A stretch of 64,000 nt of DNA from a virus. Shown here one piece after another: positions 1 through 64,000 of this stretch; position 1 is the first letter of the stretch, and each line of letters opens with the position of its first letter. The DNA lies in IMG/VR virus record IMGVR_UViG_3300022903_000002, positions 41,083 to 105,082 of that record. The stretch is one strand, 5' to 3'. A model generated the notes under the pieces. That model did not search any database. It saw nothing but the letters and a program-made list of their open reading frames with translations, and had not been told where the DNA came from. The position numbers were made by a program, and so were the translations under genes.

Positions 1-1
1 A

Positions 2-346
2 CACGGCACTGGATACGGGCACAAGGACGGCGATCCGCGTGTGAAGCGTCTCCAGGAGGCGTTGAACAGGCTCGGGTTCACGGACTCCAAGAGCCGCCAC
101 CTCGAGGTGGATGGGCAGCTGGGGCCGTTGACGACGCAGGCTGTTAAGGCCGCGCAGAAGAAGCTCGGGGTGAAGGAAGACGGGCGTGTCGATGCGGCGC
201 TGCTGAAGCGGCTGGCGAGCCTGTCGAAACACAACGTCGCGAGTATCGGCATGGACTCGCTGCTTCGTAGCGCGGCGAAGAAGACCGCTGCGAAGCGCGT
301 CAAGAAGGCTACGACGGTCGCTACTGTCCGCAAGCCCGCGAAGTGA
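2..346 (+). CDS. C-terminal end of a phage protein with a peptidoglycan-binding-1 domain (partial)
   Basis: The frame is open to the left edge, so the start lies outside the window. The visible 114 residues hold one PG_binding_1 type repeat (GDPRVKRLQEAL ... VDGQLGPLTTQAVKAAQ ... LGVKEDGRVDAALLKRL), followed by a Lys/Ala-rich basic tail. Its place directly before a MuF-like gene and a scaffold gene suggests the C-terminus of a capsid-maturation protease or portal-linked protein of the XkdF kind; that is inferred from order only. The stop overlaps the next start (GTGA), so the two genes are probably translationally coupled. Confidence 0.65.
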   Translation, partial: HGTGYGHKDGDPRVKRLQEALNRLGFTDSKSRHLEVDGQLGPLTTQAVKAAQKKLGVKEDGRVDAALLKRLASLSKHNVASIGMDSLLRSAAKKTAAKRVKKATTVATVRKPAK

Positions 347-1119
347 CAAGTCGGCATGCCGCTGACCAGTATCGCCGACAGCAGGTGTTGATCTCAGCGA
401 CTCTGAGCCGCGACGTCGTCCGCCTGTTGAAGAACCTGTTCAACCCTGCGAACCCTGGCCCGTCTTGGGCTGCAGCACGTTCGGTTGTCGCGGCGCTGGT
501 TCGCGATCAGCGGCGCAGGTCAGCGGATCTCGCGGCACGGTTCTATCGAGATGCTCGGCTCTCAGCGGGTGTATCCGGCGGGTTCACACCGGCGGCACCG
601 CTTGAGCTTGACGAGGAGCGGCTGGTCAAGTCGCTCGACGCGACCGGGATCGGGGCGTTCCAGAAGTCGCTGCGGGCTGGTGCCTCGCCGGATCGGGCGG
701 TGGACAGATCCGCGGTGACGTTGTCCGGTAGCGCGTCGAATCTCGCTCTCGAGGGGGGCCGGTCGGTTGTCGACCTGAGTGTCCAGGCTGACGACGAGGC
801 GATCGGGTGGGCGCGCGTCACGGACGCTGATCCGTGCCCGTGGTGCCTGATGATGGCTTCCCGCGGCGCCATCTACCGTTCGGCGGGATCCGCTGGCGGG
901 GCGAAGAGCTCCCGCTTCATCGGCGATGGTGACTTCAAGTGGCACAACCATTGCGGGTGCGTCGCTGTCGCCGTGTGGCACGACGATGATCCGGTGTTGA
1001 AGACCGCCGACGACCTGTACGACCAGTGGCTGCAGGTCACTGCCGGGCATTCCGGGCGGGACGCGGTCAACATCTGGCGTCGCTACTGGGAGAACCGCGA
1101 CGACCAGCCGGCCCCATAG
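343..1119 (+). CDS. MuF-like minor capsid / head morphogenesis protein
   Basis: 258 residues. The diagnostic part is the C-terminal half: CPWCLMMASRG (C165, C168) and, 33 residues later, KWHNHCGCVAV (H201, H203, C204, C206). These are the Cys/His pairs seen in actinophage MuF / VG15-type head proteins, which sit inside the procapsid near the portal. The N-terminal half is helical and rich in Arg/Ala. It starts with GTG overlapping the previous stop. A rho-independent terminator follows the stop. Family assignment is firm; the exact role in the capsid is inferred. Confidence 0.75.
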   Translation: MTSRHAADQYRRQQVLISATLSRDVVRLLKNLFNPANPGPSWAAARSVVAALVRDQRRRSADLAARFYRDARLSAGVSGGFTPAAPLELDEERLVKSLDATGIGAFQKSLRAGASPDRAVDRSAVTLSGSASNLALEGGRSVVDLSVQADDEAIGWARVTDADPCPWCLMMASRGAIYRSAGSAGGAKSSRFIGDGDFKWHNHCGCVAVAVWHDDDPVLKTADDLYDQWLQVTAGHSGRDAVNIWRRYWENRDDQPAP

Positions 1120-1137
1120 CCGTCGCTCCTTAGACCA

Positions 1138-1160
1138 GGCGCCTTCACGGGCGCCTTTTT
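1138..1160 (+). terminator. Rho-independent terminator between MuF-like and scaffold genes
   Basis: A GGCGCC stem (1138-1143 with 1150-1155) closes a 6-nt loop and is followed at once by five T. It separates the portal/MuF transcript from the scaffold-capsid transcript. Confidence 0.75.
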
Positions 1161-1240
1161 CATGCCCGCAGCCAATGAGGTGACGGGCTGACCTGCCACG
1201 CCTACGCGATGTGGGTGTGGCTGACCGGAAGAAGAAAACG

Positions 1241-1873
1241 ATGAGCCAGGACGCGACGTCCGACGCATCTGAAAACACCACCACTGCCTCGGCGACCGAG
1301 GCCGATGACACCACCCAGACCGAGCAGGTAGCCGGAAGCGCCGTCCAGAACGATCAGCAGAGCGATGGCAAGGGCGAGCAGCCCGCCAAGAGCAAGTCCG
1401 GCACGGATGAGGACAAGCTCGGCGATGGCGGGAAGCGGGCTCTACAGGAAGAGCGGAAGGCTCGGCGCGACGCCGAGAAGAACCTCACCGCACTTCAGGC
1501 ACGTCTGCAGGAGTTCGAGGACCGCGACAAGACCGAACTGCAGAAGGCCATCGAACGTGCTGAGGCGGCCGAGAAGGGCGCTTCGAGCATGCGGGTGACG
1601 AACACCCGCCTGATGGCCGCAGCTACGCACAACATCCCGGCGAACCTGATCGAGTTGCTTGGCGACGGCACCGACGAGGAGATCGACGCGAAGGCGGCGT
1701 CCCTTGCTGCGGCTCTCGCGTCTGCCGCACCGCCTCCCACTCCGGCCGAGCCGGAGAAGAAGGCACCCGCACAGACGCGCCCTGTCGAGTCCCTCACTGC
1801 CGGTGCACAGCCCGCGGGCGAGACGCCCACTGACATGAACACGATTCTGCGGCAGATGGCTGGCCGCGGCTAA
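1241..1873 (+). CDS. Capsid scaffolding protein
   Basis: 210 residues from the ATG at 1241, chosen because GGAAGAAG lies just before it; an in-frame upstream GTG at 1211 has no such site. The protein is acidic and of low complexity at the N-terminus (many T, D, E), then has a long charged coiled coil (about residues 65-115, ALQEERKARRDAEK...) and a Pro/Ala-rich linker with a short conserved-looking tail (TDMNTILRQMAGRG). This architecture and the position directly before the capsid gene are those of siphophage scaffold proteins, which guide procapsid assembly and then leave. No protease signature is present. Confidence 0.8.
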   Translation: MSQDATSDASENTTTASATEADDTTQTEQVAGSAVQNDQQSDGKGEQPAKSKSGTDEDKLGDGGKRALQEERKARRDAEKNLTALQARLQEFEDRDKTELQKAIERAEAAEKGASSMRVTNTRLMAAATHNIPANLIELLGDGTDEEIDAKAASLAAALASAAPPPTPAEPEKKAPAQTRPVESLTAGAQPAGETPTDMNTILRQMAGRG

Positions 1874-1947
1874 CCCCCTGATTGATCGCAGCAACCGGAC
1901 CGTTGGCACGGGCCGGGGCCGCTGCATGCCTGAAAGGAAGTCCCCCC

Positions 1948-2916
1948 GTGCCGACCTACAACTCTGGTATCACTCGGGATGGCAGCGACGACCCGCTGAT
2001 CCCCGTCCCGGTCTCCAACCAGATCATCCAGGAGATGCCGACGAGCAGCTTCATGCTGCAGCGCGCCGGCCGCGTCCAGATGTCCACGAAGTCCCAGCGT
2101 CAGCCGGTCCTGGACGTTCTGCCGATGGCCTACTGGGTCTCCGGTGACACCGGGATGAAGCAGACCTCGGCCGTGGACTGGAAAAACGTGTCGCTGGTCG
2201 CTGAGGAGCTCGCGGTCATCGTCCCGATCCCCGAGTCGTACCTCGACGACGCGCAGGTCCCCCTGTGGGACGAGGTCCGGCCGCGGATCGTAGAGGCGTT
2301 CGGCGCGAAGATCGACGGAGCCGCGATGTTCGGTCTCGATAAGCCGTCCTCGTGGCCCGCCGCGATCTACCAGTCGGCGGTCGCCGCCGGCAACACCGTC
2401 CGGACCGGAGCGGCAGCGGACTTCGGCGTGGACGTCGCCGCGATCGGTGAGGTCGTCGCCCGCGACGGTTTCGCTGTCAACGGCTTCGCGGCCCGCCCGG
2501 GTCTGACGTGGAAGCTCGTGGCGATGCGGTCGTCGCAGGGCGTGCCGCTGTACCAGCCGAACCTGCAGGACGGCACCGGCCCCGGCCAGCTGTACGGCTA
2601 CCCGGTCAGCGAGGTCAACAACGGGTCCTGGGACTCCGACGAAGCCGAACTCATCGCCGGTGACTGGACGAAGGCGATCATCGGGATGCGGCAGGACATC
2701 ACCTGGAAGATGTTCGACCAGGGTGTCATCTCCGACGGTTCCGGTGCTGTGGTCCTGAACCTCATGCAGCAGGACTCGGTGGCGCTGCGCGTCACGATGC
2801 GCGTCGCCTACGCCACGTCGAACCCGGTCACCACCCTCAACACCACCGAGAACACCAGATTTCCCTTTGGGGTCGTACAGGCCTCGACGGCGGACAGTGT
2901 CGCGGGTTCTGCCTGA
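1948..2916 (+). CDS. Major capsid protein (HK97 fold)
   Basis: 322 residues from GTG 1948, preceded by GAAAGGAAG; longer in-frame starts (1882) lack a ribosome site and add an unlikely leader. Sequence features fit actinophage HK97-type capsid proteins: an N-arm, the E-loop/P-domain stretch around SSFMLQRAGRVQMSTKSQRQPVLD, and the helical spine around IPIPESYLDDAQVPLWDEVRP-like residues. Order (scaffold-capsid-connector genes) supports this. It forms the icosahedral shell and is probably the substrate of the glycosyltransferase encoded next. Confidence 0.85.
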   Translation: MPTYNSGITRDGSDDPLIPVPVSNQIIQEMPTSSFMLQRAGRVQMSTKSQRQPVLDVLPMAYWVSGDTGMKQTSAVDWKNVSLVAEELAVIVPIPESYLDDAQVPLWDEVRPRIVEAFGAKIDGAAMFGLDKPSSWPAAIYQSAVAAGNTVRTGAAADFGVDVAAIGEVVARDGFAVNGFAARPGLTWKLVAMRSSQGVPLYQPNLQDGTGPGQLYGYPVSEVNNGSWDSDEAELIAGDWTKAIIGMRQDITWKMFDQGVISDGSGAVVLNLMQQDSVALRVTMRVAYATSNPVTTLNTTENTRFPFGVVQASTADSVAGSA

Positions 2917-2983
2917 TCCGTGTTGGTCGGGCGTCGTGGCTGCTGCGCGCTGGCTGCGGCGCCTGACCTTTCGGAGGTGACTG

Positions 2984-3970
2984 ATGCGGATCCTGGCGAT
3001 GGTCGCGGCGTATCCACCTGACCGCTGTGTGGGCTCGTGGATCATGACGCATGCGCTGCTGCGGGCACTCGTCGCCCGCGGCCATCAGGCGGATGTGGTG
3101 CTCACGGCGGCGTCAGGGGCTCCGTATGCCCTCGACGGTGTGAACGTGTGGCCGCACGTCGACAAGGGCGACCCGTTCCGGTTCATTCAGGACGCCGATG
3201 TGCTGGTCGCACATGCGGAGTCCGCAGGCCGGGCGGTGGCGCTGGGGGAGATGTGGGGTGTACCGGTCGTGAGGCTGGCACACAACACGAGCCCGACCAC
3301 GGAGTCGTCGATGCGTCGCCGTGCGGCGGCGCTGACGGTCTTCAACTCCCAGCACATGGCGGACCTGTTCGCCGCGGAGGCGGGACCGTCGATCGTTGTG
3401 CGTCCACCGGTCGACCCAGCGGAGTACGCGACGACACCGGGTGATCACGTCACACTCATCAACGTCACACACGACAAGGGCGCCGAGACGTTCTACTCGC
3501 TCGCCGAACGGTTCCCCGATGTGCCGTTCCTCGGTGTTGAGGGCGGCTACGGCGTACAGGTCACCGACGACCTGCCCAACGTCGAGATCGTCCCGCACAC
3601 GCCCGCGGATCGGATGCGGAACGTCGTGTATGCCCGCACCCGGGTCCTGTTGATGCCGTCCGCTTACGAGTCGTGGGGTCGTACCGGTGTTGAAGCGATG
3701 ACGAGCGGCATCCCGGTTCTCGCACATCCCGCGGCCGGCCTAAAAGAGTCACTCGGCGACGCGGGCGTGTTCGTGGACCGAGACGACATCAATGGGTGGG
3801 AGCGGGAGCTCCGGCGCCTGTTGGATGGCCGCCGGTGGCGTCATGCGTCGAAACGCGCGAAGGCGCGGGCTGTCGAGCTCGACCCGTCCCCTGACCTTGC
3901 TGTGTGGTGTGCGGAGCTCGAGACGCTGGGTGCGCAACGTGCCCGGTTCCGTCCTCTCACCCGTGCCTGA
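2984..3970 (+). CDS. GT-B (GT4-like) glycosyltransferase inside the capsid module
   Basis: 328 residues. It has an N-terminal Rossmann start (MRILAMVAAYPPD), a donor-side half with the EX7E signature of retaining GT4 enzymes (E229 SWGRTGV E237), and VLLMPSAYES / GIPVLAHPAAGLKE motifs typical of this clan. No membrane segment is seen, so it should act in the cytoplasm on a nucleotide sugar. Glycosyltransferases next to structural genes are known to glycosylate virion proteins in several mycobacteriophages; capsid or tail modification is the likely role here. The acceptor and sugar cannot be read from sequence. Confidence 0.8.
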   Translation: MRILAMVAAYPPDRCVGSWIMTHALLRALVARGHQADVVLTAASGAPYALDGVNVWPHVDKGDPFRFIQDADVLVAHAESAGRAVALGEMWGVPVVRLAHNTSPTTESSMRRRAAALTVFNSQHMADLFAAEAGPSIVVRPPVDPAEYATTPGDHVTLINVTHDKGAETFYSLAERFPDVPFLGVEGGYGVQVTDDLPNVEIVPHTPADRMRNVVYARTRVLLMPSAYESWGRTGVEAMTSGIPVLAHPAAGLKESLGDAGVFVDRDDINGWERELRRLLDGRRWRHASKRAKARAVELDPSPDLAVWCAELETLGAQRARFRPLTRA

Positions 3971-3982
3971 GTGGAGGTGAGC

Positions 3983-4597
3983 GTGGACGCTCTCGCAACC
4001 GTCGAGGACCTCGAGGCGCGGCTCGGACGCGACCTCACCACCGAAGAAGCCGTGCGTGCCAGCGCGATGCTCGCGGACATGTCCGCGATGATCCGTTCGT
4101 ACACGGGCCAGGACTTCACGGTCACCGACGATGACCAGGTGACCTTGCGGGGGGTCGGCGGGGAGATTCGCCTGCCGCAGCGACCGGTAACAGAGGTGTC
4201 CACGGTCGTCGCGATTGGCGGCGACGGACTCCCCGATGTTCCACTGGTCGACTGGGTATGGGACGGCATCGACACCATCCGCGTCGGTGACGGCAGCTTC
4301 GTCATCAACCTGCCCGAAGTGTGGTGGGACGATGACGGATACCCGGGCACCTACCGGGTCACATACAGCCACGGATACGAGGAGACACCCGGGGACGTCC
4401 TCGCGGTCATCTGCGGGGCGATCCTGCGGGTCTTCATCAACCCGAACGGCTACCGCTCCGAGACTGTCGGGTCCTACTCGGTGACCTACGCGTCCCCTGG
4501 TGCGGGCGAAACCGTTGGTACATCCCTGACGCGGGCCGACCGGTTGGTTCTCGACCGCTACCGGCGTAAGGCCGGGACGATCAAGGTCAGGCGTTGA
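3983..4597 (+). CDS. Head-tail connector (adaptor) protein
   Basis: 204 residues starting at GTG 3983, which has GGAGGTGAG just upstream; the GTG at 3971 would overlap that ribosome site. The N-terminal helices (ATVEDLEARLGRDLTTEEAVRASAMLADMSAMIRSYTGQDF) are the usual opening of HK97 gp6-like adaptors, followed by a beta-rich domain (RLPQRPVTEVSTVV). It would dock onto the portal. The stop overlaps the next start (TGATG). Confidence 0.75.
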   Translation: MDALATVEDLEARLGRDLTTEEAVRASAMLADMSAMIRSYTGQDFTVTDDDQVTLRGVGGEIRLPQRPVTEVSTVVAIGGDGLPDVPLVDWVWDGIDTIRVGDGSFVINLPEVWWDDDGYPGTYRVTYSHGYEETPGDVLAVICGAILRVFINPNGYRSETVGSYSVTYASPGAGETVGTSLTRADRLVLDRYRRKAGTIKVRR

Positions 4598-4911
4598 TGC
4601 TCGGCCCACACACCGTCACCGTCATCCAGCCCGCGAGCCGGGACAACTGGGGTGACACCCAGACTGGCGACACCGAGACCAACGTGCCGGGGTGTTTCTG
4701 GCAGCCGCGCTCCACCTCGGAACGGACGACCGGCCAGGACACCGTGATGATCAACCCGTGGGTGTCGATGCCACCGTCAGCACCAATCGCAGCGACGAGC
4801 CGCGTCCGGTTCGACGGCGTCACCTACGAGGTCGTCGGCGAACCCGCCCTGCACCACACACCCAGAGGACCGCACCACTTCGAGGTGGAGCTGAACGAGG
4901 TCAAGGGGTGA
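4597..4911 (+). CDS. Head-tail connector (stopper / head closure) protein
   Basis: 104 residues starting at ATG 4597 within TGATG. Small all-beta protein (HTVTVIQPASRDNWGDTQ ... VRFDGVTYEVVGEPALHHTPRGPHHFEVELNEV), a pattern common to head-closure proteins (SPP1 gp16 / lambda FII type). Assignment rests on size, fold-like pattern and gene order. Confidence 0.65.
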   Translation: MLGPHTVTVIQPASRDNWGDTQTGDTETNVPGCFWQPRSTSERTTGQDTVMINPWVSMPPSAPIAATSRVRFDGVTYEVVGEPALHHTPRGPHHFEVELNEVKG

Positions 4912-4914
4912 GCT

Positions 4915-5211
4915 ATGGCCCGGGAAATCTCCTACACGCCTGATTACAAGGGCACGGGCAAGCTGATGCGCGGTAAGGAGATGGAGGCCTTCATGCGCCT
5001 CAAAGCGCAGGAAGGCAAGCAGTACGCCGAGGTGATCGCACCGCGCGAAACAGGCGAGTACGCGTCGGCTTTCCGTGTCGCCTCGACCCGCTCCGGCGAC
5101 CGCGCTACCGCCTACCTGTACAACGACTCTGATCACGCGTACCTCGTCGAGTACGTCGATGACTACCGAACCCTCGGCGTCGTCGCGGACATCATCGAGA
5201 ACGGTCTGTGA
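4915..5211 (+). CDS. HK97 gp10-like neck protein
   Basis: 98 residues. Helical N-terminus (LMRGKEMEAFMRLKAQEGKQYAEVIAPRETGEYASAFRV) followed by beta strands with AYLYNDSDHAYLVEY, the hallmark of HK97_gp10-like proteins in which the molecule is 'bound to a DxxHAxxVEY' strand. It lies between head closure and tail terminator genes and overlaps the next gene by one base. Confidence 0.7.
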   Translation: MAREISYTPDYKGTGKLMRGKEMEAFMRLKAQEGKQYAEVIAPRETGEYASAFRVASTRSGDRATAYLYNDSDHAYLVEYVDDYRTLGVVADIIENGL

Positions 5212-5591
5212 TGACCGTCCTCGCACCGTTCCCGGACGTGGAACGCGCGGTTGGCGACCTCGTAACCGGCCTCGGAACGGCAGGGTCGGAAACGAACATC
5301 ACCCTGCAGTCCACGCTTCCGTACATCCGGATCCGCCGCCTTGGCGGTTCCGATGACCGCGTCACCGACGCCGCCCGCGTGGACGTGCACGTGTACGACA
5401 CGAATGCCACGTCGGCGAAAGAGATCTCCGAGCAGATCCGGCAGCGGCTGATCTCAGGGCCATCTATGACCGCCCATGGCGTCATCGACCGGGCCTGGAC
5501 CGAGATCGGCCCGCAGACGATCCCAGCCGATGACACCGCGGATATCCGTCAGGTCGTCGCCACTTACCGCATTTCGATGCGCCGCCGCTGA
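5211..5591 (+). CDS. Tail terminator / tail completion protein
   Basis: 126 residues from ATG 5211 in TGATG. Alpha-beta pattern with an acidic N-terminus (PFPDVERAVGDLV) and DARVDVHVYDTNATSAKEISEQIRQRL, as in lambda gpU / phiE125 gp-type tail terminators. The stop codon is buried in a terminator hairpin. Assigned by size and position just before the major tail gene. Confidence 0.65.
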   Translation: MTVLAPFPDVERAVGDLVTGLGTAGSETNITLQSTLPYIRIRRLGGSDDRVTDAARVDVHVYDTNATSAKEISEQIRQRLISGPSMTAHGVIDRAWTEIGPQTIPADDTADIRQVVATYRISMRRR

Positions 5592-5607
5592 CCAGCGGCT
5601 CCTTTTT
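5584..5607 (+). terminator. Terminator overlapping the tail-terminator stop codon
   Basis: GCCGC (5584-5588) pairs with GCGGC (5595-5599), followed by TCCTTTTT. The TGA stop is inside the hairpin. It probably partly insulates the highly expressed major tail gene. Confidence 0.6.
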
Positions 5608-5670
5608 CAGGCCCGCCAGCCTGTCCCAGCCCCGCCCGCGGGGCCACCTATCCCGCAGAGGGGAACATCC

Positions 5671-6339
5671 ATGGCTGGCGTCAGCTATGACGATCTTCAA
5701 CAGCGCAATGCCGCGCTGATCTTCAAGGCCCTGCAGGGGTCCGTGTTCGTCGCCCCGTCGAGCGTCGCAGCGATCACCGCACTGACCGACACCGACAAGC
5801 TCCTCAAGGAACTCCCCGAAGGGTACGAGGACGTCGGCTGGATCAGCGACGACGGAGCCCAGTTCTCCCGCGACACCGACACTAGCGACATCACCGGCTG
5901 GGGAAGTGTGGAGCCGCTCCGCTCGGACGTCACACAGGACACCACCACGCTGCAGATGGAAGCCCTGGAGACCAAGAAGTCGACGATCGGTCTCTACACA
6001 GGCGCCGACATGGACGCGGTGACCCCGGACCCGGTCTCCGGTGAGGTCAGCATCCAGAAGCCCGCCCGGCCCGGGTTCCGCTACTACCGGGTCCTCGCTG
6101 TTGCCGTGGACCTCACCGATGACGGCGAGTACTACGTCGCCCGGTTCCTGCCGCGGGCCCGCGTCACGGACTACGACGACCAGAACATGCAGTCCAGCGA
6201 CGACTCGCCGATCACCTGGCCTGTCACGATGACGGGCTACGAGGACCCCCTTCTCGGCTACTCGGAGAACTACCTGTTCGGAGGCCCCGGCTGGGCGACG
6301 AGGCTCGCCGCGATGGGCTTCGAGCCCATCGGCTCCTGA
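5671..6339 (+). CDS. Major tail (tube) protein
   Basis: 222 residues from ATG 5671, with GCAGAGGGGAAC upstream. Beta-rich protein (DVGWISDDGAQFSRDTD, GWGSVEPLRSDVT, PARPGFRYYRVLAVAVDLTDDGEYYVARFLPRARVTDYDDQ) of the actinophage phage_TTP family. It would stack as hexamer rings into the tail tube. The stand-alone leader and a following perfect hairpin are consistent with separate high expression. Confidence 0.8.
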   Translation: MAGVSYDDLQQRNAALIFKALQGSVFVAPSSVAAITALTDTDKLLKELPEGYEDVGWISDDGAQFSRDTDTSDITGWGSVEPLRSDVTQDTTTLQMEALETKKSTIGLYTGADMDAVTPDPVSGEVSIQKPARPGFRYYRVLAVAVDLTDDGEYYVARFLPRARVTDYDDQNMQSSDDSPITWPVTMTGYEDPLLGYSENYLFGGPGWATRLAAMGFEPIGS

Positions 6340-6342
6340 TAC

Positions 6343-6385
6343 GTCGCGGCGGCCGGTCTAGCTGGCGGGCCCCGGCCGCCGCGAC
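6343..6385 (+). terminator. Perfect 14-bp hairpin after the major tail gene
   Basis: Arms 6343-6356 and 6372-6385 are exact inverted copies (GTCGCGGCGGCCGG) around a 15-nt loop. There is no T-tract, so it is more likely an mRNA 3'-end stabiliser or attenuator than a full terminator. Confidence 0.5.
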
Positions 6386-6420
6386 TCCAAGGCCCGCCAG
6401 CACAAGAGAAGGGTCCGGCC

Positions 6421-6606
6421 GTGGCCGCAGCAAGCTCCCAATACCCCGTCTACGTGTCACCGGACGGCGAGAAGGAACAGTTCGCGACGTCGCCAGCCCG
6501 TGAGGTGCAACTCAGGCATGCGGGCTGGCGGCTCAAATCCGAACCTCGCAAGAAGAAGACGCCGAGCGGTGACCTGAGCCGCTGGCAGCAACCCACCACC
6601 AACTGA
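6421..6606 (+). CDS. Small protein after the major tail gene
   Basis: 61 residues, GTG start with AGAGAAGGG upstream. Basic, soluble, with YPVYVSPDGEKEQFATSPAREVQLRHAGWRLK. Proteins of this type recur between tail tube and chaperone genes in actinophages; the function is not known to me. The linker before it shares the decamer AGGCCCGCCA with the leaders of its two neighbours. Confidence 0.65.
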   Translation: MAAASSQYPVYVSPDGEKEQFATSPAREVQLRHAGWRLKSEPRKKKTPSGDLSRWQQPTTN

Positions 6607-6621
6607 CAGAGAGGCCCGCCA

Positions 6622-6903
6622 ATGGCCGCCAAGAAGAACCAGTTCCAGCTCGCCGTCTACCGGGCGGAGGCCGTCAAGGCGCCGTTCGAGCTGATCATCG
6701 ACGAGAAGACCAGCGTCATGATCCCGCCGCCGAGTACCGATGATGTTCTCGCCGTCGCCGAGGCGGCCACTCCGCGCGAGCAGTTGCGGCTCCTCGCCGG
6801 CGACCAGTTCGGGACACTGATGGAGCACATCAGTGATGAGCCCGGCGGGATCTTGAAGCCTCTGCTGAACGATATGACCAGTCACTTCAAGCTGGGGGAA
6901 TAG
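6622..6903 (+). CDS. Tail assembly chaperone, short (G-type) form
   Basis: 93 residues ending in LGE-stop at 6901. Sequence (FELIIDEKTSVMIPPPSTDDVLAVAEAATPREQLRLLAGDQF) is that of siphophage G-like chaperones, which coat the tape measure during tail assembly. Its last codons form the slippery run GGGGGAA, allowing a fraction of ribosomes to shift -1 into the downstream frame. Confidence 0.8.
   Translation: MAAKKNQFQLAVYRAEAVKAPFELIIDEKTSVMIPPPSTDDVLAVAEAATPREQLRLLAGDQFGTLMEHISDEPGGILKPLLNDMTSHFKLGE
6894..6900 (+). other. -1 programmed frameshift site (slippery GGGGGAA)
   Basis: Zero-frame codons here are GGG GAA followed by the TAG stop at 6901. Slipping back one base from GGG gives GGA ATA GCG and continues in the frame of the next gene with no stop, yielding AGLIDRYGSAIRADLRRFYGVD, a typical gpT-like N-terminal stretch. 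Confidence 0.8.
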
Positions 6904-7358
6904 CGCGCGCTGCTGGCCTGATCGACAGGTACGGCAGCGCGATCCGCGCTGACCTGCGCCGATTCTACGGCGTGGACATGCTTGATTTCTTCCGGGACAG
7001 ATTGTCGGCACAAGAGATCCTCGACTATCTCGAGCACATGCCGCGCACGTCCGCGTATCACACGGCCATTGCGGAGGACGAGGACCTTGCCGAGCAACTG
7101 GCGGGAATGCCAGATCAGAAGCCGGGACCGCCGCGGCTAGCGGAGTTTTCACCAGAGGTGCAGGTCCTTGCTGAGGTGCGGGATCTGGTGGCGACGCTCA
7201 TCAACGTGCAGATCGCCCGGGCCGGCAAGAAACCATCGAAGGTGAAGCCTTACCCGCGGCCCGTATCGGCGGTTGAGCAGGTCCGCCGGCGGGAGCGGTA
7301 CCGGAAGCACACGTCGCTGGTCGCACAACTCATTCCCGGGTCGGATCGACAGCGGTAG
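6897..7358 (+). CDS. Tail assembly chaperone, frameshift extension (GT-type)
   Basis: This frame has no good independent start; the conserved segment begins before any start codon (LIDRYGSAIRADLRRFYGVDMLDFFRDRLS), which shows it is read by -1 frameshifting from 6622. The fused product runs 6622-7358 (about 245 residues). The C-terminal half is basic (KKPSKVKPYPRPVSAVEQVRRRERYRKH). The G/GT pair recruits the tape measure protein encoded directly downstream. Confidence 0.8.
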   Translation, partial: GIARAAGLIDRYGSAIRADLRRFYGVDMLDFFRDRLSAQEILDYLEHMPRTSAYHTAIAEDEDLAEQLAGMPDQKPGPPRLAEFSPEVQVLAEVRDLVATLINVQIARAGKKPSKVKPYPRPVSAVEQVRRRERYRKHTSLVAQLIPGSDRQR

Positions 7359-7391
7359 CCCACGGCACGAGTCCCAGACGGGGGTGGTGTC

Positions 7392-10300
7392 GTGGCCGCT
7401 CAAGTCGGTGCTGCTTACATCAAGGTCGCTCCGAACCTCGCCGGTTTCCACCGCACGATCACCAAAGAGCTAAAAAGCCTCAGCCCGCAGGTCAAGAAGA
7501 TCGGGTTGGGGCTCGGCCGGAACCTTGGCGACGGCATCAAGGTCGGCCTCGGCGACCCGCTTTCCGGACCGCTGGATGAGTCCACCAAGAAGCAACGGCA
7601 GAAAGGCCCCAAGCAGGGCGAAGAGGTCGCTGGGGCGTTCGCGAAGGGTTTCGAGAAGCGCCTGAAGGCAGCGTTTCAGGCCCTGCCGAAAGCCGAAATC
7701 GACGCTGATTCCTCACCCGCCGACAAGAAGATCGCGGAGCTTCGGCGACAGCTTGAGGCACTCTCCGGCAAGACCGTCGGTGTCGACATTGACGCGGGTG
7801 CGGCTCTCTCAGAGGTCGCCGCGATCCGGTCCGAGTTGGAGGCACTGGACGGCCACGAGTCGATCCAGGTCGATGTCGACGCCGCTGCGGCCCTGGCGGA
7901 GCTCACCGCGGTACAGGTCGAGGTCGATCGGGTAGATGGGCGCACAGCCCGTGTGAACGTCAACGCGGACGTGTTGCCGGCGTTGGCTGGTATCGGGCTT
8001 GTCAGCACGGCGTTGCTTGGTCTGACGGCGATTCCGATTGCGGCGACGGTCGGTGTGGGGATCCTGTCGCTGGTCGGTCCGCTTGGTGCGGCGGGAGCTG
8101 GGTTCGCTGGTCTTGCTGCGGTCGCGACTCCGTCGATCAACCGTATCGGCGAGGCGCTGAAGGTCCAGAAGCAGGCGCAGGACGCGTCGACGGGTAGTGC
8201 CGCGCAGGCCGCGGCGGCGAACAAGAAGCTCGCCGCGACGATGGCGGCTCTGTCGCCTGCTGAGCGCGACGTGCTCAAGTCGTGGAACGGGCTGCGGACG
8301 GCGTTCACGGGCTGGGCGAAGGAACTGCAGCCTGCCGTGCTCCCGCTGTTCACGCGCGGCATCAACCTGGTGAAGCAGGCTCTGCCCGGGTTGACGCCGA
8401 TCGTGAAAGGCGCGGCCGGCGCGGTCAACGGTCTCCTCGGGGACGTTACCCGCGCGGCTCAGTCGCCGTTCTGGCGGCAACTACGGACGAATATCACAGG
8501 TCTGGTGCCGACGTCGATCACGGGTTTCGGGAAGATCGCCGGGAACATCGCGACGGGTCTGGCTGGGATCGTGTCCGCGTTCTTGCCGTATGCGCCCACG
8601 ATCTTGTCGTTCATCACCCGGATCACCGCGGGTTTCGCCCGTTGGGGCCAGGGGCTGGGGACCTCGAACGGCTTCGCGAAGTTTATGGCCTACGTCAAGC
8701 AGAACGCGCCGCTGATCCTCGAGACGGTCAAGCAGCTCGGCTTGTCGATCGCGCACATTGTGTCGTCGCTGGCACCACTCGGCCCGGCCGTCCTCGGCGG
8801 CTTCGGGCTGCTGCTGCGGTTTATCGGCATGCTGACGCCCGGCGAGATCCAGGCCATCGCGATCGCGTTCACGCTCCTGTCGGTGTCGATCTGGGCCGTG
8901 AATTTCGCGCTTGAAGCCAATCCGGTGGTGCTTGTCATAACGCTGATCGTCGCTCTTGTGGCGGCGGTCGTCTTGGCGTTCAACCACGTGACGTGGTTCC
9001 ACAATGCGGTGGTCGCGGCGTTCAACGGCATCAAGGCCGCGGTCCTGTTCGTCTGGAATTCGGTCTTGAAGCCGACGTTCTCGGCTCTCGTGGTCGCTTT
9101 CCAAGCGATCAGCACGGTCGTGATGTGGCTGTGGCGGAACGTGATCTCCCCGGCATTCAGCGCCATCTCGCTGGCCGCACGGATCCTGTTCGCGATCGTC
9201 GCCGTTGCCGTCCTGGCGCCGCTGGTCATCGCGTTCAACATCCTCAAGGCCGTGATTCTGGCTTGGTGGCACATCGTTGTGGTGCCAGCGTTCGCGGCGG
9301 TGCAGGCGGTCATCGCGGCAGCATGGGTGGTGATCCACCCGATCCTGGCCGCGCTCGGCGTCGCGGTCCGCGCTGTTGGCGCTGCGGCGATGTGGCTGTG
9401 GCACAACGCGATCGTGCCGGCCTGGAACGGCATCAGCCTTGCAATTGCCACCGTGTACAACACGGTGATTCACCCGATCTTGAACGCGCTGAACGCGGTG
9501 CTACGGAACGTGATCGCCCCGGTTTTCCGGTGGATCTACACATCGGTGATCAAGCCGATGTTCCAGGCGGCGGGCGCTGTGATCCGTAACGTCTGGAACA
9601 CCGCTATAAGTCCGGCGTTCAACGCTCTTAAGTCGGGTGTGAACGCGGTCAAGAACGCGTTCTCCACCGCTGTCTCGGCAATCGGGCGAATCTGGAAGGG
9701 CCTGGAGTCCGCCACCAAGAAACCCGTCCAATTTGTTGTCAACACGGTCTACAACAACGGCATCCGTTCCGTGTGGAACAAGGTCGCCGGCCTAGTTCAC
9801 CTGCCTCAGCTGCCTGCGGCGAAGTTCGCTCAGGGCGGTATCTTCCCGGGCTACACGCCCGGCAAGGACCCGTACTCCATGCCGATGGCCGCCTTCTCTG
9901 GCGGCGAGGCCGTCATGCGGCCCGAGTTCACCCGAGCGGTCGGCCCCGGGTTCGTGTACGCGGCGAACAAGGTAGCTCGCAAGCGTGGGCCTGGCGGTGT
10001 CCGGGATTTCCTCGCGAACGGTGAGATGAAGTTCGCGACGGGCGGGATCCTGCCCGGACGGCATGTGGCGGCATTCGCGAATGGCGGCATCATCGGAGGG
10101 ATCCTCGGGGCCGTCAAGCGTGCCAGCAGTCTCGTGGTTCGCGGCGCGTCATCGGTCCTCGGCGGGGGTGCGAGCGCGTTCGCGAAGACCGTCCTCAACC
10201 CGATCCTGTCTCGGATCCCGGGGGCGGATTCGCCGTGGGCGCAGGGCATCCTGTCCCTGCCGAAACGGATGATCGATGGGTTCATCTCCTGGCTGCACAC

Positions 10301-12134
10301 AGCCATCGATCCGAAGCTCGGCGGTGACGCGCATGGTGTTGTCGCCGCAGCGAAGAAATACATCGGTATCGGCGACGATAGAGGACCTAACAACAACATC
10401 TTCAGCCGCTGGTGGGGAATGCCGGGCGGGCCTTGGTGCTTCGCGGCCGGAACACTTGTGGACACCCCACAAGGCTTGGTCCCGATCGAGAACCTCAAGG
10501 TCGGCGACCCGGTCTACACCGGAACCGGCAATGTCCAGCGGGTGTCGTGTCTGTACAGGAGGCAGAAAGAGCTGTGGCGCGTCGTCGCCATGGGAATGCC
10601 CGAGACCTTCACGACCGAAGACCATCCGTATCTTGTGCGTAAGCGCCTCGCTGGGCGGAAGCGGGCGTTTGCGGAGCCGCAGCGCACATCGGTCAAGGAC
10701 CTCCGGAAGGGGGACCTGATCGGCCTTCCGCTCGGGCCGGAAGGAACGACGAAGTACGACCCGGACCTGAGTTACGTCCTCGGCATGTATGTCGCCGACG
10801 GATGCCGGAGCAAGGGCACCGTGATCTTCTCGGATGCCCCTGGTGAGACCGAACGGATCCTAACCGCCCTCAAGCGCGCCGGCTTCGATCGAGCATGGAC
10901 CACACGTAACGGCGGTGGGACGAACACGGGCATCACCGACAGCGGCCTCTACGAACTGTGCGGGAAGTTCGGGGACCTGGCACACAACAAGGAGATCCCC
11001 GATGAAGTCCACGCTTGGGATGCCGCCGCCAGGACCGCTTTCGTAGAGGGGTTCCTCGCCGGGGACGGGCACCTGAACGATGCGATCTCGTGCGGTGGTT
11101 CGCCGCGCTGGGAGGTCACGACCGTTTCACCGAAGTTGGCCGTCGGGCTGGCCAAACTACTGCGGTCCCTGGGGTTCCTCCCGTCGGTGAATGACGGTCG
11201 CCCTGAACAATCGCTGACGATCTGCGGACGGGATACACACTGCCGGAAGCAGTTCAAGCTGAGCTGGCGGAACGCCCATCGCGATGAACTTACCTATCAC
11301 CATTACGTCGAAGAGGACGGTGTCATCTGGGTTCCGGTTCGTGAGGCGGAGCCGACGGGGCGAGTCGAGTGCGTGTATGACATCACCGTTCCTGGCGAGC
11401 ACACATTCATCGCTAACGGAGCGTATTCGTTCAACTGCGCCATGTTCGTTTCTCGTGTCATCAAGGACGCCCACGCCGAGAAGTACTACTCCGGATATCC
11501 GACGGCGCTGGCCGCCGGGTACAACTCGATGCGGCATGTCAGTAGCGGGCAAGCTGGTGACCTCGCCACATACAACGGCGGCGGTCACATCAACATCATC
11601 GAGAAACCCGCTGGCGGGGCGTACATGACGATCGGCGGGAACCAGAACGCGCTCGTACAGCGCGGTATCCGGTCTCCCGGCCTGATTTTGCGCCCGGCGT
11701 TCGCGAACGGCGGGATCATCGGCCGAGAAGCGCAGCGCCTGTTCAAGCACGACGCACCGCGGCAGATCGACAAGCACGAACTGCAGACGCCGATGGTGCA
11801 ACTCATGCGTTCGCTGCCGTCCGGGCAGATGAGCAACGTTGTCCGCGCGATCACGAAGAAGCACCTCACCGTCGCGAACGCCGGCGTCTACGACGACGGA
11901 GGTGTTATTGCCCCTGGGTTGAACCTTGTCGCGAACGCGTCACGAAAACCGGAAGCGCTGCTGAGCAACGCGCAGTGGCGTGGCATCACCGAGGCCGCCG
12001 CTGGTGGCGACACGCACTATCACGCGCACCTGGACGAGATGACGCAGGCGGCCTACGGCACGCAGATCCGCTCGACATTCCACGCGATGGAAACCCAGCG
12101 GGCCATGAAAGAGCGCATCGGACGGAGGCGCTGA
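7392..12134 (+). CDS. Tape measure protein with C-terminal CHAP peptidase domain, interrupted by an intein
   Basis: 1580 residues (about 1247 after splicing). N-terminal helical/basic region, several hydrophobic segments around residues 200-260 and 470-680, and repeated Trp motifs (MWLWRN, MWLWHN, VWNxxxxPxFxA) typical of siphophage tape measures that set tail length and enter the cell membrane. Near the C-terminus a CHAP-type amidase/peptidase domain is split: GGPW at 1012-1015 and CAMFVSRV from 1349, then GGGHINIIEKP supplying the His. The intein occupies 1016-1348. The CHAP domain probably helps cell-wall penetration on DNA entry. Start GTG 7392 follows GGGGGTGG. Confidence 0.85.
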   Translation: MAAQVGAAYIKVAPNLAGFHRTITKELKSLSPQVKKIGLGLGRNLGDGIKVGLGDPLSGPLDESTKKQRQKGPKQGEEVAGAFAKGFEKRLKAAFQALPKAEIDADSSPADKKIAELRRQLEALSGKTVGVDIDAGAALSEVAAIRSELEALDGHESIQVDVDAAAALAELTAVQVEVDRVDGRTARVNVNADVLPALAGIGLVSTALLGLTAIPIAATVGVGILSLVGPLGAAGAGFAGLAAVATPSINRIGEALKVQKQAQDASTGSAAQAAAANKKLAATMAALSPAERDVLKSWNGLRTAFTGWAKELQPAVLPLFTRGINLVKQALPGLTPIVKGAAGAVNGLLGDVTRAAQSPFWRQLRTNITGLVPTSITGFGKIAGNIATGLAGIVSAFLPYAPTILSFITRITAGFARWGQGLGTSNGFAKFMAYVKQNAPLILETVKQLGLSIAHIVSSLAPLGPAVLGGFGLLLRFIGMLTPGEIQAIAIAFTLLSVSIWAVNFALEANPVVLVITLIVALVAAVVLAFNHVTWFHNAVVAAFNGIKAAVLFVWNSVLKPTFSALVVAFQAISTVVMWLWRNVISPAFSAISLAARILFAIVAVAVLAPLVIAFNILKAVILAWWHIVVVPAFAAVQAVIAAAWVVIHPILAALGVAVRAVGAAAMWLWHNAIVPAWNGISLAIATVYNTVIHPILNALNAVLRNVIAPVFRWIYTSVIKPMFQAAGAVIRNVWNTAISPAFNALKSGVNAVKNAFSTAVSAIGRIWKGLESATKKPVQFVVNTVYNNGIRSVWNKVAGLVHLPQLPAAKFAQGGIFPGYTPGKDPYSMPMAAFSGGEAVMRPEFTRAVGPGFVYAANKVARKRGPGGVRDFLANGEMKFATGGILPGRHVAAFANGGIIGGILGAVKRASSLVVRGASSVLGGGASAFAKTVLNPILSRIPGADSPWAQGILSLPKRMIDGFISWLHTAIDPKLGGDAHGVVAAAKKYIGIGDDRGPNNNIFSRWWGMPGGPWCFAAGTLVDTPQGLVPIENLKVGDPVYTGTGNVQRVSCLYRRQKELWRVVAMGMPETFTTEDHPYLVRKRLAGRKRAFAEPQRTSVKDLRKGDLIGLPLGPEGTTKYDPDLSYVLGMYVADGCRSKGTVIFSDAPGETERILTALKRAGFDRAWTTRNGGGTNTGITDSGLYELCGKFGDLAHNKEIPDEVHAWDAAARTAFVEGFLAGDGHLNDAISCGGSPRWEVTTVSPKLAVGLAKLLRSLGFLPSVNDGRPEQSLTICGRDTHCRKQFKLSWRNAHRDELTYHHYVEEDGVIWVPVREAEPTGRVECVYDITVPGEHTFIANGAYSFNCAMFVSRVIKDAHAEKYYSGYPTALAAGYNSMRHVSSGQAGDLATYNGGGHINIIEKPAGGAYMTIGGNQNALVQRGIRSPGLILRPAFANGGIIGREAQRLFKHDAPRQIDKHELQTPMVQLMRSLPSGQMSNVVRAITKKHLTVANAGVYDDGGVIAPGLNLVANASRKPEALLSNAQWRGITEAAAGGDTHYHAHLDEMTQAAYGTQIRSTFHAMETQRAMKERIGRRR
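10437..11435 (+). mobile_element. Intein with LAGLIDADG homing endonuclease inside the tape measure gene
   Basis: 333 residues. It starts at C1016 (block A: CFAAGTLVDTPQGLVPIENL), has block B (TTEDHPYLV, with the T-x-x-H pattern), two LAGLIDADG motifs (LSYVLGMYVADG at intein 111-122; FVEGFLAGDGHL at 202-213), block F (VYDITVPGEHTFIANG) and ends SFN before extein Cys1349. The penultimate intein residue is Phe, not the usual His, while block F keeps its His. Splicing restores PW-CAMF, so the +1 nucleophile is also the predicted catalytic cysteine of the CHAP domain. The bounds are set by these motifs. Confidence 0.9.
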
Positions 12135-13079
12135 ATGCCGCTGCTCGTCAAACGGCCGTCCGCGCCGGCGGCTCCGCAGTCACCGGGGTTCAACCCGGAT
12201 CGGCTCGGTGTGACGTACATCGATCCGGACGGGCATGCGTGGGCGTGGGGTGATCTGACGGCGAAGGTGTTCGCGACGGCGGTGGCCGGTCTCGGTTCAC
12301 CACCTGTCGCGTTCACCCAGCTCGGTTTGCCGTCCGGGGGTGCCTTCGCGCAGTCACATCTGGCCGCGGCTCGTACCATCACGGTCGGCCTGTATGCCTA
12401 CGACGATGAGGACCAGGGCGCGTTCCTTGCGCTGGTGGACCGTCTCGCTCGAGCTCTATGGTCGCAGCGGGATGGGAAGCCCGCGCCGGGGATCCTGGTG
12501 ATCGCACGCCCGGACGGGACAGCCCGGCAGATCCAGGTGTACTGCACTGACGGCATGGACCTGTCCGACGACGACCGGACGAAGTCAGGCCTGATGTGGG
12601 CGACGTATCCGGTCACGCTCGCGGCCCCAGACCCGTTCTTCGAGGACGCTGACGCGACCTCACGGGAGTTCGGCTCCTCGACTACTGCTGGCATTCCACC
12701 GATGCCACCGATCGTGTTGTCGCCGTCGTCGCTGCTCGGGGATACGACGGTCGACAATTCCGGTGACGCTGACGCGTACCCGATCTGGACGATCCACGGG
12801 CCCGGCACACCCACCTTGTCGAACGTCACGACGGGCCGATCGTTCGGGCTGGATGTGAGCCTCGGCGATGACGAGGTCGTTGTGGTCGACACTCGGCCCG
12901 GTATGCAGTCCGCGGTCGACCAGGACGGCGTTAACCGTTGGGCGGATCTGGTCCGGTCGAGTCCGCGTGACTTGTGGCAGCTCGTCCCGGGCGTGAACGA
13001 GCTAAGCCTGACGATCGGCGATTCCGATGCCGGGTCGAAGATCAGCCTGTCGTTCACGCGCCGCTGGTTGAGGGCCTGA
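12135..13079 (+). CDS. Distal tail protein (Dit / siphovirus tail component)
   Basis: 314 residues; starts one base after the tape measure stop (TGAATG). Pattern of an N-terminal beta hub (LGVTYIDPDGHAWAWGDLTAKVF...) and a C-terminal domain with VDNSGDADAYPIWTIHGPGTPTLSNVTTGRSF, which is the characteristic galectin-like region of sipho_tail/Dit proteins. It would link the tail tube to the baseplate. Its first eight residues (MPLLVKRP) are repeated at the start of a small gene at 15185. Confidence 0.8.
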   Translation: MPLLVKRPSAPAAPQSPGFNPDRLGVTYIDPDGHAWAWGDLTAKVFATAVAGLGSPPVAFTQLGLPSGGAFAQSHLAAARTITVGLYAYDDEDQGAFLALVDRLARALWSQRDGKPAPGILVIARPDGTARQIQVYCTDGMDLSDDDRTKSGLMWATYPVTLAAPDPFFEDADATSREFGSSTTAGIPPMPPIVLSPSSLLGDTTVDNSGDADAYPIWTIHGPGTPTLSNVTTGRSFGLDVSLGDDEVVVVDTRPGMQSAVDQDGVNRWADLVRSSPRDLWQLVPGVNELSLTIGDSDAGSKISLSFTRRWLRA

Positions 13080-13080
13080 C

Positions 13081-14253
13081 ATGGCCGTGATGGTCGAAGT
13101 CCGTGACGGTGACCTGAACAGTATCGGCCCGCTGACGTGGACGAAGGTTGACCTTACGGCCCGCTACAACGCGGTCGGGGCGTGGTCGATCACCGTCCCG
13201 GCTACCGATAAGAACATCGAGTTGACGAACATCCCGAGCCTGGGTGTGGTCGTGGACTGGAACGGCGTCTATCGGTTCACGGGCCCTATGGAGACGTGGG
13301 CACCGTCGAAGTCCCTTGACGATGCCGGGCAGGTCACGGACACGATCACCCTTTCCGGTGCCGATGACCTGGCGCTGATCGCGAACCGGACCGCGTACCC
13401 GGACCCGGCGTCGTCCTGGGCGTCACAAACGGTGTCGGGTGAGGACGCCCAGACGGCGGTGCCATGCGAAACCGCCATCAAACACTACGTGAACGTCAAC
13501 GCAGGCCCGGGCGCTCTCGCAGCCCGCAGGGCACCGCATCTGACGGTCGCGTCGAGTCTCGGCATGGGCGGCACCGTGTCCTACAGCGCCCGCTTCGCTG
13601 ACGGCGTCGACCTTGAGCTGATGGACATCATCCGGCTGCTCATCGCCTCCGGTGGGCCGCTCGGTGTGACGGTCACTCAGCAGGGCGGGTCGCTGGTGTT
13701 CGACACCTACGAACCCCGCGACCTGTCCGAAACCGCCTGGTTTTCGTTCGCGCTCGGGAACCTTCGTGGCGTCGACCTGTCCGATGCGGCGCCGACGATC
13801 ACCAATGCGCTTGTCCGCGGCTCGACGACGTTCGTTGAGGTCGCCGGCGCCGGCGCGGGTGATCCGTGGCGGCGTATCGAGACGATCGTCGACCAGTCCA
13901 GTTCCACCGACTCAACGGAGATGACGCAGGCCGGCCAGGACGCCCTCAGCCAGGGCGCGGGCGCGGCACAAATGTCGATCTCGACGGTTGACCTGCCGTT
14001 GCTGTCGTTCGGGACTGACTACGGGCTGGGGGACACGGTCACGGTCGAGGTCCGAGATGGCGTCACGTACCAGGACATCGTGTCCGCAGTGCAGCTCACC
14101 GCGGATGACAGCGGCCAGAACTACGTGGAGACCGCGACGCCGACGGTTGGCGCGTCGGAGTCCGACATCGGCGATGACCAGACCGCCTCAGCGCAACTCG
14201 CAGCGCGAGTCAGGGCGCTTGAGAAGCAGATCCGACGACTTCAGGCAGGATGA
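13081..14253 (+). CDS. Minor tail protein, ReqiPepy6 Gp37-like
   Basis: 390 residues. MVEVRDGDLNSIGPLTWTKVDLTARYNAVGAWSITVP is the usual opening of Gp37-like actinophage tail proteins, with a beta-rich body and a C-terminal coiled stretch (AARVRALEKQIRRLQAG) that may trimerise the tip. It follows Dit, where Tal-like tip proteins normally sit. The gene overlaps the next by four bases. Confidence 0.75.
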   Translation: MAVMVEVRDGDLNSIGPLTWTKVDLTARYNAVGAWSITVPATDKNIELTNIPSLGVVVDWNGVYRFTGPMETWAPSKSLDDAGQVTDTITLSGADDLALIANRTAYPDPASSWASQTVSGEDAQTAVPCETAIKHYVNVNAGPGALAARRAPHLTVASSLGMGGTVSYSARFADGVDLELMDIIRLLIASGGPLGVTVTQQGGSLVFDTYEPRDLSETAWFSFALGNLRGVDLSDAAPTITNALVRGSTTFVEVAGAGAGDPWRRIETIVDQSSSTDSTEMTQAGQDALSQGAGAAQMSISTVDLPLLSFGTDYGLGDTVTVEVRDGVTYQDIVSAVQLTADDSGQNYVETATPTVGASESDIGDDQTASAQLAARVRALEKQIRRLQAG

Positions 14254-15185
14254 GCATGGCCTACGACGAACCGATGCCGACCCCGGACGGCAACACCGTT
14301 TCGACGATGACTGACTGGGAGGCGTACTGGGTCGGTGGTCTCGGCGGAGCGTCTGGTGTCGTCGCGGGGAAGCTCGGGGAGTTGGCCCCGTCGATCAACT
14401 CCGGTTCCCGGACGGTGTCGACCGCGACCGGCGCCGCGTTCGTCAGAGGGTTCTACGTGCAGAACCCGACTACCACCCACACGGCGAGTGTGCCGGCGCA
14501 GTCGGTCGGGGATCGCGTGGACCGTCTGGTTTTGCGGCTCGATCGGACTGCGAGCGTCGCAGCGAATTGGTTGAAGCCCGTGATTTTGCAGGGCTCTTCG
14601 GGGTCGTCGACGCCACCGACGATGCAGGTGTCCACTGACGGGTCCTACGACGAACCGATCGCACGGTGGACCACGAAAGCGGACGGATCCCTGACGGGCC
14701 TCGTTGATGAGCGGCGCAGGTCCGGCGGCCAGTTCCTCGTGTTCAACTCCGCGGCGAGACCGCCGGCGTCGCCGCCCCGGCAGGGCTACGAACTCGACAC
14801 CGGCCGTCCCGTATACGCGGACGGCAGCAACTGGAACTACTACGAAACCGATACCGGCTTCCAGAATGTGGCGATCACCGGGTTCTGGGCGGTCGGCGGG
14901 TTCACACCACAGATCCGTCTGCGGAACGGCTGGGTGTACCTGCGCGGATCTATCGCGCGGACTACGAACACGCTGCAGTCCACGGACACGAATTCACCGA
15001 TCGGCACGATCCCGACCCAGTTCCGGCCGGCGGGTACACACAACTGGGCGGCTGTGACGTCGTCGATGGGCCATGTGCGGCTCCAGGTGGACTACAGCAC
15101 GGGCGCGTTGGCAGTTGTTGATCTGTCCGCTGACATCACGGTCGGCCGCACGGTGTACCTCGACACGGCATGGATCGCTGGCTGA
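14250..15185 (+). CDS. Minor tail / baseplate protein, candidate receptor-binding
   Basis: 311 residues, ATGA overlap with the previous gene (an alternative ATG lies six bases on). N-terminal part (YWVGGLGGASGVVAGKLGELAPSINSGSRTVSTATGAAFVRGFYVQN ... RVDRLVLRLD) is a common actinophage baseplate upper domain. The C-terminal 110 residues (TGFWAVGGFTPQIRLRNGWVYLRGSI ... IPTQFRPAGTHNW) resemble a jelly-roll tip. Role in adsorption is inferred. Confidence 0.65.
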   Translation: MSMAYDEPMPTPDGNTVSTMTDWEAYWVGGLGGASGVVAGKLGELAPSINSGSRTVSTATGAAFVRGFYVQNPTTTHTASVPAQSVGDRVDRLVLRLDRTASVAANWLKPVILQGSSGSSTPPTMQVSTDGSYDEPIARWTTKADGSLTGLVDERRRSGGQFLVFNSAARPPASPPRQGYELDTGRPVYADGSNWNYYETDTGFQNVAITGFWAVGGFTPQIRLRNGWVYLRGSIARTTNTLQSTDTNSPIGTIPTQFRPAGTHNWAAVTSSMGHVRLQVDYSTGALAVVDLSADITVGRTVYLDTAWIAG

Positions 15186-15304
15186 TGCCGCTCCTCGTCA
15201 AGCGTCCAGTGCGGCCAGAGTCCCAGTGGGTGCTGCCACCGATGCCTCCGATCGGCTCGGCCAGCGAAGAATCCGATGACGACCCAGAGCAGGAGACGGT
15301 GTGA
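15185..15304 (+). CDS. 39-residue tail-region protein
   Basis: Starts at ATG 15185 inside the previous TGA (TGATG) and ends in a GTGA overlap with the next gene, so it is coupled on both sides. It begins MPLLVKRP, identical to the Dit-like protein at 12135, then a Pro stretch and an acidic tail (EESDDDPEQETV). Function unknown. Confidence 0.6.
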   Translation: MPLLVKRPVRPESQWVLPPMPPIGSASEESDDDPEQETV

Positions 15305-15858
15305 GGCACATGTTCGGCGGCGACTTGGCCGCTTGGTCCACTGATCTGGGTGACGAAGCAACGAGTATCAACGGTCAGGATGGGCGCGTCGCCCTGTTCA
15401 TCCCCGACGCACCCATCGAGTTCTGGTCGGCGATCACAGGCGGTACACCGTACACGGATCTCCTCGACAACCTCGGTACGCCGACGACATCGGTTACGAC
15501 CGACACGAACGGCGAGTTTCCGCAATTCCAGGGGCCCGATGATGTCTGGTACATGTGGGCGGACGGCTCCGGTGACGGCTCCGGCCCGCGCCGGCTGATC
15601 GTCGCCACGGACCTCGCTGACACGGTCGCGGCGAACAAGGACTCCCTCACGGACCTGATCGGCACTGTCACTGACCTGCAGTCTCTCGTCGCCTCGTCGC
15701 TGGGGATCATCGAGTACGACAGCGTCGGTGCGGCGTGGCCGGACCGACCTGAGGATTCGCGGATCTACATGTGGGTGGGGCCGACGGCACCGACGGTGGG
15801 CGGCACGGGAATGCAGGATGGCCGGGACTTCTGGCTCAACCCGGTGCCGGTGAGCTGA
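15301..15858 (+). CDS. Minor tail / baseplate protein
   Basis: 185 residues from GTG 15301. Contains a beta domain with GGTPYTDLLDNLGTPTTSVTTDTNGEFPQFQGPDDVWYMWAD, a segment seen in actinophage minor tail proteins, and ends with a short AAWPDRPEDSRIYMWVGPTAPTVGG module. Probably part of the tail tip; no enzymatic motif. Confidence 0.6.
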   Translation: MRHMFGGDLAAWSTDLGDEATSINGQDGRVALFIPDAPIEFWSAITGGTPYTDLLDNLGTPTTSVTTDTNGEFPQFQGPDDVWYMWADGSGDGSGPRRLIVATDLADTVAANKDSLTDLIGTVTDLQSLVASSLGIIEYDSVGAAWPDRPEDSRIYMWVGPTAPTVGGTGMQDGRDFWLNPVPVS

Positions 15859-15859
15859 G

Positions 15860-16798
15860 GTGCCTTACGCACGCCTGTATGCAGCGTCGGGTCTGCGGCT
15901 ACTGCCGTTGGATGGCGGCCCGGCAGTCGTTCCGGGCGGGGGAGGTGGGGAAGGGCCGCCGGACAACCCTCCGCCGACTGGGAACCGAAATTCGATGCTG
16001 GTCGGTGCTGCCGGGGTCAACTTGTCCGGCTCGGATTTCCCTGCGCTGGATGCGGCGGCCGGGCCGTTCACGGTCCGCAGGAGCTACGACACGAGCCTCC
16101 CTGCGACGTTCGCTGCGAGTGTCGCTGGGATTGATGTGGGTGTCCGCGCGTCGGTGTGGTCATGTAAGCCCGATCTGGCCCAACTCGCTAGTGGTGCTCT
16201 CGACTCAGCGATCCACGCTTTCGTGACGTCGATCCCGGACACACATGTGGCCTGGCTGACGGTGTGGCACGAACCCGACGGCAAGATCCGCAAAGGCCAG
16301 TTCACATTGGCCGCGTACCTCCCAGCGTTCAAGCGGTTCTGCGAGGTCGTCAAGAGCGTCGGCAAGGCTCACGTGTATACGACGCAGATCCTCGAAGCGT
16401 GGTCAGGGCAGCATCCGGCGGTCGGGACGACGTATGCGGATCTGTGGCCGGGTGATGGGCTTGTGGACTGCTACGGCGTGGACGGCTACTCCAACACCGG
16501 TAGCGGGTCGGCTCTGTGGGGTCCTGCGGTGACGTTCGCGACGGGCAAGGGGATCCCGTGGGGGATCGCTGAGGTCGGGTGTGCGGGGGCGATGGACACG
16601 TCGTGGATGCAGGCGCAGGCGGACTATGCCGGGACGCATAAGGCTGGTGGGTTGCACACGAAGTGCGCGTACTTCTGCTGGTTCAGCAACACAACCGGTG
16701 GTGTCCTCGCGACGCCCGGCACCGACTCGGCCGCGGTAGCGAAGGCGAAGAGTATCTCGCAGGCCTACTTTACGGACGTAAACAGCTACCTGCTCTGA
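15860..16798 (+). CDS. Tail-associated glycoside hydrolase-like protein (TIM barrel)
   Basis: 312 residues, GTG start. After a Gly/Pro-rich linker (residues 22-43) comes a barrel-type domain with LTVWHEPDG (E138, candidate acid/base) and GIPWGIAEVGC (E238, candidate nucleophile), the spacing of clan GH-A enzymes such as GH26-like phage tail proteins. It could degrade surface polysaccharide during adsorption. It is the last + strand gene before the inserted leftward pair. Confidence 0.7.
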   Translation: MPYARLYAASGLRLLPLDGGPAVVPGGGGGEGPPDNPPPTGNRNSMLVGAAGVNLSGSDFPALDAAAGPFTVRRSYDTSLPATFAASVAGIDVGVRASVWSCKPDLAQLASGALDSAIHAFVTSIPDTHVAWLTVWHEPDGKIRKGQFTLAAYLPAFKRFCEVVKSVGKAHVYTTQILEAWSGQHPAVGTTYADLWPGDGLVDCYGVDGYSNTGSGSALWGPAVTFATGKGIPWGIAEVGCAGAMDTSWMQAQADYAGTHKAGGLHTKCAYFCWFSNTTGGVLATPGTDSAAVAKAKSISQAYFTDVNSYLL

Positions 16799-16874
16799 GC
16801 AGCGCCAACGAACAATGCGGCTAGCGCAAGGTTTGGATCCACGGTTGCCTCCTGGGTGGGGTCGTCCAGGTGGG

Positions 16875-17234
16875 TCAGTTGCGCCCAGTCCGGCGCCGCT
16901 CACGCCACGCGGCGCGCTCGGCAATATTGATTTTTGCGATCCGGTCGGCCTCGACCAGTTGCGGTTGGAACTGGGCCACGATCTGATCGTCGAAACCCAG
17001 GCCGTATGCGAGTGTCCTCATAGTGACGATCGTGCTTATCGATTCCTCGACAGCGACCGGCATGTCGTCAGAGTTCGCCTGCGTGCTCCGGCCGATCTCC
17101 ACGAGGCGGTTGTATCCCCCGCACTCCAAGCAAGAGGGCGCGTGGTGCCCAGCGAAGTGCCAAGAGGTCTCGCGGGCCAACGCTTGCCACTGCCGGCTGG
17201 TCAGCGTGATTCGGTAGGACTCGATCAGTTCCAC
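16875..17234 (-). CDS. Unknown protein downstream of a Phd-type antitoxin, with a CxxC
   Basis: 119 residues, GTG start, 15 bases after the stop of the antitoxin-like gene. It contains one CLEC pair plus nearby His (AGHHAPSCLECGGYN), a helical middle and a very basic C-terminus (AERAAWRERRRTGRN). It matches no toxin family I recognise. Orientation and pairing suggest the effector of a two-gene cassette inserted in the tail genes. Confidence 0.55.
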   Translation of the reverse strand: MELIESYRITLTSRQWQALARETSWHFAGHHAPSCLECGGYNRLVEIGRSTQANSDDMPVAVEESISTIVTMRTLAYGLGFDDQIVAQFQPQLVEADRIAKINIAERAAWRERRRTGRN

Positions 17235-17249
17235 AGCGTCTCCATTCGG

Positions 17250-17603
17250 TCAGGCGGCGGTGTAGCCGTCGCCGCGCAGTTCAGTCTCGCGCCCGCGCAG
17301 ATAGCTGTCAGCATCATCGCTGCATACGACCGAGTCGTCGCAAACATCACCATCGACCGTGTAGATCTCGCGGACCTCTTCGCCGTTCCGGATGACCTTG
17401 ACGGCCTCGGTTCCTTCGTCGGTGGTGCGGGTGTAGGTGGTCTCGGTCACGGCGGTCTCCTTGATGCGGTCGAGGGGGACTATTGCGGCGTATCGCCTGC
17501 CGCGTCGGGTCAGGTAGGTAACGGCCCCTTCGAGGGCGGCATCGTCAACGAGGCTCCCGAGGGTTTTCCGGGCTTCCTCGACTCCGATCTCTTTCTCACT
17601 CAC
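17250..17603 (-). CDS. Phd/YefM-type antitoxin-like protein
   Basis: 117 residues, GTG start. N-terminus GVEEARKTLGSLVDDAALEGAVTYLTRRGRRYAAIVPLDRI is the Phd/YefM DNA-binding fold pattern (EAR...LgxLVd...tRrGrr.AaivP). The C-terminal 65 residues are acidic and longer than usual, the region that normally wraps the toxin. A perfect palindrome lies just upstream and would be its operator. Against the direction of all late genes, so it is expressed separately, probably in the lysogen. Confidence 0.65.
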   Translation of the reverse strand: MSEKEIGVEEARKTLGSLVDDAALEGAVTYLTRRGRRYAAIVPLDRIKETAVTETTYTRTTDEGTEAVKVIRNGEEVREIYTVDGDVCDDSVVCSDDADSYLRGRETELRGDGYTAA

Positions 17604-17609
17604 AGGCTC

Positions 17610-17631
17610 AACCTTACCGAACCTTAAGGTT
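17610..17631 (-). promoter_or_regulatory. Palindromic operator upstream of the Phd-like gene
   Basis: AACCTTAAGGTT (17620-17631) is a perfect 12-bp palindrome, with an extra half site AACCTTA at 17610-17616. It lies 7-28 bases before the GTG start. Autoregulation through such sites is usual for Phd-type antitoxins. Confidence 0.55.
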
Positions 17632-17690
17632 CCTGTCTATCGCTATCGCGCCGCCGTGCGCATTCCTCCGTATCTACCTGAAGGAGCCGC

Positions 17691-18746
17691 ATGGCTATCG
17701 CGTTTCGTGCGTCCGCTGAGGCGCACGTCACCTCCGGGTCACTCACCCTCACGATCCCCGGCGCTGTCCAGGCCGGTGACCTCCTCGTCCTCGTCGGCGG
17801 TATGAACAACGCAGGCAACGCCGCCTACGACTGGAGTACGCCGTCCGGGTGGACGAAGAAGGATGATCGCAGCGTCGGCTCCAACCTGTACGGCGTCGTC
17901 TACGTCAAAACCGCCACCAGCGGCGACTCCGGCGCCAGCCTCACCCTCGCCTCCAGCAACACCGGCAAGAGCTGCGCGATCATCGCCGCATACTCCGGAC
18001 TCGACCAATCCGCGCCCGTCGACGTCATCGCAGGCCTCTCCGAGACGACCTCCACCGTCTCCCACGCCACCCCAACCGTCGCGTCGACACTGGACCAGGA
18101 CTGGGTGATCATCGCCGCGGTCCAGTCCAACTCGGTAGCCGAGTCGTGGGGCACCGCATCCGGCTACACGAAACGGCAGGACTCCCTCGACAACACGCTC
18201 CCGTCCGGGCACGTCACCGCGACACTCCAGGACAAAGGACCGGAGTCGGTCGGCACGTATGGGGGAGAGGTCCTCACCGCCGCGTCCGCGTCGTCGAAGG
18301 CGGCGATGTGGACGATCGGGATCTCCCCGCAGCAGTCCACGCAGACCGCGCGCCCCACCTCCGACATCGATATCACCAGCGCAGTCGGCGTCCCAAGCCC
18401 TGGGGTCGGCAGCGGCGTGTACGCGCGCCTCGCCGAGAACACCGACTCCAGCTACGCCGAGATCAGCAACGGCGGCGACGTCGAGGTCGGGTTCGCCTCG
18501 CTGATCGATCCGCAGGCCAGTACCGGGCACACCCTCACCTACCGCGCTTGGTACGCCGGCGGGGCATCGAGCGGCACCCAGACGGTCACGCTGAAACGTG
18601 GGTCGACGACGATCGCGTCGTGGACGGACACTCTCACCGCGAGCCCGCAGACGTTCACCCACACCCTGAACGGGACGCAGGCTGACAGCATCCCGACGGG
18701 GGACTACTCCAACCTTCGGGTCCGGTTCGCGCCGAGCGTGAGCTGA
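17691..18746 (+). CDS. Minor tail protein with beta-sandwich repeats
   Basis: 351 residues, ATG after GAAGGAG. N-terminal domain (TLTIPGAVQAGDLLVLVGGMNNAG ... GWTKKDD) is the same kind as the N-terminal domain of the following gene, and occurs in actinophage tail proteins and cell-surface proteins. The C-terminal half adds a second sandwich (YARLAENTDSSYAEISNGG). Likely a tail fibre/tip decoration. Rich in Ser, Thr, Ala, Gly. Confidence 0.6.
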   Translation: MAIAFRASAEAHVTSGSLTLTIPGAVQAGDLLVLVGGMNNAGNAAYDWSTPSGWTKKDDRSVGSNLYGVVYVKTATSGDSGASLTLASSNTGKSCAIIAAYSGLDQSAPVDVIAGLSETTSTVSHATPTVASTLDQDWVIIAAVQSNSVAESWGTASGYTKRQDSLDNTLPSGHVTATLQDKGPESVGTYGGEVLTAASASSKAAMWTIGISPQQSTQTARPTSDIDITSAVGVPSPGVGSGVYARLAENTDSSYAEISNGGDVEVGFASLIDPQASTGHTLTYRAWYAGGASSGTQTVTLKRGSTTIASWTDTLTASPQTFTHTLNGTQADSIPTGDYSNLRVRFAPSVS

Positions 18747-19651
18747 TGGCCCACATCTCCAGCATCACCAAAGTCCAGAACTCCTCCGCGACCGTCGTCA
18801 CGATCACGCTCACCGCGGCCGTCTCCGCCGGCCACACGCTGATCGGCGGGATCTGCTGGGAAGCCGCCGCCGGGACGGTCCCGACGATCTCGAGCATCGT
18901 CGACTCCCGCAGCAACACGTGGACGACCACACCCGATGACAGCGTGGTCGCGGCGACGACACTCGCGGTCGCGGTCATCCGGGCGAGGGTGACGACGGCG
19001 CTGCAGGTCGGCGACACGATCACCATCACGATCAGCGCCGCCCGTTCCAAATGGGCGATCCAGATCGACGAGTTCGATGATGTCAACGCCTCAAGCCCGA
19101 AAGACGTCGTCGCACACAACGCGCCAGGGTCCTCTACCTCCCTGGCGTCGGGTACGACAGCGACGACCGCGCAGGCCTACGAACTCCTGTACGCGGTGTT
19201 CGGTCTCGGCACGGGCCGCACGATCACGATCCCGTCAGGCTGGTCCGGCGGCGCGTCTGTTGAGACGACCGGCGGCACCGACCGTGCCCTGCAGGCCGCC
19301 TGGAAATACCAGGCCACGACCGGCGCGCAGTCGGTGACGTTGACGCTCAACACGGCATCGACCTACGGCGGGGTCATCGCCGCCTACAAAGCGACAAGCC
19401 TCGCCCCACCGCTCGGCCGCGTATCGCAGGTGAAACTGCAGGTGCCGCAGGCGACAGCACCCGCTGTGGGTCGTGTCTCCCAGGTCCGGCTCGCTGTCCC
19501 GGTAGGCGCTACCGGCGTGGTCCGCGTCGCACAGGTCAAACTCCGGGTCCCGACCCTCACCGGCCAGACGCCGTATTCGGGCATCAAAGGCGCGGTCGAC
19601 GGAGTACTCACCGACTCCGCGATCTCGACCGCGCAGAACGGAGCGGTGTGA
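18746..19651 (+). CDS. Minor tail protein with short C-terminal repeats
   Basis: 301 residues, ATG in a TGATG overlap. N-terminal sandwich domain (TVVTITLTAAVSAGHTLIGGICWE) paralogous to that of the previous protein. Residues about 215-270 hold three imperfect repeats of GRVSQVKLxVP separated by Ala/Pro/Thr linkers. The repeats are also found as tandem tails in other Streptomyces-type phage fibre proteins; a binding role is inferred. Confidence 0.6.
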   Translation: MAHISSITKVQNSSATVVTITLTAAVSAGHTLIGGICWEAAAGTVPTISSIVDSRSNTWTTTPDDSVVAATTLAVAVIRARVTTALQVGDTITITISAARSKWAIQIDEFDDVNASSPKDVVAHNAPGSSTSLASGTTATTAQAYELLYAVFGLGTGRTITIPSGWSGGASVETTGGTDRALQAAWKYQATTGAQSVTLTLNTASTYGGVIAAYKATSLAPPLGRVSQVKLQVPQATAPAVGRVSQVRLAVPVGATGVVRVAQVKLRVPTLTGQTPYSGIKGAVDGVLTDSAISTAQNGAV

Positions 19652-20091
19652 TGCGCCACCCCGGCTGGCGGCTCCGTTTCGAAACCAACCCGTTCGGCAC
19701 CATGGCCGCGTTCGCCGCAGTCGTCCTCGGCTCCCTCGGCGTGATCCTCGGTGACGGCGTGAGCCAGGGTATGACGCTCAGCTTGCATGCCACCGCGAAC
19801 GTCACCGCGCACCTGTGGGGTGCGGCGTTCGCCGTCGGCGGGATCTTGAAGCTGGTCGGCCTCTACGCGGGCCGCACGACCATCGAAACGCCAGGCCTGT
19901 GGGCGATGACCGGAGGCTATGCCTTCTATTCGATCACCGTCACTCTCGGCCTGGGCATGCACGGCCTGGCCGCAGGGATCATCTCCGGCGCGATGACGAT
20001 CGGATGCCTGATCAAAACCCACATCATCATGGCTCGAGCGAGGCAGGTGACACGCCGCGTCGAGGCGACCGGAGGCGATGAGGAGGCGTGA
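19651..20091 (+). CDS. Four-helix membrane protein in the lysis region
   Basis: 146 residues from ATG 19651 (TGATG). Four predicted membrane spans (around residues 19-36, 50-72, 84-108, 110-126) and a basic C-terminal tail (ARARQVTRRVEA). Position between fibre and endolysin genes suggests a holin or holin regulator, but no family is recognised. Confidence 0.55.
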   Translation: MRHPGWRLRFETNPFGTMAAFAAVVLGSLGVILGDGVSQGMTLSLHATANVTAHLWGAAFAVGGILKLVGLYAGRTTIETPGLWAMTGGYAFYSITVTLGLGMHGLAAGIISGAMTIGCLIKTHIIMARARQVTRRVEATGGDEEA

Positions 20092-20093
20092 GC

Positions 20094-20432
20094 GTGCACA
20101 CATCAGATGTGATCGTCTCAATCGCTCAGGTCGCCGCAGGAGGCACGATCGTCCAAGGCGTACTGGCGTTCTTCCGCCGCCGTACAGAACTACGGCAGCT
20201 CGACACTCAGTCCGACAGCGTCATCGTCGGGACCGCCGAACACGTCGTGGTTTTGCTGCGGACCGAACTCGACGCCGCGAAGGACGAGATCAAAAAGCTC
20301 AAAGCGGATCACGCCAGTGAACGCGCGGATATGCAGCGTCAACTCACGCGCCTCGGAGACCAGATCTCAACGGTCCGCGCGGAGAACGTGGTGATGAAAG
20401 CGGAGATAGAGCGCCTGCAAAAAGAAGCATGA
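20094..20432 (+). CDS. Single-span membrane protein with coiled coil
   Basis: 112 residues from GTG 20094, placed seven bases after AGGAGG (GTG 20088 would touch the ribosome site). One N-terminal membrane span (DVIVSIAQVAAGGTIVQGVLAFF) then a long coiled coil (about residues 60-112, RTELDAAKDEIKKLKADHASERADM...). This plan resembles haemolysin XhlA-like or spanin-like accessory lysis proteins. Confidence 0.5.
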   Translation: MHTSDVIVSIAQVAAGGTIVQGVLAFFRRRTELRQLDTQSDSVIVGTAEHVVVLLRTELDAAKDEIKKLKADHASERADMQRQLTRLGDQISTVRAENVVMKAEIERLQKEA

Positions 20433-20460
20433 CATGCCATTGCTCGGTTAGGGGCTGCTC

Positions 20461-20952
20461 GTGGCTGATCATGTCTGCTCGCTGAAGTACGACCCGGCCG
20501 TAGATGGGTCGCAGTCGATCCCGGGCGACGGCGCATACCACCTCGTCAGGTTCCCCTACGGGGGTCACGAGTCGTATGACCCGGACAACATGCACGCCCA
20601 ATCCCGCGGCGGCAGCGACCACCCGTTCAGCAGCCAACAGGCCGGGCTGATCTGGCCGGCGCTCCCATCTGGCAGATCAGCGTGGGCCGAGATCAAAGCG
20701 ATGATCCAGTGGAAGCCAGGGAACGCGACCGAGTACCGAGACCGGTTCACCCGCGACCCGCTGAACCTGTCGACCGGAGCGGACTCCACCTGCACTGAAC
20801 ACCGTCCACCATCGCCGGGCATGCAGTGCTTCGCGAAGGCCTGGGCGATGTGGATGTCCCCAGAGACCCCCCTCGGGCTGATGGTCGCCCACAACTCCTC
20901 CTCGCCGATCCGGCTTGACGTGTGCGAGTTCAAGATCTCCTACCGCACGTAA
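20461..20952 (+). CDS. Conserved-looking phage protein of unknown role
   Basis: 163 residues, GTG start. Soluble, with four Cys and several Trp (LIWPALPSGRSAWAEIKAMIQWKPGN; CTEHRPPSPGMQCFAKAWAMWMSPE). No signal peptide, no catalytic motif recognised. It sits between membrane protein and endolysin genes and is followed by a terminator. Confidence 0.5.
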   Translation: MADHVCSLKYDPAVDGSQSIPGDGAYHLVRFPYGGHESYDPDNMHAQSRGGSDHPFSSQQAGLIWPALPSGRSAWAEIKAMIQWKPGNATEYRDRFTRDPLNLSTGADSTCTEHRPPSPGMQCFAKAWAMWMSPETPLGLMVAHNSSSPIRLDVCEFKISYRT

Positions 20953-20972
20953 ACCCCCGAACCATCCCACCG

Positions 20973-21001
20973 AAGCCTCAGGCACCCGCCTGGGGCTTTT
21001 C
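20973..21001 (+). terminator. Rho-independent terminator before the endolysin gene
   Basis: AAGCCTCAGGC pairs with GCCTGGGGCTT across an ACCC loop (one mismatch) and runs into TTTT. Confidence 0.7.
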
Positions 21002-21019
21002 GCATTGAGAGGGGCGACC

Positions 21020-21904
21020 ATGCCCGATCAGGACGTCGAAGAGTTCGTTCCGCCGCCGGCAGGGGAGACGGTCCCGCCGCCCGGCCCGTCTGACCGCGGC
21101 GCACCCGACCTCCCGGACCCGCCCGATGACGGCGTCGAGTACGTCGACCCGCTCGCACACGAGGAGGGGGACCGCCGGAAGCTGACCGCTGCGGCGACAG
21201 CACCGACGGGTTCGCAGGTGCTGGCGTATGCCCGCACATTCAAGGGCGTCGCGGACGGCCGACGGCGGGAGAACGAGAACGACTTCACCCACTGGTACTA
21301 CGGCAACTCCACCGCCGCATCGTTCTGCCTGATCTTCATCTGTTACGTCTTCAACCACTTCGACGTGCTCGTGACGTTCCTGGGCGGGAAGATCGCGTAC
21401 TGCCCGGACGTGAAGAAGCGCGTCGGCTCCAAGTTCCACACCACCAGATCCGACATCCGGCCGGGCGACCCGGTCCTGTTCGACTTCAACAACACGAACG
21501 AGCCCGAGCATGTCGGCCTGTTCGTGAAGTGGCTGAACGACTCCCACACCATGTTCGAGTCGTTCGAGGCGAACACGACCGGCGGTGGCAGCAGCGACTG
21601 GATTGGCGCCAAGACCCGCTACTGGTCGGACGTGTTCGGCTACGTCAAGCCTGGTCTCGCCCCGGAGAACCCCAATGCGTACCCCGGCAAGATCTACCGG
21701 TATGTCAAGGGTGACCTGATGCACGATGACCACATCGAGTGGGCGCAGGGCCGCCTCAACGCGAAGGGCGCATCGCCGAAGCTTGTCGCGGACGGCGTGT
21801 ACGGCACGAAGACCCGCGACGAGGTTAGCGATTTCCAGTCCGCGAACGGACTCACGAAGGACGGGGAAATCGGCCCGAAGACCTGGGCGAAGCTCGGGGC
21901 CTAA
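21020..21904 (+). CDS. Endolysin: CHAP-like domain plus peptidoglycan-binding domain
   Basis: 294 residues from ATG 21020 after GAGAGGGGC. A Pro/Asp-rich N-terminal linker (1-50) precedes a papain-fold amidase/peptidase domain with candidate Cys103 (SFCLIFICYV) and His164 (EPEHVGLFV), and a DIRPGDPVLFD motif as in CHAP enzymes. Residues about 230-293 are a PG_binding_1 repeat (LVADGVYGTKTRDEVSDFQSANGL...). It would cut the host wall at lysis. No signal peptide, so a holin is needed for export. Confidence 0.75.
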   Translation: MPDQDVEEFVPPPAGETVPPPGPSDRGAPDLPDPPDDGVEYVDPLAHEEGDRRKLTAAATAPTGSQVLAYARTFKGVADGRRRENENDFTHWYYGNSTAASFCLIFICYVFNHFDVLVTFLGGKIAYCPDVKKRVGSKFHTTRSDIRPGDPVLFDFNNTNEPEHVGLFVKWLNDSHTMFESFEANTTGGGSSDWIGAKTRYWSDVFGYVKPGLAPENPNAYPGKIYRYVKGDLMHDDHIEWAQGRLNAKGASPKLVADGVYGTKTRDEVSDFQSANGLTKDGEIGPKTWAKLGA

Positions 21905-21965
21905 CCCCCCGTTTCCTGCCCTCGCTGATTCCTGCCGGGGGCTTTCGTCGTGTCTGGAGGGCAAT

Positions 21966-22817
21966 TTGACGATCAAGTTCCAGGGCGGCCGGCTCGCACC
22001 GGACCGCAGCAAGCCGCGGCTGTTGCTGCGCCCGTTCATGGGCACTGTCACTGCGGCTCCCTCTTCGGTGGATTGGCACAGCAACGTCGCTGACTGGCCC
22101 ATGTACCTCAACGATCAGGTGGGGTCCTGCACGGAAGCGATGGTCGGCCACAACCTGCAGAACACCTCCACCTACGGCGACGGTGCGACCGTCACCATCG
22201 GCGACGATGACGTCCTAGCCGCCTACGTGCGGGTGTCCGGCTACCGCCCAGGCGACCCGTCGACCGACAACGGTGCCGTCCTGCAGAACGTGTACAACGA
22301 CTGGCGGAAGAACGGCGTCGGCGGACACCGGACCCTGGCGTTCGCTGAGGTCGATGTCTCGGATCTGAACGAGGTCAAGACCGCCGTTGCAACGTTCGGG
22401 GCCGCAGGCTTCGGCATCACTGTGACGCAGCAGATGATGACGGATTTCAACGCCGGGAAGGGCTGGACCCGTGCCGGCGACAGGAAGCTCGGCGGGCATG
22501 CGGTCGTCGCGGTCGGCTACGACGTCGACGGCGTAGACATCGTCACGTGGGCGACTGCGATCCGGATGACGTGGACGGTGTTCCAGAAGGTCTGCGAGGA
22601 AGCCTGGATAGCTGTCCTGCCCGAATGGCTCAATGATCAGTCCGGCAGGGACCCGCTGGGCGTGGACCTGCTCGGGCTCGGTGAGGCCTTCTCGGCACTC
22701 ACCGGTGAGGTGAACCCTTTCCTCCCGTCCCCAGCCGCAAGCCCGGCCCAGGCCCTTCCGCAGCGCCTGTTGACGTGGCTGATCAGACTCTTGCAGCGGC
22801 TGCTCGGGCGTGGCTGA
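21966..22817 (+). CDS. Papain-like (C1/C39-clan) cysteine protease-like protein
   Basis: 283 residues from TTG 21966, preceded by TGGAGGG. NDQVGSCTEAM (Q51, C55) and LGGHAVVAVGYDVDG (H178) reproduce the Gln/Cys and His elements of papain-fold enzymes; the third motif is TWATAIRMTW rather than the usual NSWG. The C-terminus is a hydrophobic/basic helix (RLLTWLIRLLQRLLGRG). In actinophages such proteins are annotated near lysis genes; a wall or host-protein target is possible. Confidence 0.65.
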   Translation: MTIKFQGGRLAPDRSKPRLLLRPFMGTVTAAPSSVDWHSNVADWPMYLNDQVGSCTEAMVGHNLQNTSTYGDGATVTIGDDDVLAAYVRVSGYRPGDPSTDNGAVLQNVYNDWRKNGVGGHRTLAFAEVDVSDLNEVKTAVATFGAAGFGITVTQQMMTDFNAGKGWTRAGDRKLGGHAVVAVGYDVDGVDIVTWATAIRMTWTVFQKVCEEAWIAVLPEWLNDQSGRDPLGVDLLGLGEAFSALTGEVNPFLPSPAASPAQALPQRLLTWLIRLLQRLLGRG

Positions 22818-22891
22818 GGCTGCGCCACCTCGGCGCTAACGAATCGATGGCCAAGGAACTCATCGCGTGGATAGCGGCGAAGAATCTATGA
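22775..22891 (+). CDS. Possible 38-residue helical peptide overlapping two genes
   Basis: GTG start in the 3' end of the protease gene in another frame; its TGA overlaps the ATG of the next gene (ATGA). Predicted helix MADQTLAAAARAWLRLRHLG... with even Ala/Leu/Arg spacing. Coupling geometry supports it, but overlap with a real gene makes composition uninformative. Confidence 0.3.
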   Translation: MADQTLAAAARAWLRLRHLGANESMAKELIAWIAAKNL

Positions 22892-23121
22892 GTGAAGTGC
22901 GTCGCGTCGAGCGCGACGAGGACGGCCACCCCGTCTGGGTGCACTACTGCTCGGCCACATCACCGGGATTCGATCCGGTGGCCCGGGTGACGCTGCCGCT
23001 CGGCCCGCAGGGCTGGGAATGGACCGAAGACGGCGGGCTGACGCCGTCGATCCTGTGCCACGGCTGCGGCGCGCACGGCTTCTGGGTCGGCGGCGAGCGT
23101 CCGTACTGGCGCGCCTGCTGA
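22888..23121 (+). CDS. Small zinc-ribbon-like protein
   Basis: 77 residues from ATG 22888 (a GTG at 22867 is an alternative with AAGGA nine bases upstream). Holds CHGCGAHGFWVGG near the C-terminus and a further Cys at position 21 and at the end. Unknown role; similar tiny Cys/His proteins are abundant in the - strand operon to the right. Confidence 0.55.
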   Translation: MSEVRRVERDEDGHPVWVHYCSATSPGFDPVARVTLPLGPQGWEWTEDGGLTPSILCHGCGAHGFWVGGERPYWRAC

Positions 23122-23229
23122 CAATCGGATTTCAACCCAAGCGGCTCCGGCTTACATTCCGAGCCGCCAAATGTAAGTGCCCCGGCCCGCCGTCGCGCGG
23201 GCTTCTCTCATGTAAGGGGAGGAACCTCC

Positions 23230-23574
23230 GTGAAGCACATCAGCTTTTCCAAAGATCCGGCCCTGTGGCTTACGCTCGCCCTGGCGGTCGCTCAGTTCGT
23301 GTCCATGTCGCTGCACCTGTCGACGGACCAGCAGAATGCGACGTCCGTGATCGTGACGGGCGTGTACACGATCATCCTGGCGTTCACGACCCGGCCTCTG
23401 CAGGTGGGTCTGATCACCGGATCGATTGCGACGATCGCCACGGCGATGGGCGCGTACTACGTGCACATCGGCCCGGACTGGGTGTCCGCGATTAACGCCC
23501 TCGTCGTCGGGGTGCTCGGCGCGCTGACGATGCTGCGCGTGTCGCCGGCCCCGTCGTTGGCCGCCAAGCCGTAA
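23230..23574 (+). CDS. Holin-like membrane protein
   Basis: 114 residues, GTG start after GTAAGGGGAGG. Three membrane spans (about 10-32, 42-60, 62-100 with a short turn) and a short C-terminal tail. Size, topology and place after the endolysin and protease genes fit a class I/III holin. Followed by two hairpins that end the late transcript. Confidence 0.65.
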   Translation: MKHISFSKDPALWLTLALAVAQFVSMSLHLSTDQQNATSVIVTGVYTIILAFTTRPLQVGLITGSIATIATAMGAYYVHIGPDWVSAINALVVGVLGALTMLRVSPAPSLAAKP

Positions 23575-23580
23575 AGACCT

Positions 23581-23669
23581 CCGCTGCGCGTCATCGCCTG
23601 CGCGTAGCGGAGCCCAACAAGAAGCCCCACCCCCTGTCGCCTTTCGCGGCGGGGGTGGGGCGGCTTTTT
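23581..23669 (+). terminator. Double hairpin ending the late region
   Basis: First hairpin 23581-23610 (CCGCTGCGCG with CGCGTAGCGG). Second 23623-23669: GCCCCACCCC pairs with GGGGTGGGGC, followed by GGCTTTTT. It lies between convergent genes (23230 + and 23681 -) and should stop the late transcript. Confidence 0.8.
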
Positions 23670-23680
23670 GCTGCCTGGAG

Positions 23681-24469
23681 TCAGTGCTGGTTGCGTCGCC
23701 GCCACATCAGCAGGCCCGTACCGCCGCCAAGCGCGACCACCAGACCGCCGGCGACCATCAGCGCCGTGTTCGCGCTGCCGCTGCTCGACCCGTCACCGGT
23801 CTGCGGTGCACCCGACGGAACAGTCGTGGGTGTCGACCCGCCGCCACCGCTCGGGCTCGTCGGTGTGGTGCTCGGGGTTGGTGTGGGGGAGTGGCTCGGC
23901 TTATGCGGCCTGCACCCCAGCGAGTAGACGTGCCCATCGAACGACACCGAGGTCACCAAAGCCGTGTTGCCTGCGTCGTTCGCATACCCCACCCCGAAGC
24001 TGAGAATGGTAGTGGCCGCCGTGTAGTTCCACTTCCCGACCAGGTCGGCTGGGGAACTGGCTGGCTGACCCTGACTACCCTCACCTGATGCGATCTTGCT
24101 GGACCACCACTTGCCGTCCGCGGTCTTGTTGATGGTGCTGTAGGGCGCGGTGGTTTCCAGTTTGAACAGCGGCAGCACGCCCTTAAACAGGTGCGCTTGG
24201 AATCCGCTGTTGGGCACGTGTGTCAGCGTGTACGCCGCTGCCGGTTTGTGGTGGATCAGCGACGGCCCGTCGAACAGCATGCCGCGGCGGAGCTGCTTTG
24301 GTTTCAGCGCGGTCTCGTCAGGGTTGACGTACCAGTCGGCGTTGCAGGTGCTGTGATCGCCGGTGCTGCCCGTTTGTGCACTCGCGTAGGTGGCGGGTGC
24401 TATCGCGAGCATGGCCGCGGCGACGACGCCAGCCATAGCGAGGATGCGTCTCATACGACAGGTGCTCAT
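23681..24469 (-). CDS. Secreted cell-wall-anchored (sortase-type) surface protein
   Basis: 262 residues from ATG 24469. Signal peptide with a twin-Arg start and hydrophobic core (MRRILAMAGVVAAAMLAIAPATYASA). The mature part has two Cys and a DGKWWSSKIASG stretch, then a Pro/Thr/Ser/Gly-rich stalk (about residues 185-225), then a C-terminal sorting-like signal: APQTGD, a membrane span (TALMVAGGLVVALGGGTGLLMW) and RRRNQH. APQTG differs from LPxTG at position 1. Opposite orientation to the late genes suggests expression in the lysogen, changing the host surface. Confidence 0.75.
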   Translation of the reverse strand: MSTCRMRRILAMAGVVAAAMLAIAPATYASAQTGSTGDHSTCNADWYVNPDETALKPKQLRRGMLFDGPSLIHHKPAAAYTLTHVPNSGFQAHLFKGVLPLFKLETTAPYSTINKTADGKWWSSKIASGEGSQGQPASSPADLVGKWNYTAATTILSFGVGYANDAGNTALVTSVSFDGHVYSLGCRPHKPSHSPTPTPSTTPTSPSGGGGSTPTTVPSGAPQTGDGSSSGSANTALMVAGGLVVALGGGTGLLMWRRRNQH

Positions 24470-24716
24470 TTCTGCGGGGAATGACGTAATGAGACGCCTG
24501 TTGCTGGTGTGGGGTTGGCGGTTGGCGCATTCAGGACACCCATGACCGATAGTCATGCGAACGTGACGGGTCGTGTCGCACCCCGTACTAAGGGAGGCGG
24601 CTGGCGGCGCGACCGGCATGAGTCCACGGTTCCAGGACGGCGGCGATACCTGGCGCTCTTTATGCTGTCCCGGACCCTATAGACCGCTAGAGAGCGCGAG
24701 ATCCGGCGCTCCGCCG
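24470..24716 (+). other. 247-bp intergenic region between the surface protein and the leftward small-gene operon
   Basis: No gene recognised. It holds a CATGAC/GTCATG inverted repeat (5-nt spacer) near 24543-24559 and a GAGCGC/GCGCTC hairpin near 24693-24712. The surface-protein promoter should lie here. No tRNA-like or obvious att sequence was seen. Confidence 0.4.
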
Positions 24717-25262
24717 TCAGCGTCGCCTGAGGAGACGTTCCCACCAGGTCGGAGGGACGTAGTCGAAGATGTAAGCCCCATCCTCAGTAACAGCGCCAGT
24801 CCTCGACTTCGCGTAGACCGGACCGCGATCGTCTCCAGTTACCGGCTTCATCCCTGCGATATCTGGGAGGACATTGAGCTCGGACACCTCACCGTCATAC
24901 GGTCCGCCGGACAGGAGGATACGGTATTGCTGGGCAGCGGACGCCTCATCGCCGGCCGGCTGAGGGACAGCGTGAAGCGCTGGCTTTGCCGGTTCGTTGC
25001 GAGCCGCCGCGGAGTGTTCGAATGCGAAGACGTGGGCACCGTCGGAGGTCGTCTGCCCCGTAGGGACGTAGAACAGGTTCACGCCCCTTTGCCTCGGGTG
25101 GCGCAACTGGACGATGTCAGGGAATTTGCGGATCCGCACTCGTTCGCCGTCGCACGGTCCGCCGAACAGGTGGATCCGGTACTCCTGGCCGCCGGAAGTC
25201 ATCGGTCGCTCCGTCTCTGGGCGGGTGGCGCGACACCTCAGCGCGAAGATCAGGTTCCGCAT
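24717..25262 (-). CDS. Protein with two copies of a GGPxDG domain
   Basis: 181 residues, ATG with GGGAGGGGGC upstream. Two tandem copies of one domain: YRIHLFGGPCDGERVRI...FPDIVQL...GAHVFAFEH (about 28-83) and YRILLSGGPYDGEVSEL...LPDIAGM...GAYIFDYVP (112-172). Single copies of this fold are common in actinophage small proteins. Function unknown; the duplication suggests an internal dimer-like protein. Confidence 0.6.
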   Translation of the reverse strand: MRNLIFALRCRATRPETERPMTSGGQEYRIHLFGGPCDGERVRIRKFPDIVQLRHPRQRGVNLFYVPTGQTTSDGAHVFAFEHSAAARNEPAKPALHAVPQPAGDEASAAQQYRILLSGGPYDGEVSELNVLPDIAGMKPVTGDDRGPVYAKSRTGAVTEDGAYIFDYVPPTWWERLLRRR

Positions 25263-25305
25263 GCGCCCCCTCCCGCCCTGTTCAGCGTTGTGAAGCAGGG
25301 GGGCG

Positions 25306-25506
25306 TTACGGGAGCGGCACGAACTCAGCGCCCAGCCGCCTCAGTTTCTCCGCCGCGGCCTGCTCGTCCATGCCGACGAGCCGTAGCCCCCGGCCGCGTC
25401 CGTAGGGTGCAGCGTCCACGACCTTCCCGTTCCGGATGACGATGCCGAACGTCGCGCGGGGGAGCGATACCCAAATCATGCGGTCAGCAGGATCGACCAG
25501 CTTCAC
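25306..25506 (-). CDS. Small conserved phage protein
   Basis: 66 residues from GTG 25506, chosen because it overlaps the upstream stop as GTGA and has CCGAGGAC before it; longer starts would overlap the upstream gene by 37-70 bases. Core ATFGIVIRNGKVVDAAPYGRGRG is a pattern I have seen in many actinophage small proteins; the role is unknown. Confidence 0.6.
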   Translation of the reverse strand: MKLVDPADRMIWVSLPRATFGIVIRNGKVVDAAPYGRGRGLRLVGMDEQAAAEKLRRLGAEFVPLP

Positions 25507-25745
25507 GATGCGCTGTCCTCGGTGATCCCGCACGCCCCGCATGTCCACCCCGAAAGGGCGCAGTCCGACCCGCAACCATTCCAGTTACGGCACGTCGAAC
25601 ACTCTCGCCCGTTATGAAGCGCCCTCGCGGGCTGGCCGCACGTAAGGCATACGGCGACCTGGCCAGAGCCTCCACCCATCGCGCGGGGAAGGACGTTGCC
25701 GCTGTGGTCGGTCTCGTGGACGTCGCGGACCTCGAAGTTGCTCAC
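25503..25745 (-). CDS. Cys-rich zinc-binding small protein
   Basis: 80 residues. Eight Cys in CLTCG, CSTCRNWNGCGSDC and CGACG arrangements plus one His, likely two zinc sites. GTGA overlaps with both neighbours place it in the integrase transcript. Confidence 0.6.
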   Translation of the reverse strand: MSNFEVRDVHETDHSGNVLPRAMGGGSGQVAVCLTCGQPARALHNGRECSTCRNWNGCGSDCALSGWTCGACGITEDSAS

Positions 25746-26755
25746 GTCTCGCTCGCTTCCTGGTGGAGAGGCTCAGCCTCGCGGTCAGCCAACGTCTTTC
25801 GTCTGCGGGCCGCCAGGACGAGCCCAGGTCGCTTGTCGCGCCGGTTGCGCGCCCGGTCGTACCGACGAGTGGTCTTCGGATCCCGATGCCCCAGGGCGTC
25901 CTGTACGTCCACCAGCGGCACGCCTTCGTCCAGCGCGTGCGTGGCCATGGTGTGTCGCAGCGAGTGTGGGCCGAGCCGTTCCCACGACTTGATGCCCGCC
26001 GTGCGGGCGAGATGCCGGATCAGCCTCCAGGCATACGCCTGATCGATGCGGAAGCCGGAGACGTTCAGGAACAGAGGCTCATCTTTTGCGGGCTTGCCGC
26101 GCTCCGCGAGGTAGGCATCGAGCGCTTCGGCGGCAATCTCCTCGATATGGCGGTGCGTGATGCTGCCGCCCTTCATAGTCAGGGCGATGGTCCGCTCGCC
26201 CTCGTTCCAGCCGAGGTCTCCGATGTTGGCGGCTACCACTGAGCCGACGCGTAGGCCGGCGTAGAACAGGACGGCGATCAGGGCCGCCGAACGCTTGCAG
26301 TCAGCCTCTGCGGCGTCGAGCAGCTGGTTGAGTTCGGCTTCGCTCAGCCCGACGGCGTTAGAGACGCTCTGGTCGATCTTGGGCCGCTTCACGGCCTTGG
26401 CGGGGTTGGTCTCGATGACCTCTTCGTCGGTGAGGTACTGGTACCACGAGGACACGACGGCCAGGCGGCGGGAGATCGAAGCGGGGGAGTAGCTCACCTG
26501 CTGGAGTGCGTGCTTGTAGGCATCCACGTGAGCGCGGCGGACCTTGAGCGGGTCGAGGTCGCGCTCGGCGCACCAGGGGAGCCAGCCGGGAACCTTCATA
26601 CGTGGGGCGGTGCTCATGAGGTCGCGAGCGTAAGCGACCTTGGTGTGTTCGCTGCCCTGGGCGAGTAGCCATGCAGCGACCATCTGCCGGATCGTGTCTT
26701 CAGCATCGTTTGACCGCGCGGGAAGAGGCGCGACAGTCGGTTCGAGGGCGGTCAT
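25742..26755 (-). CDS. int: Tyrosine recombinase / integrase (first of two)
   Basis: 337 residues from ATG 26755 (ATGA overlap with the gene before). N-terminal SAM-like core-binding domain (about 20-115), C-terminal catalytic domain with Arg169 (AGLRVGS), Lys195, His264 and Arg267 (HSLRHTMATHA), His290 (LGHRD) and Tyr299 (RRYDRAR). All catalytic residues are present. It is more XerD/phage-like and unrelated in detail to the integrase at 54.8 kb. No attachment site is evident beside it and it is embedded in an operon by overlaps on both sides. Confidence 0.85.
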   Translation of the reverse strand: MTALEPTVAPLPARSNDAEDTIRQMVAAWLLAQGSEHTKVAYARDLMSTAPRMKVPGWLPWCAERDLDPLKVRRAHVDAYKHALQQVSYSPASISRRLAVVSSWYQYLTDEEVIETNPAKAVKRPKIDQSVSNAVGLSEAELNQLLDAAEADCKRSAALIAVLFYAGLRVGSVVAANIGDLGWNEGERTIALTMKGGSITHRHIEEIAAEALDAYLAERGKPAKDEPLFLNVSGFRIDQAYAWRLIRHLARTAGIKSWERLGPHSLRHTMATHALDEGVPLVDVQDALGHRDPKTTRRYDRARNRRDKRPGLVLAARRRKTLADREAEPLHQEASET

Positions 26756-27654
26756 CTCTTCCACAAGTGGACCTTCTCTCCGCCGAGCATCGGCGCTCCC
26801 TCGGGGCCTTTAACATGGGGGGCGATCCAAACCGGGCGATGAACCTCACGCTTTGGGTGCCATTGCTGTCGCCAGTGTCCCCTGACGATCCACTGGTGGT
26901 GGTATTCCCGTCCTGATGCTTCGGATTCGTCCGAGGATGTCTGGGAGCGTCGCAAGGTGATGATCCTCACGGGGGCCGCTTCAGGATCGATCCGAGCTAT
27001 ACGTTTGCGGTCAGCGCGAGAGTAGGTCGCGTCTTCAATGTTCAGGATCGACTGCTGCATCAGTGTCCAGAATGTCTTCGTGACCGCGCCGTGTTTCTGG
27101 GCGCTATCGACATCGGCTGGCTTCCCGGGTTCTTGTCCGAACGACCACCAGCCGGGGACATGTGTCTCGTGAACTAGCGGGAGCATCCGCCTTGTCGCTT
27201 CGACCAGTTTGGGATACGCGGAGATCTGGTCCGTGTAGTCCCGGCGCTCTGTCAGCCAGATCGTTTGAACACCCTGGCCTTCGAGTACAGCCCAAGCGAA
27301 CCCGTGGACTCTCTCCGTAATGGGTTCGAACACGTTTGGAGCTACTTCGACTTCGTAGTCTCGATTCCAAAGAGGTTCGGGAGTGTAGAGCAGGCCGACC
27401 ATCGAGGGAAGATCCTCTTGTTGCAGAGAGTAGTCAGGGATGGTTTTTGCAGCCTCGACCGCCAGTTGGGCCATCTGCGGAGCGACGTAGTAGAGGTCAA
27501 CGCTCACGGAGGCGAGAAGATCAGCAAACTTGATCCGCATTGCTGTAGGCGTCTCAGATGGGTAGACGTTGTCGAAGAACGCCTCGGCGCGACCGTCTCG
27601 GTACCAGGCCAAGAGGTCATGCTTGATCATCGGTAGATCGACTGCGCGGATCAT
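26752..27654 (-). CDS. Protein of unknown function upstream of the integrase
   Basis: 300 residues. C-terminus holds HHQWIVRGHWRQQWHPKREVHRPVWIAPHVKGPEGAP, a motif recurring in actinobacterial mobile-element proteins of unknown function; the N-terminal 200 residues are helical with several Trp. Overlaps int1 by four bases, so they are co-translated. A defence or regulatory role is a guess. Confidence 0.55.
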   Translation of the reverse strand: MIRAVDLPMIKHDLLAWYRDGRAEAFFDNVYPSETPTAMRIKFADLLASVSVDLYYVAPQMAQLAVEAAKTIPDYSLQQEDLPSMVGLLYTPEPLWNRDYEVEVAPNVFEPITERVHGFAWAVLEGQGVQTIWLTERRDYTDQISAYPKLVEATRRMLPLVHETHVPGWWSFGQEPGKPADVDSAQKHGAVTKTFWTLMQQSILNIEDATYSRADRKRIARIDPEAAPVRIITLRRSQTSSDESEASGREYHHQWIVRGHWRQQWHPKREVHRPVWIAPHVKGPEGAPMLGGEKVHLWKR

Positions 27655-27684
27655 GTCTCATTCTCTCATTTCCGCAGGTCAGAT

Positions 27685-28425
27685 TCAGATAAATGGAATT
27701 ATCCTTGCACTGATTAGGGGCCCCGAACCCCTGTTGAGCCGGGTTTCTGTCTGGTCGAGCATGCGTAGAAGTAGGTCCGCCAGCAGGACCGCCTCACTGG
27801 CTATCACCGGATCGTCGTAGTCGACGGCCCGGTGAGACGTCGGGTTCTTGAACAGTCCGATCGCGCCGGCGAAGAGAAACATCGCCGCTTCCTGCTCGCC
27901 GCCGTCCGCTGCCGTGTCGACCAGCGGTCCCGGGCCCTGCCGAGAGAACGCCTGCTTCATCAGTGCTACGCCCAGTGTCGAGCCAGGCAGATTAGCGAGT
28001 TCGCGTACTCGGATTTCGACTTCGCGCATAGCCGCGAAGACCGCCAACTCGTACTCACCAAGGAGGAACTGTTGCTCTACCTGCTGAGCAATCCGGGAAT
28101 GAAGGGCCATCCCGAGCCGTTCGGCTGCCGCAAGCTTGGCTATTCCGTACTTCAGTGTCTCACGACCAAGCCTGCTTACGCGGTATGCGTCTGGGGACAT
28201 CTGAGAGGGATCAGGTGTTACTAGTCCGTGTGTCATGAGCCACCCCCAACCCTCGCCGAGCGCGGCGCTGATCTCTGGGTCCTGTGCAGTGCCGTAATTC
28301 TCTGCCGCGCGCATCCAGTTCCGCCAGTTCGAACCTCTGCTAGAGGCATAGCTCTGGAGGATGAGGAGAGCCAGCGCATCGATTGGTAGGGCAAGTGTCT
28401 CTTGCTTCGAACGGTTCCAACTCAT
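27685..28425 (-). CDS. TIGR02391 (Ymh) family HEPN-like protein
   Basis: 246 residues. The C-terminal half matches the family pattern: FLLGEYELAVFAAMREVEIRVREL, ALMKQAF, then FLFAGAIGLFKNPTSHRAVD. The last piece is the HEPN-like R-x4-H ribonuclease position, but the Arg is Lys193 (KNPTSH, His198). The family is found in mobile elements and defence loci. Local composition and codon use are a little less GC-biased than the surrounding phage genes. Suggests abortive-infection-like or superinfection function, by inference. Confidence 0.65.
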   Translation of the reverse strand: MSWNRSKQETLALPIDALALLILQSYASSRGSNWRNWMRAAENYGTAQDPEISAALGEGWGWLMTHGLVTPDPSQMSPDAYRVSRLGRETLKYGIAKLAAAERLGMALHSRIAQQVEQQFLLGEYELAVFAAMREVEIRVRELANLPGSTLGVALMKQAFSRQGPGPLVDTAADGGEQEAAMFLFAGAIGLFKNPTSHRAVDYDDPVIASEAVLLADLLLRMLDQTETRLNRGSGPLISARIIPFI

Positions 28426-28490
28426 CCGGGCATCATCCTTGGCGGCGGGCGTGGGGGGCTAGCTTCCTCAACTTTCTAATCTCGACAAGA

Positions 28491-28742
28491 TCAACTATCG
28501 CTCGGCCGGTCCCACGTCTCCCGAATCTCAATGACCTCTACCCGCTTCTCGACCGGAAGGTCATCAAGGAACCGCGCGTCGCCGTAGGCCGCCCGCTTGG
28601 CTTCAATGGCCTGTTCCTCGCTGGCTGCGATGAAAGGCACCCATGTTGCGGTGCACCACGCGCCGTTTGGGTTCTCGCGGCGGAGGTGGAATGTATGTAT
28701 GGAGTCGTCCGTGGCTGAAGCACCATGCGTAGGTCTGCTCAA
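28491..28742 (-). CDS. Small unknown protein
   Basis: 83 residues; the start (TTG 28742) is uncertain because the AAGGAGAGG upstream is about 15 bases away. Central core AWCTATWVPFIAASEEQAIEAKRAAYGDARFLDDL looks like a folded alpha-beta domain seen in phage small proteins. No function recognised. Confidence 0.45.
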   Translation of the reverse strand: MSRPTHGASATDDSIHTFHLRRENPNGAWCTATWVPFIAASEEQAIEAKRAAYGDARFLDDLPVEKRVEVIEIRETWDRPSDS

Positions 28743-28788
28743 GCATCGCTGCCGCCTCTCCTTGGTGATCTTGGGGGTTTGTTTTGCG

Positions 28789-29160
28789 TCACCCGTATTG
28801 GAGTGCGCAGCCGTGGTCGGCGCAGTGCTCCATGCCGTCGATGAGCGACCGCAGCGCCTGAAGGTCGAACGACTCGTTCTCGTTCAGGTTCGGTGCGATC
28901 CCCCACTGCTCGGCGACGACACGGAGGCGCGGCAACATCCGCCGGCAGTTCTCGGAGGAGATGAACCCATGCACGTCACTGGAGTTCAGGAGCGGCTCCA
29001 GCGCGGTCGGGTGGTCTTCCCAGTCGCGCGGGAGTACTTCGGTGCTGAAGCCGCGCATCTTGTCGAGGTCGATGCCGTCAAGCGAGGCGAGGCGCTTACG
29101 GAACATTCCGTAGCCGACGTAGTCCCACTGGGCGCCGCCGGGGCTGAACGAGACTCCCAT
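28789..29160 (-). CDS. Conserved actinophage-type hypothetical protein
   Basis: 123 residues. MGVSFSPGGAQWDYVGYGMFRKRLASLDGIDL... with two Cys near the C-terminus (CADHGC). Mixed alpha-beta, soluble. I recognise the type as frequent in Streptomyces phages, without known function. Confidence 0.55.
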   Translation of the reverse strand: MGVSFSPGGAQWDYVGYGMFRKRLASLDGIDLDKMRGFSTEVLPRDWEDHPTALEPLLNSSDVHGFISSENCRRMLPRLRVVAEQWGIAPNLNENESFDLQALRSLIDGMEHCADHGCALQYG

Positions 29161-29170
29161 ATTCGCCCCC

Positions 29171-29464
29171 CTATCTATCGCTGGTGGGCGGTTCGTTGAT
29201 GCTGGCTGGTTGCGGCTGATGGCCCTTGCCGTTGCCGCCGCACTTCTCGGTAAGCATGCGTCCGCGCGGGAGATAAAGGGCTCCGCCGCAGTCGCCGCAC
29301 CGGGTGATCATCCAGACCTTGTCGACGCCCGCGCCGCATTCGCACATGGCGGGCGGGTTGTAGCCGTCGAAGTGGAGACCGTCGTGGTCGCACCGATATC
29401 TCACGTATCCGGCAGGCCGGGACGTGTCGTTGCCGTAGGTGGCGGCATAATTGGGGGTGAGCAT
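29171..29464 (-). CDS. Zinc-ribbon small protein
   Basis: 97 residues with CxH (YRCDHDG), CECG, CGDCGG and a further Cys (EKCGG), enough for one or two zinc sites. Its start is separated from the next gene by three bases. Unknown role. Confidence 0.55.
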   Translation of the reverse strand: MLTPNYAATYGNDTSRPAGYVRYRCDHDGLHFDGYNPPAMCECGAGVDKVWMITRCGDCGGALYLPRGRMLTEKCGGNGKGHQPQPASINEPPTSDR

Positions 29465-29467
29465 GGG

Positions 29468-29809
29468 TCAGGCTCCTACTGGTCGCGTGATCCACTGGAC
29501 TCGGATACGGGGGTGCTCCCCCGCGTGCTCGTTAGCGGACCTCTCGGCGCCGCGGCGGGTCTTGTAGTTGTTCGCAGTCCACGGGCAACTCCCGCAACGC
29601 CACGAGTACGTATCGTCACGGAACGGGTTCGCATACACGTTCATGGACGAGCCGACGATGATCGAGCCGGCAGGTGGCGGGGCTGCCTTGGCGACGGTTT
29701 GGACGATCTCGCTGATGGAGGTCCGTTCCGCAGCGGACCTGAAGACGCGTTGCGCGGTGTCGATGTCACCGCGGGCGATCGCAGCGATGACGGCCTTGGC
29801 GTCGCTCAT
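29468..29809 (-). CDS. Zinc-finger-like protein with helical N-terminus
   Basis: 113 residues. Helical N-terminal 40 residues (AVIAAIARGDIDTAQRVFRSAAERTS), then a C2H2-like finger (WRCGSCPWTANNYKTRRGAERSANEHAGEH). Could bind nucleic acid. GTGA-type overlap with the next gene at 29806. Confidence 0.6.
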   Translation of the reverse strand: MSDAKAVIAAIARGDIDTAQRVFRSAAERTSISEIVQTVAKAAPPPAGSIIVGSSMNVYANPFRDDTYSWRCGSCPWTANNYKTRRGAERSANEHAGEHPRIRVQWITRPVGA

Positions 29810-30678
29810 GCCGCCTCCCGCTTCTCCGGGTAACGGCGGTGGGTTGCCCAGCCGTCCTCGGTGAGGACGTAGCGGCCCTTCTGGTAGCCGAGGTGTGTTG
29901 GGACCGGTTCGGAGAGTAGGCCTGCGTCAATGAGCGGGTGGATGTATTCCTCGGCTCCGCGAGGCAGGCGATCCGGATACCAGACATGCTTGGCGTCCGG
30001 CCGGTCCGGATTCGTCATCATGTCCAGTAGGTCGTCGCCAGCCTTCGCGACCTGTACGCGCGTGAGGTGGCAGCCGAGTTCGCCACGGGCGGCCATGGCG
30101 AGGATGCGGCGTTGTGTCGCGTTCGGCTTGCCCGTGTACGGGTCGTACCAGCCGAGGAACGGCTCACGCCCGGCTTCGGCCTTGACCCACTCTTCCTGGT
30201 AGGTCATCGCGCCATGGCGGCAGTCCTGGATACCGGTGTGGAACATTGCGGGCGGGCCACCGGGAAGTTTCAGGTTGTCGCCGGGGAACGTCACGGGCTT
30301 CTGTCGGGTCGAGATCGGTTCCTCGCAGTACCAGCAGGCGCCCTCAGGGATCGACATGAGGCGTCGCGCTCGGCGGAGGGCATGGCTCGCTTTCGACTGC
30401 TCGCGCAGGTCCCGGCACGGCACGGGTTCGCCGCAGTGGGCGCAGACGGCGTAGTGCTCGGGCAGGACACGCCACGCTTGGTGGTCCTCGCCGTAGATGG
30501 AGATGCCTTCGGCTGCGGGGTCGTCGGCGCGCTGGAGGAAGATCTGCCCGGAGCCAGCGAGGACATCGATGACGCGGTACACGCGATCTTCGTGGGCGAT
30601 GAGCCGGCCGACTGGTGGCGTGCGGCCGTACACGCGTCGCTCACCGATCTCATCGAGGACGTGCTGGTACTCGCTCAC
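29806..30678 (-). CDS. Multi-zinc protein with C-terminal winged-helix-like domain
   Basis: 290 residues from GTG 30678, which overlaps the tiny upstream gene (GTGA) and has AGGAGG before it. Two CxxC pairs (CAHCGEPVPC, CWYCEEP) in the middle, a DCRHG segment, and a C-terminal region (residues about 210-285) ending in LGYQKGRYVLTEDGWATHRRYPEK that looks like a winged helix. Unknown; possibly a nucleic-acid-binding regulator. Confidence 0.55.
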   Translation of the reverse strand: MSEYQHVLDEIGERRVYGRTPPVGRLIAHEDRVYRVIDVLAGSGQIFLQRADDPAAEGISIYGEDHQAWRVLPEHYAVCAHCGEPVPCRDLREQSKASHALRRARRLMSIPEGACWYCEEPISTRQKPVTFPGDNLKLPGGPPAMFHTGIQDCRHGAMTYQEEWVKAEAGREPFLGWYDPYTGKPNATQRRILAMAARGELGCHLTRVQVAKAGDDLLDMMTNPDRPDAKHVWYPDRLPRGAEEYIHPLIDAGLLSEPVPTHLGYQKGRYVLTEDGWATHRRYPEKREAA

Positions 30679-30740
30679 TGGCCCTCCTGGTCGGTGATGG
30701 ACTGCCGGGTCCGCTCGATCAGCGCAGCGAGTGCGATCAC
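30675..30740 (-). CDS. 21-residue peptide coupled to both neighbours
   Basis: GTG start with AGGAGGGC upstream; start overlaps the previous stop (GTGA) and stop overlaps the next start (GTGA). Sequence MIALAALIERTRQSITDQEGQ. The double coupling and its own ribosome site argue that it is translated, if only to relay ribosomes. Confidence 0.45.
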   Translation of the reverse strand: MIALAALIERTRQSITDQEGQ

Positions 30741-31096
30741 GGGGAGCCCTCCTGTGTCTCTCCAGCCCTACCGGGGGCATCGGGCGTCTCGCGGTTGATC
30801 AGGATTAGCTCGCGGACGCAGGTCGCCCGGATGTCGCGGACGCAACCGGCGATGAAGCGCTCACCGCGCCGGTTGAGTTGGACTGTGGTCTTAACACCAG
30901 CCAAGCCGTGCAGGTTGGTCCACTCCGGATCGTCGGAGTGGATGTGCAGGTCGATGAACAGGTTCGGGCCCCGGTTCTGACGGCAGAGCGCTCGGTAGTC
31001 ACGCTCGGCCCTCCTTTGTTCGCGGACGAGCCGACCTGCTTCGAGGATCGCGCGGGCGACGACTCGGGGTGCGGCGATCACGCCGGACATATCCAT
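30737..31096 (-). CDS. Unknown alpha-beta protein
   Basis: 119 residues from ATG 31096, six bases after AGGAGG that lies in the end of the upstream gene. Contains RGPNLFIDLHIHSDDPEWTNLHGLAGVKTTVQLNRRGERFIAGCV. No known family. Confidence 0.55.
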   Translation of the reverse strand: MDMSGVIAAPRVVARAILEAGRLVREQRRAERDYRALCRQNRGPNLFIDLHIHSDDPEWTNLHGLAGVKTTVQLNRRGERFIAGCVRDIRATCVRELILINRETPDAPGRAGETQEGSP

Positions 31097-31097
31097 C

Positions 31098-31409
31098 TCA
31101 GCCCTCCTGAGCCTCTGTGGCCCCGCCGGTCGCCTCCGTAGCCGCAGACACGGGAGAGGGGGCGTCAGCGTTGCTCTCAGGCTCGCTGCGGTAGTCGAGG
31201 TGTGGCACGCCTGCCACGCACATCGCCCCGCAGTGCTGGCAGTGGAACTGGCCCAGCGGCGCGCCAACGAGCTGTTGCGGCTCCCACGGCCATGGGCAAC
31301 GCTCGCCCATCTCGTTCAGCGGGGCGTCGATGCTCATGTCCCTGGACAGGTCCAGGGCGACGGCATCCTTCGGTGCAATGTCTTTCCAAGATCGGACGGT
31401 CTCAGCCAT
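31098..31409 (-). CDS. Small zinc-binding protein
   Basis: 103 residues. CPWPWEPQQLVGAPLGQFHCQHCGAMCVAG gives four Cys and one His in a ribbon-like array; the tail is acidic/Ala-rich. Frequent type in Streptomyces phages. One base separates its stop from the next start. Confidence 0.55.
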   Translation of the reverse strand: MAETVRSWKDIAPKDAVALDLSRDMSIDAPLNEMGERCPWPWEPQQLVGAPLGQFHCQHCGAMCVAGVPHLDYRSEPESNADAPSPVSAATEATGGATEAQEG

Positions 31410-31413
31410 CGGT

Positions 31414-32619
31414 TCAGTCCTCTCCGCCCGTGGGGGCGTCCGGGGTCGTCTCAGGGAGGAGATTGCCGCTCCAGTCGACTCCGGCTCGGCGGGTTACCTC
31501 GGCGTCTCCGGGGGCCTCAGGGGCGTCCAGGGCGGCAAGGACTTCCGTGGCGAGACATTCGTAGGCCGTCCGCCAGGCGTTCCACCTGACCTCCTCGACG
31601 CCGTTCTTAGCCTCGTTCACACGCGTCGCTGCCGAGCGGGCTCGCCTCTTCCAATCGGACGTGAGCGCTCGGATGGCGGCCTTGAGCGCGTCCCGCTCGG
31701 TCTCGGCCGCGACAACACGGTCATCGTCAGGTGGCGGGACGTCCAGCGGAACCCACACGCCGCCGCGCTGCTCCTCGGTGCGGAAGACACCGAACGCGCG
31801 GCGGTAGCGGATGCGGTCACCGGTCTCTGGGCTCCACACTTCGTGCCAATTCTCGCGGTGACTACGCGGCAGGTCGCACTGGATCGGGAATGACCAATGG
31901 ACGGAGATGCAGCGGCTCTCGTCGGACAGGTCCGGTGTGATCTCAGCGCTCATCGTTTGTCTCCTCGGTGGTGGCCTGTCGCCCTCGGCCGCTATCGCGC
32001 GGGTCACGGCCCGCTGGTGCTGCTCGATACGGGAGGACAGCTCGGCCTCGGCGTGCTCGGCGCGGGCGGTCAGGTGAACCAGGTGCTCGTCCCGGACCGA
32101 CAGGGCGGCAGCAGCCAGATCGGCGAAGCTCGCACCGACGAAGTGGGCGAGGCCGACGGAGCCGTCGTATGGCGGGCGCTCCGGCAGGACGCTCGCCTTG
32201 ACGCGCGCTTCGATCGCTTCGGCCATCCGGGCGGGCAGGTCACCGGGATCACCAGCCAGAGCGGCCAGCATGCGGTCGGCGATGTCACGGCCCCAGGCCG
32301 CAGCGATGCTGTCCGCGATCGTGTGGACCTGCCCAAGGGAGTCGCCGTCAGCGCAGGAGAAGAACCCGTAGTTCGCGAACGGGTACATCCGCATCCAGTT
32401 CGTGGCGACCTCGGTCAGGCGCTCGCGCAGGCCCTCAGCGGTTACGGGTGCGCGCTCGCTGGCGGCACGAAGAGCGTCGAGGAGACGGCAGGCGGAGTGC
32501 CAGACCTCACCCTCCCCGTAGGTCTTCAGGTGCTGAGCGACCTGAGCGACATCATCGAACGAGGCTGTCACAGTCGCCGGGTCAGCGGTTACGGGTGCGG
32601 TTGTGTCGTCCGTGGTCAC
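31414..32619 (-). CDS. 401-residue unknown protein with an internal ribosome site
   Basis: GTG start in a GTGA overlap. The N-terminal 220 residues are helical (coiled-coil region around 190-220); the C-terminal 179 residues contain SVHWSFPIQCDLPRSHRENWHEVW and another helical region. At residue 223 an ATG (31953) is preceded by GAGGAGACAAACG, a strong ribosome site, so the C-terminal part could also be made alone, or two genes have fused. No function recognised. Confidence 0.55.
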   Translation of the reverse strand: MTTDDTTAPVTADPATVTASFDDVAQVAQHLKTYGEGEVWHSACRLLDALRAASERAPVTAEGLRERLTEVATNWMRMYPFANYGFFSCADGDSLGQVHTIADSIAAAWGRDIADRMLAALAGDPGDLPARMAEAIEARVKASVLPERPPYDGSVGLAHFVGASFADLAAAALSVRDEHLVHLTARAEHAEAELSSRIEQHQRAVTRAIAAEGDRPPPRRQTMSAEITPDLSDESRCISVHWSFPIQCDLPRSHRENWHEVWSPETGDRIRYRRAFGVFRTEEQRGGVWVPLDVPPPDDDRVVAAETERDALKAAIRALTSDWKRRARSAATRVNEAKNGVEEVRWNAWRTAYECLATEVLAALDAPEAPGDAEVTRRAGVDWSGNLLPETTPDAPTGGED

Positions 32620-33041
32620 GATCGCTCCTCACCGGTTGCTGCCATTCGGTAGGTATCGCACGGCCACATGTCTCCACACGCCACGCAGTAGTTGCCAGTC
32701 ATGCCGCCCGGCGCGGTCTCACGCGCGTGCCATGCGCCGATCCTGGACAGGCGCTCTTCCAGGGTCTGGATCCGCTGTATGGCGAGGTAGGTCCGCGCGT
32801 CGAGGTTCCGCTCGTCGATCCATGCACCTCGACCGCGAGGAATGTTGGCCAGGTCGAGTAGATGGTGCGCGACGACCGCGAACATGAGTTGCTCGGCGAC
32901 GGCCGTCGGCAGGTCCGGCGGCCCAGGGTTCGGGAGGATCGGGTGTGGCTTGCCCTGGAGGATCTGGAGGAGCGTCCAGTTGATCTCCCCCGGCTCGGTG
33001 GTGTCGTCCTGCGGTGTGCGCTCGGGTGCGGGCTCAAGCAT
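32616..33041 (-). CDS. Small protein with C-terminal Cys cluster
   Basis: 141 residues from ATG 33041 (GGAGGC upstream). Helical, with NYCVACGDMWPCDTYR near the end (three Cys). Unknown. Confidence 0.55.
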   Translation of the reverse strand: MLEPAPERTPQDDTTEPGEINWTLLQILQGKPHPILPNPGPPDLPTAVAEQLMFAVVAHHLLDLANIPRGRGAWIDERNLDARTYLAIQRIQTLEERLSRIGAWHARETAPGGMTGNYCVACGDMWPCDTYRMAATGEERS

Positions 33042-33294
33042 CGTTGCCTCCTGCCGATGCGCTCTGCGGTACCTGCGTGTGATGCTCGGCCTGCCACGCC
33101 ACGATCTGCTCACGAGCCGCAGCGATACCGTCTAGATGCCGCTGCGGCGATCCCGCCCGGCGGCACAGGTCCTCGTACTCGACCAGCAGCCACGGCGTCA
33201 CCTGATCCTGAGCGCGGAACACGAACACGGGCTCGTCCTCGCCGATGTCGCCGCACTCCAGCTCGACACGTCCGTACTTACGATCACAGGCCAT
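33034..33294 (-). CDS. Small unknown protein
   Basis: 86 residues from ATG 33294. MACDRKYGRVELECGDIGEDEPVFVFRAQDQVTPWLLVEYEDLCRR... a compact alpha-beta core found in several actinophage small proteins. Overlaps the next gene by eight bases. Confidence 0.55.
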   Translation of the reverse strand: MACDRKYGRVELECGDIGEDEPVFVFRAQDQVTPWLLVEYEDLCRRAGSPQRHLDGIAAAREQIVAWQAEHHTQVPQSASAGGNDA

Positions 33295-33597
33295 CTCAGG
33301 TCTCTTTCTTTTTGGGTGATGGCGGGGTTTTCTGCGGCGCTCCTTACTGCGGAGGATTCGCATTCGCGTGGTATCGAGTTTGAGGGGAAGTCGCTATCGG
33401 ATACGCTCCCGCCATTTTATCAAGTTCGACGTGATCGGCAGGCGTTAATGAATGGCTACCGGGAAAGCGTGATTAAGCTGATTGCGGAATCCAGCTAGTT
33501 CCGCACCTACGACAAAGACAACTGCGGGATCTAGCGTGAATAGGTGTCGGCTGCTCGCAGTTCGGCCAGGGCGGCTGAGCGAGAAGCAGCGGATCGC
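33295..33597 (+). other. 303-bp low-GC gap with a doubtful + strand ORF
   Basis: Base composition drops visibly here (T runs such as TCTTTCTTTTT). A + strand frame 33319-33498 (ATG, 59 residues, GFSAALLTAEDSHSRGIEF...YRESVIKLIAES) is open but has third-position GC far below the neighbours and only GGGTG before its start. It may be a foreign remnant or the promoter gap for the leftward genes at 33.3 kb. Confidence 0.35.
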
Positions 33598-33804
33598 TCA
33601 CCGGATCACCCGGTCCCGGTCGGCGTCCCACGCGGTGCAATGCGAAGCGGTCCGGCCGTCGTCCCAGCGGATCGTGATCTGCCATGCCGGCCATACGGGA
33701 CGGTCGGTTTCGATGCCTAGGACGTCGTACTCCTGCCCCCAGTAGCCGCAGTAGTAGCGGCCACCGACGCGCTGGGGGCCGATCTCGCGGGCGAAGGCGG
33801 TCAC
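33598..33804 (-). CDS. Small unknown protein
   Basis: 68 residues: RYYCGYWGQEYDVLGIETDRPVWPAWQITIRWDDGRTASHCTAWD, a small beta-barrel-like pattern with many aromatics. GTGA overlap with the gene upstream. Unknown role. Confidence 0.55.
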   Translation of the reverse strand: MTAFAREIGPQRVGGRYYCGYWGQEYDVLGIETDRPVWPAWQITIRWDDGRTASHCTAWDADRDRVIR

Positions 33805-34022
33805 CGGTTGAGCCTTTCGCAGTTGCTGCAGTTAGGTGCGCCGAGGTTCATGGGATCGGCCCTGTCCGGGTCGGCGACGAGAAGGACGCCGCACAAGGCC
33901 CGCGGCACTTTCAGCCCGAGGCGGTCCAGCCAGTACTGGATGTCTCCGACGATATGGACGTAGTTGTCGTCGCTGCTGCTGGGGGCGAGGCGGGTGTCGG
34001 TCTGTGGAGCGGATCTGGCCAT
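33801..34022 (-). CDS. Small protein with C-terminal CxxC
   Basis: 73 residues, with DIQYWLDRLGLKVPRALCGVLLVADPDRAD and CSNCERL at the end. Conserved type in Streptomyces phages (a residue of a zinc ribbon). Unknown role. Confidence 0.55.
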   Translation of the reverse strand: MARSAPQTDTRLAPSSSDDNYVHIVGDIQYWLDRLGLKVPRALCGVLLVADPDRADPMNLGAPNCSNCERLNR

Positions 34023-34065
34023 GGTCTTCCTTCTCTCTGCTAGCTGATGGTGTGGCCGTAGACGT

Positions 34066-34317
34066 TCATGGGGTGACTTCTTGGCAACACGAGATCAGGG
34101 AGGTATCGCGGTGCCTCTGCTGGTGTTTCCCTGCGGCGGTGCGCGCCTTATCGATGCCTTTGACGTGCTTGATCGCCTCGCATCGGCCGCAGTAGACGAA
34201 GTCGTGGCGTGGTTCCGGCCCGGGCCCGTAGCCGATCGCGTCTTCTATCGGAACGCTGACTTCGGCAGCGAAGTGGGCCAGTAGAGCGGCGGCGGCGTCT
34301 TTGCTGATTCGGCTCAT
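34066..34317 (-). CDS. Small protein with CGRC motif
   Basis: 83 residues from ATG 34317 (CAGGTCAGGC upstream; ATGA overlap with the gene before). Helical start (KDAAAALLAHFAAEVS), then YCGRCEAIKHVKGID and a His-rich C-terminus. Unknown. Confidence 0.55.
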   Translation of the reverse strand: MSRISKDAAAALLAHFAAEVSVPIEDAIGYGPGPEPRHDFVYCGRCEAIKHVKGIDKARTAAGKHQQRHRDTSLISCCQEVTP

Positions 34318-34424
34318 GCCTGACCTGCCCTGCAGGCGCAGTACACGGTCCGGCCTCGGCCGCCGTTGCGGTACTCGACCCACTCCCCGCGGTCCCAGCA
34401 CTCAGTGCAGTCATACGGAGGCAT
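34314..34424 (-). CDS. 36-residue zinc-finger-like peptide
   Basis: MPPYDCTECWDRGEWVEY...TVYCACRAGQA: two CxxC/CxC pairs 20 residues apart, the spacing of a minimal zinc ribbon. ATGA overlap with the next gene. Unusual for such a small protein to be complete, but the codon use fits. Confidence 0.55.
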   Translation of the reverse strand: MPPYDCTECWDRGEWVEYRNGGRGRTVYCACRAGQA

Positions 34425-34427
34425 GCC

Positions 34428-34595
34428 TCAGCCCCGCTTCCATGGGTCCGGAAGGCGAGCCGCGCGGGATCCCTGCGTGACCATCGTCGCGAAATCCAGC
34501 TGCGTCATCTCGAAGCTCATCAGGAGCTTGCCTCGGGCGTAAACCTCGACCTGCACGCCGCCGCCACAGGGCTTGAACTGAATCGTGTCTGTCAT
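34428..34595 (-). CDS. 55-residue unknown protein
   Basis: ATG 34595. MTDTIQFKPCGGGVQVEVYARGKLL...MTQLDFATMVTQGSRAARLPDPWKRG. Short beta hairpin plus helix pattern. Three bases separate it from the next gene. Confidence 0.5.
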   Translation of the reverse strand: MTDTIQFKPCGGGVQVEVYARGKLLMSFEMTQLDFATMVTQGSRAARLPDPWKRG

Positions 34596-34598
34596 GGC

Positions 34599-34739
34599 TC
34601 AGGCCACCTCCACGTCGGAGACGGTGAAGTCAGGCCAGTCATCCGCTGCCATGCCTCTGACGGCGTCCTCGTTCGCGCCGCGGTAGTCCATGTCGAAGCT
34701 GCCGTTCGAGCTTGAGAGGGTGACGACGAAGAGCGCCAT
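34599..34739 (-). CDS. 46-residue unknown protein
   Basis: ATG 34739. MALFVVTLSSSNGSFDMDYRG...WPDFTVSDVEVA; acidic, beta-rich. Packed between neighbours by two- and three-base gaps, which supports it being translated in the operon. Confidence 0.5.
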   Translation of the reverse strand: MALFVVTLSSSNGSFDMDYRGANEDAVRGMAADDWPDFTVSDVEVA

Positions 34740-34741
34740 GT

Positions 34742-35047
34742 TCAGGCCGCCTTAAGGAACGCGTAGAAGACCTCCGCCTCGGCGATCAACAGCGCCGGGT
34801 CATCATCCGGATCGCGATCGAAGTCGCGGTTGTTGGACGCCCTGAACAGAGACCGGTAGCGGGCGTCCTGCTCCGCTGCGTCTCCGGTCTCCACCCAGTC
34901 GATGAGGACCTTCGCGTTAGCTGCGACCGCGCCCGGGTTGCTTCGCTCGGTGGTCAGGTCGCCGGCGTAGCCGAGTACGTGATCGCGGCGGATCCGGACG
35001 GTACTCTCCCGAGGTTTTTCGGGGGCGTTGATCGAGTTGAGTTCCAT
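34742..35047 (-). CDS. Small acidic unknown protein
   Basis: 101 residues. Helical, VLGYAGDLTTERSNPGAVAANAKVLIDWVETGDAAEQDARYRSLFRAS..., ending in a helical EVFYAFLKAA. No family recognised. Confidence 0.55.
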   Translation of the reverse strand: MELNSINAPEKPRESTVRIRRDHVLGYAGDLTTERSNPGAVAANAKVLIDWVETGDAAEQDARYRSLFRASNNRDFDRDPDDDPALLIAEAEVFYAFLKAA

Positions 35048-35050
35048 AGT

Positions 35051-35302
35051 TCAGGCCATCGCTTTCATGTTGGCGAGGTGGCGCTGGCCGACCTCGGTGA
35101 TCGTGTACGACGTGTGCACCGCACCGCGGACCGCGGACAGATAGCCGGAGTCGGCGAGCTGGTGCAGGGCCGCGCGGATGTAGGAGGCCGGCACGCCAGG
35201 CTGGACGCGCTGCAGATCCCCGATCGTGTGCGGCAGATCGTTGGTGAAGGCGGCCAGGACCGCGTTGTTCACGTCATTCCAGGCGGCGTCGGTAGAACCC
35301 AT
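35051..35302 (-). CDS. Winged-helix DNA-binding protein
   Basis: 83 residues. Helix-turn-helix pattern LPHTIGDLQRVQPGVPASYIRAALHQLADSGYLSAVRGAVHTSYTITEVGQRHL, a typical winged helix with a C-terminal wing. The same type of domain forms the C-terminus of the FtsK/TraB protein encoded just upstream, so the two may share a DNA target. Confidence 0.6.
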   Translation of the reverse strand: MGSTDAAWNDVNNAVLAAFTNDLPHTIGDLQRVQPGVPASYIRAALHQLADSGYLSAVRGAVHTSYTITEVGQRHLANMKAMA

Positions 35303-35338
35303 GGCGGGTGTGTCCTTTCGGGAGTGGGGGGAGGAGGG

Positions 35339-37282
35339 TTAGGCGGCGACTGACGCCAGCCGCTGTTTGCCCCGTTCGGTGATGCGATACAGTCCGCGAC
35401 CGGTCTTCTCGATCTCGCCCGAGGCGACCAGGTCGGTGAGAGCCTTGGTGATAGTGCGGAGCGCCGGCGGCGGGGACATGTGGGTCTGGATGAACCCGAC
35501 CATCTCCCCTCGGTTCACTTCCTGGCCGTCCCGCTCCGCCAGATAACTCAAGACGGCGTCTTCGCCGATGCGGGACTGGTCGGAGTCGTCCTGTGTGTCC
35601 GCCTTCGATGACTGGCTTTGTGGGGTGTGGGCGCTGGCTCCGTCGCCGCCGGCGACAGGACCGACGAACGGCTCGAGTTGCGCCGGCTCCCCGCTCGTTG
35701 CCCAACGTCGCGGCTTGATGATCAGGAACGTTCGCATCGTCGCGGGACGGTCAGCGCCGGGCCCGAACACGTAACCGAGACCTGAAGTCGTGTCTCCGTT
35801 CGGCCATTCCTTGGGCAGCGTGCACGGGTCGACGGGCATCGACCCGTTGAACGCGACCTGGCCCGAGAGGCGGTTCGCGGTGCGGAACACGATGACGTTC
35901 CCGGCGGCGACTGCGTCACGGATCGCCATGGAGTTGCCCAGGCTGTTCAACAGCGGCACTTGGGTGATTAGCCGGAATTTGATCCCGCACTTGCGGGACA
36001 TCGCGATCATTTCCTCAACGAGCGCACAGCAGACAGGGTCACCGAGGACGGTCTGCGCCTCGTCGACTGTGACGCTGATCATTGGCAGGCCGTGACGCGG
36101 GTCGCCGGGGGTGAACTCCTCGATGCCCTCGATCTCTTCGCCGTCCTCATCGACCCACCGGATCGTGGACATGAGTTCGTTGCGGGCGTACATACGGTCG
36201 CGGAGTTCACGGAGCCGGCCGCGGATCGCGTCGAGGCCACCAGCGAACTGAGCGACAGCGTTCTTCCACCCAGACTCGGAGTAGGACTGCCCGCGTTGCG
36301 GGTCCAGAAGGATCGAAGCGATCACACCAGAGTGGCGTTCCTCGGCGAGGAGGAGTTTGACGAGGACAGACTTCCCGGCGTCGGTGGATCCGGCGATGAG
36401 GTCGTGGACCGGCCCGGACCGTGGCCGGTAGTGCCGGTACGAGACAGGATTCCCGTCGGTGTACACGCCGATACGGGAGACACCAGTGGCGGTTTTGAGA
36501 GTCGGCCCAGGCCAGTGGTGAACCTCCTGGAGCGGGTTCTCGGCCTGCACGAGCACCCGGAAGTGCCGAAGGGACCCGTCGGGGGCCGGTTCGATACTGA
36601 TCGAGCCGGTCTTCAGGTGGAGTGCGCCACCGATGTCCTCGGTCGCCATAATCGCGCGCTTGTAGGTGCCTTTGGTGACTTCGCCCAGTCCGGCCCAGCC
36701 GCCGCGGATCTTCTCTACTTCGAGGATCCGCGAGTGCTCGAGCGGGCCGCCTGAGCAGGAGACATGGAGGCGCCACGACTCGACCAGCTCCGGGTCCTCC
36801 GCGACGGGCGCGACCTCGGGCGCCTGGTGGTTGCGGATGCGGTAGCGCCACCACCACGGCAACGCGAACGCCCCACCGACGATCGCGAGCCACGCGGGCA
36901 TCGGCTTGCCGACACCGTGCGCTGCGGCTTCCATGAGCCACAGCGTCGCCGCGATGATTGAGGTGACCGCGTGCAACTGCCGCCAGATATTCACGGCCTT
37001 GGCGTAGAGGGCCCACCATGTGCCGCCGGCGGTTACCGCGCCGGTTGCGAGGACCGCCCACCACGGGGCACTGAACACCTCCAAGGCGAACCCAGTGACG
37101 TAGGCGCCGCCCATGACCTCGACGGGGATGAGTTGGCGGCGGAACCGTCTCCCGACCTTGAACGTCCCGGCGAGGGCCCGGTGCTCCTTCTTCGGAGCGG
37201 ACGCCGCAGCGGCAACCGCTGGCTGGGACACGTCAACGCGAACCGTCTGCGGGTCCCGCTGCTCAACTGCTACGGCGTCCAT
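35339..37282 (-). CDS. FtsK/SpoIIIE-type DNA translocase (TraB-like conjugation protein)
   Basis: 647 residues. N-terminal hydrophobic segments (about 52-70, 73-93, 105-120, 128-145) anchor it in the membrane. Central motor domain has Walker A at 297-305 (AGSTDAGKS), Walker B at 401-408 (MISVTVDE) and the LITQVPLLNSLG sensor region. The C-terminal 75 residues form a winged helix, as in TraB proteins that bind short repeats (clt) and move double-stranded DNA between hyphae. Length and domain order fit AICE/plasmid TraB rather than a phage packaging ATPase or the longer cell-division FtsK. Confidence 0.85.
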   Translation of the reverse strand: MDAVAVEQRDPQTVRVDVSQPAVAAAASAPKKEHRALAGTFKVGRRFRRQLIPVEVMGGAYVTGFALEVFSAPWWAVLATGAVTAGGTWWALYAKAVNIWRQLHAVTSIIAATLWLMEAAAHGVGKPMPAWLAIVGGAFALPWWWRYRIRNHQAPEVAPVAEDPELVESWRLHVSCSGGPLEHSRILEVEKIRGGWAGLGEVTKGTYKRAIMATEDIGGALHLKTGSISIEPAPDGSLRHFRVLVQAENPLQEVHHWPGPTLKTATGVSRIGVYTDGNPVSYRHYRPRSGPVHDLIAGSTDAGKSVLVKLLLAEERHSGVIASILLDPQRGQSYSESGWKNAVAQFAGGLDAIRGRLRELRDRMYARNELMSTIRWVDEDGEEIEGIEEFTPGDPRHGLPMISVTVDEAQTVLGDPVCCALVEEMIAMSRKCGIKFRLITQVPLLNSLGNSMAIRDAVAAGNVIVFRTANRLSGQVAFNGSMPVDPCTLPKEWPNGDTTSGLGYVFGPGADRPATMRTFLIIKPRRWATSGEPAQLEPFVGPVAGGDGASAHTPQSQSSKADTQDDSDQSRIGEDAVLSYLAERDGQEVNRGEMVGFIQTHMSPPPALRTITKALTDLVASGEIEKTGRGLYRITERGKQRLASVAA

Positions 37283-37354
37283 GGGTCTCCGTCCCTGGAA
37301 AATGTGAGATGTGGGGTGGGCCCGGGCGCGTCACCGCCCGGACCCGAATGCAGG

Positions 37355-38272
37355 TCAGCCGCTGTAGAAGCTCGTGTCGCCGACCTTCGCCGTGGCGCCC
37401 TGGACGGACTGCTCGACGTTCTCGTGGCCCTGCGTCCGCAGCTTTGTGCGCGCCGCCTCAGCGTTCGCGACGGTCTGCTCCGCGGCCTGCAGGCGCTGCG
37501 TCGCCGCGGTGCGCCGCTGCATCGCTGCATCCATCAGATCCGTCATCCCGCCGGCGGTCTCAGAACCCAGGCCCGCGTTCAGCAGGCTCGTGTTCGTGGA
37601 CTCGTGCGCGGCGATCTCCTTGTCCGCTGCGGCGATCTCCGCTCGGGCTTCCTCGATCCGCCCTGCCGCTGCGCTGATCGTCGCGTCAAGGTGGGTGCGG
37701 TAGGTGCCGATGTTGGTGGTCTCACCGGTCATCGTGTCGGTCACTGTCGTTTCCTTTCCTGTTGGAGACTCACTGCCTGCCCCGGCCGGGACAGCCCGGA
37801 GAACGGCCGCGCCTCGAACACGCGACGTCGGCTCCTCTGGTTTCGGGGTGGGTGTCGTCGGCTCCGGCTCGCTCGCCTCGGCCGCAGCGCCTCGCCGGAA
37901 CTTCGCTTTGGCTCGTTCCCAGCCAGCGCGGATCGCGTTCCGCAGCGGCGGTACCGGCTCTCCGGTCGCGGCGCGGCGTTCCTGCCATTCCTGGTGCTGC
38001 TTCTTGGCAGCGACGAATCCGTCCCGCATGTCGGCGACGGTCGGCGACCAGCCGTGCCGCAATTGGTATGCGAAATGACCGAGGGCGTTTCTTCGGGCAC
38101 CCCACCACAGAGCGCGGGCGCGCCGGGATTTGTCCCAGCTCGGGTGTCGGCTTTTCAGTTCTTTGTTGAGTTGTTTCCGGTAGCGGTCTTGGGCGGTCCG
38201 GTATTCGGCGGCTTTGCCTTCGAATATGTGGCACAGCGCCCAGCCGATTGCGACGAGCAGTAGAAGTCCCAT
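37355..38272 (-). CDS. Membrane-anchored coiled-coil protein of the transfer module
   Basis: 305 residues from ATG 38272. N-terminal span (LLLLVAIGWALCHIF), a basic central part (KELKSRHPSWDKSRRARALWWGARRNALGHFAYQLRHGWSPTVADMR), Pro/Glu linker, then a long coiled coil (about 205-300, RIEEARAEIAAADKEIAAHE...). The type occurs between traB and spd-like genes of actinomycete conjugative elements; intercellular spread is the likely role. Confidence 0.6.
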   Translation of the reverse strand: MGLLLLVAIGWALCHIFEGKAAEYRTAQDRYRKQLNKELKSRHPSWDKSRRARALWWGARRNALGHFAYQLRHGWSPTVADMRDGFVAAKKQHQEWQERRAATGEPVPPLRNAIRAGWERAKAKFRRGAAAEASEPEPTTPTPKPEEPTSRVRGAAVLRAVPAGAGSESPTGKETTVTDTMTGETTNIGTYRTHLDATISAAAGRIEEARAEIAAADKEIAAHESTNTSLLNAGLGSETAGGMTDLMDAAMQRRTAATQRLQAAEQTVANAEAARTKLRTQGHENVEQSVQGATAKVGDTSFYSG

Positions 38273-38276
38273 TACG

Positions 38277-38744
38277 TCACACCCCGAACAATTTTCCGAT
38301 GACGGCGGCACCAGTCACCGCGACGGTTGACAGGAAAGTGGCGAGCCAGCTACCGATGGTCCCGCCGATCTGCGGCCCGAAAGCGGGAAGTAGAAGCGCG
38401 GAAATCTCGGTGGTCCGGTTCGACTGGTGTTTCGGCCACAAGTCGTAGATGACGATGTAGGCGAGGACGAACGCGATCACAACGGGGATGGCAGCACCGA
38501 CGTAGGGGATGGTGACGGCCCACCGCATCACGGTGACGGCCCACGAGGCGAGGAACGCGGCGGCGAACCCCACCCCGGCGATCAGGTACAGCCACGGCTT
38601 CAGGAACTCGATCTTGCCGAGGGGCTTCCAGTTCAGCAGCAGCGCGAACGTGATGCAGATGCCAGCGGCGCCGAGCGAGATGGCGGTGAAGTGGTGCGGG
38701 ACAGACGCCGATACGGCGGCCTGCCTCGCAGCTACGGATGTCAA
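38277..38744 (-). CDS. Spd-like polytopic membrane protein
   Basis: 155 residues from TTG 38744, eight bases after AAGGAGAGG. Four membrane spans around residues 22-42, 50-75, 80-105 and 125-150, with a short loop KHQSNRTTEIS. Small multi-span proteins next to traB (SpdB type) help spread conjugative elements along hyphae; assignment by position and topology. Confidence 0.55.
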   Translation of the reverse strand: MTSVAARQAAVSASVPHHFTAISLGAAGICITFALLLNWKPLGKIEFLKPWLYLIAGVGFAAAFLASWAVTVMRWAVTIPYVGAAIPVVIAFVLAYIVIYDLWPKHQSNRTTEISALLLPAFGPQIGGTIGSWLATFLSTVAVTGAAVIGKLFGV

Positions 38745-38770
38745 GGGACCTCTCCTTCTGTGAGCAGGGA

Positions 38771-39244
38771 TTAGTGGAGTCGCCACACGATGACGGCGAA
38801 GATCAGGAAGCAGATCGAGCGGGCGGGTCGCTGGATCAGCCATGCGGCTGCGTACAGCGCCCAGGACGCGGGGATCGCGATGAGGAAGCAGTGGATGCGT
38901 TGCGCCAGGCGGAGGAACGGAACGCCGCCAGCCATGGGGGCGGCCTTCGCGTAGGCGAGGAGCTCGTAGGTCGACGCAGGGTGCTCGGCTTTGAAGCCGG
39001 AGTTGCGCCCGGGCCAGTTCCCGAGCTTCGCGAGGGTCTCTTTGGCTTGGGAGATCCACAGGTCGACGACCTCGTCTACGGCGCTGAAGTCCTCTTCCTC
39101 ATCGGTGTCGGCGCCGCGTTCGCGGTCACCTTCGGTTACACTCTCCTCGCGCGCACCCGGGCGCGCCCGCGCGTCGCGCCCCTCCGTCGCGTAGGGGACC
39201 TCTTCTTCGAGCAACGGCCCGTTGCCCATTGCGCTTTGCCTCAT
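38771..39244 (-). CDS. Membrane protein of the transfer module
   Basis: 157 residues (ATG 39244 in TGATG). Acidic N-terminus (TDEEEDFSAVDEVVD), helical middle, and two C-terminal membrane spans (CFLIAIPASWALYAAAWLI; RSICFLIFAVIVW). Partner of the Spd-like protein by position. Confidence 0.5.
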   Translation of the reverse strand: MRQSAMGNGPLLEEEVPYATEGRDARARPGAREESVTEGDRERGADTDEEEDFSAVDEVVDLWISQAKETLAKLGNWPGRNSGFKAEHPASTYELLAYAKAAPMAGGVPFLRLAQRIHCFLIAIPASWALYAAAWLIQRPARSICFLIFAVIVWRLH

Positions 39245-39465
39245 CACTGCCCGTCACCTCCTTCCAGATACTGGATGCGCGTGTTGATGAGCCTGATCAT
39301 CTGGTCGACCTCCGTTACGGACAGGCCTGCTGGCAGGTCGGCGACGATCCGCCGCCAGCGGTCGAACTGGACCGCGACGCGCTCCTGCGGGGTCCGCACC
39401 CGGCGGGCCTTCCGGTCAAGGAGTGCCTGGCGTCGCTCGGCGCGTGCCTCGGATCGAGTGCTCAC
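39244..39465 (-). CDS. Small basic helical protein
   Basis: 73 residues, Arg-rich start (MSTRSEARAERRQALLDRKARRVRT) then a helix-turn-helix-like stretch. Translationally coupled to its neighbours. Unknown. Confidence 0.5.
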   Translation of the reverse strand: MSTRSEARAERRQALLDRKARRVRTPQERVAVQFDRWRRIVADLPAGLSVTEVDQMIRLINTRIQYLEGGDGQ

Positions 39466-39695
39466 GGGGTCGCCTCGACGTCTGACTGCTCGGCGTGAGC
39501 GCCCTGCGGCTTGATGTAGGTCCGGTACGCCCAGATGGCAGCGATGCCGAGTGTGATGATCACGATCAGCCCGACGAATCGCATGTACGTGTGGAGGTTG
39601 CGATCCATAGCGGTCGCGACCACTCCGCCGGCGACCGCCCCGGAGATGGTTGCGGCAACAACGGTCGTGACCACTGGCCTGATGTTGGTGGTCAT
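39462..39695 (-). CDS. Small two-span membrane protein
   Basis: 77 residues with two hydrophobic helices (VVTTVVAATISGAVAGGVVATA; FVGLIVIITLGIAAIWAY) and a short acidic tail. Fits Spd-type small membrane proteins of AICEs. Confidence 0.5.
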   Translation of the reverse strand: MTTNIRPVVTTVVAATISGAVAGGVVATAMDRNLHTYMRFVGLIVIITLGIAAIWAYRTYIKPQGAHAEQSDVEATP

Positions 39696-41218
39696 CCGGT
39701 CTTCACCTCACTGGTCTGCTGGTGGTCTTTTGGGGTGGTCGCGTCCGCCTGGTCGTTGCCGCGGTGTCCGCCTCCGACCGGTCGCGGACCGGCCTCCTGG
39801 ATCCGCTTGAGAGCCCAACTCGGGGAGAACCCGAACCGCTTGGCGAGGGCACGCTTCGACAGCGGCGACCCTGCCTGGACACTGGCGAGGTACGCGTCCA
39901 CTGCACGCTGGTTGTCCTCGGTGGATGGTTGCGGCTTGGTGGTCGCGTTCACATGGTCGCGTCCGGTCTTCCGGGTGGACTTCTTGGCCGGTCGCGTCCG
40001 GTTGGCCGGGTGGTCTTTTGGGGTGGTCGCGTCCGCCTGGTCACTGGACGCAGGAGGCTGGACGTTCGGGTAGTCGCGTCCACTGGTTTCGATGGCGGCG
40101 CGTCCGGTCGCGGTAGTGGTCGCGTCCACCGGTCGCGGGGTGGTCGCGTCCACCGGTCGCGGGGTGGTCGCGTCCACCGGTCGCGGGGTGGTCGCGTCCA
40201 GGTGGTCGCTCGGCCGCGTCCGGGTGGTCGCGGACAGGGTGGTCGCGGCGCCGTCCGTCCAGAACAGCCGGACGCGGGTCTTGGGTCCGGTGACCGGACG
40301 CGCGACGGTGGACGCGACCACCAACCGGACGGAGGGCCGGCGGTCTTTCGCGAGCCGCTTCTGGTTCTTCGCGATCGCCCTCTTGCGGTCGATCCTGTCG
40401 ATCTCCGTGACGGCCGCGGTCCACGCCTCGTCAACGGTTCTGATGCCGTAGCGGACCGCGAGGGACCATGCATGCCACGTGATGCGCGGGAACCGCAGCC
40501 ACCGGAGGATCCCGAACCGCGGCCGGGCCTCAGCGACCTTCCCTTTCGCGCGCAGGTGCTTGCGGTGAATCAGCGAGGAGTACAGCTCCCACAGGGCGAT
40601 GCCGACGAGGCTCATGGCACCGTAGGAGACCGCTTTGGGGTTGGGGTCGAGGTTGATGTGCTGACGTATCGTCTGCGCGTTAAGGCGTTCGGTGACGACA
40701 GGGCAGGCGTGCCAGTAGTTCATCGCGCCGGCCGAGCAGGCGAACAGCCAAGTCGCGAACCGGAATAGTGCGCCCCGGTCACCATCTTTGCGCGCTTGGT
40801 GGTACATCCAGCCGGTGAAAGCGGTCGTCAGCTCCCATGCGGCGGCAAATATCAGGGCGCCGAGAAGGGGCCAGCCGAGTTTGTCGTGCGCGAATCCGAT
40901 CTGCCCAATCCACGCGACCGCCATAGGAGCGAGAATCGGCCCCGTGATCATGACTCGCCGACCGACCGTTGGCATTAGCGCCTGGATCTTCTTCGCAAGT
41001 TTCTGCCGGGCGTGCTGGCGTCGAATGCGGCGCTTCGCCTGTTCGTTGGCGCGGGTCTGCTTCTTCTCCTCGTCGAGGATCAGTTTCTGCCGCTCGCGCT
41101 GAAGGCGCAGCTGTTCCCGTTCGTGGCTGAGACGAACACGGGTCTCTTCGGTGATGCGTGCCTGCTCGGCGGAGACCTGGATACGGGTGGCTTTGCGGTC
41201 GGCGGGGATCTCGCTCAT
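39692..41218 (-). CDS. DUF2637-type membrane/DNA-binding protein with DATTPRPV repeats
   Basis: 508 residues. N-terminal basic coiled coil (RLSHEREQLRLQRERQKLILDEEKKQ), four hydrophobic segments in about residues 88-215 (the DUF2637 region common in AICEs), a basic cytosolic part, then a low-complexity region with three exact DATTPRPV repeats and many other DATT units, and a C-terminal helix-turn-helix (SPLSKRALAKRFGFSPSWALKRIQEAG). Such proteins are found beside FtsK/TraB in actinomycete elements; the HTH implies DNA contact at the membrane, perhaps with the transferred element. Confidence 0.6.
   Translation of the reverse strand: MSEIPADRKATRIQVSAEQARITEETRVRLSHEREQLRLQRERQKLILDEEKKQTRANEQAKRRIRRQHARQKLAKKIQALMPTVGRRVMITGPILAPMAVAWIGQIGFAHDKLGWPLLGALIFAAAWELTTAFTGWMYHQARKDGDRGALFRFATWLFACSAGAMNYWHACPVVTERLNAQTIRQHINLDPNPKAVSYGAMSLVGIALWELYSSLIHRKHLRAKGKVAEARPRFGILRWLRFPRITWHAWSLAVRYGIRTVDEAWTAAVTEIDRIDRKRAIAKNQKRLAKDRRPSVRLVVASTVARPVTGPKTRVRLFWTDGAATTLSATTRTRPSDHLDATTPRPVDATTPRPVDATTPRPVDATTTATGRAAIETSGRDYPNVQPPASSDQADATTPKDHPANRTRPAKKSTRKTGRDHVNATTKPQPSTEDNQRAVDAYLASVQAGSPLSKRALAKRFGFSPSWALKRIQEAGPRPVGGGHRGNDQADATTPKDHQQTSEVKTG
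40116..40200 (+). repeat. 24-bp tandem repeat in the DUF2637-type gene
   Basis: Three perfect 24-bp copies (40116-40139, 40140-40163, 40164-40187) plus a 13-base partial copy, encoding DATTPRPV on the - strand. The decamer GGTCGCGTCC recurs outside the array (for example near 39733, 39956, 39970, 40026, 40075), so the whole C-terminal third is built from this unit. Confidence 0.85.
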
Positions 41219-41532
41219 GCCGCCACCTCGTCGCGTTGCTGCTGGATCTTCTGGCGTTCGTCGATGTTGTAACCGCCCCAGATGCCGTACTGGTCGTGAC
41301 GGTCAAGCGCGTCTTCCAAGCAGTCGACACGGACCGGGCAGCCCTCGCAGATCGACCTAGCGAGCGGCGCACGCCGTCCCTTCGCCGGGTACCAGGCGTC
41401 CCCTCCGACGTCACGGCACGCGGCGTCGTCCTGCCATTCGAGGCCCCGCATGTCCAAGGCGAGGGCATGGAGGAAGGAGGCGACACCACTGCCCCAGGGG
41501 GAGGATGCGTGGTGGCGTTGGCGGGCGGTCAT
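41215..41532 (-). CDS. WhiB-family iron-sulfur regulator
   Basis: 105 residues. Four cluster-binding Cys: C39, C62, C65, C71 (AACRD ... ICEGCPVRVDC), then the GIWGG turn (83-87) and a basic tail. Start at ATG 41532, directly after the previous stop with GAGG upstream. WhiB proteins are specific to Actinomycetota and bind the sigma factor; in mobile elements they tune host or element transcription. Confidence 0.85.
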   Translation of the reverse strand: MTARQRHHASSPWGSGVASFLHALALDMRGLEWQDDAACRDVGGDAWYPAKGRRAPLARSICEGCPVRVDCLEDALDRHDQYGIWGGYNIDERQKIQQQRDEVAA

Positions 41533-41535
41533 GGC

Positions 41536-41970
41536 TCAGACCTCTTCGTTCGCGTTGTCGGGGAACAGCTCGGCGTCCAAGGCGGCGAGCCACTCTTCGT
41601 CCTTGCGGGACAGTTCGACGGTCATGGACTCGGGATGGCCAGCCGGCGGGGCGTCGAAGGAGCGGACGACGCTGCAGCAGGAGCAGGTCTCCCCGTACTG
41701 GCGGAGCTCGCCATCGGTCACGTACTCCAGCGGCACCCAGCCGTGCCCGTCCCGGACGCAGTCCTCGATCTGCGTGCATGACGCGCACAGCATCTGCAGG
41801 GACCCGTCCGGCTGCTCGGTGATCGACCACATGAAGTCGACGGGCAGGAGGCGGAGGGCCGTACCGCGGGAAGTGAAGAGCGGCTGGACGTCCTCGTAGC
41901 CCTTCCACCAGTCCGGTCCACACATGTCGCAGGTTGCGGTGGTCGCACCATAGGTTTTGCCGAACGTCAT
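41536..41970 (-). CDS. Zinc-binding protein upstream of whiB
   Basis: 144 residues from ATG 41970, which is preceded by GGGAGG at a good distance. Cys pairs CDMCG, CASC and CSCC are spread over the first 100 residues. Beta-rich middle (FMWSITEQPDGSLQMLC). Unknown role. Confidence 0.55.
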   Translation of the reverse strand: MTFGKTYGATTATCDMCGPDWWKGYEDVQPLFTSRGTALRLLPVDFMWSITEQPDGSLQMLCASCTQIEDCVRDGHGWVPLEYVTDGELRQYGETCSCCSVVRSFDAPPAGHPESMTVELSRKDEEWLAALDAELFPDNANEEV

Positions 41971-41975
41971 CGGGT

Positions 41976-42095
41976 TCACCTCCCGTTGGTGGTCGTGTCG
42001 GTGGTCTGGGTGTTGTCGGCGGCCTGCTGCTCGAGCTGGCGACGCAGGAACTGCTGATCGACTCCGTGGCCGACCGGGTCGGTGTAGGCGCTCAT
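41976..42095 (-). CDS. 39-residue peptide ending in NGR
   Basis: ATG 42095 with GAAGGAGG upstream. MSAYTDPVGHGVDQQFLRRQLEQQAADNTQTTDTTTNGR. The last codons (AAC GGG AGG TGA) double as the ribosome site of the next gene. A second peptide at 43500 ends the same way. Confidence 0.55.
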   Translation of the reverse strand: MSAYTDPVGHGVDQQFLRRQLEQQAADNTQTTDTTTNGR

Positions 42096-42472
42096 GACCG
42101 ACCTCCTTCGGCGCGGGCGGGGTAGTGGTCGCCGAGGTGGTAGCGCTTGTACGTGCCCTCTGGCACGTTCAGGGAGTGCCGCTTGCCGTTCTTGCCGCGA
42201 ACCACGAGGACCCACACAGACCGGCACTCCACCGGGAGGGGCATCTGCTTGCAGTACGGGGCGGGGCTCACCATGCGCAGGGAGCGTCGAGCGGTGACGA
42301 CACCGGTGATGTTGGGCTTCGTCGTGGGCCTTGCGCTGGTGGGCCCTGGGTGGGTGGGTGCTGCGCTCGGAGGCTTTGTGGGCTCCGTGCGCGGCGCCGA
42401 GCCGGTGCTGGCGCATCCAGCCGTACCTACGAGCAAGCCAGCGGCAGCGACCACGCTGATGAGTTTCGTCAT
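42092..42472 (-). CDS. Small lipoprotein
   Basis: 126 residues. Signal peptide and lipobox (LISVVAAAGLLVGTAGC, lipidated Cys20), a Pro/Thr-rich linker (25-55), then a globular part with two Cys (APYCKQMPLPVECRSVWVLVV). Exported and membrane-anchored; might mediate entry exclusion, by analogy only. Confidence 0.7.
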   Translation of the reverse strand: MTKLISVVAAAGLLVGTAGCASTGSAPRTEPTKPPSAAPTHPGPTSARPTTKPNITGVVTARRSLRMVSPAPYCKQMPLPVECRSVWVLVVRGKNGKRHSLNVPEGTYKRYHLGDHYPARAEGGRS

Positions 42473-42609
42473 GCCGTCACCGCCCGGTCAGGGTGGAACT
42501 CGTGGTCGACGTCAGCGGCGCGGACGGTGTGTCCACCGTCGTCCCAGCAGTCGAACTGGATCGGGCCGCCGGTCAGGGACGTCTGGTGAATTGGGCAACG
42601 AGCGTTCAT
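42469..42609 (-). CDS. 46-residue Cys/His peptide
   Basis: ATG 42609, ATGA overlaps on both sides. MNARCPIHQTSLTGGPIQFDCWDDGGHTV... has CxxH and CxxxxxH elements, so one zinc site is possible. Confidence 0.5.
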   Translation of the reverse strand: MNARCPIHQTSLTGGPIQFDCWDDGGHTVRAADVDHEFHPDRAVTA

Positions 42610-43229
42610 CGGACGTCACCGCCCGCGCTGTAGAGCGAAGCGATGACCTCATCGAGGTCGACGCCATCGTCCGCACTCAGATCCGAGAACGCCGGATCGG
42701 TGCTGTAGCCGTGGCGTCCCAGCACCTCACTGATCTCAGCGAGTGCCTCGGTGGCGTTCGCCGGGACCGGCCCGCCGCTCCCGCTGAGGCCCTCCACGAT
42801 CCGGCTGACCGAGCCGGCGAGCACCGCCAGATCCATGTCGGCGCGCACCGCGGCGGGAATCCGCAGGTTCGGGTGAGGGGCGTGACCCTCGTGCTCGTGG
42901 CACTCGACCGTGGTGACGACGAGGGAGTGAGTGGTTCCGCGGGTCTCGACGCGGCCCGTGGCGGTGACAGTTGGCGGTTGCAGGATCCTGCCCGGTCCGC
43001 GGACCGGACCGATCAGATCACGGAACTCCTGGTAGTAGAGCGGGAAGACGATGATGCCGATGGATACGTGTTCGCCGCTCAGGCGGAACTCTGCCCAGTC
43101 GTTGCCTTGCCTGGTGCGGTGGGGGCTGTGGCCGTTGAGGATGCCGGTGACAGTGACGATCTCGCCGTCCTCGTGGAGACCGGCAGCGATCGAGGTGATC
43201 GACGGTCCCTGGATGGTGTAGGTCTTCAT
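42606..43229 (-). CDS. OB-fold-like protein
   Basis: 207 residues. The stretch DGEIVTVTGILNGHSPHRTRQGNDWAEFRLSG...GIIVFPLYYQEFRDLIGPVRGPGRILQPPTVTATGRVETRG reads as an OB-fold nucleic-acid-binding domain like those next to DNA polymerase alpha subunits. The C-terminus is helical and acidic. It may act in element replication or repair. Confidence 0.55.
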   Translation of the reverse strand: MKTYTIQGPSITSIAAGLHEDGEIVTVTGILNGHSPHRTRQGNDWAEFRLSGEHVSIGIIVFPLYYQEFRDLIGPVRGPGRILQPPTVTATGRVETRGTTHSLVVTTVECHEHEGHAPHPNLRIPAAVRADMDLAVLAGSVSRIVEGLSGSGGPVPANATEALAEISEVLGRHGYSTDPAFSDLSADDGVDLDEVIASLYSAGGDVR

Positions 43230-43495
43230 CGGTTCGCACCGCCGTCCTCGTCACCGAGGAACGTGCCGAGCACCTGGATGCCGTTCGAGATCGGAACCTC
43301 ACGGACCGCAGGCTTGGAGATGCGGTCGCGGATCACGGAGACGAAGATCGCCAGGACGATGGCACCGAACGGGACGATCAGAATCGACGCTTCCGTGTAA
43401 CGGATCCATGCGGGTGCGCTCATCGGGGTGAGGAGTGTGAGACCGAGGACCGCGTAGTAGGCGCCGACCGCAACGGTGGGCTTGTAGAGGGTCAT
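43226..43495 (-). CDS. Small membrane protein
   Basis: 89 residues from ATG 43495. Two or three hydrophobic helices (VAVGAYYAVLGLTLLTP; ILIVPFGAIVLAIFVSVI) and a soluble C-terminus. Unknown. Confidence 0.5.
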   Translation of the reverse strand: MTLYKPTVAVGAYYAVLGLTLLTPMSAPAWIRYTEASILIVPFGAIVLAIFVSVIRDRISKPAVREVPISNGIQVLGTFLGDEDGGANR

Positions 43496-43499
43496 GTCG

Positions 43500-43607
43500 T
43501 CACCTCCCGTTCTGGTGTTGGGTCTTGTCGTACTGGTCGCGGAGGAAGTCGCTCTCGCTGCTGTCGAAGTCGTCGCCGTAGTGCATGACGATGGGGAGGG
43601 CACGCAT
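43500..43607 (-). CDS. 35-residue acidic peptide ending in NGR
   Basis: ATG 43607 in a TGATG overlap. MRALPIVMHYGDDFDSSESDFLRDQYDKTQHQNGR. As at 41976, the last codons AAC GGG AGG TGA form the ribosome site of the following gene. Confidence 0.5.
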   Translation of the reverse strand: MRALPIVMHYGDDFDSSESDFLRDQYDKTQHQNGR

Positions 43608-43834
43608 CAGGACACCCCCGGCAGGTTGCGCTGGTGCTCCATGCCCATCGCGAACGCACCAGCGACGGCAGCGAGGAAGCCATCGACCTCGTCGGTGACG
43701 TCCGCGCCGTTCAGCTGAGCGTCCAGCGCGGCAGCGAGAGCGGTCACGTTGATGGAGGCGGGTACCCGGAACTGCGGGATGCTGTCGTCGTCCGCGATGG
43801 GGCGAGGAACGCCATGCTCTAGAGTGAGTGCCAC
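43607..43834 (-). CDS. Small unknown protein
   Basis: 75 residues from GTG 43834 with GAGAGGAAC upstream. Helical SINVTALAAALDAQLNGADVTDEVDGFLAAVAGAFAMGMEHQRN. No family recognised. Confidence 0.5.
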   Translation of the reverse strand: MALTLEHGVPRPIADDDSIPQFRVPASINVTALAAALDAQLNGADVTDEVDGFLAAVAGAFAMGMEHQRNLPGVS

Positions 43835-43877
43835 AGGATCGGTTCCTCTCGTGATGGGGCGGTGACAGGTCCTGCTC

Positions 43878-43910
43878 GCCCCGTTCCGGTGTTCGCGCAC
43901 CGGGCGGGGC
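43878..43910 (-). terminator. GC-rich hairpin between two leftward genes
   Basis: GCCCCGTTCCGGTG (43878-43891) pairs with CACCGGGCGGGGC (43898-43910) with one mismatch/bulge. No T-tract on the - strand, so it probably attenuates rather than stops the operon. Confidence 0.4.
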
Positions 43911-43932
43911 TTCTTGCTGTTCGCGAGGGCGG

Positions 43933-44079
43933 TCACCATTCGGCTCGCCCCACATCGGTGATCTCTTGTTGACACCGGCAGGTCTGGCAGAAGGCGGTCT
44001 CGCCGATCGTCCACATCGATGCACTACCGGTCGGCCACAGGTAGTGGGCGCAGACGAGCACGACTCGTAAGGCAGCCAT
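43933..44079 (-). CDS. 48-residue Cys-rich peptide
   Basis: ATG 44079 in TGATG. MAALRVVLVCAHYLW...AFCQTCRCQQEITDVGRAEW, four Cys and one His in CxH/CxxCxC form. Second gene of the leftward operon. Confidence 0.5.
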   Translation of the reverse strand: MAALRVVLVCAHYLWPTGSASMWTIGETAFCQTCRCQQEITDVGRAEW

Positions 44080-44297
44080 CAGGCGACCGCCTCAGGTAGT
44101 GGGGGGCTGATCCGACGCCGCTCCAAATATTCGGCGACCGACTGCTTGTAGATCTTGATGGGGGCGTTACGGGCAGGCCCCTTGACGGCCTGAAGCTCCC
44201 CGTTCCTGACGAGCCGCCTCACGGTCCACCGTGAGAGATGAAGCTCTTTGCAGGTCTCCGCTGTCGAAAGGAACACGTTGCTACCCTCGCTCTCCAT
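44079..44297 (-). CDS. Excisionase-like helix-turn-helix protein
   Basis: 72 residues from ATG 44297. LSTAETCKELHLSRWTVRRLVRNGELQAVKGPARNAPIKIYKQSVAEYLERRR is the MerR/Xis-type winged helix used by excisionases and small AICE regulators. It is the first gene of the leftward operon that ends with int1. An inverted repeat overlaps its start codon and there is no clear ribosome site, so it may be translated from a leaderless mRNA. Confidence 0.65.
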   Translation of the reverse strand: MESEGSNVFLSTAETCKELHLSRWTVRRLVRNGELQAVKGPARNAPIKIYKQSVAEYLERRRISPPLPEAVA

Positions 44298-44390
44298 GTA
44301 GCAGTACGCTACAAGATGCACCAAGATGCTGCAAGGGGGTCTGGCCAAGAGGTTGTTCCAACTTGTTGCAAGGCGCTACAACAGACCTAT
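44297..44390. promoter_or_regulatory. Divergent control region between the Xis-like and XRE genes
   Basis: TGTAGC-AGTAC-GCTACA (44297-44313) is a perfect 6-bp inverted repeat at the leftward start codon. Related half sites follow on the + strand: GATGCACCAAG, GCTGCAAGG, GTTGCAAGG, GCGCTACAAC (44371-44382). The shared element is roughly yTTGyAGC. Both promoters must lie here. Confidence 0.55.
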
Positions 44391-44742
44391 GAGCGCAGAT
44401 GAACCGGGCGCCCGTTTCGCAGCCGAGGTCGACGCCAGACGGAAAGCGATGGGTCGCGCGGTCGGGTGGCTGGAGGATCGATCGGGTATCGCTCGCAGCA
44501 CGGTTGGCCGCTGGCGAAGAGGCCTTGCTGCGCCAACACCAGAGCCGGTGATCGCGATTGCCGATGCCCTCGGCATGGACCGGACGACAGCGCTGCAACT
44601 CGCTGGGCTCTCTCCGGCGATCGCGGTGGGTGAGGCGGGCGAGCCGATGGCGTTGACCAGGATTCACATTGATGTCCTGCTGGCCGAAATACGTAGGCGA
44701 ATCCCCAATGCTGACGACACTGCGTCTGAAGGCTCGGACTAG
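44389..44742 (+). CDS. XRE-family regulator
   Basis: 117 residues from ATG 44389. Helix-turn-helix RRKAMGRAVGWLEDRSGIARSTVGRWRRGLAAPTPEPVIAIADALGMDRTTALQLAGLSP fits the Cro/CI type. No ribosome site precedes it, consistent with leaderless translation. It is divergent from the leftward operon and flanked by repeat sites, so it probably controls both. Confidence 0.75.
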   Translation: MSADEPGARFAAEVDARRKAMGRAVGWLEDRSGIARSTVGRWRRGLAAPTPEPVIAIADALGMDRTTALQLAGLSPAIAVGEAGEPMALTRIHIDVLLAEIRRRIPNADDTASEGSD

Positions 44743-44822
44743 TAAGTGGTGGCAGGTTGTGGTTTCTTGGCGCACGACACCACCGTCCGCCTTGCGGGCG
44801 AACCACTGCCATGTAGCAAGGC

Positions 44823-44893
44823 TGCAACTCGCTGCAGTAACCATGGAGGGATACTGCAGTTCTGTGCACCATCCGCAGTTACCCTGCAATTAC
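44823..44893 (+). repeat. Helically phased TGCAgttac direct repeats before the Nudix gene
   Basis: Related 9-mers start at 44823 (TGCAACTCG), 44833 (TGCAGTAAC), 44855 (TGCAGTTCT), 44874 (CGCAGTTAC) and 44885 (TGCAATTAC). Spacings of 10, 22, 19 and 11 place all of them on one DNA face. Likely operator for the XRE or Nudix-HTH protein. Confidence 0.5.
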
Positions 44894-44920
44894 ACGTTGA
44901 GAAGCCTCTAGGGAGGCGGG

Positions 44921-45583
44921 ATGGACCCGGCTCAGGAGTGGACGGGGCGCACAGCCACCGCGCTCCGCAAAGCCCTACGATTGACCGTCGACCGGTTCGC
45001 CAGCCGACTCGGAGTAGCACCGCGGACTGTCGCGAATTGGTCAGCGCAGCCCGATATGGTCCCGCGCGTAAGCGTGCAGGACGCACTCGACGACCTGCTC
45101 GGCCAGGCGACTCCCGCCGTCCGAGAGCGCTTCACGGAACTTGCTGATGGCAATGAGGGTGCGTCGGTAGGCCATGCTCAATCGCTCCGTGTCGCGATCT
45201 CGGTGGTAACCCGGAATCGAGACGTGCTGCTCGTGAAGCGCCGTGATGACGGGGCAGGGATCTCTTGGCAGTTCCCGGCCGGCGTCATCAAACCGGGCGA
45301 ACGCGGCGAAGACGTAGCCGTGCGGGAGACCCTTGGGGAGACCGGCGTTCACTGCATCGTGCAACAGCCGATCGGCTCCCGGCTCCACCCCGTGACGGGT
45401 GTGTACTGCGACTACTACGCCTGCGACTTCCTCACGGGAGAAGCAGTGAACCGGGATACCGTGGAAAATGCCGGTGTCGCATGGGTGTCGCGCCAGGATC
45501 TGACCCGGTTCGTCGCCCGTGACAAGGTGTACCCGCCGATCTTGCGCTTCCTGGAGGAACAGCGTGACGCAGCCCACCGATAG
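44921..45583 (+). CDS. HTH-Nudix fusion protein with degenerate Nudix box (Pif-like)
   Basis: 220 residues, ATG after GGGAGGCGGG. Residues 10-70 form a helix-turn-helix (RLTVDRFASRLGVAPRTVANW). Residues 88-215 are a Nudix fold, with the box G121x5E127x7R135E136xxG139E140xG142: the first Glu of the metal-binding EE pair is Gly139. In the AICE pSAM2 the Nudix protein Pif blocks transfer into cells already carrying the element; a similar regulatory or sensor role is plausible. Coupled to the next gene by overlap. Confidence 0.7.
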   Translation: MDPAQEWTGRTATALRKALRLTVDRFASRLGVAPRTVANWSAQPDMVPRVSVQDALDDLLGQATPAVRERFTELADGNEGASVGHAQSLRVAISVVTRNRDVLLVKRRDDGAGISWQFPAGVIKPGERGEDVAVRETLGETGVHCIVQQPIGSRLHPVTGVYCDYYACDFLTGEAVNRDTVENAGVAWVSRQDLTRFVARDKVYPPILRFLEEQRDAAHR

Positions 45584-46001
45584 CCGCCCCGTCATCGCAG
45601 CGGCCGTGATCGTCAAAGACGGTCGCTTCCTGCTCGTGCAGCGGGCCGTCTCGGAGGGCAGCCTGTCGTGGCAGTTCCCGGCCGGCGAAGTCGAGCAGGG
45701 CGAATTGGTAGAGGACGCGGCTGTTCGGGAGACCGCCGAGGAGGCCGGGCTCGTCGTTGTCGCTAAGAGCAGGCTGGGGGAACGGATCCATCCCGCCACG
45801 GGCCGCGAGATGGTCTACGTCGAGTGCGAAGTCATCGACGGAGAAGCGCACGCCGCGGACGATGAGGAGATCGCTGCAGTCTCCTGGATCCGTCTCGACG
45901 AGATCCCCGAGTACGTCCCCTACGGCTTCTACAGGCCGGTGCACGAACACCTTGCCGAGAGGCTGGGAGGCGGACCGCGCGAGCGCACCACCGGCGAGTG
46001 A
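45564..46001 (+). CDS. Nudix hydrolase
   Basis: 145 residues from GTG 45564 (GGAGG seven bases upstream, inside the previous gene). Complete Nudix box G41x5E47x7R55E56xxE59E60xG62. It is clearly paralogous to the Nudix half of the preceding protein (both contain SWQFPAG at the same place), so the pair arose by duplication, one copy keeping the active site. Would hydrolyse a nucleoside diphosphate derivative. Ends at a terminator. Confidence 0.8.
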   Translation: MTQPTDSRPVIAAAVIVKDGRFLLVQRAVSEGSLSWQFPAGEVEQGELVEDAAVRETAEEAGLVVVAKSRLGERIHPATGREMVYVECEVIDGEAHAADDEEIAAVSWIRLDEIPEYVPYGFYRPVHEHLAERLGGGPRERTTGE

Positions 46002-46014
46002 AGTTCGGCTCACC

Positions 46015-46046
46015 CGAAGCCCTGGCCTAACGGCTGGGGCTTCTGT
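46015..46046 (+). terminator. Terminator after the Nudix pair
   Basis: GAAGCCCTGGCC pairs with GGCTGGGGCTTC (two mismatches) over a TAAC loop, followed by TGTC. Ends the rightward XRE-Nudix transcript. Confidence 0.5.
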
Positions 46047-46358
46047 CATCTCTGGGGTCGATGTAGCAGCGGGGCGCTGAGAGCCACCAGGAACTCCCAT
46101 ATGGCTCGGACCTATAGTCGCCCATGAGCAAGGGGCTTTGCGGCCCGCACGTTCCTCCTGGGTGTCGTTTTTGAGGGCATGGCGAAACATGCGCCTCGCT
46201 GTCGAAGGCATAGCAATGGACTCCGTCCTCTCGGAGCGCCGTTCTCGCGTGCGCACGCGCGAGGGGCTCCTGGAAGGGGAAGGGGATAGGGGAAGGGGAA
46301 ACCAATACTTCCCACCGTTACTACTCCCCTTCCCCTGTGCCCGACGGGTATCCCTCGC
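46047..46358 (+). other. 312-bp gene-free stretch with purine-rich run
   Basis: No gene recognised on either strand. It contains a G/A-rich run near 46270-46303 (GGAAGGGGAAGGGG units) and a matching C/T run near 46323-46335, which could fold back or form a triplex. It leads into the AAGGGTT repeat clusters. Confidence 0.4.
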
Positions 46359-46415
46359 TTAGGGTTCCCGGAAGGGTTCGCTAAGGGTTCTTGGAACCCT
46401 TAGCGAAGGGTTGTG
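46359..46415. repeat. AAGGGTT repeat cluster 1
   Basis: Five copies of the AGGGTT core: TTAGGGTTC at 46359, AAGGGTTCG at 46372, TAAGGGTTC at 46382, inverted GAACCCTTA at 46394, and AAGGGTTGTG at 46406. The middle two form a perfect 13-bp-arm palindrome (46378-46406, TTG loop). The cluster ends GAAGGGTTGTGACCTGC, the same as cluster 2. Confidence 0.8.
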
Positions 46416-46612
46416 ACCTGCAAGGACGCTGGTTCACGGGCTTGCGGCGAACCATGACCTCCCGCCCTCGAAACGGTTGGCCGAAATAGGGGTAGGAAAG
46501 CTGCAAAAACAGGGCCGGTGGCCGCAGTCAGCACGTCCGGTTGTGAGCCTCGTGAACTGCGAGCAGGAAAAATGCGGCAGGGCTTATGTTTCCCCAGGTA
46601 GAAACCCCCGGC
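46416..46612 (+). other. Spacer between the two repeat clusters
   Basis: 197 bp with no credible ORF. It opens with a decayed copy of the small ORF at 46668 (GTGACCTGC followed directly by AAGGACGCTG) that stops after 14 codons. AT content rises around 46500-46590. Confidence 0.4.
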
Positions 46613-46670
46613 GAAGGGTTCCCGTAACCCTTTATAGAACCCTTGGGGGAACCCTTAGAGAAGGGTTGTG
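46613..46670. repeat. AAGGGTT repeat cluster 2
   Basis: Five copies: GAAGGGTT at 46613, inverted TAACCCTTT at 46625, inverted GAACCCTTG at 46637, inverted GAACCCTTA at 46649, direct AAGGGTTGTG at 46661. Spacing of 12 bases between consecutive sites is regular. The last copy overlaps the ribosome site of the small ORF at 46668. Confidence 0.8.
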
Positions 46671-46790
46671 ACCTGCGCTTTCGCGTATCTCGCGCACAAC
46701 ACTGAGAAGGACGCTGATCGGCGCGTGGTGGACTACCTGATCGAGCATGACCGGCGGGATCTGCTCGCGCCAGCCGTGTCCCGCGGCTAG
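46668..46790 (+). CDS. 40-residue protein after the repeat cluster
   Basis: GTG start with GAAGGG before it. MTCAFAYLAHNTEKDADRRVVDYLIEHDRRDLLAPAVSRG, charged and helical with normal high-GC codon use. Its 3' end overlaps the stop of the leftward gene by four bases. It may be a truncated relic, since a shorter copy of its start exists after cluster 1. Confidence 0.45.
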   Translation: MTCAFAYLAHNTEKDADRRVVDYLIEHDRRDLLAPAVSRG

Positions 46791-46993
46791 ACCCGCACGC
46801 CGTGGATCACCCAAGGGCGAATCTGGTCCTGCGTCGCTGACCCGCTGTACACCGATGCCGCTACGTTCGCGAGCGTTGCATGGACCTGGGCCTCAAGCAG
46901 AAGGTTCGTCTTCGTGGTCTCGTTCTTCTCGAACCTCGCCTTGTTGAGGAGGCTCTCGGCTTCCTTGACGTGCTGTGGTCCGTTCATCGCCAT
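46787..46993 (-). CDS. Small helical protein of the MNGPxH type
   Basis: 68 residues from ATG 46993 (an ATG two codons later is equally possible). MNGPQHVKEAESLLNKARFEKNETTKTNLLLEAQVHATLANVAASVY is a widely distributed helical protein of Streptomyces chromosomes and mobile elements with unknown function. Confidence 0.6.
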   Translation of the reverse strand: MAMNGPQHVKEAESLLNKARFEKNETTKTNLLLEAQVHATLANVAASVYSGSATQDQIRPWVIHGVRV

Positions 46994-47144
46994 GTGCTCA
47001 TCGTGCCCGATCGTTAGCTCTGCGAGCACCTGGTGACCTATGGCCGGTACCGGACCGATGCTTGCCCGGCCAGTCCCGTGAGCCCTGAAGGTGGCTGGGT
47101 TTAACGTGACGAACCGAGACGAGATCCGATCAAAGGAGATCGCT

Positions 47145-47468
47145 GTGACTACTGATGCGCGCTCCGGCGCCGCCCCCGCCGAGAACCCCCAGGTCGATCG
47201 GGCCATGGCTGTATACGACAACCTGAACGCGGCCGAGCAGCGTGAGGTGTTCCGGACGGTCTACCGTGCCGTGGCCGAGTACGGCCGTACACGCCACGTT
47301 GACCACCTCATCCGCCTCGCGGAAAGTGTGGAAGGGATGGTCCGCATCGAAAGTCACGACCCGGGCGCGCGCGAAGCGATCCGAGACAGCGCCAGTCGGC
47401 CGCTACCTCACAGCGCAGCCGAGGGCACTGACCTCGATGACGTGATCAAGGAGCTGCGGGAGGCGTAA
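47145..47468 (+). CDS. First gene of a two-gene unit, possibly antitoxin-like
   Basis: 107 residues from GTG 47145 (AAAGGAGA upstream). Helical, acidic: VDRAMAVYDNLNAAEQREVFRTVYRAVAEYGRTRHVDHLIRLAESVEGMV... ending in DLDDVIKELREA. The TAATG overlap with the next gene and the small sizes recall antitoxin-toxin pairs, but no family is recognised. Confidence 0.55.
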   Translation: MTTDARSGAAPAENPQVDRAMAVYDNLNAAEQREVFRTVYRAVAEYGRTRHVDHLIRLAESVEGMVRIESHDPGAREAIRDSASRPLPHSAAEGTDLDDVIKELREA

Positions 47469-47782
47469 TGGGCGGGTGGCGGTTAACCCCACACGGTGAG
47501 GCTGTCTTAGCCGAGTGGAAGAAGACCGCCACTCCCGCCCACCAGCACCGCTTAGGTGAGGTCCTCGACTCGATCGGAGATGGGTCGTGGGAAGGCCGCT
47601 GGTGGAATGAGCCGTACCCACCTAACCCGGACTTCACGGAACTCCGCGCCGGCGACGGGCTCATCGTCCTGGCGAAGGGGACCCTCGACGGCGAGGAAGA
47701 GCTCACGTGGATCGACTTCGCCGGGATCTGGGTCGTGGACCGTGACGACGCAGACCTGCCTATTTCCGAGGGCACCGACTAG
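47468..47782 (+). CDS. Second gene of the two-gene unit, possible small toxin
   Basis: 104 residues, ATG in TAATG. TPHGEAVLAEWKKTATPAHQHRLGEVLDSIGDGSWEGRWWNEPYPPNPDFTELRAGDGLIVLAKG looks like a compact alpha-beta protein of RelE/HigB size with several Trp. Function is a guess from context only. Confidence 0.5.
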   Translation: MGGWRLTPHGEAVLAEWKKTATPAHQHRLGEVLDSIGDGSWEGRWWNEPYPPNPDFTELRAGDGLIVLAKGTLDGEEELTWIDFAGIWVVDRDDADLPISEGTD

Positions 47783-48034
47783 ATTCACCGCGTGTCCCGC
47801 GGTCGTGCGGAGTCCCCGTAAGCCAGGCCCGGCGTCCTGAACCCCACAGGATCCCGGCGGAGCGAACATTCCTGACTTTGGACAATCCTTCAGAATCACC
47901 AAAGGTTAGAAGTTACTCTGGCCGAGCAGGCGACCGAGCGACCGCCTACCTGGGAGCAAATCCCGATCCGGCAAGTTGTAAACGAATCGCCTCAAGGCCG
48001 CCCGGACTGGTGCACGTCTGGTCTGGGACACAGA

Positions 48035-48066
48035 ACGAGGCGCCCTCCACTGGAGGAACGCCTCGT
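48035..48066. terminator. Hairpin between convergent genes
   Basis: ACGAGGCG (48035-48042) pairs with CGCCTCGT (48059-48066), with an inner CCTCCA/TGGAGG stem. It lies between 47782 (+) and 48096 (-) and can act on both strands; no long T-tract. Confidence 0.5.
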
Positions 48067-48095
48067 CTGTCCGGACGGTCGGTCGGGTCAGGGGA

Positions 48096-48245
48096 TCAAA
48101 TCTGAGCCCGACCGGCCATCCGCTTCAACCTTCTCGCTGCGAGGGTGACTCCGAGGGCGAAGCCCCCGGCGCCGATCGCGAGTGCGCTGGCATAGAGTGC
48201 CGTCGCGTCGCAGCCCCGCAACGCTCTTCGTGCGTGCCGGTCCAT
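48096..48245 (-). CDS. 49-residue single-span membrane protein
   Basis: ATG 48245 after GGAGAGGAGGTG. MDRHARRALRGCDATALYASALAIGAGGFALGVTLAARRLKRMAGRAQI: one hydrophobic helix between basic ends. Unknown. Confidence 0.5.
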   Translation of the reverse strand: MDRHARRALRGCDATALYASALAIGAGGFALGVTLAARRLKRMAGRAQI

Positions 48246-48439
48246 ATGGTGGTTCACCTCCTCTCCGTCTTCGTGCGGACTGTTGACGTCCGCTGTGGAG
48301 GTGAGTGCCGCATGGGCGACGAGGGGAACGTTAGTCGTGCCAGGGGTGGTGAGGTGGGGGATCGGACATTTGTTGCATGTGTCCGGTTTGGGGGGATCCT
48401 GCCCGCTGGGCTGTCGGGGGCGGTTCCTAGGATGCGGTC
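48246..48439 (+). other. Intergenic promoter region
   Basis: 194 bp between divergent genes 48096 (-) and 48440 (+). No gene recognised. GTTGACGTCC near 48281 is a possible -35 element; otherwise no clear signal. Confidence 0.3.
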
Positions 48440-48655
48440 ATGGCCGACTTCGACATCCCTGCTGACCTCGTACAACTACGTCGTGACTTCGTGAAGGCCG
48501 ATGCTGCCCGGGCCGACGAGGGCGAGTCCGCTGCGGAGGCGCACCGTGAGGCGCAGAGACTCGCGGAGGCGATCCACGACCACCCGTGGTGGGCCGTGTG
48601 CGGCGGGAACCGGTTCGACGCCCGTATGGCGCTGATCGCCGCGGCGAAAGCCTGA
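48440..48655 (+). CDS. Small helical protein
   Basis: 71 residues. DIPADLVQLRRDFVKADAARADEGESAAEAHREAQRLAEAIHDHPWWAVCGGNRFDARMALIAAAKA, a type common in Streptomyces genomes. No function known to me. Confidence 0.55.
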   Translation: MADFDIPADLVQLRRDFVKADAARADEGESAAEAHREAQRLAEAIHDHPWWAVCGGNRFDARMALIAAAKA

Positions 48656-48758
48656 TATCGGGGGTTCAGGTCGCCCGCAACTAGACGACTTTCCGCAGGT
48701 CACTTCACATGCGACCGTGCGCGGGTACCGTCCCCATTGACACCCCTGGGAGGGCTCG

Positions 48759-48890
48759 ATGGGCGCACACGGCGGCGGTGGCAACTCGGACGGCAAAGGC
48801 GGGGACGGGAACAACCCGCGAGGTGGCTCCCACAGCGGCGGTTCCGGATCCGGCGGTAACGCCGGCGACGGCAACAAGCCCGGCAAGTGA
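48759..48890 (+). CDS. Gly-rich 43-residue peptide, candidate RiPP precursor
   Basis: ATG 48759 with GGGAGGG upstream. 19 of 43 residues are Gly, five are Asn; there is no Cys and hardly any hydrophobic residue. It holds three Asp-Gly pairs (SDGK, GDGN, GDGN), the dipeptide most prone to aspartimide formation. The stop overlaps the start of the PIMT-like methyltransferase (GTGA), so peptide and enzyme are made together. This is the layout of imiditide-type clusters, in which a PIMT homologue installs aspartimide in a short peptide. Lack of a clear leader/core split is a caution. Confidence 0.55.
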   Translation: MGAHGGGGNSDGKGGDGNNPRGGSHSGGSGSGGNAGDGNKPGK

Positions 48891-50059
48891 CACCTGGCGA
48901 CCTCGCCGCACGCATCGACCGCCTGTGCGACCAGCTCGTCTCCAGCGGGGATCTACGAAGCCCTGTCTGGCGGGCTGCATTCCACGCGGTCCCGCGGCAC
49001 CTGTTCGTCCCTGACAGGGCCTGGGCTTCCCCGAACGGCCCCGAAGCCGGCTACTCGATCGACCGTTCCTCCGACATGGACGGCTGGCTCGACGCCGTGT
49101 ACTCCGACGCCGCGATCATCACCCAACGCAACGACGGGCGAGCGGACGTCAACGGCGGTGGTGAACCGTCGAGTTCATGCTCCGCGCCGGCGACCGTCGC
49201 AGAGTTCCTCGAGTATCTGACCCCGGACGACTTCAACCGGGTCCTCGAGATCGGCACAGGAACCGGCTGGACTGCGGCGCTACTGTCGCACCGGGTCCGG
49301 GCCTGCAACGTCACATCCATCGATATCGATCCGGTCGTGTCCGAGACGGCAGCGAAGAACCTCGCGGAGACGGACTACCATCCGCGGCTGATCGTGGGCG
49401 ACGGGACGGCCGGCCACGGGTCCGGGGCGCCGTTCGACCGGGTTCATGTGGCGGTGGGCGTCGCGGACATCCCTCATGCGTGGGTCGACCAGACACGCCC
49501 GGGTGGGGTGATCGTGTTGCCGTTCATGCCCGGGTACGGCTTCGGGTGGCTCGCCCGCCTGCACGTCCTCGGTGACGGCACGGCGGTGGGCCGGTTCGTT
49601 GGGTCTGCCGGGTACATGATGCTCCGCGGGCAGCGTCCGGCATGCCGGGCGATCCCAGATCTGCCGAAGGCCGGGCTGGTCGAGTCGACTACGCGACTGG
49701 ATCCGCGGCGGGTCCACACGGACACGAACGTCGACCTGTTCATCGCTGCGTCGATGCCGGGCGTTCAGGAGCGCCTCTTCTACGGCGACGGTGATGCGGC
49801 GGACGAGTGCACGCTGTGGCTCATCGAGTCGGGTGACACGGGGTCGTGGGCGTCCGTGGACTACGTCCCGGGCCGGGCCGAGTTCGTCGTGGAGCAGTAC
49901 GGTGCGCGCCGTCTGTGGGACGAGGTTGAGGGGACGTACATGCGGTGGCTTGGCTGGGGGCGGCCGGGCATCGAACGGCTCGGGCTAACGGTCTCACCGG
50001 ACGGCCAGTACGTGTGGTTGGACTCCCCGGACCGCGTGTTGACGCCGGGTGGGGGATGA
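48887..50059 (+). CDS. PIMT-like O-methyltransferase (aspartyl)
   Basis: 390 residues, GTG start coupled to the peptide gene. Residues 1-200 match protein-L-isoaspartate methyltransferase: AVPRHLFVPDRAW, SAPATVAEFLEYL (substrate loop), and the SAM motif VLEIGTGTGWTAALL (119-133) followed by VTSIDIDP. The C-terminal 190 residues are an extra domain absent from housekeeping PIMT (about 210 residues) and present in the RiPP-associated homologues. Likely methylates Asp in the upstream peptide, leading to aspartimide/isoAsp. Confidence 0.75.
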   Translation: MTPGDLAARIDRLCDQLVSSGDLRSPVWRAAFHAVPRHLFVPDRAWASPNGPEAGYSIDRSSDMDGWLDAVYSDAAIITQRNDGRADVNGGGEPSSSCSAPATVAEFLEYLTPDDFNRVLEIGTGTGWTAALLSHRVRACNVTSIDIDPVVSETAAKNLAETDYHPRLIVGDGTAGHGSGAPFDRVHVAVGVADIPHAWVDQTRPGGVIVLPFMPGYGFGWLARLHVLGDGTAVGRFVGSAGYMMLRGQRPACRAIPDLPKAGLVESTTRLDPRRVHTDTNVDLFIAASMPGVQERLFYGDGDAADECTLWLIESGDTGSWASVDYVPGRAEFVVEQYGARRLWDEVEGTYMRWLGWGRPGIERLGLTVSPDGQYVWLDSPDRVLTPGGG

Positions 50060-50240
50060 CCTCGACGAGGCTCGTCACGTCAACGAGGGCGAGCGCCTGG
50101 TCCATTTCGCTGCGGCGGTAGTAGCCACGCCCGAGGAGGATGCGGTGGTGCCAGGACACCCTGATCCACTGCTGCGGGCCGTGGCCACGGTCGAGGACAA
50201 CTATCTCAAGGCGTCGTCCGTCTGCGTCGACCATGACCAT
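49821..50240 (-). CDS. Small protein antisense-overlapping the methyltransferase 3' end
   Basis: 139 residues if read to its stop. The first 65 (MVDADGRRLEIVVLDRGHGPQQWIRVSWHHRILLGRGYYRRSEMDQALALVDVTSLVEVI) look like a genuine conserved small-protein type. The rest is Pro/Arg-rich and lies antisense to the methyltransferase gene, so it is probably a run-on after loss of the original stop. Start 50240 (or 50234) has a poor ribosome site. Confidence 0.4.
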   Translation of the reverse strand: MVMVDADGRRLEIVVLDRGHGPQQWIRVSWHHRILLGRGYYRRSEMDQALALVDVTSLVEVIPHPASTRGPGSPTTRTGRPVRPLARAVRCPAAPSQATACTSPQPRPTDGAHRTAPRRTRPGPGRSPRTPTTPCHPTR

Positions 50241-50356
50241 GGCGGACAGAGTACCTACCTGGCAAAATGCGGTGTGGAGCTTAGCGCCCCCGCTTACTAC
50301 TGGCCGGCGGGGGACTTCCAGGCGAACTTGTTGTTCCGGTTCAGGTCCCGCATCGG

Positions 50357-50683
50357 TCAGTCCTCCAGCTTGATCGCTCGCAGGGCCGCGTTGACCCGCT
50401 GCTCCCGTGCCGTGTTCGCGTGACTCGGGCGCGGCTTGCAGCAGGCAAGCTGCACACGCCATCGATCCTTGCCGAGATGGTCAGGAACGAGCTTCCACGA
50501 CGCGGTTGTCGGTTCATCCACGATCAGTTCGAAGCCGCGCCACTGCAGTTCGGCGTTCCGGCCTACCTGCTCCAGCACGATCAGTTCCAGTGTCCGGCCG
50601 GCAAGGCGAAGGAACTCTGCGACGAGGATGCGATGAACGGCTGCGGCATAGCGCTGGGCGGCCTGCTCTGTGATCGTCGCCAT
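50357..50683 (-). CDS. Small unknown protein
   Basis: 108 residues from ATG 50683. TEQAAQRYAAAVHRILVAEFLRLAGRTLELIVLEQVGRNAELQWRGFELIVDEPTTASWKLVP..., helical then beta, with two adjacent Cys. No family recognised. Confidence 0.5.
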   Translation of the reverse strand: MATITEQAAQRYAAAVHRILVAEFLRLAGRTLELIVLEQVGRNAELQWRGFELIVDEPTTASWKLVPDHLGKDRWRVQLACCKPRPSHANTAREQRVNAALRAIKLED

Positions 50684-50687
50684 CGGG

Positions 50688-50891
50688 TCAGTCCTCAACT
50701 TCCTGCCAGTCGGACACGACCGTGTGTGTCGTGGCGTCGTAACTCAGGACGACGAGGACGCCCTCGCCTCGCTCGTTCTCCACGATCGCGTCCTCGGCAT
50801 CCTCGCGCGAACCGAAGGGGAAGACGACACCTGTCTTCCAGCGGGCGCCGTACTGCTGCTTAATCTCGGGCTGCTTCTTGCGTGTGGCCAT
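50688..50891 (-). CDS. Small unknown protein
   Basis: 67 residues. ARWKTGVVFPFGSREDAEDAIVENERGEGVLVVLSYDATTHTVVSDWQEVED, a small alpha-beta fold. In line with the tiny leftward genes on both sides. Confidence 0.5.
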   Translation of the reverse strand: MATRKKQPEIKQQYGARWKTGVVFPFGSREDAEDAIVENERGEGVLVVLSYDATTHTVVSDWQEVED

Positions 50892-50894
50892 CAG

Positions 50895-51056
50895 TCAGCG
50901 CTCCAGCTCTGCCAGGTAGGCGTTCAGGCTCTCGACCGTTGCCCGGAGATGCTGGACATTGATGACACCGCCGGTCTTGAGGATCTCGGCGGCCTTCTGG
51001 ACGTCCCAGAGCGCGCGGTAGTAGGGCCTGTCGTCCGCCGCCGTGTTGGTACTCAT
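50895..51056 (-). CDS. 53-residue helical protein
   Basis: ATG 51056. MSTNTAADDRPYYRALWDVQKAAEILKTGGVINVQHLRATVESLNAYLAELER; starts like the next gene upstream (MSTN). Unknown. Confidence 0.5.
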   Translation of the reverse strand: MSTNTAADDRPYYRALWDVQKAAEILKTGGVINVQHLRATVESLNAYLAELER

Positions 51057-51149
51057 CTCGTTTTCCTTTGCTGCTGGGGGATGGTCTTGTCTGGTGCCCT
51101 CCCGTGTCTCGCTCACGGTGCCCGGCAGACCGGGAAAGGGCTGTGGAGG

Positions 51150-51446
51150 TCAGAAGAACTCGTGCCGGACGAACAGGACGCCTTCTTCCATCCACTCACC
51201 CCTCTCGGCGCGCGGACGGCGGATGTTCCGGCGGCCCGGCTCCGTGGGAACTACCTCTGCGATCATCTCCTCCGGGCTGTACTCAACGCCGTGCTCGGCG
51301 AAGATCCGGTGACCAGCCAGCATCGCCTTCCAGTCGGCGAAACTGTCGACACCCTCGGGGGCCTTGGCCGTGAAGTGCCCGGCGGCCCACTTGCCGATGT
51401 GGTCTGCCTCGTTGTCGGGGCTGTCGAGGTAGTAGTTGGTGCTCAT
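51150..51446 (-). CDS. Conserved phage-type small protein
   Basis: 98 residues from ATG 51446 with GAGAAGGAG upstream. MSTNYYLDSPDNEADHIGKWAAGHFTAKAPEGVDSFADWKAMLAGHRIFAEHGVEYSPEEMIAEV is of a type frequent in actinophages. Unknown role. Confidence 0.6.
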   Translation of the reverse strand: MSTNYYLDSPDNEADHIGKWAAGHFTAKAPEGVDSFADWKAMLAGHRIFAEHGVEYSPEEMIAEVVPTEPGRRNIRRPRAERGEWMEEGVLFVRHEFF

Positions 51447-51538
51447 CCGGAACTCCTTCTCACTGGGGGTCGTATCTGGTGCCCCCCCGCGTCGTGAACG
51501 CGGAGCCGGTCTCACCGGAAAGGGCTAGGAATCAGGCT

Positions 51539-51667
51539 TTACCAGCTGCGGCGTCCCGAGACGACACGATCCGCATGCTCCCAGGCGCCCTTCACGTCGA
51601 ACCCCCACCCGCGCGCCTCATCGAAAGCGGCGGCCCAGAGGTTCTTCTCGATGTCCTTGATCTCCAC
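51539..51667 (-). CDS. 42-residue protein
   Basis: GTG 51667 after GAGGAG. MEIKDIEKNLWAAAFDEARGWGFDVKGAWEHADRVVSGRRSW. Helical. Unknown. Confidence 0.45.
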   Translation of the reverse strand: MEIKDIEKNLWAAAFDEARGWGFDVKGAWEHADRVVSGRRSW

Positions 51668-51717
51668 CGCACGGTCTCCTCGCTCGTTTCGGGGCTGGCT
51701 GATGCAGGCAGGCAAGG

Positions 51718-51990
51718 TCACCCGCAGGTCGGGCACGCCTCGTTGTTGTGCTCGACACCGCACCCACGGCACCTGTGGAACGACGCCCAGTACGCCTTCG
51801 CGTCGATGCGAGTGAGGGAGGACTCGCGGACCCCGCGGAGCTGAACGTCCCGGTCCGGGTCGGTGGCGAAGGCGATGTCGTAGTGGCCACACATGGCGCC
51901 GACGATCACGACCGTGCCGTGGTAGTTCGGCTTGGAGCCGTGGTACTCGGCGACGTCTCCGACCCGGAGCGTCATGGTCGCAGCGGTCAT
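51718..51990 (-). CDS. Small protein with C-terminal zinc ribbon
   Basis: 90 residues. N-terminal SH3-like barrel (RVGDVAEYHGSKPNYHGTVVIVGAMCGHYDIAF), C-terminal CRGCGVEHNNEACPTCG with two CxxC pairs. Nucleic-acid or protein binding is possible. ATGA overlap with the gene upstream. Confidence 0.55.
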   Translation of the reverse strand: MTAATMTLRVGDVAEYHGSKPNYHGTVVIVGAMCGHYDIAFATDPDRDVQLRGVRESSLTRIDAKAYWASFHRCRGCGVEHNNEACPTCG

Positions 51991-52079
51991 CTCGGTCTCC
52001 TCGGGTCGCAGTGGCGGGTGACCTCTACCCAGACCGTGTCGCCGGTGTGGGGGTCGGTTCCGATCTCGGTGCGGGTCAT
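51987..52079 (-). CDS. 30-residue peptide at the operon start
   Basis: ATG 52079 with GAGGGAGTACGG upstream; ATGA overlap with the next gene. MTRTEIGTDPHTGDTVWVEVTRHCDPRRPR. First gene after the divergent promoter region. Confidence 0.45.
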   Translation of the reverse strand: MTRTEIGTDPHTGDTVWVEVTRHCDPRRPR

Positions 52080-52096
52080 CCGTACTCCCTCGTGCT

Positions 52097-52173
52097 GTTT
52101 CTGTACTAACAGATTAAGGCTCGACATGCTGGTCATGCAAGGGTTCAGCTGATATTTTTGTGAGTACAGAAAC
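52097..52173. promoter_or_regulatory. Divergent promoter with a long inverted repeat
   Basis: GTTTCTGTACT (52097-52107) and AGTACAGAAAC (52163-52173) are perfect 11-bp inverted copies 55 bp apart, one near each of the two divergent starts. The region between is AT-rich for this DNA (GATATTTTTG). It fits one repressor controlling both directions, probably the RHH protein at 52199. Confidence 0.55.
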
Positions 52174-52198
52174 TGATCTCCAGCGGGAGGGTACGGCT

Positions 52199-52453
52199 AT
52201 GATTCCGTTCTCACAGAAACCAGCCCCGAGGAGCGCCGTGCCACGCCCGCCAACAGGCGAAACCCCGATCCAGCACACCCGGGTTGACCAAGACGATTGG
52301 GACGACCTGGAGTCGGCGGTCGGACGCCAGCGCGCGAGGATCGTGCGCGACCTCATCCGCTGGTACCTGCGACGACCTGGCGCGGCATTGCCTGAGCGCC
52401 CATCCCGCGAACAGATCGCCGAAATCGCGCGGGCGCGGATCACGGGCGAATGA
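52199..52453 (+). CDS. RHH-like DNA-binding protein
   Basis: 84 residues from ATG 52199 (GGGAGGG upstream; a GTG at 52160 is weaker). Core IQHTRVDQDDWDDLESAVGRQRARIVRDLIRWYLRRPG reads as a ribbon-helix-helix (Arc/MetJ) domain. Overlaps the nuclease gene by four bases, so the two form one unit. Confidence 0.6.
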   Translation: MIPFSQKPAPRSAVPRPPTGETPIQHTRVDQDDWDDLESAVGRQRARIVRDLIRWYLRRPGAALPERPSREQIAEIARARITGE

Positions 52454-52773
52454 GCCGAGGGACCGCCGTCTACCGCCTCTACGATGCCGCCGACGTTCTC
52501 CTGTATGTGGGGGTAGCGAACAGGCCCGACGAGCGCTGGGGAACACACCGGAATAAACCCTGGTGGTCTCAGGTGGCACGGACCGAGATCGAGTGGCATC
52601 CGACCCGGGACATTGCGCTGCGGTGTGAAGCCGCAGTGATCCACGAGAAGAATCCGCTCCATAACCAGGTGGTCCCGAATCTGGATGGGTCAACAAAAGG
52701 GGCTCGTCTTCGGAGTGACGCATCATGCCTCGCTATACGGCGTGGTCCTCGCCCCCGGAAGAGCCGGGGCTGA
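52450..52773 (+). CDS. GIY-YIG nuclease-like protein
   Basis: 107 residues. VYRLYD (7-12) and LLYVGVA (17-23) stand for GIY and YIG; R29, H33 (DERWGTHR), E60 (LRCEAAVI) and N72 (NPLHN) follow at the right spacing. Compact stand-alone form frequent in actinobacterial mobile elements. Could be a homing or restriction-like endonuclease. The last 30 residues (Arg/Lys/Pro) may be a fused tail. Confidence 0.7.
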   Translation: MSRGTAVYRLYDAADVLLYVGVANRPDERWGTHRNKPWWSQVARTEIEWHPTRDIALRCEAAVIHEKNPLHNQVVPNLDGSTKGARLRSDASCLAIRRGPRPRKSRG

Positions 52774-52831
52774 GAGAGAGCCGGGCCCGCTGCCACCCCT
52801 CAAGCGGAAACGGGCCCGGCGGTCTATGGGG

Positions 52832-52981
52832 TTACGCAGCGACCGTGACATCAGCAGCAGCGAGGACCCGGTCACGCCACTCCCGATACCGGGCCATCTC
52901 CTCCTCCGCCGCACCCTCAGCCAGGAGCTCACGCCCGAGGTCATGGACCGCGAGGATCTCAATGGTCGACGTCTCATCCAT
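52832..52981 (-). CDS. 49-residue acidic protein
   Basis: ATG 52981 with GGGAGACGGC upstream. MDETSTIEILAVHDLGRELLAEGAAEEEMARYREWRDRVLAAADVTVAA. Helical; unknown. Ends the leftward operon. Confidence 0.45.
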   Translation of the reverse strand: MDETSTIEILAVHDLGRELLAEGAAEEEMARYREWRDRVLAAADVTVAA

Positions 52982-53537
52982 TGCCGTCTCCCGATGGAAC
53001 CTCGACGGTGAAGTACCTGTAGCCGGCATCATTCCCGGTCCGGGTGCCGGGGCTGTCCGCACGCCACACGACGATCCCCACATCCCGCATGGCCGTGACG
53101 AGCCGCTCAACGTCATCGTTGTTGCCGCGGAGGCTCATCTTCGCGATGCCGGGCACGAGCGTGACCCCGGAGCGCTCACGATCCTCAGCGCGTGGCGAGG
53201 GTTCGCTGGCGCGCACGGCAAGCGCCTCATGCTTCGTGCGTTCCCACGAGTCGGAGGCGTAGCGGCTCTGATCTTCGCTCACGGCCCGCTCAACCGCGGT
53301 CCCGGCGGCGCGTCGCTGGAGAGACTCGCACGTCACGTTGCCTGCCTCGACGATGTCCTCGTATGTGGAGGTCACCCAGTGGTCGCCCCGGCAGGTCTGC
53401 ACGAGACGCTCGACGCGGATGGCCGGCTCATTGAGGCTGGACACCGACAAGTACGCCTCTACCGCGGACTCGCGTACCGTGCCCGAGTACAGGACGTCCT
53501 CGCCTGGGTGCTTCACGGTGTAGCGGTAGTCGCTCAT
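52974..53537 (-). CDS. Unknown 187-residue protein
   Basis: ATG 53537. Helical/beta protein (TVKHPGEDVLYSGTVRESAVEAYLSVSSLNEPAIRVERLV ...) with two Cys. The C-terminal half contains RLVTAMRDVGIVVWRADSPGTRTGNDAGYRYFTVEV. No family recognised. Confidence 0.5.
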   Translation of the reverse strand: MSDYRYTVKHPGEDVLYSGTVRESAVEAYLSVSSLNEPAIRVERLVQTCRGDHWVTSTYEDIVEAGNVTCESLQRRAAGTAVERAVSEDQSRYASDSWERTKHEALAVRASEPSPRAEDRERSGVTLVPGIAKMSLRGNNDDVERLVTAMRDVGIVVWRADSPGTRTGNDAGYRYFTVEVPSGDGNG

Positions 53538-53788
53538 CGGCCGCTCACCCCTGTGGCCCGGCCGTCGCCATCCACCTGCCCCTGGAGTTCACGGGCCTGC
53601 CGCCATGCAGCAGAGGCGACCTCCCGCGACTCCTCATCCCCGTGCTCGCAGGCGATGAGCGTCAGCGTCTCGGCCTTGCGGCGCTGGTAGGGGAGAAGCT
53701 CGGCGGCAGGGACACCGTGGCGCTGCCCGAAGGCGGTGGCGATACGGGCGATCTCGCCGATCTCGGCGGCCAGACTCTGGGCGCTCAC
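53534..53788 (-). CDS. Small helical protein
   Basis: 84 residues, overlapping both neighbours by four bases. AAEIGEIARIATAFGQRHGVPAAELLPYQRRKAETLTLIACEHGDEESREVASAAWRQAREL. Unknown. Confidence 0.5.
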   Translation of the reverse strand: MSAQSLAAEIGEIARIATAFGQRHGVPAAELLPYQRRKAETLTLIACEHGDEESREVASAAWRQARELQGQVDGDGRATGVSGR

Positions 53789-54012
53789 TGCTCCACCGCC
53801 TCGTGGTCGTCGCAGGCGAAGAGCGGGGAGTTGTCAGGCAGCGACCCGATGAACGTCTTCGGTCCGATGAGGGCGCGCTGGCAGTTCGCGTACACGCACC
53901 GCATGCCGGAGCGCTGGGCGAGGGTGAGGTTGGCGGGGTCGATCACTCGGCCTGGTTCGGCGGCCAGCAAACTTGGAGTCATTTCGACTGAGTCGAAAAT
54001 CGCGTCGCTCAC
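53785..54012 (-). CDS. Small zinc-finger-like protein
   Basis: 75 residues with CVYANCQRALIGPKTFIGSLPDNSPLFACDDH, three Cys and one His in a ribbon pattern. Unknown. Confidence 0.5.
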   Translation of the reverse strand: MSDAIFDSVEMTPSLLAAEPGRVIDPANLTLAQRSGMRCVYANCQRALIGPKTFIGSLPDNSPLFACDDHEAVEQ

Positions 54013-54542
54013 GAAGCCACCTCCGTAACAGCTCCCAGTCGCTGCGCTCTCTTGCGCTCGGCTCGCTTACGCTCCCATTCGTTGTGGCACTTGCGGCACT
54101 TCCGCTCGCCGTGCGACCCGAGCTTGATGTTCTCGGGGGTATAGGCATGGCCGGCGGGGCATTCAGTCTTCAGGGTCTGCCAGTTCTTCCGCTGACCCTC
54201 TGTATTTATGCGGCCCCTGTTCACCTCAGGTGTTACTGCACGGAGGTGGAACGGGTTGCAGCAAGACCGGTGAGGGCACCTGTCTCCTGCGACACAACTC
54301 GGATTCCAGCTATGGCAGATGTGGTCGATCTCCAGGCCAGGAGATATCGGTCCCACCATCTGCTCATAGACGAACCGATGTGGCCGGATCGTGGTGGTCT
54401 TTCCGCCACCCAGCCCGATGGAATGGATCCCGTAGCCTCGGCCGTTCTGTGTGCCGAGCCACGGCCAACATTCGTCGGGACCTCGTTTTTGGATCCGGGA
54501 CCAGATCCGGTCCGCGAGTGGGATGCGAGATGCGCGCGACAT
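54009..54542 (-). CDS. HNH endonuclease
   Basis: 177 residues from ATG 54542; the frame stays open another 384 bases but that part is the att region read as protein. Pattern CWPWLGTQNGRGYG, LEIDHICHSWNPSC (His74) and CCNPFHLRAVTPEVN (Asn96, His99) is the HNH fold with paired Cys zinc sites. The C-terminal CPAGHAYTPENIK...CRKCHNEWERKRAERKRAQ is a second zinc module often seen with HNH homing enzymes. First gene of the leftward operon next to the att site. Confidence 0.75.
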   Translation of the reverse strand: MSRASRIPLADRIWSRIQKRGPDECWPWLGTQNGRGYGIHSIGLGGGKTTTIRPHRFVYEQMVGPISPGLEIDHICHSWNPSCVAGDRCPHRSCCNPFHLRAVTPEVNRGRINTEGQRKNWQTLKTECPAGHAYTPENIKLGSHGERKCRKCHNEWERKRAERKRAQRLGAVTEVAS

Positions 54543-54559
54543 CAGGTTGACCTCCGGTC

Positions 54560-54797
54560 GGGAGCACGGGGAGCACGGACGTGCTTTTCGGGGGTGCTCT
54601 CGGTCCTCTGCTGTCCGAGCCTGTCCGGTCTCAACCAGGAGATTTAGGGTCTGACCTGCGTGGAGGTTTAGGGAAACCTCGTTCACACCGAAGAGGTCAC
54701 TGGTTCGAACCCAGTATCGCCCACCCAAGGTCAGGCCCGCTTTTCCGGTCAGGACAAGATCGGCTAGAGCGGTTCTCGGGAGCACATCTGGGAGCAC
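54560..54797. other. Attachment site: tRNA-Val(CAC) 3' half flanked by paired arm repeats (attP-like)
   Basis: 54679-54725 equals the 3' part of a tRNA-Val gene: anticodon loop TTCACAC (anticodon CAC), stem, variable loop, T arm GGTTCGAACCC and acceptor strand ATCGCCCACC. No 5' half is present upstream. GGGAGCAC occurs at 54560 and 54569 on the left and at 54778 and 54790 on the right, as expected of integrase arm-binding sites. The integrase gene ends 102 bases to the right of the core. Confidence 0.75.
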
Positions 54798-54826
54798 GGT
54801 AACACGGCAGAGAGACATTTCGCCTG

Positions 54827-56308
54827 TCATGCGGTCCCACCATCCGTGTCGCTGAGCAGCTTGTGTAGCAACGGTACGGGCGATGTCGGACAGATCTCCC
54901 GACGTGCAGCGAGTGTTCTCAACCACCGACGTTGCAGCGCATCGATCAGTTCCGCTCGCATCGCGTCGGACACATGGGTATACCGGCCGCCCATGCCTGG
55001 CTCGCGGTGCCCCATCCGCTCACGCTGCAGAATCCGCGGGATGCGGTCTTCTTCCATGTGCGTGTTGTGTCCATGCCGAAGCCCGTGCGGAACGACGCCC
55101 TTCTTGACGGGTAGCCACGACGCGAGCGCAACATCCTCGGGGATCCGGGAGCGCCCTTTACCCTGCCCGACCGCGGGCGGGGAGAAAGGAACACCGGGTT
55201 CGGCCATCGGCCATGCCTGTAGCGGTCGTCCCGGCCACGGATCTGCGTCGACCAAGACAGGTCTTGCCGGCACCTCAACGTCGCCGCGCTTGCGGGCAGG
55301 GTAGATGCCGTCCCAAGCCGGATGCCAAAACCGGCGCGCGTAGTTGCTTCGACGGAAGTGTCCACCATTTGGTCCCAAGAAGACCCAGCCGGTGCCGCCG
55401 CAGTCTCTGCCACGTCCATCGCACTCGCATCGCCCGCTGTGTTCGCCCGAGACGCCCTGGAGAAGATCGTGGAGGAACGGGGGCAGATCGACCCGGGAGA
55501 TGCCGTCGCCGGGGTCGTGCGTGCGGTAGGAGTCGCTCTTAAGCGGCTCGCGGAGGAACTTCCCTGCGACCTCAGGTAGTTGCCAGTCGAGCTCGTAGAA
55601 GTATCCGACGCCGTCAGCCTGGAGGTACTTCCGCTGCATCCCCTGGACCTCAGCCCACCGCATGCCTGTCCAGCCGATGGTGACGACCATGGCGAAGTCC
55701 AGGTCCCGGCCGGACAGGACCGAGATCCGCTCCGCGGCGAGTACCACCTCGAGCGAGGAGGGCCACTTCTTCGCTGCACGGCCGCGCCCCACTCTCCCCG
55801 AGCGACGGCCGCGAGCTCGAGGTGGCCGGGCGGCTGCGTTGGTTCTCAGGTTCGTGTTCGGGTCGAGAGCAGCGTCTCCGAGGATGGTGAACAGAAGGCT
55901 CCGTGCAGACGCGGCGGTGGTGGCGGCGTAATCGCGTTTGATGCCGTTCTCCCACACTGTGATCTCCAGTGTGGTGAGCGTCTCGAGAGTGCGGCCCCCG
56001 AACGCGGGCAGGATGAACGCTTCGATGTACCAGCGGTAGTTGTTGGTGGTGTTCCGGCTGAGATCTTGCGCCGGCCACCACATGTTGACCCATGTACTCA
56101 CCGTCAGGCTCTCTGGGCTGGCTGGATCGATAGGTGCTGCCTGGCCGAGCTGCTCCCAGCCGTACTTCTCAGCAGCGACTTTGTCGGCGAATGGCACGCC
56201 TTCGCCGTCGCGGGTGGCGGAGCGTAGGTCACCGTTCTGGTCGGGCCAGCGGACACGCCAGCGGTCGCCACGTCGCTCGACGAACGGGCGTCTACGGTTC
56301 GGCGGCAT
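54827..56308 (-). CDS. int: AICE-type tyrosine integrase (second of two)
   Basis: 493 residues. N-terminal AP2-like arm-binding domain (ERRGDRWRVRWPDQNGDLRS), core-binding domain (about 65-150), catalytic domain with Arg217 (TGMRWAE), His408 and Arg411 (HGLRHGHNTH), His434 (MGHREP) and Tyr443 (GRYTHV). Two insertions, a Cys cluster (C294, C296, C303) and a long Pro-rich linker before the HxxR box, are typical of Streptomyces AICE/prophage integrases. Stop lies beside the tRNA-Val core, the classical int-attP layout. Confidence 0.9.
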   Translation of the reverse strand: MPPNRRRPFVERRGDRWRVRWPDQNGDLRSATRDGEGVPFADKVAAEKYGWEQLGQAAPIDPASPESLTVSTWVNMWWPAQDLSRNTTNNYRWYIEAFILPAFGGRTLETLTTLEITVWENGIKRDYAATTAASARSLLFTILGDAALDPNTNLRTNAAARPPRARGRRSGRVGRGRAAKKWPSSLEVVLAAERISVLSGRDLDFAMVVTIGWTGMRWAEVQGMQRKYLQADGVGYFYELDWQLPEVAGKFLREPLKSDSYRTHDPGDGISRVDLPPFLHDLLQGVSGEHSGRCECDGRGRDCGGTGWVFLGPNGGHFRRSNYARRFWHPAWDGIYPARKRGDVEVPARPVLVDADPWPGRPLQAWPMAEPGVPFSPPAVGQGKGRSRIPEDVALASWLPVKKGVVPHGLRHGHNTHMEEDRIPRILQRERMGHREPGMGGRYTHVSDAMRAELIDALQRRWLRTLAARREICPTSPVPLLHKLLSDTDGGTA

Positions 56309-56317
56309 GGTCAGAGG

Positions 56318-57031
56318 TTACGGCCGGCTGCGGCTCAGGACTCTGCCGCAGCCGACCTTGATGTGAGTGACGAGGTCGACGGTGAGGCAGACGCGATGTA
56401 GCGGGGTCCTTGGTGGGACGGTCGGGGCGACTTTGACCGGCGGGGCCTTGACGGGAGGTGGTCTCACCGGCCGGGGCATCGACGGTTCTAATGCGGGCGC
56501 CTTCCCGCTCGTAGCGCGTTCGGTTGGAGTGGTCCTCTCGGGTGGTGGCGTGCTCCTGGCGGGCGGTGGCGTGTCGGTGGATGGATCTACATCTGGTGGC
56601 GTCACTAGCGGATGCGCGTGCTGCGGCGGGGGCGTTTGTCTCGGTGCCGGGGCTGCGGCGGGCGGATGACGCTGGCCCGCGTCGCTGTCGAACGCCGTCG
56701 GCACGATCGCGGCGGCGGCAACACCGGCTACTAATACTGCGGCACAGGCCGCTACGACGGCTTGCCGCTTCGGGCTCACGTGGCGGATCCCACCGGCCGG
56801 CAGCAGGAACGGGATCGCGATGCGTCGTCGCGTGGATTCGATGCCGTGCTCGGCTTTGGCCTGGGTTATGTACCGTTGCCGGGTGACCTCGTCGAGATCG
56901 CCGGCGAGCTCGATCACGAGTGTGTCCCCTGTGGTGTACACGTTGGCTTCGATACCTTCGGGTGCCTCCCGGATCTCGACCTTCAACGCTGGGTCCTCCT
57001 CGCGCGAATGGACGAGCTTGCTGCTGTCCAT
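56318..57031 (-). CDS. Membrane protein with Pro-rich extracellular tail
   Basis: 237 residues from ATG 57031 (overlaps the upstream gene by 49 bases). Charged N-terminal domain (DPALKVEIREAPEGIEANVYTTGDTLVIELAGDLDEVTR), one membrane span (VVAACAAVLVAGVAAAAIVPTAF, about 97-119), then a Pro/Thr/Ser-rich tail with a short Cys-containing end. Unknown; anti-sigma-like topology. Confidence 0.5.
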   Translation of the reverse strand: MDSSKLVHSREEDPALKVEIREAPEGIEANVYTTGDTLVIELAGDLDEVTRQRYITQAKAEHGIESTRRRIAIPFLLPAGGIRHVSPKRQAVVAACAAVLVAGVAAAAIVPTAFDSDAGQRHPPAAAPAPRQTPPPQHAHPLVTPPDVDPSTDTPPPARSTPPPERTTPTERATSGKAPALEPSMPRPVRPPPVKAPPVKVAPTVPPRTPLHRVCLTVDLVTHIKVGCGRVLSRSRP

Positions 57032-57474
57032 GCGGCGTCCGCGTCGGTGCCCGGCCGGGGGAACACGACAGCTCCGTACTCGGGCAGGTCGACTCGCTGG
57101 GCGCCTTTCGCGGGGTCGACGGCGACGGCGTGGTCGATCTCTGGGGGCCGCGGGTCGCCCGGCTGGGGAGTCTCCGGTTCTGAGGCGGGTGCGCCCAGCT
57201 CCGCGAACGCGGTCGTAGCGAGGACTTTGGTGATGCCGGTGTCCTTGCGGATGGCGACGGCCCACCGGTCGAAGACGTTGGCGGCGTTGTCGACGCGTTC
57301 CTCCACTGTCGCCATCCGCCGGGCCAGTTCCTCGTGGAGAGGGTCGAAGTGTTCGGCTAGTTCCTGTCGCAGTTCTTGTTTGAGCGCTGCGATGCAGGTG
57401 TCGACATGATCGGTGATGCGTCTGCACATCAGCTCTACCGCAGGGTCGGCTGCGGGTTTGGTCTCGCGCTGCAC
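56983..57474 (-). CDS. Unknown coiled-coil protein
   Basis: 163 residues from GTG 57474 (AGGAGG upstream). N-terminal coiled coil (CIAALKQELRQELAEHFDPLHEELARRMATVEERVDNAANVFDRW), low-complexity Pro/Glu middle. Precedes the Pro-rich membrane protein in one operon. Confidence 0.5.
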   Translation of the reverse strand: MQRETKPAADPAVELMCRRITDHVDTCIAALKQELRQELAEHFDPLHEELARRMATVEERVDNAANVFDRWAVAIRKDTGITKVLATTAFAELGAPASEPETPQPGDPRPPEIDHAVAVDPAKGAQRVDLPEYGAVVFPRPGTDADAAWTAASSSIRARRTQR

Positions 57475-57743
57475 TCCTGGTGCCTCCTGTCACATCGTTG
57501 TGGCAGACATGGCGTGCCCCCCAGGCATACGTTGGACGCTCTCACATTCCGGACGGTTGTCACAGGTTGATACGGCCATACAGGGTGTAAAGGTGCTGGT
57601 GATGACGGGTCGTCATCGTCTGTGAGCTATCGAAAATCCGTCTAATTGCGGGCAATCCGGGCCCTCTGGGGCCGGTTGGCGACCGGGTGTCCGAATCCGG
57701 ACAGGCGTGTATCGGGCGTCCGGAATCCCTCTGGTGCGCTCGC
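57475..57743 (+). other. Intergenic control region
   Basis: 269 bp without a gene. GATGAC/GTCATC inverted repeat near 57600-57616, and two TCCGGA palindromes near 57693 and 57719. The promoter of the 57474 gene should be here. Confidence 0.4.
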
Positions 57744-58199
57744 CTAAATGGACCGTTGATCGTCCTCGCTCTGTGTGGTCGTCTCCAGGGTGAACCGGTC
57801 ACCTGGGAGAACCTCGACCTCGCCGTCCCGCTCAACGATGAAAACCGGAACGCTCTCCGGTATGGGGCGACCCTCGGACTCACTCAAAGCTGTGCGTTCT
57901 TGCGCGGTGGGCAGCCGGCAGCTGATGGTGGCACCGGGAAGGATCTTCACGACTACACGCTCCGGCATCTCCAGTACCCGGGACCCTCGGCCGCGCTCCG
58001 TGACGATGAGGCCTTCGCTGCGAAGAACACTCAAGCCTTGCCGGATCGAGACCAGGCTCACGTCATAGCGCTCAGCCAACACCCGCTCGGGTGGGAGTAG
58101 GTGTCCTGGAGTCAGCATGCCGCTCGCGATGGCGCTGCGGATGTCGTCTGCGACCAGGTGGTATAGCGGTCGCCGGAGCGACCGTCCCCTCTGACGCAT
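57744..58199 (-). CDS. GntR-family regulator (KorSA-like)
   Basis: 151 residues. GntR winged helix: PLYHLVADDIRSAIASGMLTPGHLLPPERVLAERYDVSLVSIRQGLSVLRSEGLIVTERGRGSRVL (about 11-76). Short C-terminal effector region. In AICEs and phages such proteins (KorSA type) hold the element in the integrated state. A perfect 16-bp palindrome lies 45 bases before its start. Confidence 0.8.
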   Translation of the reverse strand: MRQRGRSLRRPLYHLVADDIRSAIASGMLTPGHLLPPERVLAERYDVSLVSIRQGLSVLRSEGLIVTERGRGSRVLEMPERVVVKILPGATISCRLPTAQERTALSESEGRPIPESVPVFIVERDGEVEVLPGDRFTLETTTQSEDDQRSI

Positions 58200-58243
58200 G
58201 GTCGGTCACGATAGGAGCGGGCCGTGATGGGGGCGCTGAGTGA

Positions 58244-58259
58244 ACTTATTGCAATAAGT
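58244..58259. promoter_or_regulatory. Perfect 16-bp palindrome before the GntR gene
   Basis: ACTTATTGCAATAAGT is its own reverse complement. It is AT-rich in GC-rich DNA and sits 45 bases upstream of the GntR start, the usual form and place of a GntR-type autoregulatory operator. Confidence 0.65.
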
Positions 58260-58311
58260 CGTGTCGCCTTCATGGCGTGGCGAGTTACGCTGATTCTGCG
58301 GCTAGATCACA

Positions 58312-58346
58312 ACGGCGCCCCCGGCCGGGTCAGCCGGGGGCGCCGT
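58312..58346. terminator. Strong hairpin downstream of the DUF397 gene
   Basis: ACGGCGCCCCCGGC and GCCGGGGGCGCCGT are perfect 14-bp arms around CGGGTCA. No T-tract, but very stable; ends the Scr1/DUF397 transcript on the - strand. Confidence 0.6.
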
Positions 58347-58363
58347 CGCTTGTTGTCAGCCCG

Positions 58364-58468
58364 TCAAGGGCGCCGCACCGCCACGACCGCGATGTCTACG
58401 CAGTCGTTGCCGTTCGGTGTGCTCTTGCTGGACTTGCGCCACACAGGGGTGGTGGTGAGGTCGATCAT
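58364..58468 (-). CDS. Short DUF397 protein
   Basis: 34 residues from ATG 58468 (AGAGAGG upstream). VWRKSSKSTPNGNDCVDIAVVAVRR is the DUF397 signature; family members are usually 60-70 residues, so this is a short form missing the C-terminal W..F part. Encoded just after the Scr1-type regulator, the standard pairing (toxin-antitoxin-like or regulator-modulator). Confidence 0.6.
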   Translation of the reverse strand: MIDLTTTPVWRKSSKSTPNGNDCVDIAVVAVRRP

Positions 58469-58485
58469 GCGGCTGATCACCTCTC

Positions 58486-59349
58486 TTACGCGAGCGCAGC
58501 AATGAACTCTGCGCTTTTACTTGGTGTAAGAGCAGCGTCGGTGACGCTGCCCCATGCGAGTCTAAAGCGCTGAACCGCCGTTTTACTCTCCGAGTAGGCA
58601 CTTCCGGACAAATTCTCGGTATGTACCACATCGGGATAGTCTTCATGGTCGAACTCGAAAATGATGAACGGGCCGCCAAGCCCAGCGTGTGCGCCTGCAC
58701 TGTACGGCAGCACTTGAAGGGTGACGTTCTCACGTTGCCCCATTTCCATCAGGTGCCTGAGTTGCGCACGCATAACATCGGTACCGCCAACCTGCTGGCG
58801 TATCGCTGTCTCGCCTAGCACAGCGTGCAATTGTGGCGGATTTATTCGGTCAAGGATGGCGCGGCGTTCACGGCGAGCACGGACGCGCCGTTCGAGATCG
58901 TCGGTCTCCCACGTGTCCGGTGCCGCGAGTCCGTCTGCGAACAGCGCGCGAGCGTAGGCGTCGGTTTGCAGGAGGCCCGGCACGACCTGAGACTGAAATG
59001 ACAGGATCTGGTGTGCTTCGTCTTCTGTGACGGCGAACACGTCATGGAGGACGTCGCCGTATTCCAGCCACCAGCCCGATCGGAATGCCTCGGCAGCGAG
59101 GTCGAGGAGTTCGCGTTGTTGATCGAACGTCAGGTGGTAGCGGTTGAAGAGCGCCTTCATGGTCTCTTGGTCGCTCTGGTGGAGGCCTCTTTCGATGCGG
59201 CTCACGGTTGAGGCGTTGACGTCGATGTCGGCCGCGACCTGCGCAAGGTCCAGTCCGAATTGTTCACGGGTTGCTTTGAGGATCGCGCCGAGACGGCGGG
59301 CCTTAATGGTAGGGGTGTGCCCTCGCGCCATGGCTGTTGAGTCTGTCAT
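58486..59349 (-). CDS. Scr1/DUF5753-family XRE regulator
   Basis: 287 residues. N-terminal HTH (RLGAILKATREQFGLDLAQVAADIDVNASTVSRIERGLHQSD), then the DUF5753 body (AEAFRSGWWLEYGDVLHDVFAVTEDEAHQILSFQSQVVPGLLQTDAYARALFADG ... GPFIIFEFDHEDYPDVVHTENLSGS). This family regulates development and antibiotics in Streptomyces and acts with DUF397 partners. As an element gene it is a candidate immunity repressor. Tandem 20-bp repeats lie before its start. Confidence 0.8.
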   Translation of the reverse strand: MTDSTAMARGHTPTIKARRLGAILKATREQFGLDLAQVAADIDVNASTVSRIERGLHQSDQETMKALFNRYHLTFDQQRELLDLAAEAFRSGWWLEYGDVLHDVFAVTEDEAHQILSFQSQVVPGLLQTDAYARALFADGLAAPDTWETDDLERRVRARRERRAILDRINPPQLHAVLGETAIRQQVGGTDVMRAQLRHLMEMGQRENVTLQVLPYSAGAHAGLGGPFIIFEFDHEDYPDVVHTENLSGSAYSESKTAVQRFRLAWGSVTDAALTPSKSAEFIAALA

Positions 59350-59395
59350 GGCGTAGGTGGTTCACCGCGCAGGGTGGCCGGTCCGGGCCAAAAGA

Positions 59396-59435
59396 ATCTT
59401 GCAAGCGGCATGGTGATCTTGCAACCGGCACGGTA
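59396..59435. repeat. Tandem 20-bp repeats in the divergent promoter
   Basis: Two adjacent 20-mers starting ATCTTGCAA and sharing CGGCA and GGT (59396-59415, 59416-59435; three differences), with a partial third copy (GCAACCGGCAT) at 59453. They lie between the Scr1-type gene and the rightward gene at 59480 and probably bind the Scr1-type repressor. Confidence 0.6.
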
Positions 59436-59479
59436 ATCATGGGAACCGTGACGCAACCGGCATCCACGTTAGGCGCACG

Positions 59480-59710
59480 GTGACGACAGTGATAGAGGTC
59501 GACCCCAAAGACCCGCGGACCGTGCGGGTCGGCGCCACGTTGTGGCGGCTCATGCAAAGCGACACGGGAGCCTGTTATGCGACACGCGGCGGCTTCCTCA
59601 CTGACGACCAGCTCATGTGCGGCTACGAGATGACGCTGGACGCTGACACTCAAGAGGAACTACACGAACGTCTCCTGGCCCAGCCCGACGCGCACACCGC
59701 GGAGGACTGA
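59480..59710 (+). CDS. Small protein divergent from the Scr1-type regulator
   Basis: 76 residues, GTG start. VIEVDPKDPRTVRVGATLWRLMQSDTGACYATRGGFLTDDQLMCGYEMTLDADTQEELHERLLAQ. Two Cys. First gene rightward of the operator repeats. Unknown. Confidence 0.5.
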   Translation: MTTVIEVDPKDPRTVRVGATLWRLMQSDTGACYATRGGFLTDDQLMCGYEMTLDADTQEELHERLLAQPDAHTAED

Positions 59711-59905
59711 CCCATGGACCGGGACCGCCGGGGGCGGAATGCCCGCAAGGGCGCTTGGCGGTCCCCGTGTGGTAGCACGACGAGACGCTCCGGCCGGTCC
59801 GTCCACGGATCTGTGTGCTGCCACACGAACCCACCCCGCACGGCTCAGGCCTGGCGTGCCCCCCAGGCCGCCACTGTCCAGGGTCGTGCGGGGCCGGGGG
59901 TTACC
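59711..59905 (+). other. Intergenic region with hairpins
   Basis: 195 bp. CCCCGCACG and CGTGCGGGG (outer), and GGCCTGG with CCCAGGCC (inner), form a large fold-back that should end the leftward gene at 59906. A - strand frame near 59650-59841 is open but overlaps the + gene and has no ribosome site; not called. Confidence 0.45.
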
Positions 59906-60466
59906 TCAAGCCTTCTTCCGCCGTGTCGGACCTTGCTTCGCGCGGCGGGCGGCCAGTTCCCGAAGCATCAGGACCGCGCCAGCTACCTCTGCCGGCGCGT
60001 AGTCCATATTGCGGAGCATGGTGACTGTCGCGTGCTCGTTGTCGGAGAGCTTGCCGAGACGCTTGATGGCCTGCTCCATGGTGACGCCGGTGTCGACGAC
60101 GACGTCCGCGTGCAGGCGTTGATCGTCGTACTGCTCGACGTGGACGCCCTGTGTTCGTTCGGGGGCTGTGAACTTGACTTGACTCACGTGGAGAACTGGT
60201 TCGGGTAGCTCGCCTGGTTCGGCTAGCCCGGCGAAAACCATCATCTGGCCGAGGCCGTAGCCGAGTGCCTTGCCGATAGCCCGTAGGGCGGGGAGGTCGG
60301 GAACGCGGTCATCGTTGAGGATGCGGGAGATGATCGAAAGAGAGATCCCACTCTTCTTGGCGAGCAGTGTTCGGCCTCCGGCTCGCGGACCGTCGACCTC
60401 GTAACCCTGGCGGAGCATCTCCTCGCGGAGCCATAGCCCGAAGGGCTTTTCTGCTTCGGTGCTCAC
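59906..60466 (-). CDS. XRE-family repressor
   Basis: 186 residues from GTG 60466. HTH LREEMLRQGYEVDGPRAGGRTLLAKKSGISLSIISRILNDDRVPDLPALRAIGKALGYGLGQMMVFAGL, then a helical C-terminal part and a basic tail. Divergent from a small Cro-like gene across GCAAG operators, the usual repressor/cro switch of temperate phages. Confidence 0.75.
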   Translation of the reverse strand: MSTEAEKPFGLWLREEMLRQGYEVDGPRAGGRTLLAKKSGISLSIISRILNDDRVPDLPALRAIGKALGYGLGQMMVFAGLAEPGELPEPVLHVSQVKFTAPERTQGVHVEQYDDQRLHADVVVDTGVTMEQAIKRLGKLSDNEHATVTMLRNMDYAPAEVAGAVLMLRELAARRAKQGPTRRKKA

Positions 60467-60468
60467 GG

Positions 60469-60633
60469 GCAAGCACTCTAACTTGCTTGACAGCATGAAG
60501 TCGATGACTTGCTCACGAGCAAGCTAGGGTTCCCTACCTGCATGTATGGCTCGCCTGCGGATTTACCCAGCTTGTCAGAGGGATCTGCAGGTCAAAAGAT
60601 CTCCGCTGAATCCCTTGCATGCTCGACAGCAAG
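60469..60633. promoter_or_regulatory. Three GCAAG/CTTGC operator sites in the lysogeny switch
   Basis: GCAAG...CTTGC at 60469-60486, the perfect CTTGCTC-AC-GAGCAAG at 60508-60523, and CTTGC...GCAAG at 60614-60633. A shared GCTyGACAGCA element occurs at 60485 and 60621. They fill the gap between the XRE repressor and the Cro-like gene. Confidence 0.65.
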
Positions 60634-60652
60634 CAGACTAGCGTTACGTGCC

Positions 60653-60907
60653 ATGGAGCAAGTAACGCCTCACGTAGCGCTCCGGCTCAGGGAATTCTCC
60701 AAACTCTGCGGCCGGAAAGGGTGGACCAACCAGGCCCAGCAGGCCAGGGCCCTCCGCCACTCCGAGGCGTACATCAGCCGCCTCGTTCGAGAAAAAACAG
60801 CCCCCACCGCTGCCTTCATCGCAGTCGCGCTTGAGGTTCTGGAATGCCGCTTCGAAGAGGTCTTCGAAGTCACCTCCGAGGCAGCTGAGATGCGGAGGGC
60901 GTCGTGA
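60653..60907 (+). CDS. Cro-like HTH protein
   Basis: 84 residues from ATG 60653. VALRLREFSKLCGRKGWTNQAQQARALRHSEAYISRLVREKTAPTAAFIAVALEVLECRFEEVFEV, a short XRE-type HTH. First gene of the rightward early operon; GTGA overlap with the next gene. Confidence 0.7.
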   Translation: MEQVTPHVALRLREFSKLCGRKGWTNQAQQARALRHSEAYISRLVREKTAPTAAFIAVALEVLECRFEEVFEVTSEAAEMRRAS

Positions 60908-61239
60908 TTCTCGAAGACGGTCCGCTCTACACCCCCGAGCAGGTGAGCGAGAACCAGTGGCTCGGGGACCGGTCTCCTGCCGCAATCCGTCGGGCAGTGA
61001 GCCGCGGTCAGCTTCAGCACACCAAGTCCGGCGGGAAGGTCTGTTTTTCGCGGGCGAACATCCTCGCGAACCAGGCGGCTGGTCTGGAGTTGGCCGATTG
61101 GGACCAGCCGGCCCACATGGTCGCGCCACACCGGAAGCGGCGCACCTCTGATGCTGCGGCAAAGCCGAGCGTGACGGTTCTTCAGCCGCGCCCGAATGCG
61201 GCCCGCCGACGTAGCCGACGTGACCAGGCGGCCTCCTAG
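60904..61239 (+). CDS. HTH / excisionase-like early protein
   Basis: 111 residues, GTG start. LYTPEQVSENQWLGDRSPAAIRRAVSRGQLQHTKSGGKVCFSRANILANQ reads as a MerR/excisionase-type winged helix; the C-terminus is basic (RRRSRRDQAAS). Possibly the Xis partner of one integrase. Confidence 0.6.
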   Translation: MILEDGPLYTPEQVSENQWLGDRSPAAIRRAVSRGQLQHTKSGGKVCFSRANILANQAAGLELADWDQPAHMVAPHRKRRTSDAAAKPSVTVLQPRPNAARRRSRRDQAAS

Positions 61240-61250
61240 CCCAAAGCAAA

Positions 61251-61274
61251 GGCCCCGGGAGGCACCCCGGGGCC
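61251..61274 (+). terminator. GC-rich hairpin in the early leader
   Basis: GGCCCCGGG pairs with CCCGGGGCC over AGGCAC. No T-tract; probably an attenuator between early regulators and the next operon. Confidence 0.45.
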
Positions 61275-61305
61275 GGACCACGAGAACGCAAAGGAGCCAG
61301 GACTC

Positions 61306-61374
61306 GTGACCACTGACAGACAGGTTAACAGCCGACCGGCCCCCCGCCCGGTTGACGGCAAGGGGGAGAAGTGA
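61306..61374 (+). CDS. 22-residue leader peptide
   Basis: GTG with AAGGAGCC upstream; stop overlaps the start of the next gene (GTGA). MTTDRQVNSRPAPRPVDGKGEK, basic. The coupling and the upstream hairpin suggest a leader that controls the early operon. Confidence 0.45.
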   Translation: MTTDRQVNSRPAPRPVDGKGEK

Positions 61375-62024
61375 ACGACCGCGACAAAGCCATCCGGGAG
61401 CGGTTCCAGCGTGAGACCGCCAACCACGAGATGACTGTCCTGCAGGACAACGGCCTGTACCGGCACATCCGGTTCGAGCAGCCGGATCAGAGAGGCGACT
61501 GGTTCTCGATCGTCACGTGGCCGCAGAAGATCGTCGTCAACGGCACCGTCGGCACTTATGTGTTCTCACGCATGGAGGACATGTTCGAGTTCATCCGCTC
61601 GTCGTGCCCAACTGGCGTCCCGAACTTCTCCTACTGGGAAGAGAAGGTTGTCGCTGCAAGTGACGGTCCCGTCACCTACTCGATGGACCTGCTGGACAAG
61701 CAGGTCGCCGAGGATTTGGCCGAGGCTGAGAAGGACTGGCCGGGTGTCACCGCGTCGTGGGATGAGAAGGTCAACGGCTTCTTCCCTGAGTACGACACCA
61801 CGAACGAGCATGGCGCCCGGTACGCACTGAACGACTTCAGCTACAAGCCGGAAGACGCTGGTGCGGACGACGAGCCGTTCCAGTTCTACGACACCGGCGA
61901 CTGGGACCTGCGCGACTACGACTGGAAGTACCTCTGGTGCTGCCACGCCCTCTTCTGGGGCATCCGCCAGTACGACCAGCACAAGGCCGCGAGCAAGCCA
62001 GCTGACGCTGGGGCGGTGGCGTAA
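61371..62024 (+). CDS. Early phage protein of unknown function
   Basis: 217 residues. IRFEQPDQRGDWFSIVTWPQKIVVNGTVGTYVFSRMEDMFEFIRS ... YWEEKV ... AEAEKDWPGVTASWDEKVNGFF, then an acidic C-terminus ending in WCCHALFWGIRQYDQHK. Clearly of phage early-gene type; role unknown. Confidence 0.6.
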   Translation: MNDRDKAIRERFQRETANHEMTVLQDNGLYRHIRFEQPDQRGDWFSIVTWPQKIVVNGTVGTYVFSRMEDMFEFIRSSCPTGVPNFSYWEEKVVAASDGPVTYSMDLLDKQVAEDLAEAEKDWPGVTASWDEKVNGFFPEYDTTNEHGARYALNDFSYKPEDAGADDEPFQFYDTGDWDLRDYDWKYLWCCHALFWGIRQYDQHKAASKPADAGAVA

Positions 62025-62233
62025 TGGTCGCCGACCTGCCCGCACGCGTCGCCGCGAACGTCCGCGACGGTCACACCTTCGAGAACGACCCGCCGCATGC
62101 CCTGTCCTCCGCATCCCGCTGGACATGCACCACATGCGGTGACGCGGTCCTGGAATCCAGGGGCAACATCTACGGCGGCGCGACGGAGCGGACGTGTGAT
62201 GAGTCCGTCGCGTTCTGGGGGCGGCTGTCATGA
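62024..62233 (+). CDS. Small zinc-binding early protein
   Basis: 69 residues, ATG in TAATG. WTCTTCGDAVLESRGNIYGGATERTCDE: two CxxC-like elements. Unknown. Confidence 0.55.
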   Translation: MVADLPARVAANVRDGHTFENDPPHALSSASRWTCTTCGDAVLESRGNIYGGATERTCDESVAFWGRLS

Positions 62234-62508
62234 CGCTCACCGAAGAAACCCTGGAGATCCTCGGGATCAACCTGCCGCGCATGGTCTGCCCGTTCCAGGT
62301 GCAGATCGGCGACCTAGTCCGCATCGACAACGAGCACCTGCCCGTGTTCATCACCGACAGCCACCTCGATGGGGTGGAGCGGGTCCTGGAGTACGTGTCG
62401 GAGATCCGCAAGTCGGACGGTGAGCCGGTGTTCGAGGGCTCGCGGGTGTTCGAGCCGGGCACGCCGATCCTGTTGATGCGTCGCGCAACTAGGGGCGTGG
62501 CCGCATGA
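62230..62508 (+). CDS. Early unknown protein
   Basis: 92 residues. FQVQIGDLVRIDNEHLPVFITDSHLDGVERVLEYVSEIRKSDGEPVFEGSRVFEPG, beta-rich. ATGA overlaps on both sides show a tightly coupled operon. Confidence 0.55.
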   Translation: MTLTEETLEILGINLPRMVCPFQVQIGDLVRIDNEHLPVFITDSHLDGVERVLEYVSEIRKSDGEPVFEGSRVFEPGTPILLMRRATRGVAA

Positions 62509-62861
62509 AGACCCTCCTGGTTGTCTCCGAGATCCAGGCGCGAGCCGCGGACCTCATCGAGGAGCGCGGACTCCACAAGGGCGACTTCGTTCCCGATGAT
62601 GCCGCAATCGACCTGGCCGCATGCCCGCTGTGCGTGCTCGCCGCGTTCAACGTCGCGGTCGGTGCGCACATCGAAGGCGAACTCAACGAGGACGCGGACC
62701 GGGCAGCGCGAGCGTTCGCGGACTGGCTCGGTGTCGACCCCGGCCGGGATCTGGTCGGGGCGCTCGGAGATGAGTGGAACGACAGGGCCGAGCAGACCCA
62801 GGCGAACGTCGTCCGGCAGCTCCGCCGGTGCAGCACCGAGTTGGCGAGGGCCGGCCGATGA
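62505..62861 (+). CDS. Early protein, DUF6197-like
   Basis: 118 residues. VVSEIQARAADLIEERGLHKGDFVPDDAAIDLAACPLCVLAAFNVAVGAHIEG resembles the DUF6197 pattern (small actinobacterial/phage proteins). Unknown role. Confidence 0.5.
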   Translation: MKTLLVVSEIQARAADLIEERGLHKGDFVPDDAAIDLAACPLCVLAAFNVAVGAHIEGELNEDADRAARAFADWLGVDPGRDLVGALGDEWNDRAEQTQANVVRQLRRCSTELARAGR

Positions 62862-63184
62862 CCGACCCCCGAAACAGCCAGGTCGACCGCACCCACGCGC
62901 TCCTCCAACTCCTCGCACGCACCGACCTCCCCACAGTCAGCACCTGGTCCATCGACGAACTCAGCAACCGCCTCGCAGGCCTGATCTACGCCGACTACCG
63001 CGACCGGGACAGCTCACGGCAGCGGGCGAAGGTCGAAGCCTGGGCTGCCTTCCTCGGCACTGACCTCATCGAGACCCGCACCCGGAGCCGAGTCGAGCTC
63101 TCCGCCGAAGGGGTCTTCCACCAAATCCCCGTTCGTATCTGGGCGCTACTGCGCACCGACATCCCCCAGGAGGCCGCCGCATGA
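62858..63184 (+). CDS. Early unknown protein
   Basis: 108 residues from ATG 62858. Helical (HALLQLLARTDLPTVSTWSIDELSNRLAGLIYADYRD...). Coupled to both neighbours. Confidence 0.5.
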   Translation: MTDPRNSQVDRTHALLQLLARTDLPTVSTWSIDELSNRLAGLIYADYRDRDSSRQRAKVEAWAAFLGTDLIETRTRSRVELSAEGVFHQIPVRIWALLRTDIPQEAAA

Positions 63185-63735
63185 GCAGCACCGGTACGAG
63201 GCGCCGCAGACGCGGCCACCACAACACCCCGCCGCCGGCCGAGCCCACCCCGATCGAGGAGCCCACATTGAACCTTCAGGACCCGGACGCCTACATCGCG
63301 TGGCTGGCCACAAACGCCGACGGCTTCCAGCGCAACGGAGAGCAGCTGCGCGAACAGTCCCGTCAGGTGTGGACCGCCGCCGCCGAACACGACCGGAACG
63401 TTCAGACCCTCGACGGTCAGATCAAGGACATGCAGGACCAGCTCAAGGGGCTGGAGGCGAAGCGCGAACAGGAGCGGCAGGCCAAGGAGATGCGGGCCGC
63501 CGAAGCGCAGCAACTCGACGACCGAGCACAGAACTCCGAGAACGCCGCAGCTGACATCCAGTCGTCCATTCCCGTGATCCAGCAGGCGGTGGCCAACGGG
63601 AGCGGCCAGTCGCCAACCACCACAGCGATCGACCTGGACCCAAAAGAGACCGCGCGGATCGACAAGTCACTCGCCGCCATAGACGCCGCCCGCGCGGAGC
63701 TGCCGGCCGACCAGCGCGACGAGGGGGAGCTGTGA
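63181..63735 (+). CDS. Coiled-coil early protein
   Basis: 184 residues. After a short Pro/Arg start, residues about 40-160 are a coiled coil (NGEQLREQSRQVWTAAAEHDRNVQTLDGQIKDMQDQLKGLEAKREQERQAKEMRAAEAQQLDDRA). Next to a P-loop ATPase gene, where recombination or replication partners are often encoded. Role inferred. Confidence 0.55.
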   Translation: MSSTGTRRRRRGHHNTPPPAEPTPIEEPTLNLQDPDAYIAWLATNADGFQRNGEQLREQSRQVWTAAAEHDRNVQTLDGQIKDMQDQLKGLEAKREQERQAKEMRAAEAQQLDDRAQNSENAAADIQSSIPVIQQAVANGSGQSPTTTAIDLDPKETARIDKSLAAIDAARAELPADQRDEGEL

Positions 63736-63884
63736 GCGGCTTCCGACGCCTGGTCAAGGGCTGCCGCCACGCCCGCCTGATCTCGCTGAAGCGCGAGTAC
63801 TCGCCCGGCTTCACGCCCCGGCACGCGAAGCCCGCCCCGGTCGAGGGGTCCACGCTCACACCAGAGATGGGACTCGCGGCATGA
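63732..63884 (+). CDS. 50-residue basic protein
   Basis: GTG 63732 (GTGA). MSGFRRLVKGCRHARLISLKREYSPGFTPRHAKPAPVEGSTLTPEMGLAA. Stop overlaps the ATPase start (ATGA). Unknown. Confidence 0.5.
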   Translation: MSGFRRLVKGCRHARLISLKREYSPGFTPRHAKPAPVEGSTLTPEMGLAA

Positions 63885-64000
63885 CCGAGATGGATTTCGT
63901 CGACGCCACTCCCGAAGCGGAGAAGGCGCGCATCGCACTGCAGGGCCCGTCCGGCTGCGGGAAGACATGGTCCGCGCTGCGGATCGCCGGCGGTCTCGGC
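63881..64000 (+). CDS. P-loop ATPase, N-terminal part (partial)
   Basis: Runs off the right edge after 40 residues. RIALQGPSGCGKTWSALRIAGGLG is a Walker A of the AAA/RecA-like type found in phage recombination/replication ATPases (Sak4-like and related). The gene order (early, after coiled-coil protein) fits. Exact family needs the rest of the gene. Confidence 0.65.
   Translation, partial: MTEMDFVDATPEAEKARIALQGPSGCGKTWSALRIAGGLG

What the first reader, a model, noticed from the sequence alone, without database searches (positions are those of the whole stretch)
48759..50059. Two-gene RiPP-like unit: Gly-rich peptide coupled to a PIMT methyltransferase
A 43-residue peptide with 19 Gly and three Asp-Gly pairs is translationally coupled to a 390-residue PIMT homologue with the extra C-terminal domain. 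Imiditide clusters consist of just such a pair (established knowledge). A mobile-element version would be a new setting, and the peptide is unusually polar.
Basis: partly seen in the sequence, partly recalled or inferred. Interest (0 to 1): 0.8.

Follow-up and report, generated by a model that had tools for sequence, protein, structure and literature searches.

The report
Phage-carried imiditide peptide and methyltransferase
A virus of an actinomycete bacterium carries a two-gene kit that makes a small glycine-rich peptide and an enzyme expected to re-kink its aspartates; the kit belongs by sequence to the recently described imiditide (pamtide) peptides, whose purpose is unknown, and its presence in several bacterial viruses gives a direct way to find out what such peptides do.

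Summary
The peptide is real: coupled peptides stand beside the closest homologues (70% and 67% identity), codon changes fall mostly on third positions, and three Asp columns are invariant in ten precursors, the window's included. The enzyme has a SAM motif, the extra C-terminal domain and WXXXGXP of RiPP-modifying PIMTs, and a confident model (pLDDT 95). Of three RiPP primary-enzyme families sought, none was found in the record. It files under imiditides / type I pamtides; the chemistry was not tested. As a variant it has 44% Gly, little Pro, near-neutral charge and three fixed Asp. The setting is a temperate tailed-phage genome: one gene is split over the record ends, and a tRNA-Val half lies beside an integrase. 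The pair is also in isolated Streptomyces venezuelae phages, other viral contigs, plasmids and genomes, so a mobile setting is not new in data, though no paper I searched mentions it. Most likely it is prophage cargo whose product is an isoAsp peptide; that function is inference.

The parts
48748..48753 (+). Shine-Dalgarno-like GGGAGG, 5 bases before the peptide ATG
   Evidence: read directly; purine-rich sites before the peptide start in the homologous loci, by eye
48759..48890 (+). precursor peptide gene, 43 aa, Gly-rich, three Asp-Gly pairs
   Evidence: homologous coupled peptides; third-position excess of changes
48789..48794 (+). D11-G12 (Asp invariant in 10 of 10 precursors, Gly not)
48804..48809 (+). 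D16-G17 in GGDGNNPxGG (Asp invariant in 10 of 10, Gly in 9 of 10), candidate modification site
48867..48872 (+). D37-G38 in GNxGDGNKP (both invariant in 10 of 10; a DG after GN also in the phage precursors), first-choice modification site
   Evidence: the choice is inference
48887..50059 (+). PIMT-like peptide L-aspartyl O-methyltransferase (PAMT), 390 aa, start overlaps the peptide stop (GTGA)
   Evidence: Pfam PCMT E 6e-29; TIGR04188 291 bits, under its 380 cut-off; phrog_13505 E 1e-120; model pLDDT 95 and fold matches
49247..49267 (+). SAM-binding motif EIGTGTG (residues 121-127)
   Evidence: the three Gly invariant in 49 of 49
49784..49807 (+). acidic loop GDGDAADE (residues 300-307) in the C-terminal domain, possible docking site for the precursor's basic end
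   Evidence: sequence and alignment; role inferred from the NmaM loop described in PMC13001092
49946..49966 (+). WXXXGXP motif (WLGWGRP, residues 354-360) of RiPP-associated PIMTs
   Evidence: motif described in PMC13001092
54679..54725 (+). 3' half of tRNA-Val(CAC), attP-like core; context of the unit, not part of it
   Evidence: 97.9% identical to a Nonomuraea gerenzanensis plasmid sequence and 92.9% to a chromosomal place that is a tRNA-Val(cac) gene
54827..56308 (-). tyrosine integrase beside the attP-like core (context)
   Evidence: Pfam Phage_int_SAM_3, and Phage_integrase under its cut-off; phrog_1 E 4e-29

Best explanation
It is a type I pamtide / imiditide pair carried as cargo by a temperate tailed phage of an actinomycete. 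Shown: a conserved, translationally coupled Gly-rich peptide with three fixed Asp, a PIMT-fold methyltransferase with the extra C-terminal domain, and phage-family genes on both sides. Inferred from characterised relatives: the enzyme binds the unmodified linear peptide through its C-terminal domain, methylates one or more Asp (D37 first, D16 next) with SAM, the amide of the following Gly closes an aspartimide, and water opens it mostly to isoAsp, leaving a stable kinked backbone. Inferred from position and recurrence: the pair is a moron, probably made in lysogens for the benefit of lysogen and prophage. No neighbour that I scanned matched an exporter or protease family, so the product either acts in the cell or uses host export.
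For: Coupled peptide at 19 of 31 loci by the strict rule and 24 of 31 by the relaxed rule that also allows F, W and C (controls 9 and 12 of 3714 strict, 30 of 3714 relaxed; 8 and 26 of 930 groups of four starts). Asp columns 11, 16, 37 invariant in 10 of 10 precursors chosen by eye, the window's included. Codon-position pattern. PCMT domain, methyltr_grsp and FxLD-type relatives; SAM motif and WXXXGXP; 49-row model with pLDDT 95.1; Foldseek rank 1 is T. maritima PIMT 1dl5 over 388 alignment columns (rmsd 7.9), VIA Z 27.5 for 312 residues within 9-381, rmsd 6.7. No ATP-grasp, LanB or lasso B2 match in the record. Phage setting: head protease, major head protein, tape measure, endolysin, integrases, TerL, DnaB-like helicase, replication initiator, and PHROG-family genes to the right of the attP-like core; one gene (phrog_1366) split over the record ends, profile 2-39 at the right end and 73-268 at the left, so I read the record as a circularly permuted genome with the unit interior. 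Same kind of pair in isolated phages and in contigs with terminase or portal. Reaction precedent: SpaM/SpaA and NmaM/NmaA (PMC10787088 sections 8 and 10, PMC13001092 section 10).
Against: No modification was measured. The peptide differs from typical type I precursors (Gly 44% against 17.3%, Pro 5% against 16.8%) and is nearly neutral (4 K/R, 3 D), whereas the review stresses strong positive charge. 7 of 31 homologue loci lack a recognisable coupled peptide, and of 53 viral-collection homologues only 9 have one by the strict rule and 15 by the relaxed one. The phage methyltransferases lack the exact WXXXGXP (WNGRSRP), and 15 of 49 rows of A4 lack it. The long fold match has a high rmsd, so the C-terminal domain is matched only loosely. 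No sigma-70-like promoter or terminator was found by the scan, so expression in the lysogen is not shown.
Confidence: 0.8

Rival explanations
1. The methyltransferase is an ordinary protein-repair PIMT that fixes isoAsp in old proteins, and the Gly-rich ORF is a chance reading frame in GC-rich DNA.
For: Closest solved structures are repair PIMTs; Gly codons are common here (mean 10% Gly over window codons).
Against: Peptide conserved in overlap, start and Asp columns; third-position excess; 19 of 31 loci against 9 of 3714 control starts; extra C-terminal domain and WXXXGXP; NCBIfam repair-PIMT models score far under their cut-offs.
Confidence: 0.03
2. It is the tailoring methyltransferase of another RiPP class (graspetide, lanthipeptide or lasso peptide) whose primary enzyme lies elsewhere.
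For: Best NCBIfam model is the graspetide methyltransferase family (291 bits); a plasmid homologue (L105) sits in a tgmA/tgmB graspetide cluster.
Against: Under that model's 380-bit cut-off; no ATP-grasp, LanB or lasso B2 match in the 105-kb record (the LanB control rang nowhere, so that one is weak); a host-borne enzyme is not excluded. The 13 flanking proteins tried have no relatives beside the homologues held.
Confidence: 0.05
3. Chemistry as in the best explanation, but the product works for the phage during infection (for example as a slow Asp-to-isoAsp clock, or on a host target), not for the lysogen.
For: No scanned neighbour matched an exporter or protease family; the aspartimide opens slowly by hydrolysis (PMC13001092 section 10); in PapayaSalad and Alderaan the pair lies between a regulator and the lysis genes.
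Against: The same kind of pair stands in genome contigs and plasmids, though I did not test which of those lie in prophages; in the window it lies near the attP-like core, apart from replication and structural genes.
Confidence: 0.12
4. The pair is a recent passenger picked up from a host and does nothing for this phage.
For: Of the flanking genes tried none accompanies the pair in the homologous loci held (13 proteins); its nearest relatives come from genome contigs, of which only L001's neighbours were read, by eye.
Against: Both reading frames are intact and the Asp columns are kept; at least three separated branches of the tree hold pairs from phage contigs.
Confidence: 0.15

Closest known systems
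Imiditides / type I pamtides (NmaA-NmaM, SpaA-SpaM)
   Same: Two genes only, precursor next to a PAMT with C-terminal domain; precursor of about 45 aa, Gly- and Asp-containing, with Asp near Gly or Pro; basic last residue (8 of 10).
   Different: 44% Gly, 5% Pro, near-neutral, three invariant Asp; carried by a phage. NmaA has His after the modified Asp, here Gly, so hydrolysis to isoAsp should be quicker (inference). Their letters were not available for alignment.
Austintatiousvirus phages of Streptomyces venezuelae: 'hypothetical protein' plus 'O-methyltransferase' (peptide read in PapayaSalad and Alderaan, and in IMG/VR records of the lengths of Austintatious and Ididsumtinwong; Bioscum's peptide not read)
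   Same: Gly-rich peptide ending GNSSDGSGP(S/A)K directly before a PAMT (43-45% identity over 96% of the query), PapayaSalad with a serine integrase.
   Different: 8-base gap instead of an overlap; the GN..DG block near the C-terminus is shared but not the middle DG; separate branch of the tree.
   Same: Same pair, 67% and 70% identical enzyme, precursors of 43 and 42 aa with the same Asp columns.
   Different: L001 lies near an SDR-like and a molybdopterin-oxidoreductase-like gene (read by eye), not visibly in a phage.
Graspetide-associated methyltransferases (TIGR04188; L105 tgmA/tgmB)
   Same: Relatives over nearly the full length (model positions 1-361 of 363).
   Different: Act on ATP-grasp-cyclised precursors; no such ligase matched here.

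Membership tests
imiditide / type I pamtide | two-gene cluster: small precursor next to a PAMT, no primary enzyme of another RiPP class | tested here: met
   TIGR04187 and PF13471 no match; PF04738 no match but its control rang nowhere; other RiPP classes not sought
imiditide / type I pamtide | PIMT homologue with C-terminal extension of over 100 aa | tested here: met
   390 aa against 208-235 for the PIMT chains other than 1dl5 (317); model confident through about residue 380; 1dl5 aligned within model residues 9-381 at rmsd 6.7
imiditide / type I pamtide | WXXXGXP near the C-terminus | tested here: met
   WLGWGRP 354-360; 34 of 49 rows of A4 have it
[quoted passage not shown]
   43 aa; D11, D16, D37 invariant in 10 of 10 precursors chosen by eye
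imiditide / type I pamtide | rich in Gly, Pro and Asp (17.3%, 16.8%, 10.2%), also Lys | tested here: inconclusive
   Gly 19/43, Pro 2/43, Asp 3/43, K+R 4/43; Gly far above, Pro below, so a variant composition
imiditide / type I pamtide | Asp methylation, aspartimide and/or isoAsp in the product | not testable with these tools
   needs mass spectrometry
cysimiditide / type II pamtide | two CXXCXGXG zinc motifs in the precursor | tested here: not met
   no Cys in the peptide
graspimiditide (graspetide with methyltransferase) | ATP-grasp maturase in the cluster | tested here: not met
   TIGR04187: no match in the record; the control rang in 7 of 14 genomes, none over the cut-off
canonical repair PIMT (Pcm) | enzyme scoring over the Pcm/pimt cut-offs | tested here: not met
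   TIGR00080 83 bits against 159; PRK00312 104 against 188

The most novel reading that the evidence does not exclude
Imiditides are a recurrent class of prophage conversion genes: several unrelated temperate phages of actinomycetes carry a peptide-PAMT pair that gives the lysogen a multi-site isoAsp peptide acting on rivals or on superinfecting phages. The window's subfamily, with three fixed Asp, two of them in repeated GDGN(x)P motifs, is a multi-site isoaspartyl peptide rather than a single-aspartimide one.
Probability: 0.3. Interest if true: 0.75.

Novelty: new variant of a known kind. Interest (0 to 1): 0.52.

Why it matters
The 2026 review names no biological role for imiditides and calls linking aspartimidylated RiPPs to function the bigger challenge (PMC13001092 conclusion). 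Finding the pair in isolated phages of a laboratory host (Streptomyces venezuelae ATCC 10712) makes the question testable in a simple way: compare a lysogen with and without two small genes. Phage carriage would suggest a fitness benefit that needs little beyond the peptide and the enzyme, and would help explain how such pairs spread among genomes, plasmids and phages.

Tried and rejected
Chance ORF and repair-PIMT readings: rejected on conservation, control counts and domain structure. Other RiPP class with a missing primary enzyme: none of three families found (one search's control was silent, so weak). A shared promoter upstream: the 110 bases before the peptide start in 23 loci show by eye no common element beyond the ribosome site, apart from a GTACCGTCC stretch shared by the window and L001; the promoter scan found none. 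Conserved neighbours (immunity, export): tblastn of 13 flanking window proteins against the loci then held gave nothing at E 1e-4 outside the window and its copy L002. tblastx of the window with four 20-kb regions (L098-L101) was printed only in part: the first 3000 characters, and the first eight pieces of 60 aa or more outside the unit for each region, which are 24-37% identical and scattered, save one that is the enzyme's own reverse frame; I draw little from it. The window's XRE/DUF5753 regulator (58486-59349), some 9 kb from the unit, was not among the 13 and does have weak relatives in many loci. PHROGs, Pfam and NCBIfam gave no family for the peptide. PADLOC mad2 hits cover the shared methyltransferase core and occur in all three proteins tried; I read no defence role from them. 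First structure job with two sequences failed (pLDDT 29.6). The first viral scan with the single protein found nothing; the alignment query did. The BFVD fold search gave seven matches at E 0.001 or better, to shorter proteins or to parts. The original imiditide paper is not held, so NmaA and SpaA letters were not compared.

Rows dropped or chosen before counts: from the tree I left out L003 (same place as L001), L031 (disrupted frame), L006 and L007 (distant), L010 (broken), L096 and L097 (short matches), and the length filter dropped L077 and L095. The ten precursors were chosen by eye, the 26. Searches examined the window copy (L002), L003 and L011-L039. Of the 50 viral-locus enzymes that passed the length filter, three near-duplicates (L056, L069, L070) were left out of A4. 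Six of 474 plasmid records were inspected.

Full report
Observation. The peptide has 43 residues, 19 Gly and DG at 11-12, 16-17 and 37-38. Its TGA overlaps the GTG start of the 390-aa enzyme as GTGA, the usual sign of translational coupling, and a GGGAGG site precedes its ATG.

Is the peptide real? Differences between peptide ORFs fall mainly on third codon positions: 9/8/20 for window-L011 and 11/12/25 for window-L001. A strict mechanical rule (same strand, 28-60 aa, ribosome site, at least 78% hydrophilic residues, contains Asp, no F/W/C, stop near a candidate enzyme start) is met at 19 of 31 homologue loci, the window included, and at 9 of 3714 control start codons in the same loci. Because one to four candidate starts were tried per locus, I repeated the control with groups of four starts: 8 of 930 (single starts redrawn 12 of 3714). 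Allowing F, W and C gives 24 of 31, against 30 of 3714 single controls and 26 of 930 groups. Seven loci have none: L017, L020, L026, L028, L031, L036 and L038. All 8 loci at 55% identity or more, the window among them, have one.

Conservation. Ten alignable precursors of the window's subfamily, the window's included and chosen by eye, have invariant M1, G2, H4, D11, D16, P20, G22, G23, G28, N34, D37 and G38 (window numbering); G17 is Ser in one, and the residue after D11 varies. In a wider set of 26 only M1 is invariant and H4 nearly so; most begin MG(K/R)H. The phage precursors of L008, L051 and L054 share with the window the C-terminal GNxxDG block, which makes D37 my first candidate for modification; this is inference.

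The enzyme. Pfam PCMT, E 6e-29. NCBIfam ranks the graspetide methyltransferase model first, 291 bits against a cut-off of 380, and repair-PIMT models are far under their cut-offs. It has the SAM motif EIGTGTG and WLGWGRP, the WXXXGXP of RiPP-associated PIMTs described in PMC13001092 section 11. A model from 49 sequences has mean pLDDT 95.1. Foldseek's first match is T. maritima PIMT 1dl5 over 388 alignment columns with rmsd 7.9; VIA-align gives 1dl5 Z 27.5, 312 residues within 9-381, rmsd 6.7, while shorter PIMTs match residues of about 5-250 at Z up to 28.7. The catalytic domain match is therefore close and that of the C-terminal domain loose. PMC10787088 section 7 names 1dl5 as, to its authors' knowledge, the only solved structure in the RiPP-associated clade. 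The tree of 85 rows puts the window with L011 and L001 (100/98) inside a 35-row clade (100/100) made of 29 enzymes from genome contigs, five from viral contigs and the window.

The setting. The window is part of a 105,082-base virus record. It has a head protease, major head protein, tape measure, minor tail protein, endolysin and two tyrosine recombinases, and outside the window a large terminase subunit, DnaB-like helicase and replication initiator. One gene of phrog_1366 is split over the record ends: profile 2-39 at the right end (window 63881-64000), 73-268 at the left. I read the record as a circularly permuted genome with a short gap, so that the unit is interior, not host flank. At 54679-54725 lies the 3' half of tRNA-Val(CAC) (weak Rfam tRNA score, 21.6 bits under the gathering score of 29; no complete tRNA found in the record), about 100 bases from the integrase gene 54827-56308. 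With phage-family genes on both sides I read it as attP; the unit would then lie within about 6 kb of one prophage end. That is inference from one record.

Other mobile carriers. Of 50,697 phage records, 10 have a homologue and 8 cover at least 80% of the query: five named Streptomyces venezuelae phages. I read the peptide in PapayaSalad and Alderaan, and in two IMG/VR records of the same lengths as Austintatious and Ididsumtinwong (L049, L050); Bioscum's was not read. In IMG/VR, 55 loci encode relatives; of the 53 examined (L096 and L097 left out as short partial matches), 9 have a coupled peptide by the strict rule (control 7 of 3180) and 15 by the relaxed one (control 13 of 3180), so most viral-collection relatives do not show the pair. 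L045 has terminase and portal genes within 6 kb of its pair; L051 an integrase that also matches DNA invertases and a tail spike, with a terminase in its record; the records of L044 and L089 have a portal match. By those two families no head gene was found in the records of L046, L047, L053 and L054, and in L043's only a weak portal match; the window's own record also has neither, its terminase being of another family. The window, the Austintatiousvirus-L051-L054 group and L044-L045 (with L037 from a genome contig among them) are three separate places in the tree. Among plasmids 474 records have a homologue, 100 covering at least 80% of the query; I inspected six by eye: five have a coupled peptide (L102, L103, L104, L107, and L106 if an internal start is used) and one is a graspetide cluster (L105). 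So mobility itself is not new in the data.

In print. In the papers held I found no mention of phage carriage: pamtide with phage 0 papers; imiditide with prophage 1 paper, PMC11048544, where prophage means Rac (passages); aspartimide, RiPP and bacteriophage 2 papers, that one and PMC13352647, the latter seen only as listed; five papers hold 'imiditide' or 'pamtide', four listed; 'phage' occurs 0 times in PMC13001092 and PMC10787088. The original imiditide paper is not held. A survey of actinobacterial prophages with antiSMASH found small putative biosynthetic clusters in 0.6% (13 of 2112), several of them class I lanthipeptide-like in Streptomyces prophages (PMC10023795, passages). That phages can carry biosynthetic clusters is known in general (Dragos 2021, seen only as a reference).

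Mechanism. From PMC10787088 (sections 7, 8, 10) and PMC13001092 (sections 10-12), read: PAMTs methylate Asp of a linear precursor, the next amide closes an aspartimide, which hydrolyses to isoAsp and Asp; recognition needs the precursor's C-terminus and, in NmaM, an acidic loop of the C-terminal region. Here the precursor ends in K or R in 8 of 10 and the enzyme has an acidic stretch at 300-307; that these meet is inference. In NmaA changing the residue after Asp to Gly lowered the aspartimide amount, so a DG precursor should end mainly as isoAsp. None of this was measured.

Verdict. It is a variant in composition and in having three fixed Asp, and its place in several phages is its most interesting side, because it offers a clean genetic test of what these peptides are for.

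Noticed in passing
window 7392-12134: The tape measure protein (1580 aa) contains an intein-like insert at about residues 1012-1344: Hint_2 E 3e-9, with Intein_splicing and LAGLIDADG_3 matches under their cut-offs. An intein in a tape measure gene is uncommon as far as I recall.
   Followed up: partly
window 63881-64000 and L040 36-737: One phrog_1366 gene is split across the two ends of the record (profile 2-39 and 73-268), so the 'linear' virus record looks like a circularly permuted, nearly complete genome.
   Followed up: yes
window 25742-26764 and 54827-56308: Two tyrosine recombinases in one phage genome; the second lies beside a tRNA-Val 3' half.
   Followed up: partly
window 35339-37282 and 39692-41218: FtsK/SpoIIIE-like and DUF2637-like proteins (both under their Pfam cut-offs), which recall transfer genes of actinomycete integrative elements, inside a phage genome.
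   Followed up: no
window 44921-45583 and 45519-46001: Two overlapping NUDIX-domain genes in tandem, the first with an N-terminal helix-turn-helix match under its cut-off.
   Followed up: no
L040 19524-20000 (same numbers in the record): The phage encodes a tRNA-His guanylyltransferase relative (phrog_4717 E 5e-40; only the first 159 aa were scanned).
   Followed up: no
L054 3653-4867, L044 7233-8423, L008 2653-3876: Regulators of phrog_5823 (L054, L044), and in PapayaSalad a 37% identical relative, lie near the peptide-methyltransferase pair; relatives also occur in a dozen other viral homologue loci, most without a recognised peptide.
   Followed up: partly
window 58486-59349; L011 304-1050 and other loci: The window's XRE/DUF5753 regulator has weak relatives (24-39% identity) in many homologue loci, in L011 upstream of the pair; such regulators are very common in actinomycetes (recalled), so chance is likely.
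   Followed up: no
L010 (Saccharomonospora phage PIS 136) 4929-5650: The methyltransferase homologue is annotated as two short ORFs (apparently broken) behind a helix-turn-helix and a DUF397 gene; I saw no Gly-rich precursor in the ORF list.
   Followed up: no
L008 4675-4768: In phage PapayaSalad an annotated tRNA-Arg stands directly upstream of the precursor gene.
   Followed up: no

Follow-up and report, generated by a model that had tools for sequence, protein, structure and literature searches.

The window, a stretch of 64,000 nucleotides, corresponds to bases 41083–105082 of a 105082-base virus record (IMGVR_UViG_3300022903_000002) that is classed as linear. At positions 54560–54797 it holds a tRNA-like core flanked by short direct repeats, and the features at this locus and at the end of the window are as follows.

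54009..54542, minus strand: HNH endonuclease gene, left of P1 (PHROG match, longer frame; the start codon is our choice)
54560..54567, plus strand: P1, left arm-type repeat GGGAGCAC (from the sequence, its layout compared with relatives)
54569..54576, plus strand: P2, left arm-type repeat GGGAGCAC, 9 bp from P1
54652..54656, no strand assigned: left GGTCA box, TGACC on the plus strand (from its recurrence in relatives)
54679..54725, plus strand: predicted attP core, 47 bp (sequence match to the 3' part of tRNA-Val(CAC); sub-threshold Rfam tRNA match)
54729..54733, no strand assigned: right GGTCA box (from its recurrence in relatives)
54778..54785, plus strand: P3, right arm-type repeat GGGAGCAC (from the sequence)
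54790..54797, plus strand: P4, right arm-type repeat GGGAGCAC, 12 bp from P3
54827..56308, minus strand: tyrosine integrase gene, 493 aa (open frame; Pfam and PHROG matches)
63881..64000, plus strand: start of an AAA-ATPase gene, 40 codons, broken by the record end (the remainder opens the record, outside the window)

Phage-type genes flank the repeats on both sides, with the HNH endonuclease on the left and the integrase, whose gene ends 30 bp right of P4, on the right. Other genes of the record specify a large terminase subunit, a head protease, a major tail protein, a tape measure protein, and minor tail proteins, so the record is that of a tailed phage. The integrase matched PF14659 above and PF00589 below the Pfam cut-offs, as well as PHROG integrase families; the Pfam matches covered only residues 69–121 and 405–448, and none was to an arm-binding model. 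In an alignment, residues R217, H408, R411, H434, and Y443, which we take to be the catalytic residues of a tyrosine recombinase, were invariant across eight integrase relatives. The phage collection contained no integrase relative at an E value of 1e-5, and a search of ten ORFs for an excisionase gave no clear Pfam match. Regulators of the GntR, HTH + DUF5753, and HTH_3 types are encoded on the minus strand near the integrase gene (57744–58199, 58486–59349, and 59906–60496, respectively) and are candidates for lysogeny control.

The sequence-only reading had taken the core for the 3' half of a tRNA-Val(CAC) gene, and comparison with host genomes bore this out. The core runs from the 5' side of the anticodon stem to the 3' end of the tRNA. 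Its 46-bp form occurred exactly in at least 119 contig stretches, and among the matches listed there were 129 occurrences, all preceded by the 5' part of the tRNA. Integration was modelled in silico at 120 of these 129 host sites (the other nine lay too close to the end of the locus), and the 47th base was identical at all 120. ARAGORN recognized tRNA-Val in 120 of the 120 modelled attL sequences, on the integrase side, and in 0 of the 120 modelled attR sequences at the opposite junction. Because the tRNA is rebuilt at the modelled integrase-side junctions, the host would keep it upon integration. The 47-bp core is present once in the window, and its final 30 nt once in the 105-kb record. The search for a host through the core did not identify one, because the core is common to many actinobacterial genera among the matches listed. 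A longer string that included 5' phage bases had no match in the genome contigs, and matches of the tRNA remnant to plasmids covered no more than 55% of the query. A relative's copy of the core matched 31 records in the phage collection, none of which carried an actinobacterial name in a tally of first words.

According to the available text of PMC10865867, cores of 30–45 bp usually rebuild the tRNA, putative arm-type site pairs flank the cores described there, and phages with tRNA-dependent lysogeny share about 10 bp with the host and encode a tRNA. Under the latter scheme, the phage would break the host tRNA and supply its own, and the Rfam tRNA match at 54662–54723, which takes in phage sequence on the 5' side, could be seen in that light. 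However, this match scored 21.6 bits, below the gathering cut-off of 29 bits, ARAGORN called no tRNA gene in the window or in the whole 105-kb record (searched in six pieces), the shared sequence is 47 bp rather than about 10 bp, and the tRNA is rebuilt in the models, so that we give tRNA-dependent lysogeny almost no credence here.

The two copies of GGGAGCAC previously noted on each side of the core were confirmed at the positions listed above. All four lie on the same strand and are identical over 8 bp, and measured from the T-loop their offsets are −142, −133, +76, and +88. The window contains six copies in total against 4.5 expected, and six were reached in 27 of 100 shuffles, which is the chance level; the clustering of the copies, not their number, is the noteworthy feature. 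We defined a quad as two pairs of one 7-mer with a spacing of 9–13 bp within pairs and 180–280 bp between them. No quad appeared in 2000 shuffles of the 1000-bp region or in 786 stretches of actinobacterial chromosomes. In the record and a 94.5-kb relative record (G001, whose integrase is 83% identical), quads were found in two of 791 stretches, both of them the attP site itself, read on the other strand; as a quad, the repeats are beyond chance. The left pair, with its unusual 9-bp spacing, might suggest a decayed or inactive attP that has fallen out of use. This is very improbable, because the core matches intact host genes perfectly at all 120 sites, the four repeats agree in every one of their 8 bp, and the integrase frame is open and retains its catalytic residues.

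From the presence of both arms, the earlier reading had proposed an unintegrated attP, and the ends of the record support this. The AAA-ATPase gene is split across them, and in comparison with gp69 of Gordonia phage Horus about 17 residues (approximately 50 nt) are absent between the two pieces. G001 is largely collinear with the record after circular permutation, with a few stray matches, and passes from DNA resembling the record's end into DNA resembling its start; no recognizable copy of the split ATPase was found in it. Both ends of G001 fall within the attP-holding interval of the record, its start exactly at the integrase stop codon and its end exactly at an ATG, about 0.2 kb beyond DNA that matches the record about 3.6 kb left of attP. 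With both ends at gene boundaries, G001 has the appearance of a trimmed provirus. Since the ends of the record split one gene and G001 is permuted relative to it, the record corresponds to a nearly closed circle with attP inside, and the sequenced DNA was most likely virion DNA or excised circular DNA. In a tandem pair of prophages, recombination leaves both arms at the inner junction as well, so an intact attP alone is no proof of free DNA. The locus might thus be a real junction between two like prophages, integrated but attP-like in appearance; with both arm pairs it would be indistinguishable from a circle by sequence alone, and the linear class of the record would suit it. However, the searches that had been suggested for such a case revealed neither an intact chromosomal tRNA-Val (ARAGORN) nor a second core in the record, and the record ends are nearly adjacent within one gene. 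In view of these observations, we regard a tandem pair as improbable.

In viral contigs, an integrase alignment of eight rows located 44 loci with an integrase relative, including G001 (L171), as against two loci and poor patterns from one of two rows. Quads were sought, blind to tRNAs, in the 30 of these 44 loci with at least 300 bp beyond the integrase match. Five contained one (L174, L184, L185, L193, and L213), and L181, although excluded by the complexity filter, also has one, so that six viral relatives carry quads and 24 of the 30 loci do not. In all six, tRNA sequence lies between the repeat pairs: the T-loop pattern revealed it in L174, L181, and L213, and visual inspection in L184, L185, and L193, where its orientation is reversed; ARAGORN called a whole tRNA-Pro in L184. 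The offsets from the T-loop were −147, −136, +82, and +93 in L174, −145, −134, +94, and +105 in L181, and −147, −136, +83, and +94 in L213. The repeat sequences differ from locus to locus, and the tRNA targets are other than that of the window. The same tRNA-Val half as in the window was found in L175. In this locus and in L192, both sides carry a pair, with different sequences on the left and on the right; L187 is without a right pair. Clear pairs in the relatives compared are spaced by 11 or 12 bp, versus 9 and 12 bp in the window.

In chromosomes, integrase relatives at an E value of 1e-40 or better were found in 5 of 394 genomes (one class), at six loci. Near the integrase gene, ARAGORN identified tRNA-Val(CAC) in L146, L148, and L149, in each case intact and 3' of the gene, and tRNA-Pro in L150; it identified no tRNA in the fetched flanks of L145 and L147. 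All four tRNA-bearing loci have a direct-repeat pair, 11 bp apart, to the right of the tRNA. The shortest repeats measure 6 nt (L150) and the longest at least 9 nt (L161, the site of L148), and such a right-hand pair is the layout expected of attL. No attR partner of L146, L148, or L149 could be placed near the attL; the additional copies of the tRNA end were located either on different contigs or at a distance of about 2 Mb. Among L152, L153, L155, and L158, ARAGORN found only a short tRNA-Val, in L153, and like left repeats were seen only in L155 (a 6-mer) and L158 (at a different offset). In G010, the genome of L052 (titled Actinoallomurus purpureus), tRNA-Val ends occur at L162, L166, L168, and L169, near repeated GGGAGCC or GGGAGCAG sequences that resemble GGGAGCAC by eye.

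The organization of the window resembles that of the cluster J mycobacteriophages (Omega and BAKA), which have an attP in tRNA-Leu and for which plasmid integration was shown (PMC3706429). As far as the available text of that paper goes, their attP also lies 3' of the integrase gene, with a 44-bp tRNA core at a distance of about 100 bp from the gene end and direct arm-type repeat pairs on both sides of the core. The BAKA offsets from the T-loop are −146, −135, +71, and +82, close in pattern to those given above for the window, but the tRNA and the arm sequence are different. Membership in cluster J (Omegavirus), which would call for similarity at the DNA level and a close integrase relative, was rejected: the BAKA and window integrases share 24.8% identity over 113 aa only, and in a megablast search with the 4.1-kb region the phage collection gave a single phage record, over 55 nt. 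Variants of the arm-site layout appear in the available text of PMC3203893; unlike the window, the cluster K phage CrimD has an inverted right pair and Pixie has six sites. A Streptomyces element in tRNA-Val, AICE03, is described in the available text of PMC9513070, but it is a conjugative element and not a phage. The viral contig L004 (IMGVR_UViG_3300037419_000304) shares the tRNA-Val core with the window over 46 bp and carries four direct repeats, whose offsets are −136, −125, +85, and +96, but its arms are GAGCGGCA on both sides and its integrase has no clear similarity to that of the window (best tblastn piece, E = 0.018). Of the traits of a lambda-type attP in a tRNA 3' end, the window has the recombinase residues, a core that rebuilds the tRNA in the models, and arm-type repeats on both sides; the site, though well preserved, is an ordinary attP of a known kind.

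Positions 54560–54797 very probably represent an entire attP, belonging to a temperate, tailed actinophage with a genome of some 105 kb. The neighboring integrase would recombine this site with the host tRNA-Val(CAC) gene, its N-terminal part presumably binding the four GGGAGCAC repeats, and the predicted place of strand exchange is the left end of the core, in the region of the anticodon loop. At attL, on the integrase side, the phage would provide a replacement 3' half that keeps the tRNA functional, and at attR the displaced 3' half of the host would mark the other end. Against this stand the odd arm spacings, the 24 of 30 loci without a quad, the pairs of L175, L192, and L187, and the tRNA results for L145, L147, and L150. 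A likely integration target and the boundaries of attP are hereby set for a group of uncultured actinophages, with an integrase–attP pair predicted to be directed at tRNA-Val(CAC), and the aligned relatives reveal which parts of such attachment sites are variable and which are constant.

Of all features of the site, the GGTCA box that recurs next to the core is the least explained. In the window, both boxes lie within an inverted repeat (54647–54657 / 54728–54738). GGTCA or TGACC was present 22–62 nt right of the T-loop in 7/7 viral sites, 4/4 chromosomal attL, and 3/4 half sites, and 35–105 nt left of it in 6/7 viral sites (L192 being without) and 4/4 half sites, against chances per site of approximately 7% and 12–13%, respectively; the motif had been spotted in the same sequences before counting, and the rows are non-independent. 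The viral sites counted were the window, L174, L175, L181, L187, L192, and L213, with L184, L185, L188, L193, and others of the 44 lying outside the count. Among the matches listed, 19 of 129 host tRNA-Val genes have GGTCA or TGACC within 40 nt downstream. A box is present to the right but not to the left in BAKA, and to the left but not to the right, outside the core, in L004. The motif also accompanies the tRNA core despite different targets in the window, L174, L175, L181, L187, L213, L163, L161, L159, and L150. It is conceivable, though rather doubtful, that attP sites of this integrase family have a fixed frame, with repeat pairs at about −146/−135 and at +71 to +105 from the T-loop and a GGTCA box per side next to the core, in which the tRNA target and the arms are freely swapped and GGTCA forms a third class of protein site. 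If so, the boxes might serve a directionality factor or extra integrase contacts. Because some loci are without quads and BAKA and L004 have a box on one side only, the odds are slightly lower both for this fixed frame and for the attP interpretation given above.

Two further genes of the window were recorded. The tape measure frame (7392–12134, 1580 aa) contains a Hint domain, with weak intein and LAGLIDADG matches past residue 1010, and this part is probably an intein, judging from these domain matches. In addition, a phage-borne gene resembling protein-isoaspartate methyltransferase (PF01135) lies at 48887–50059.
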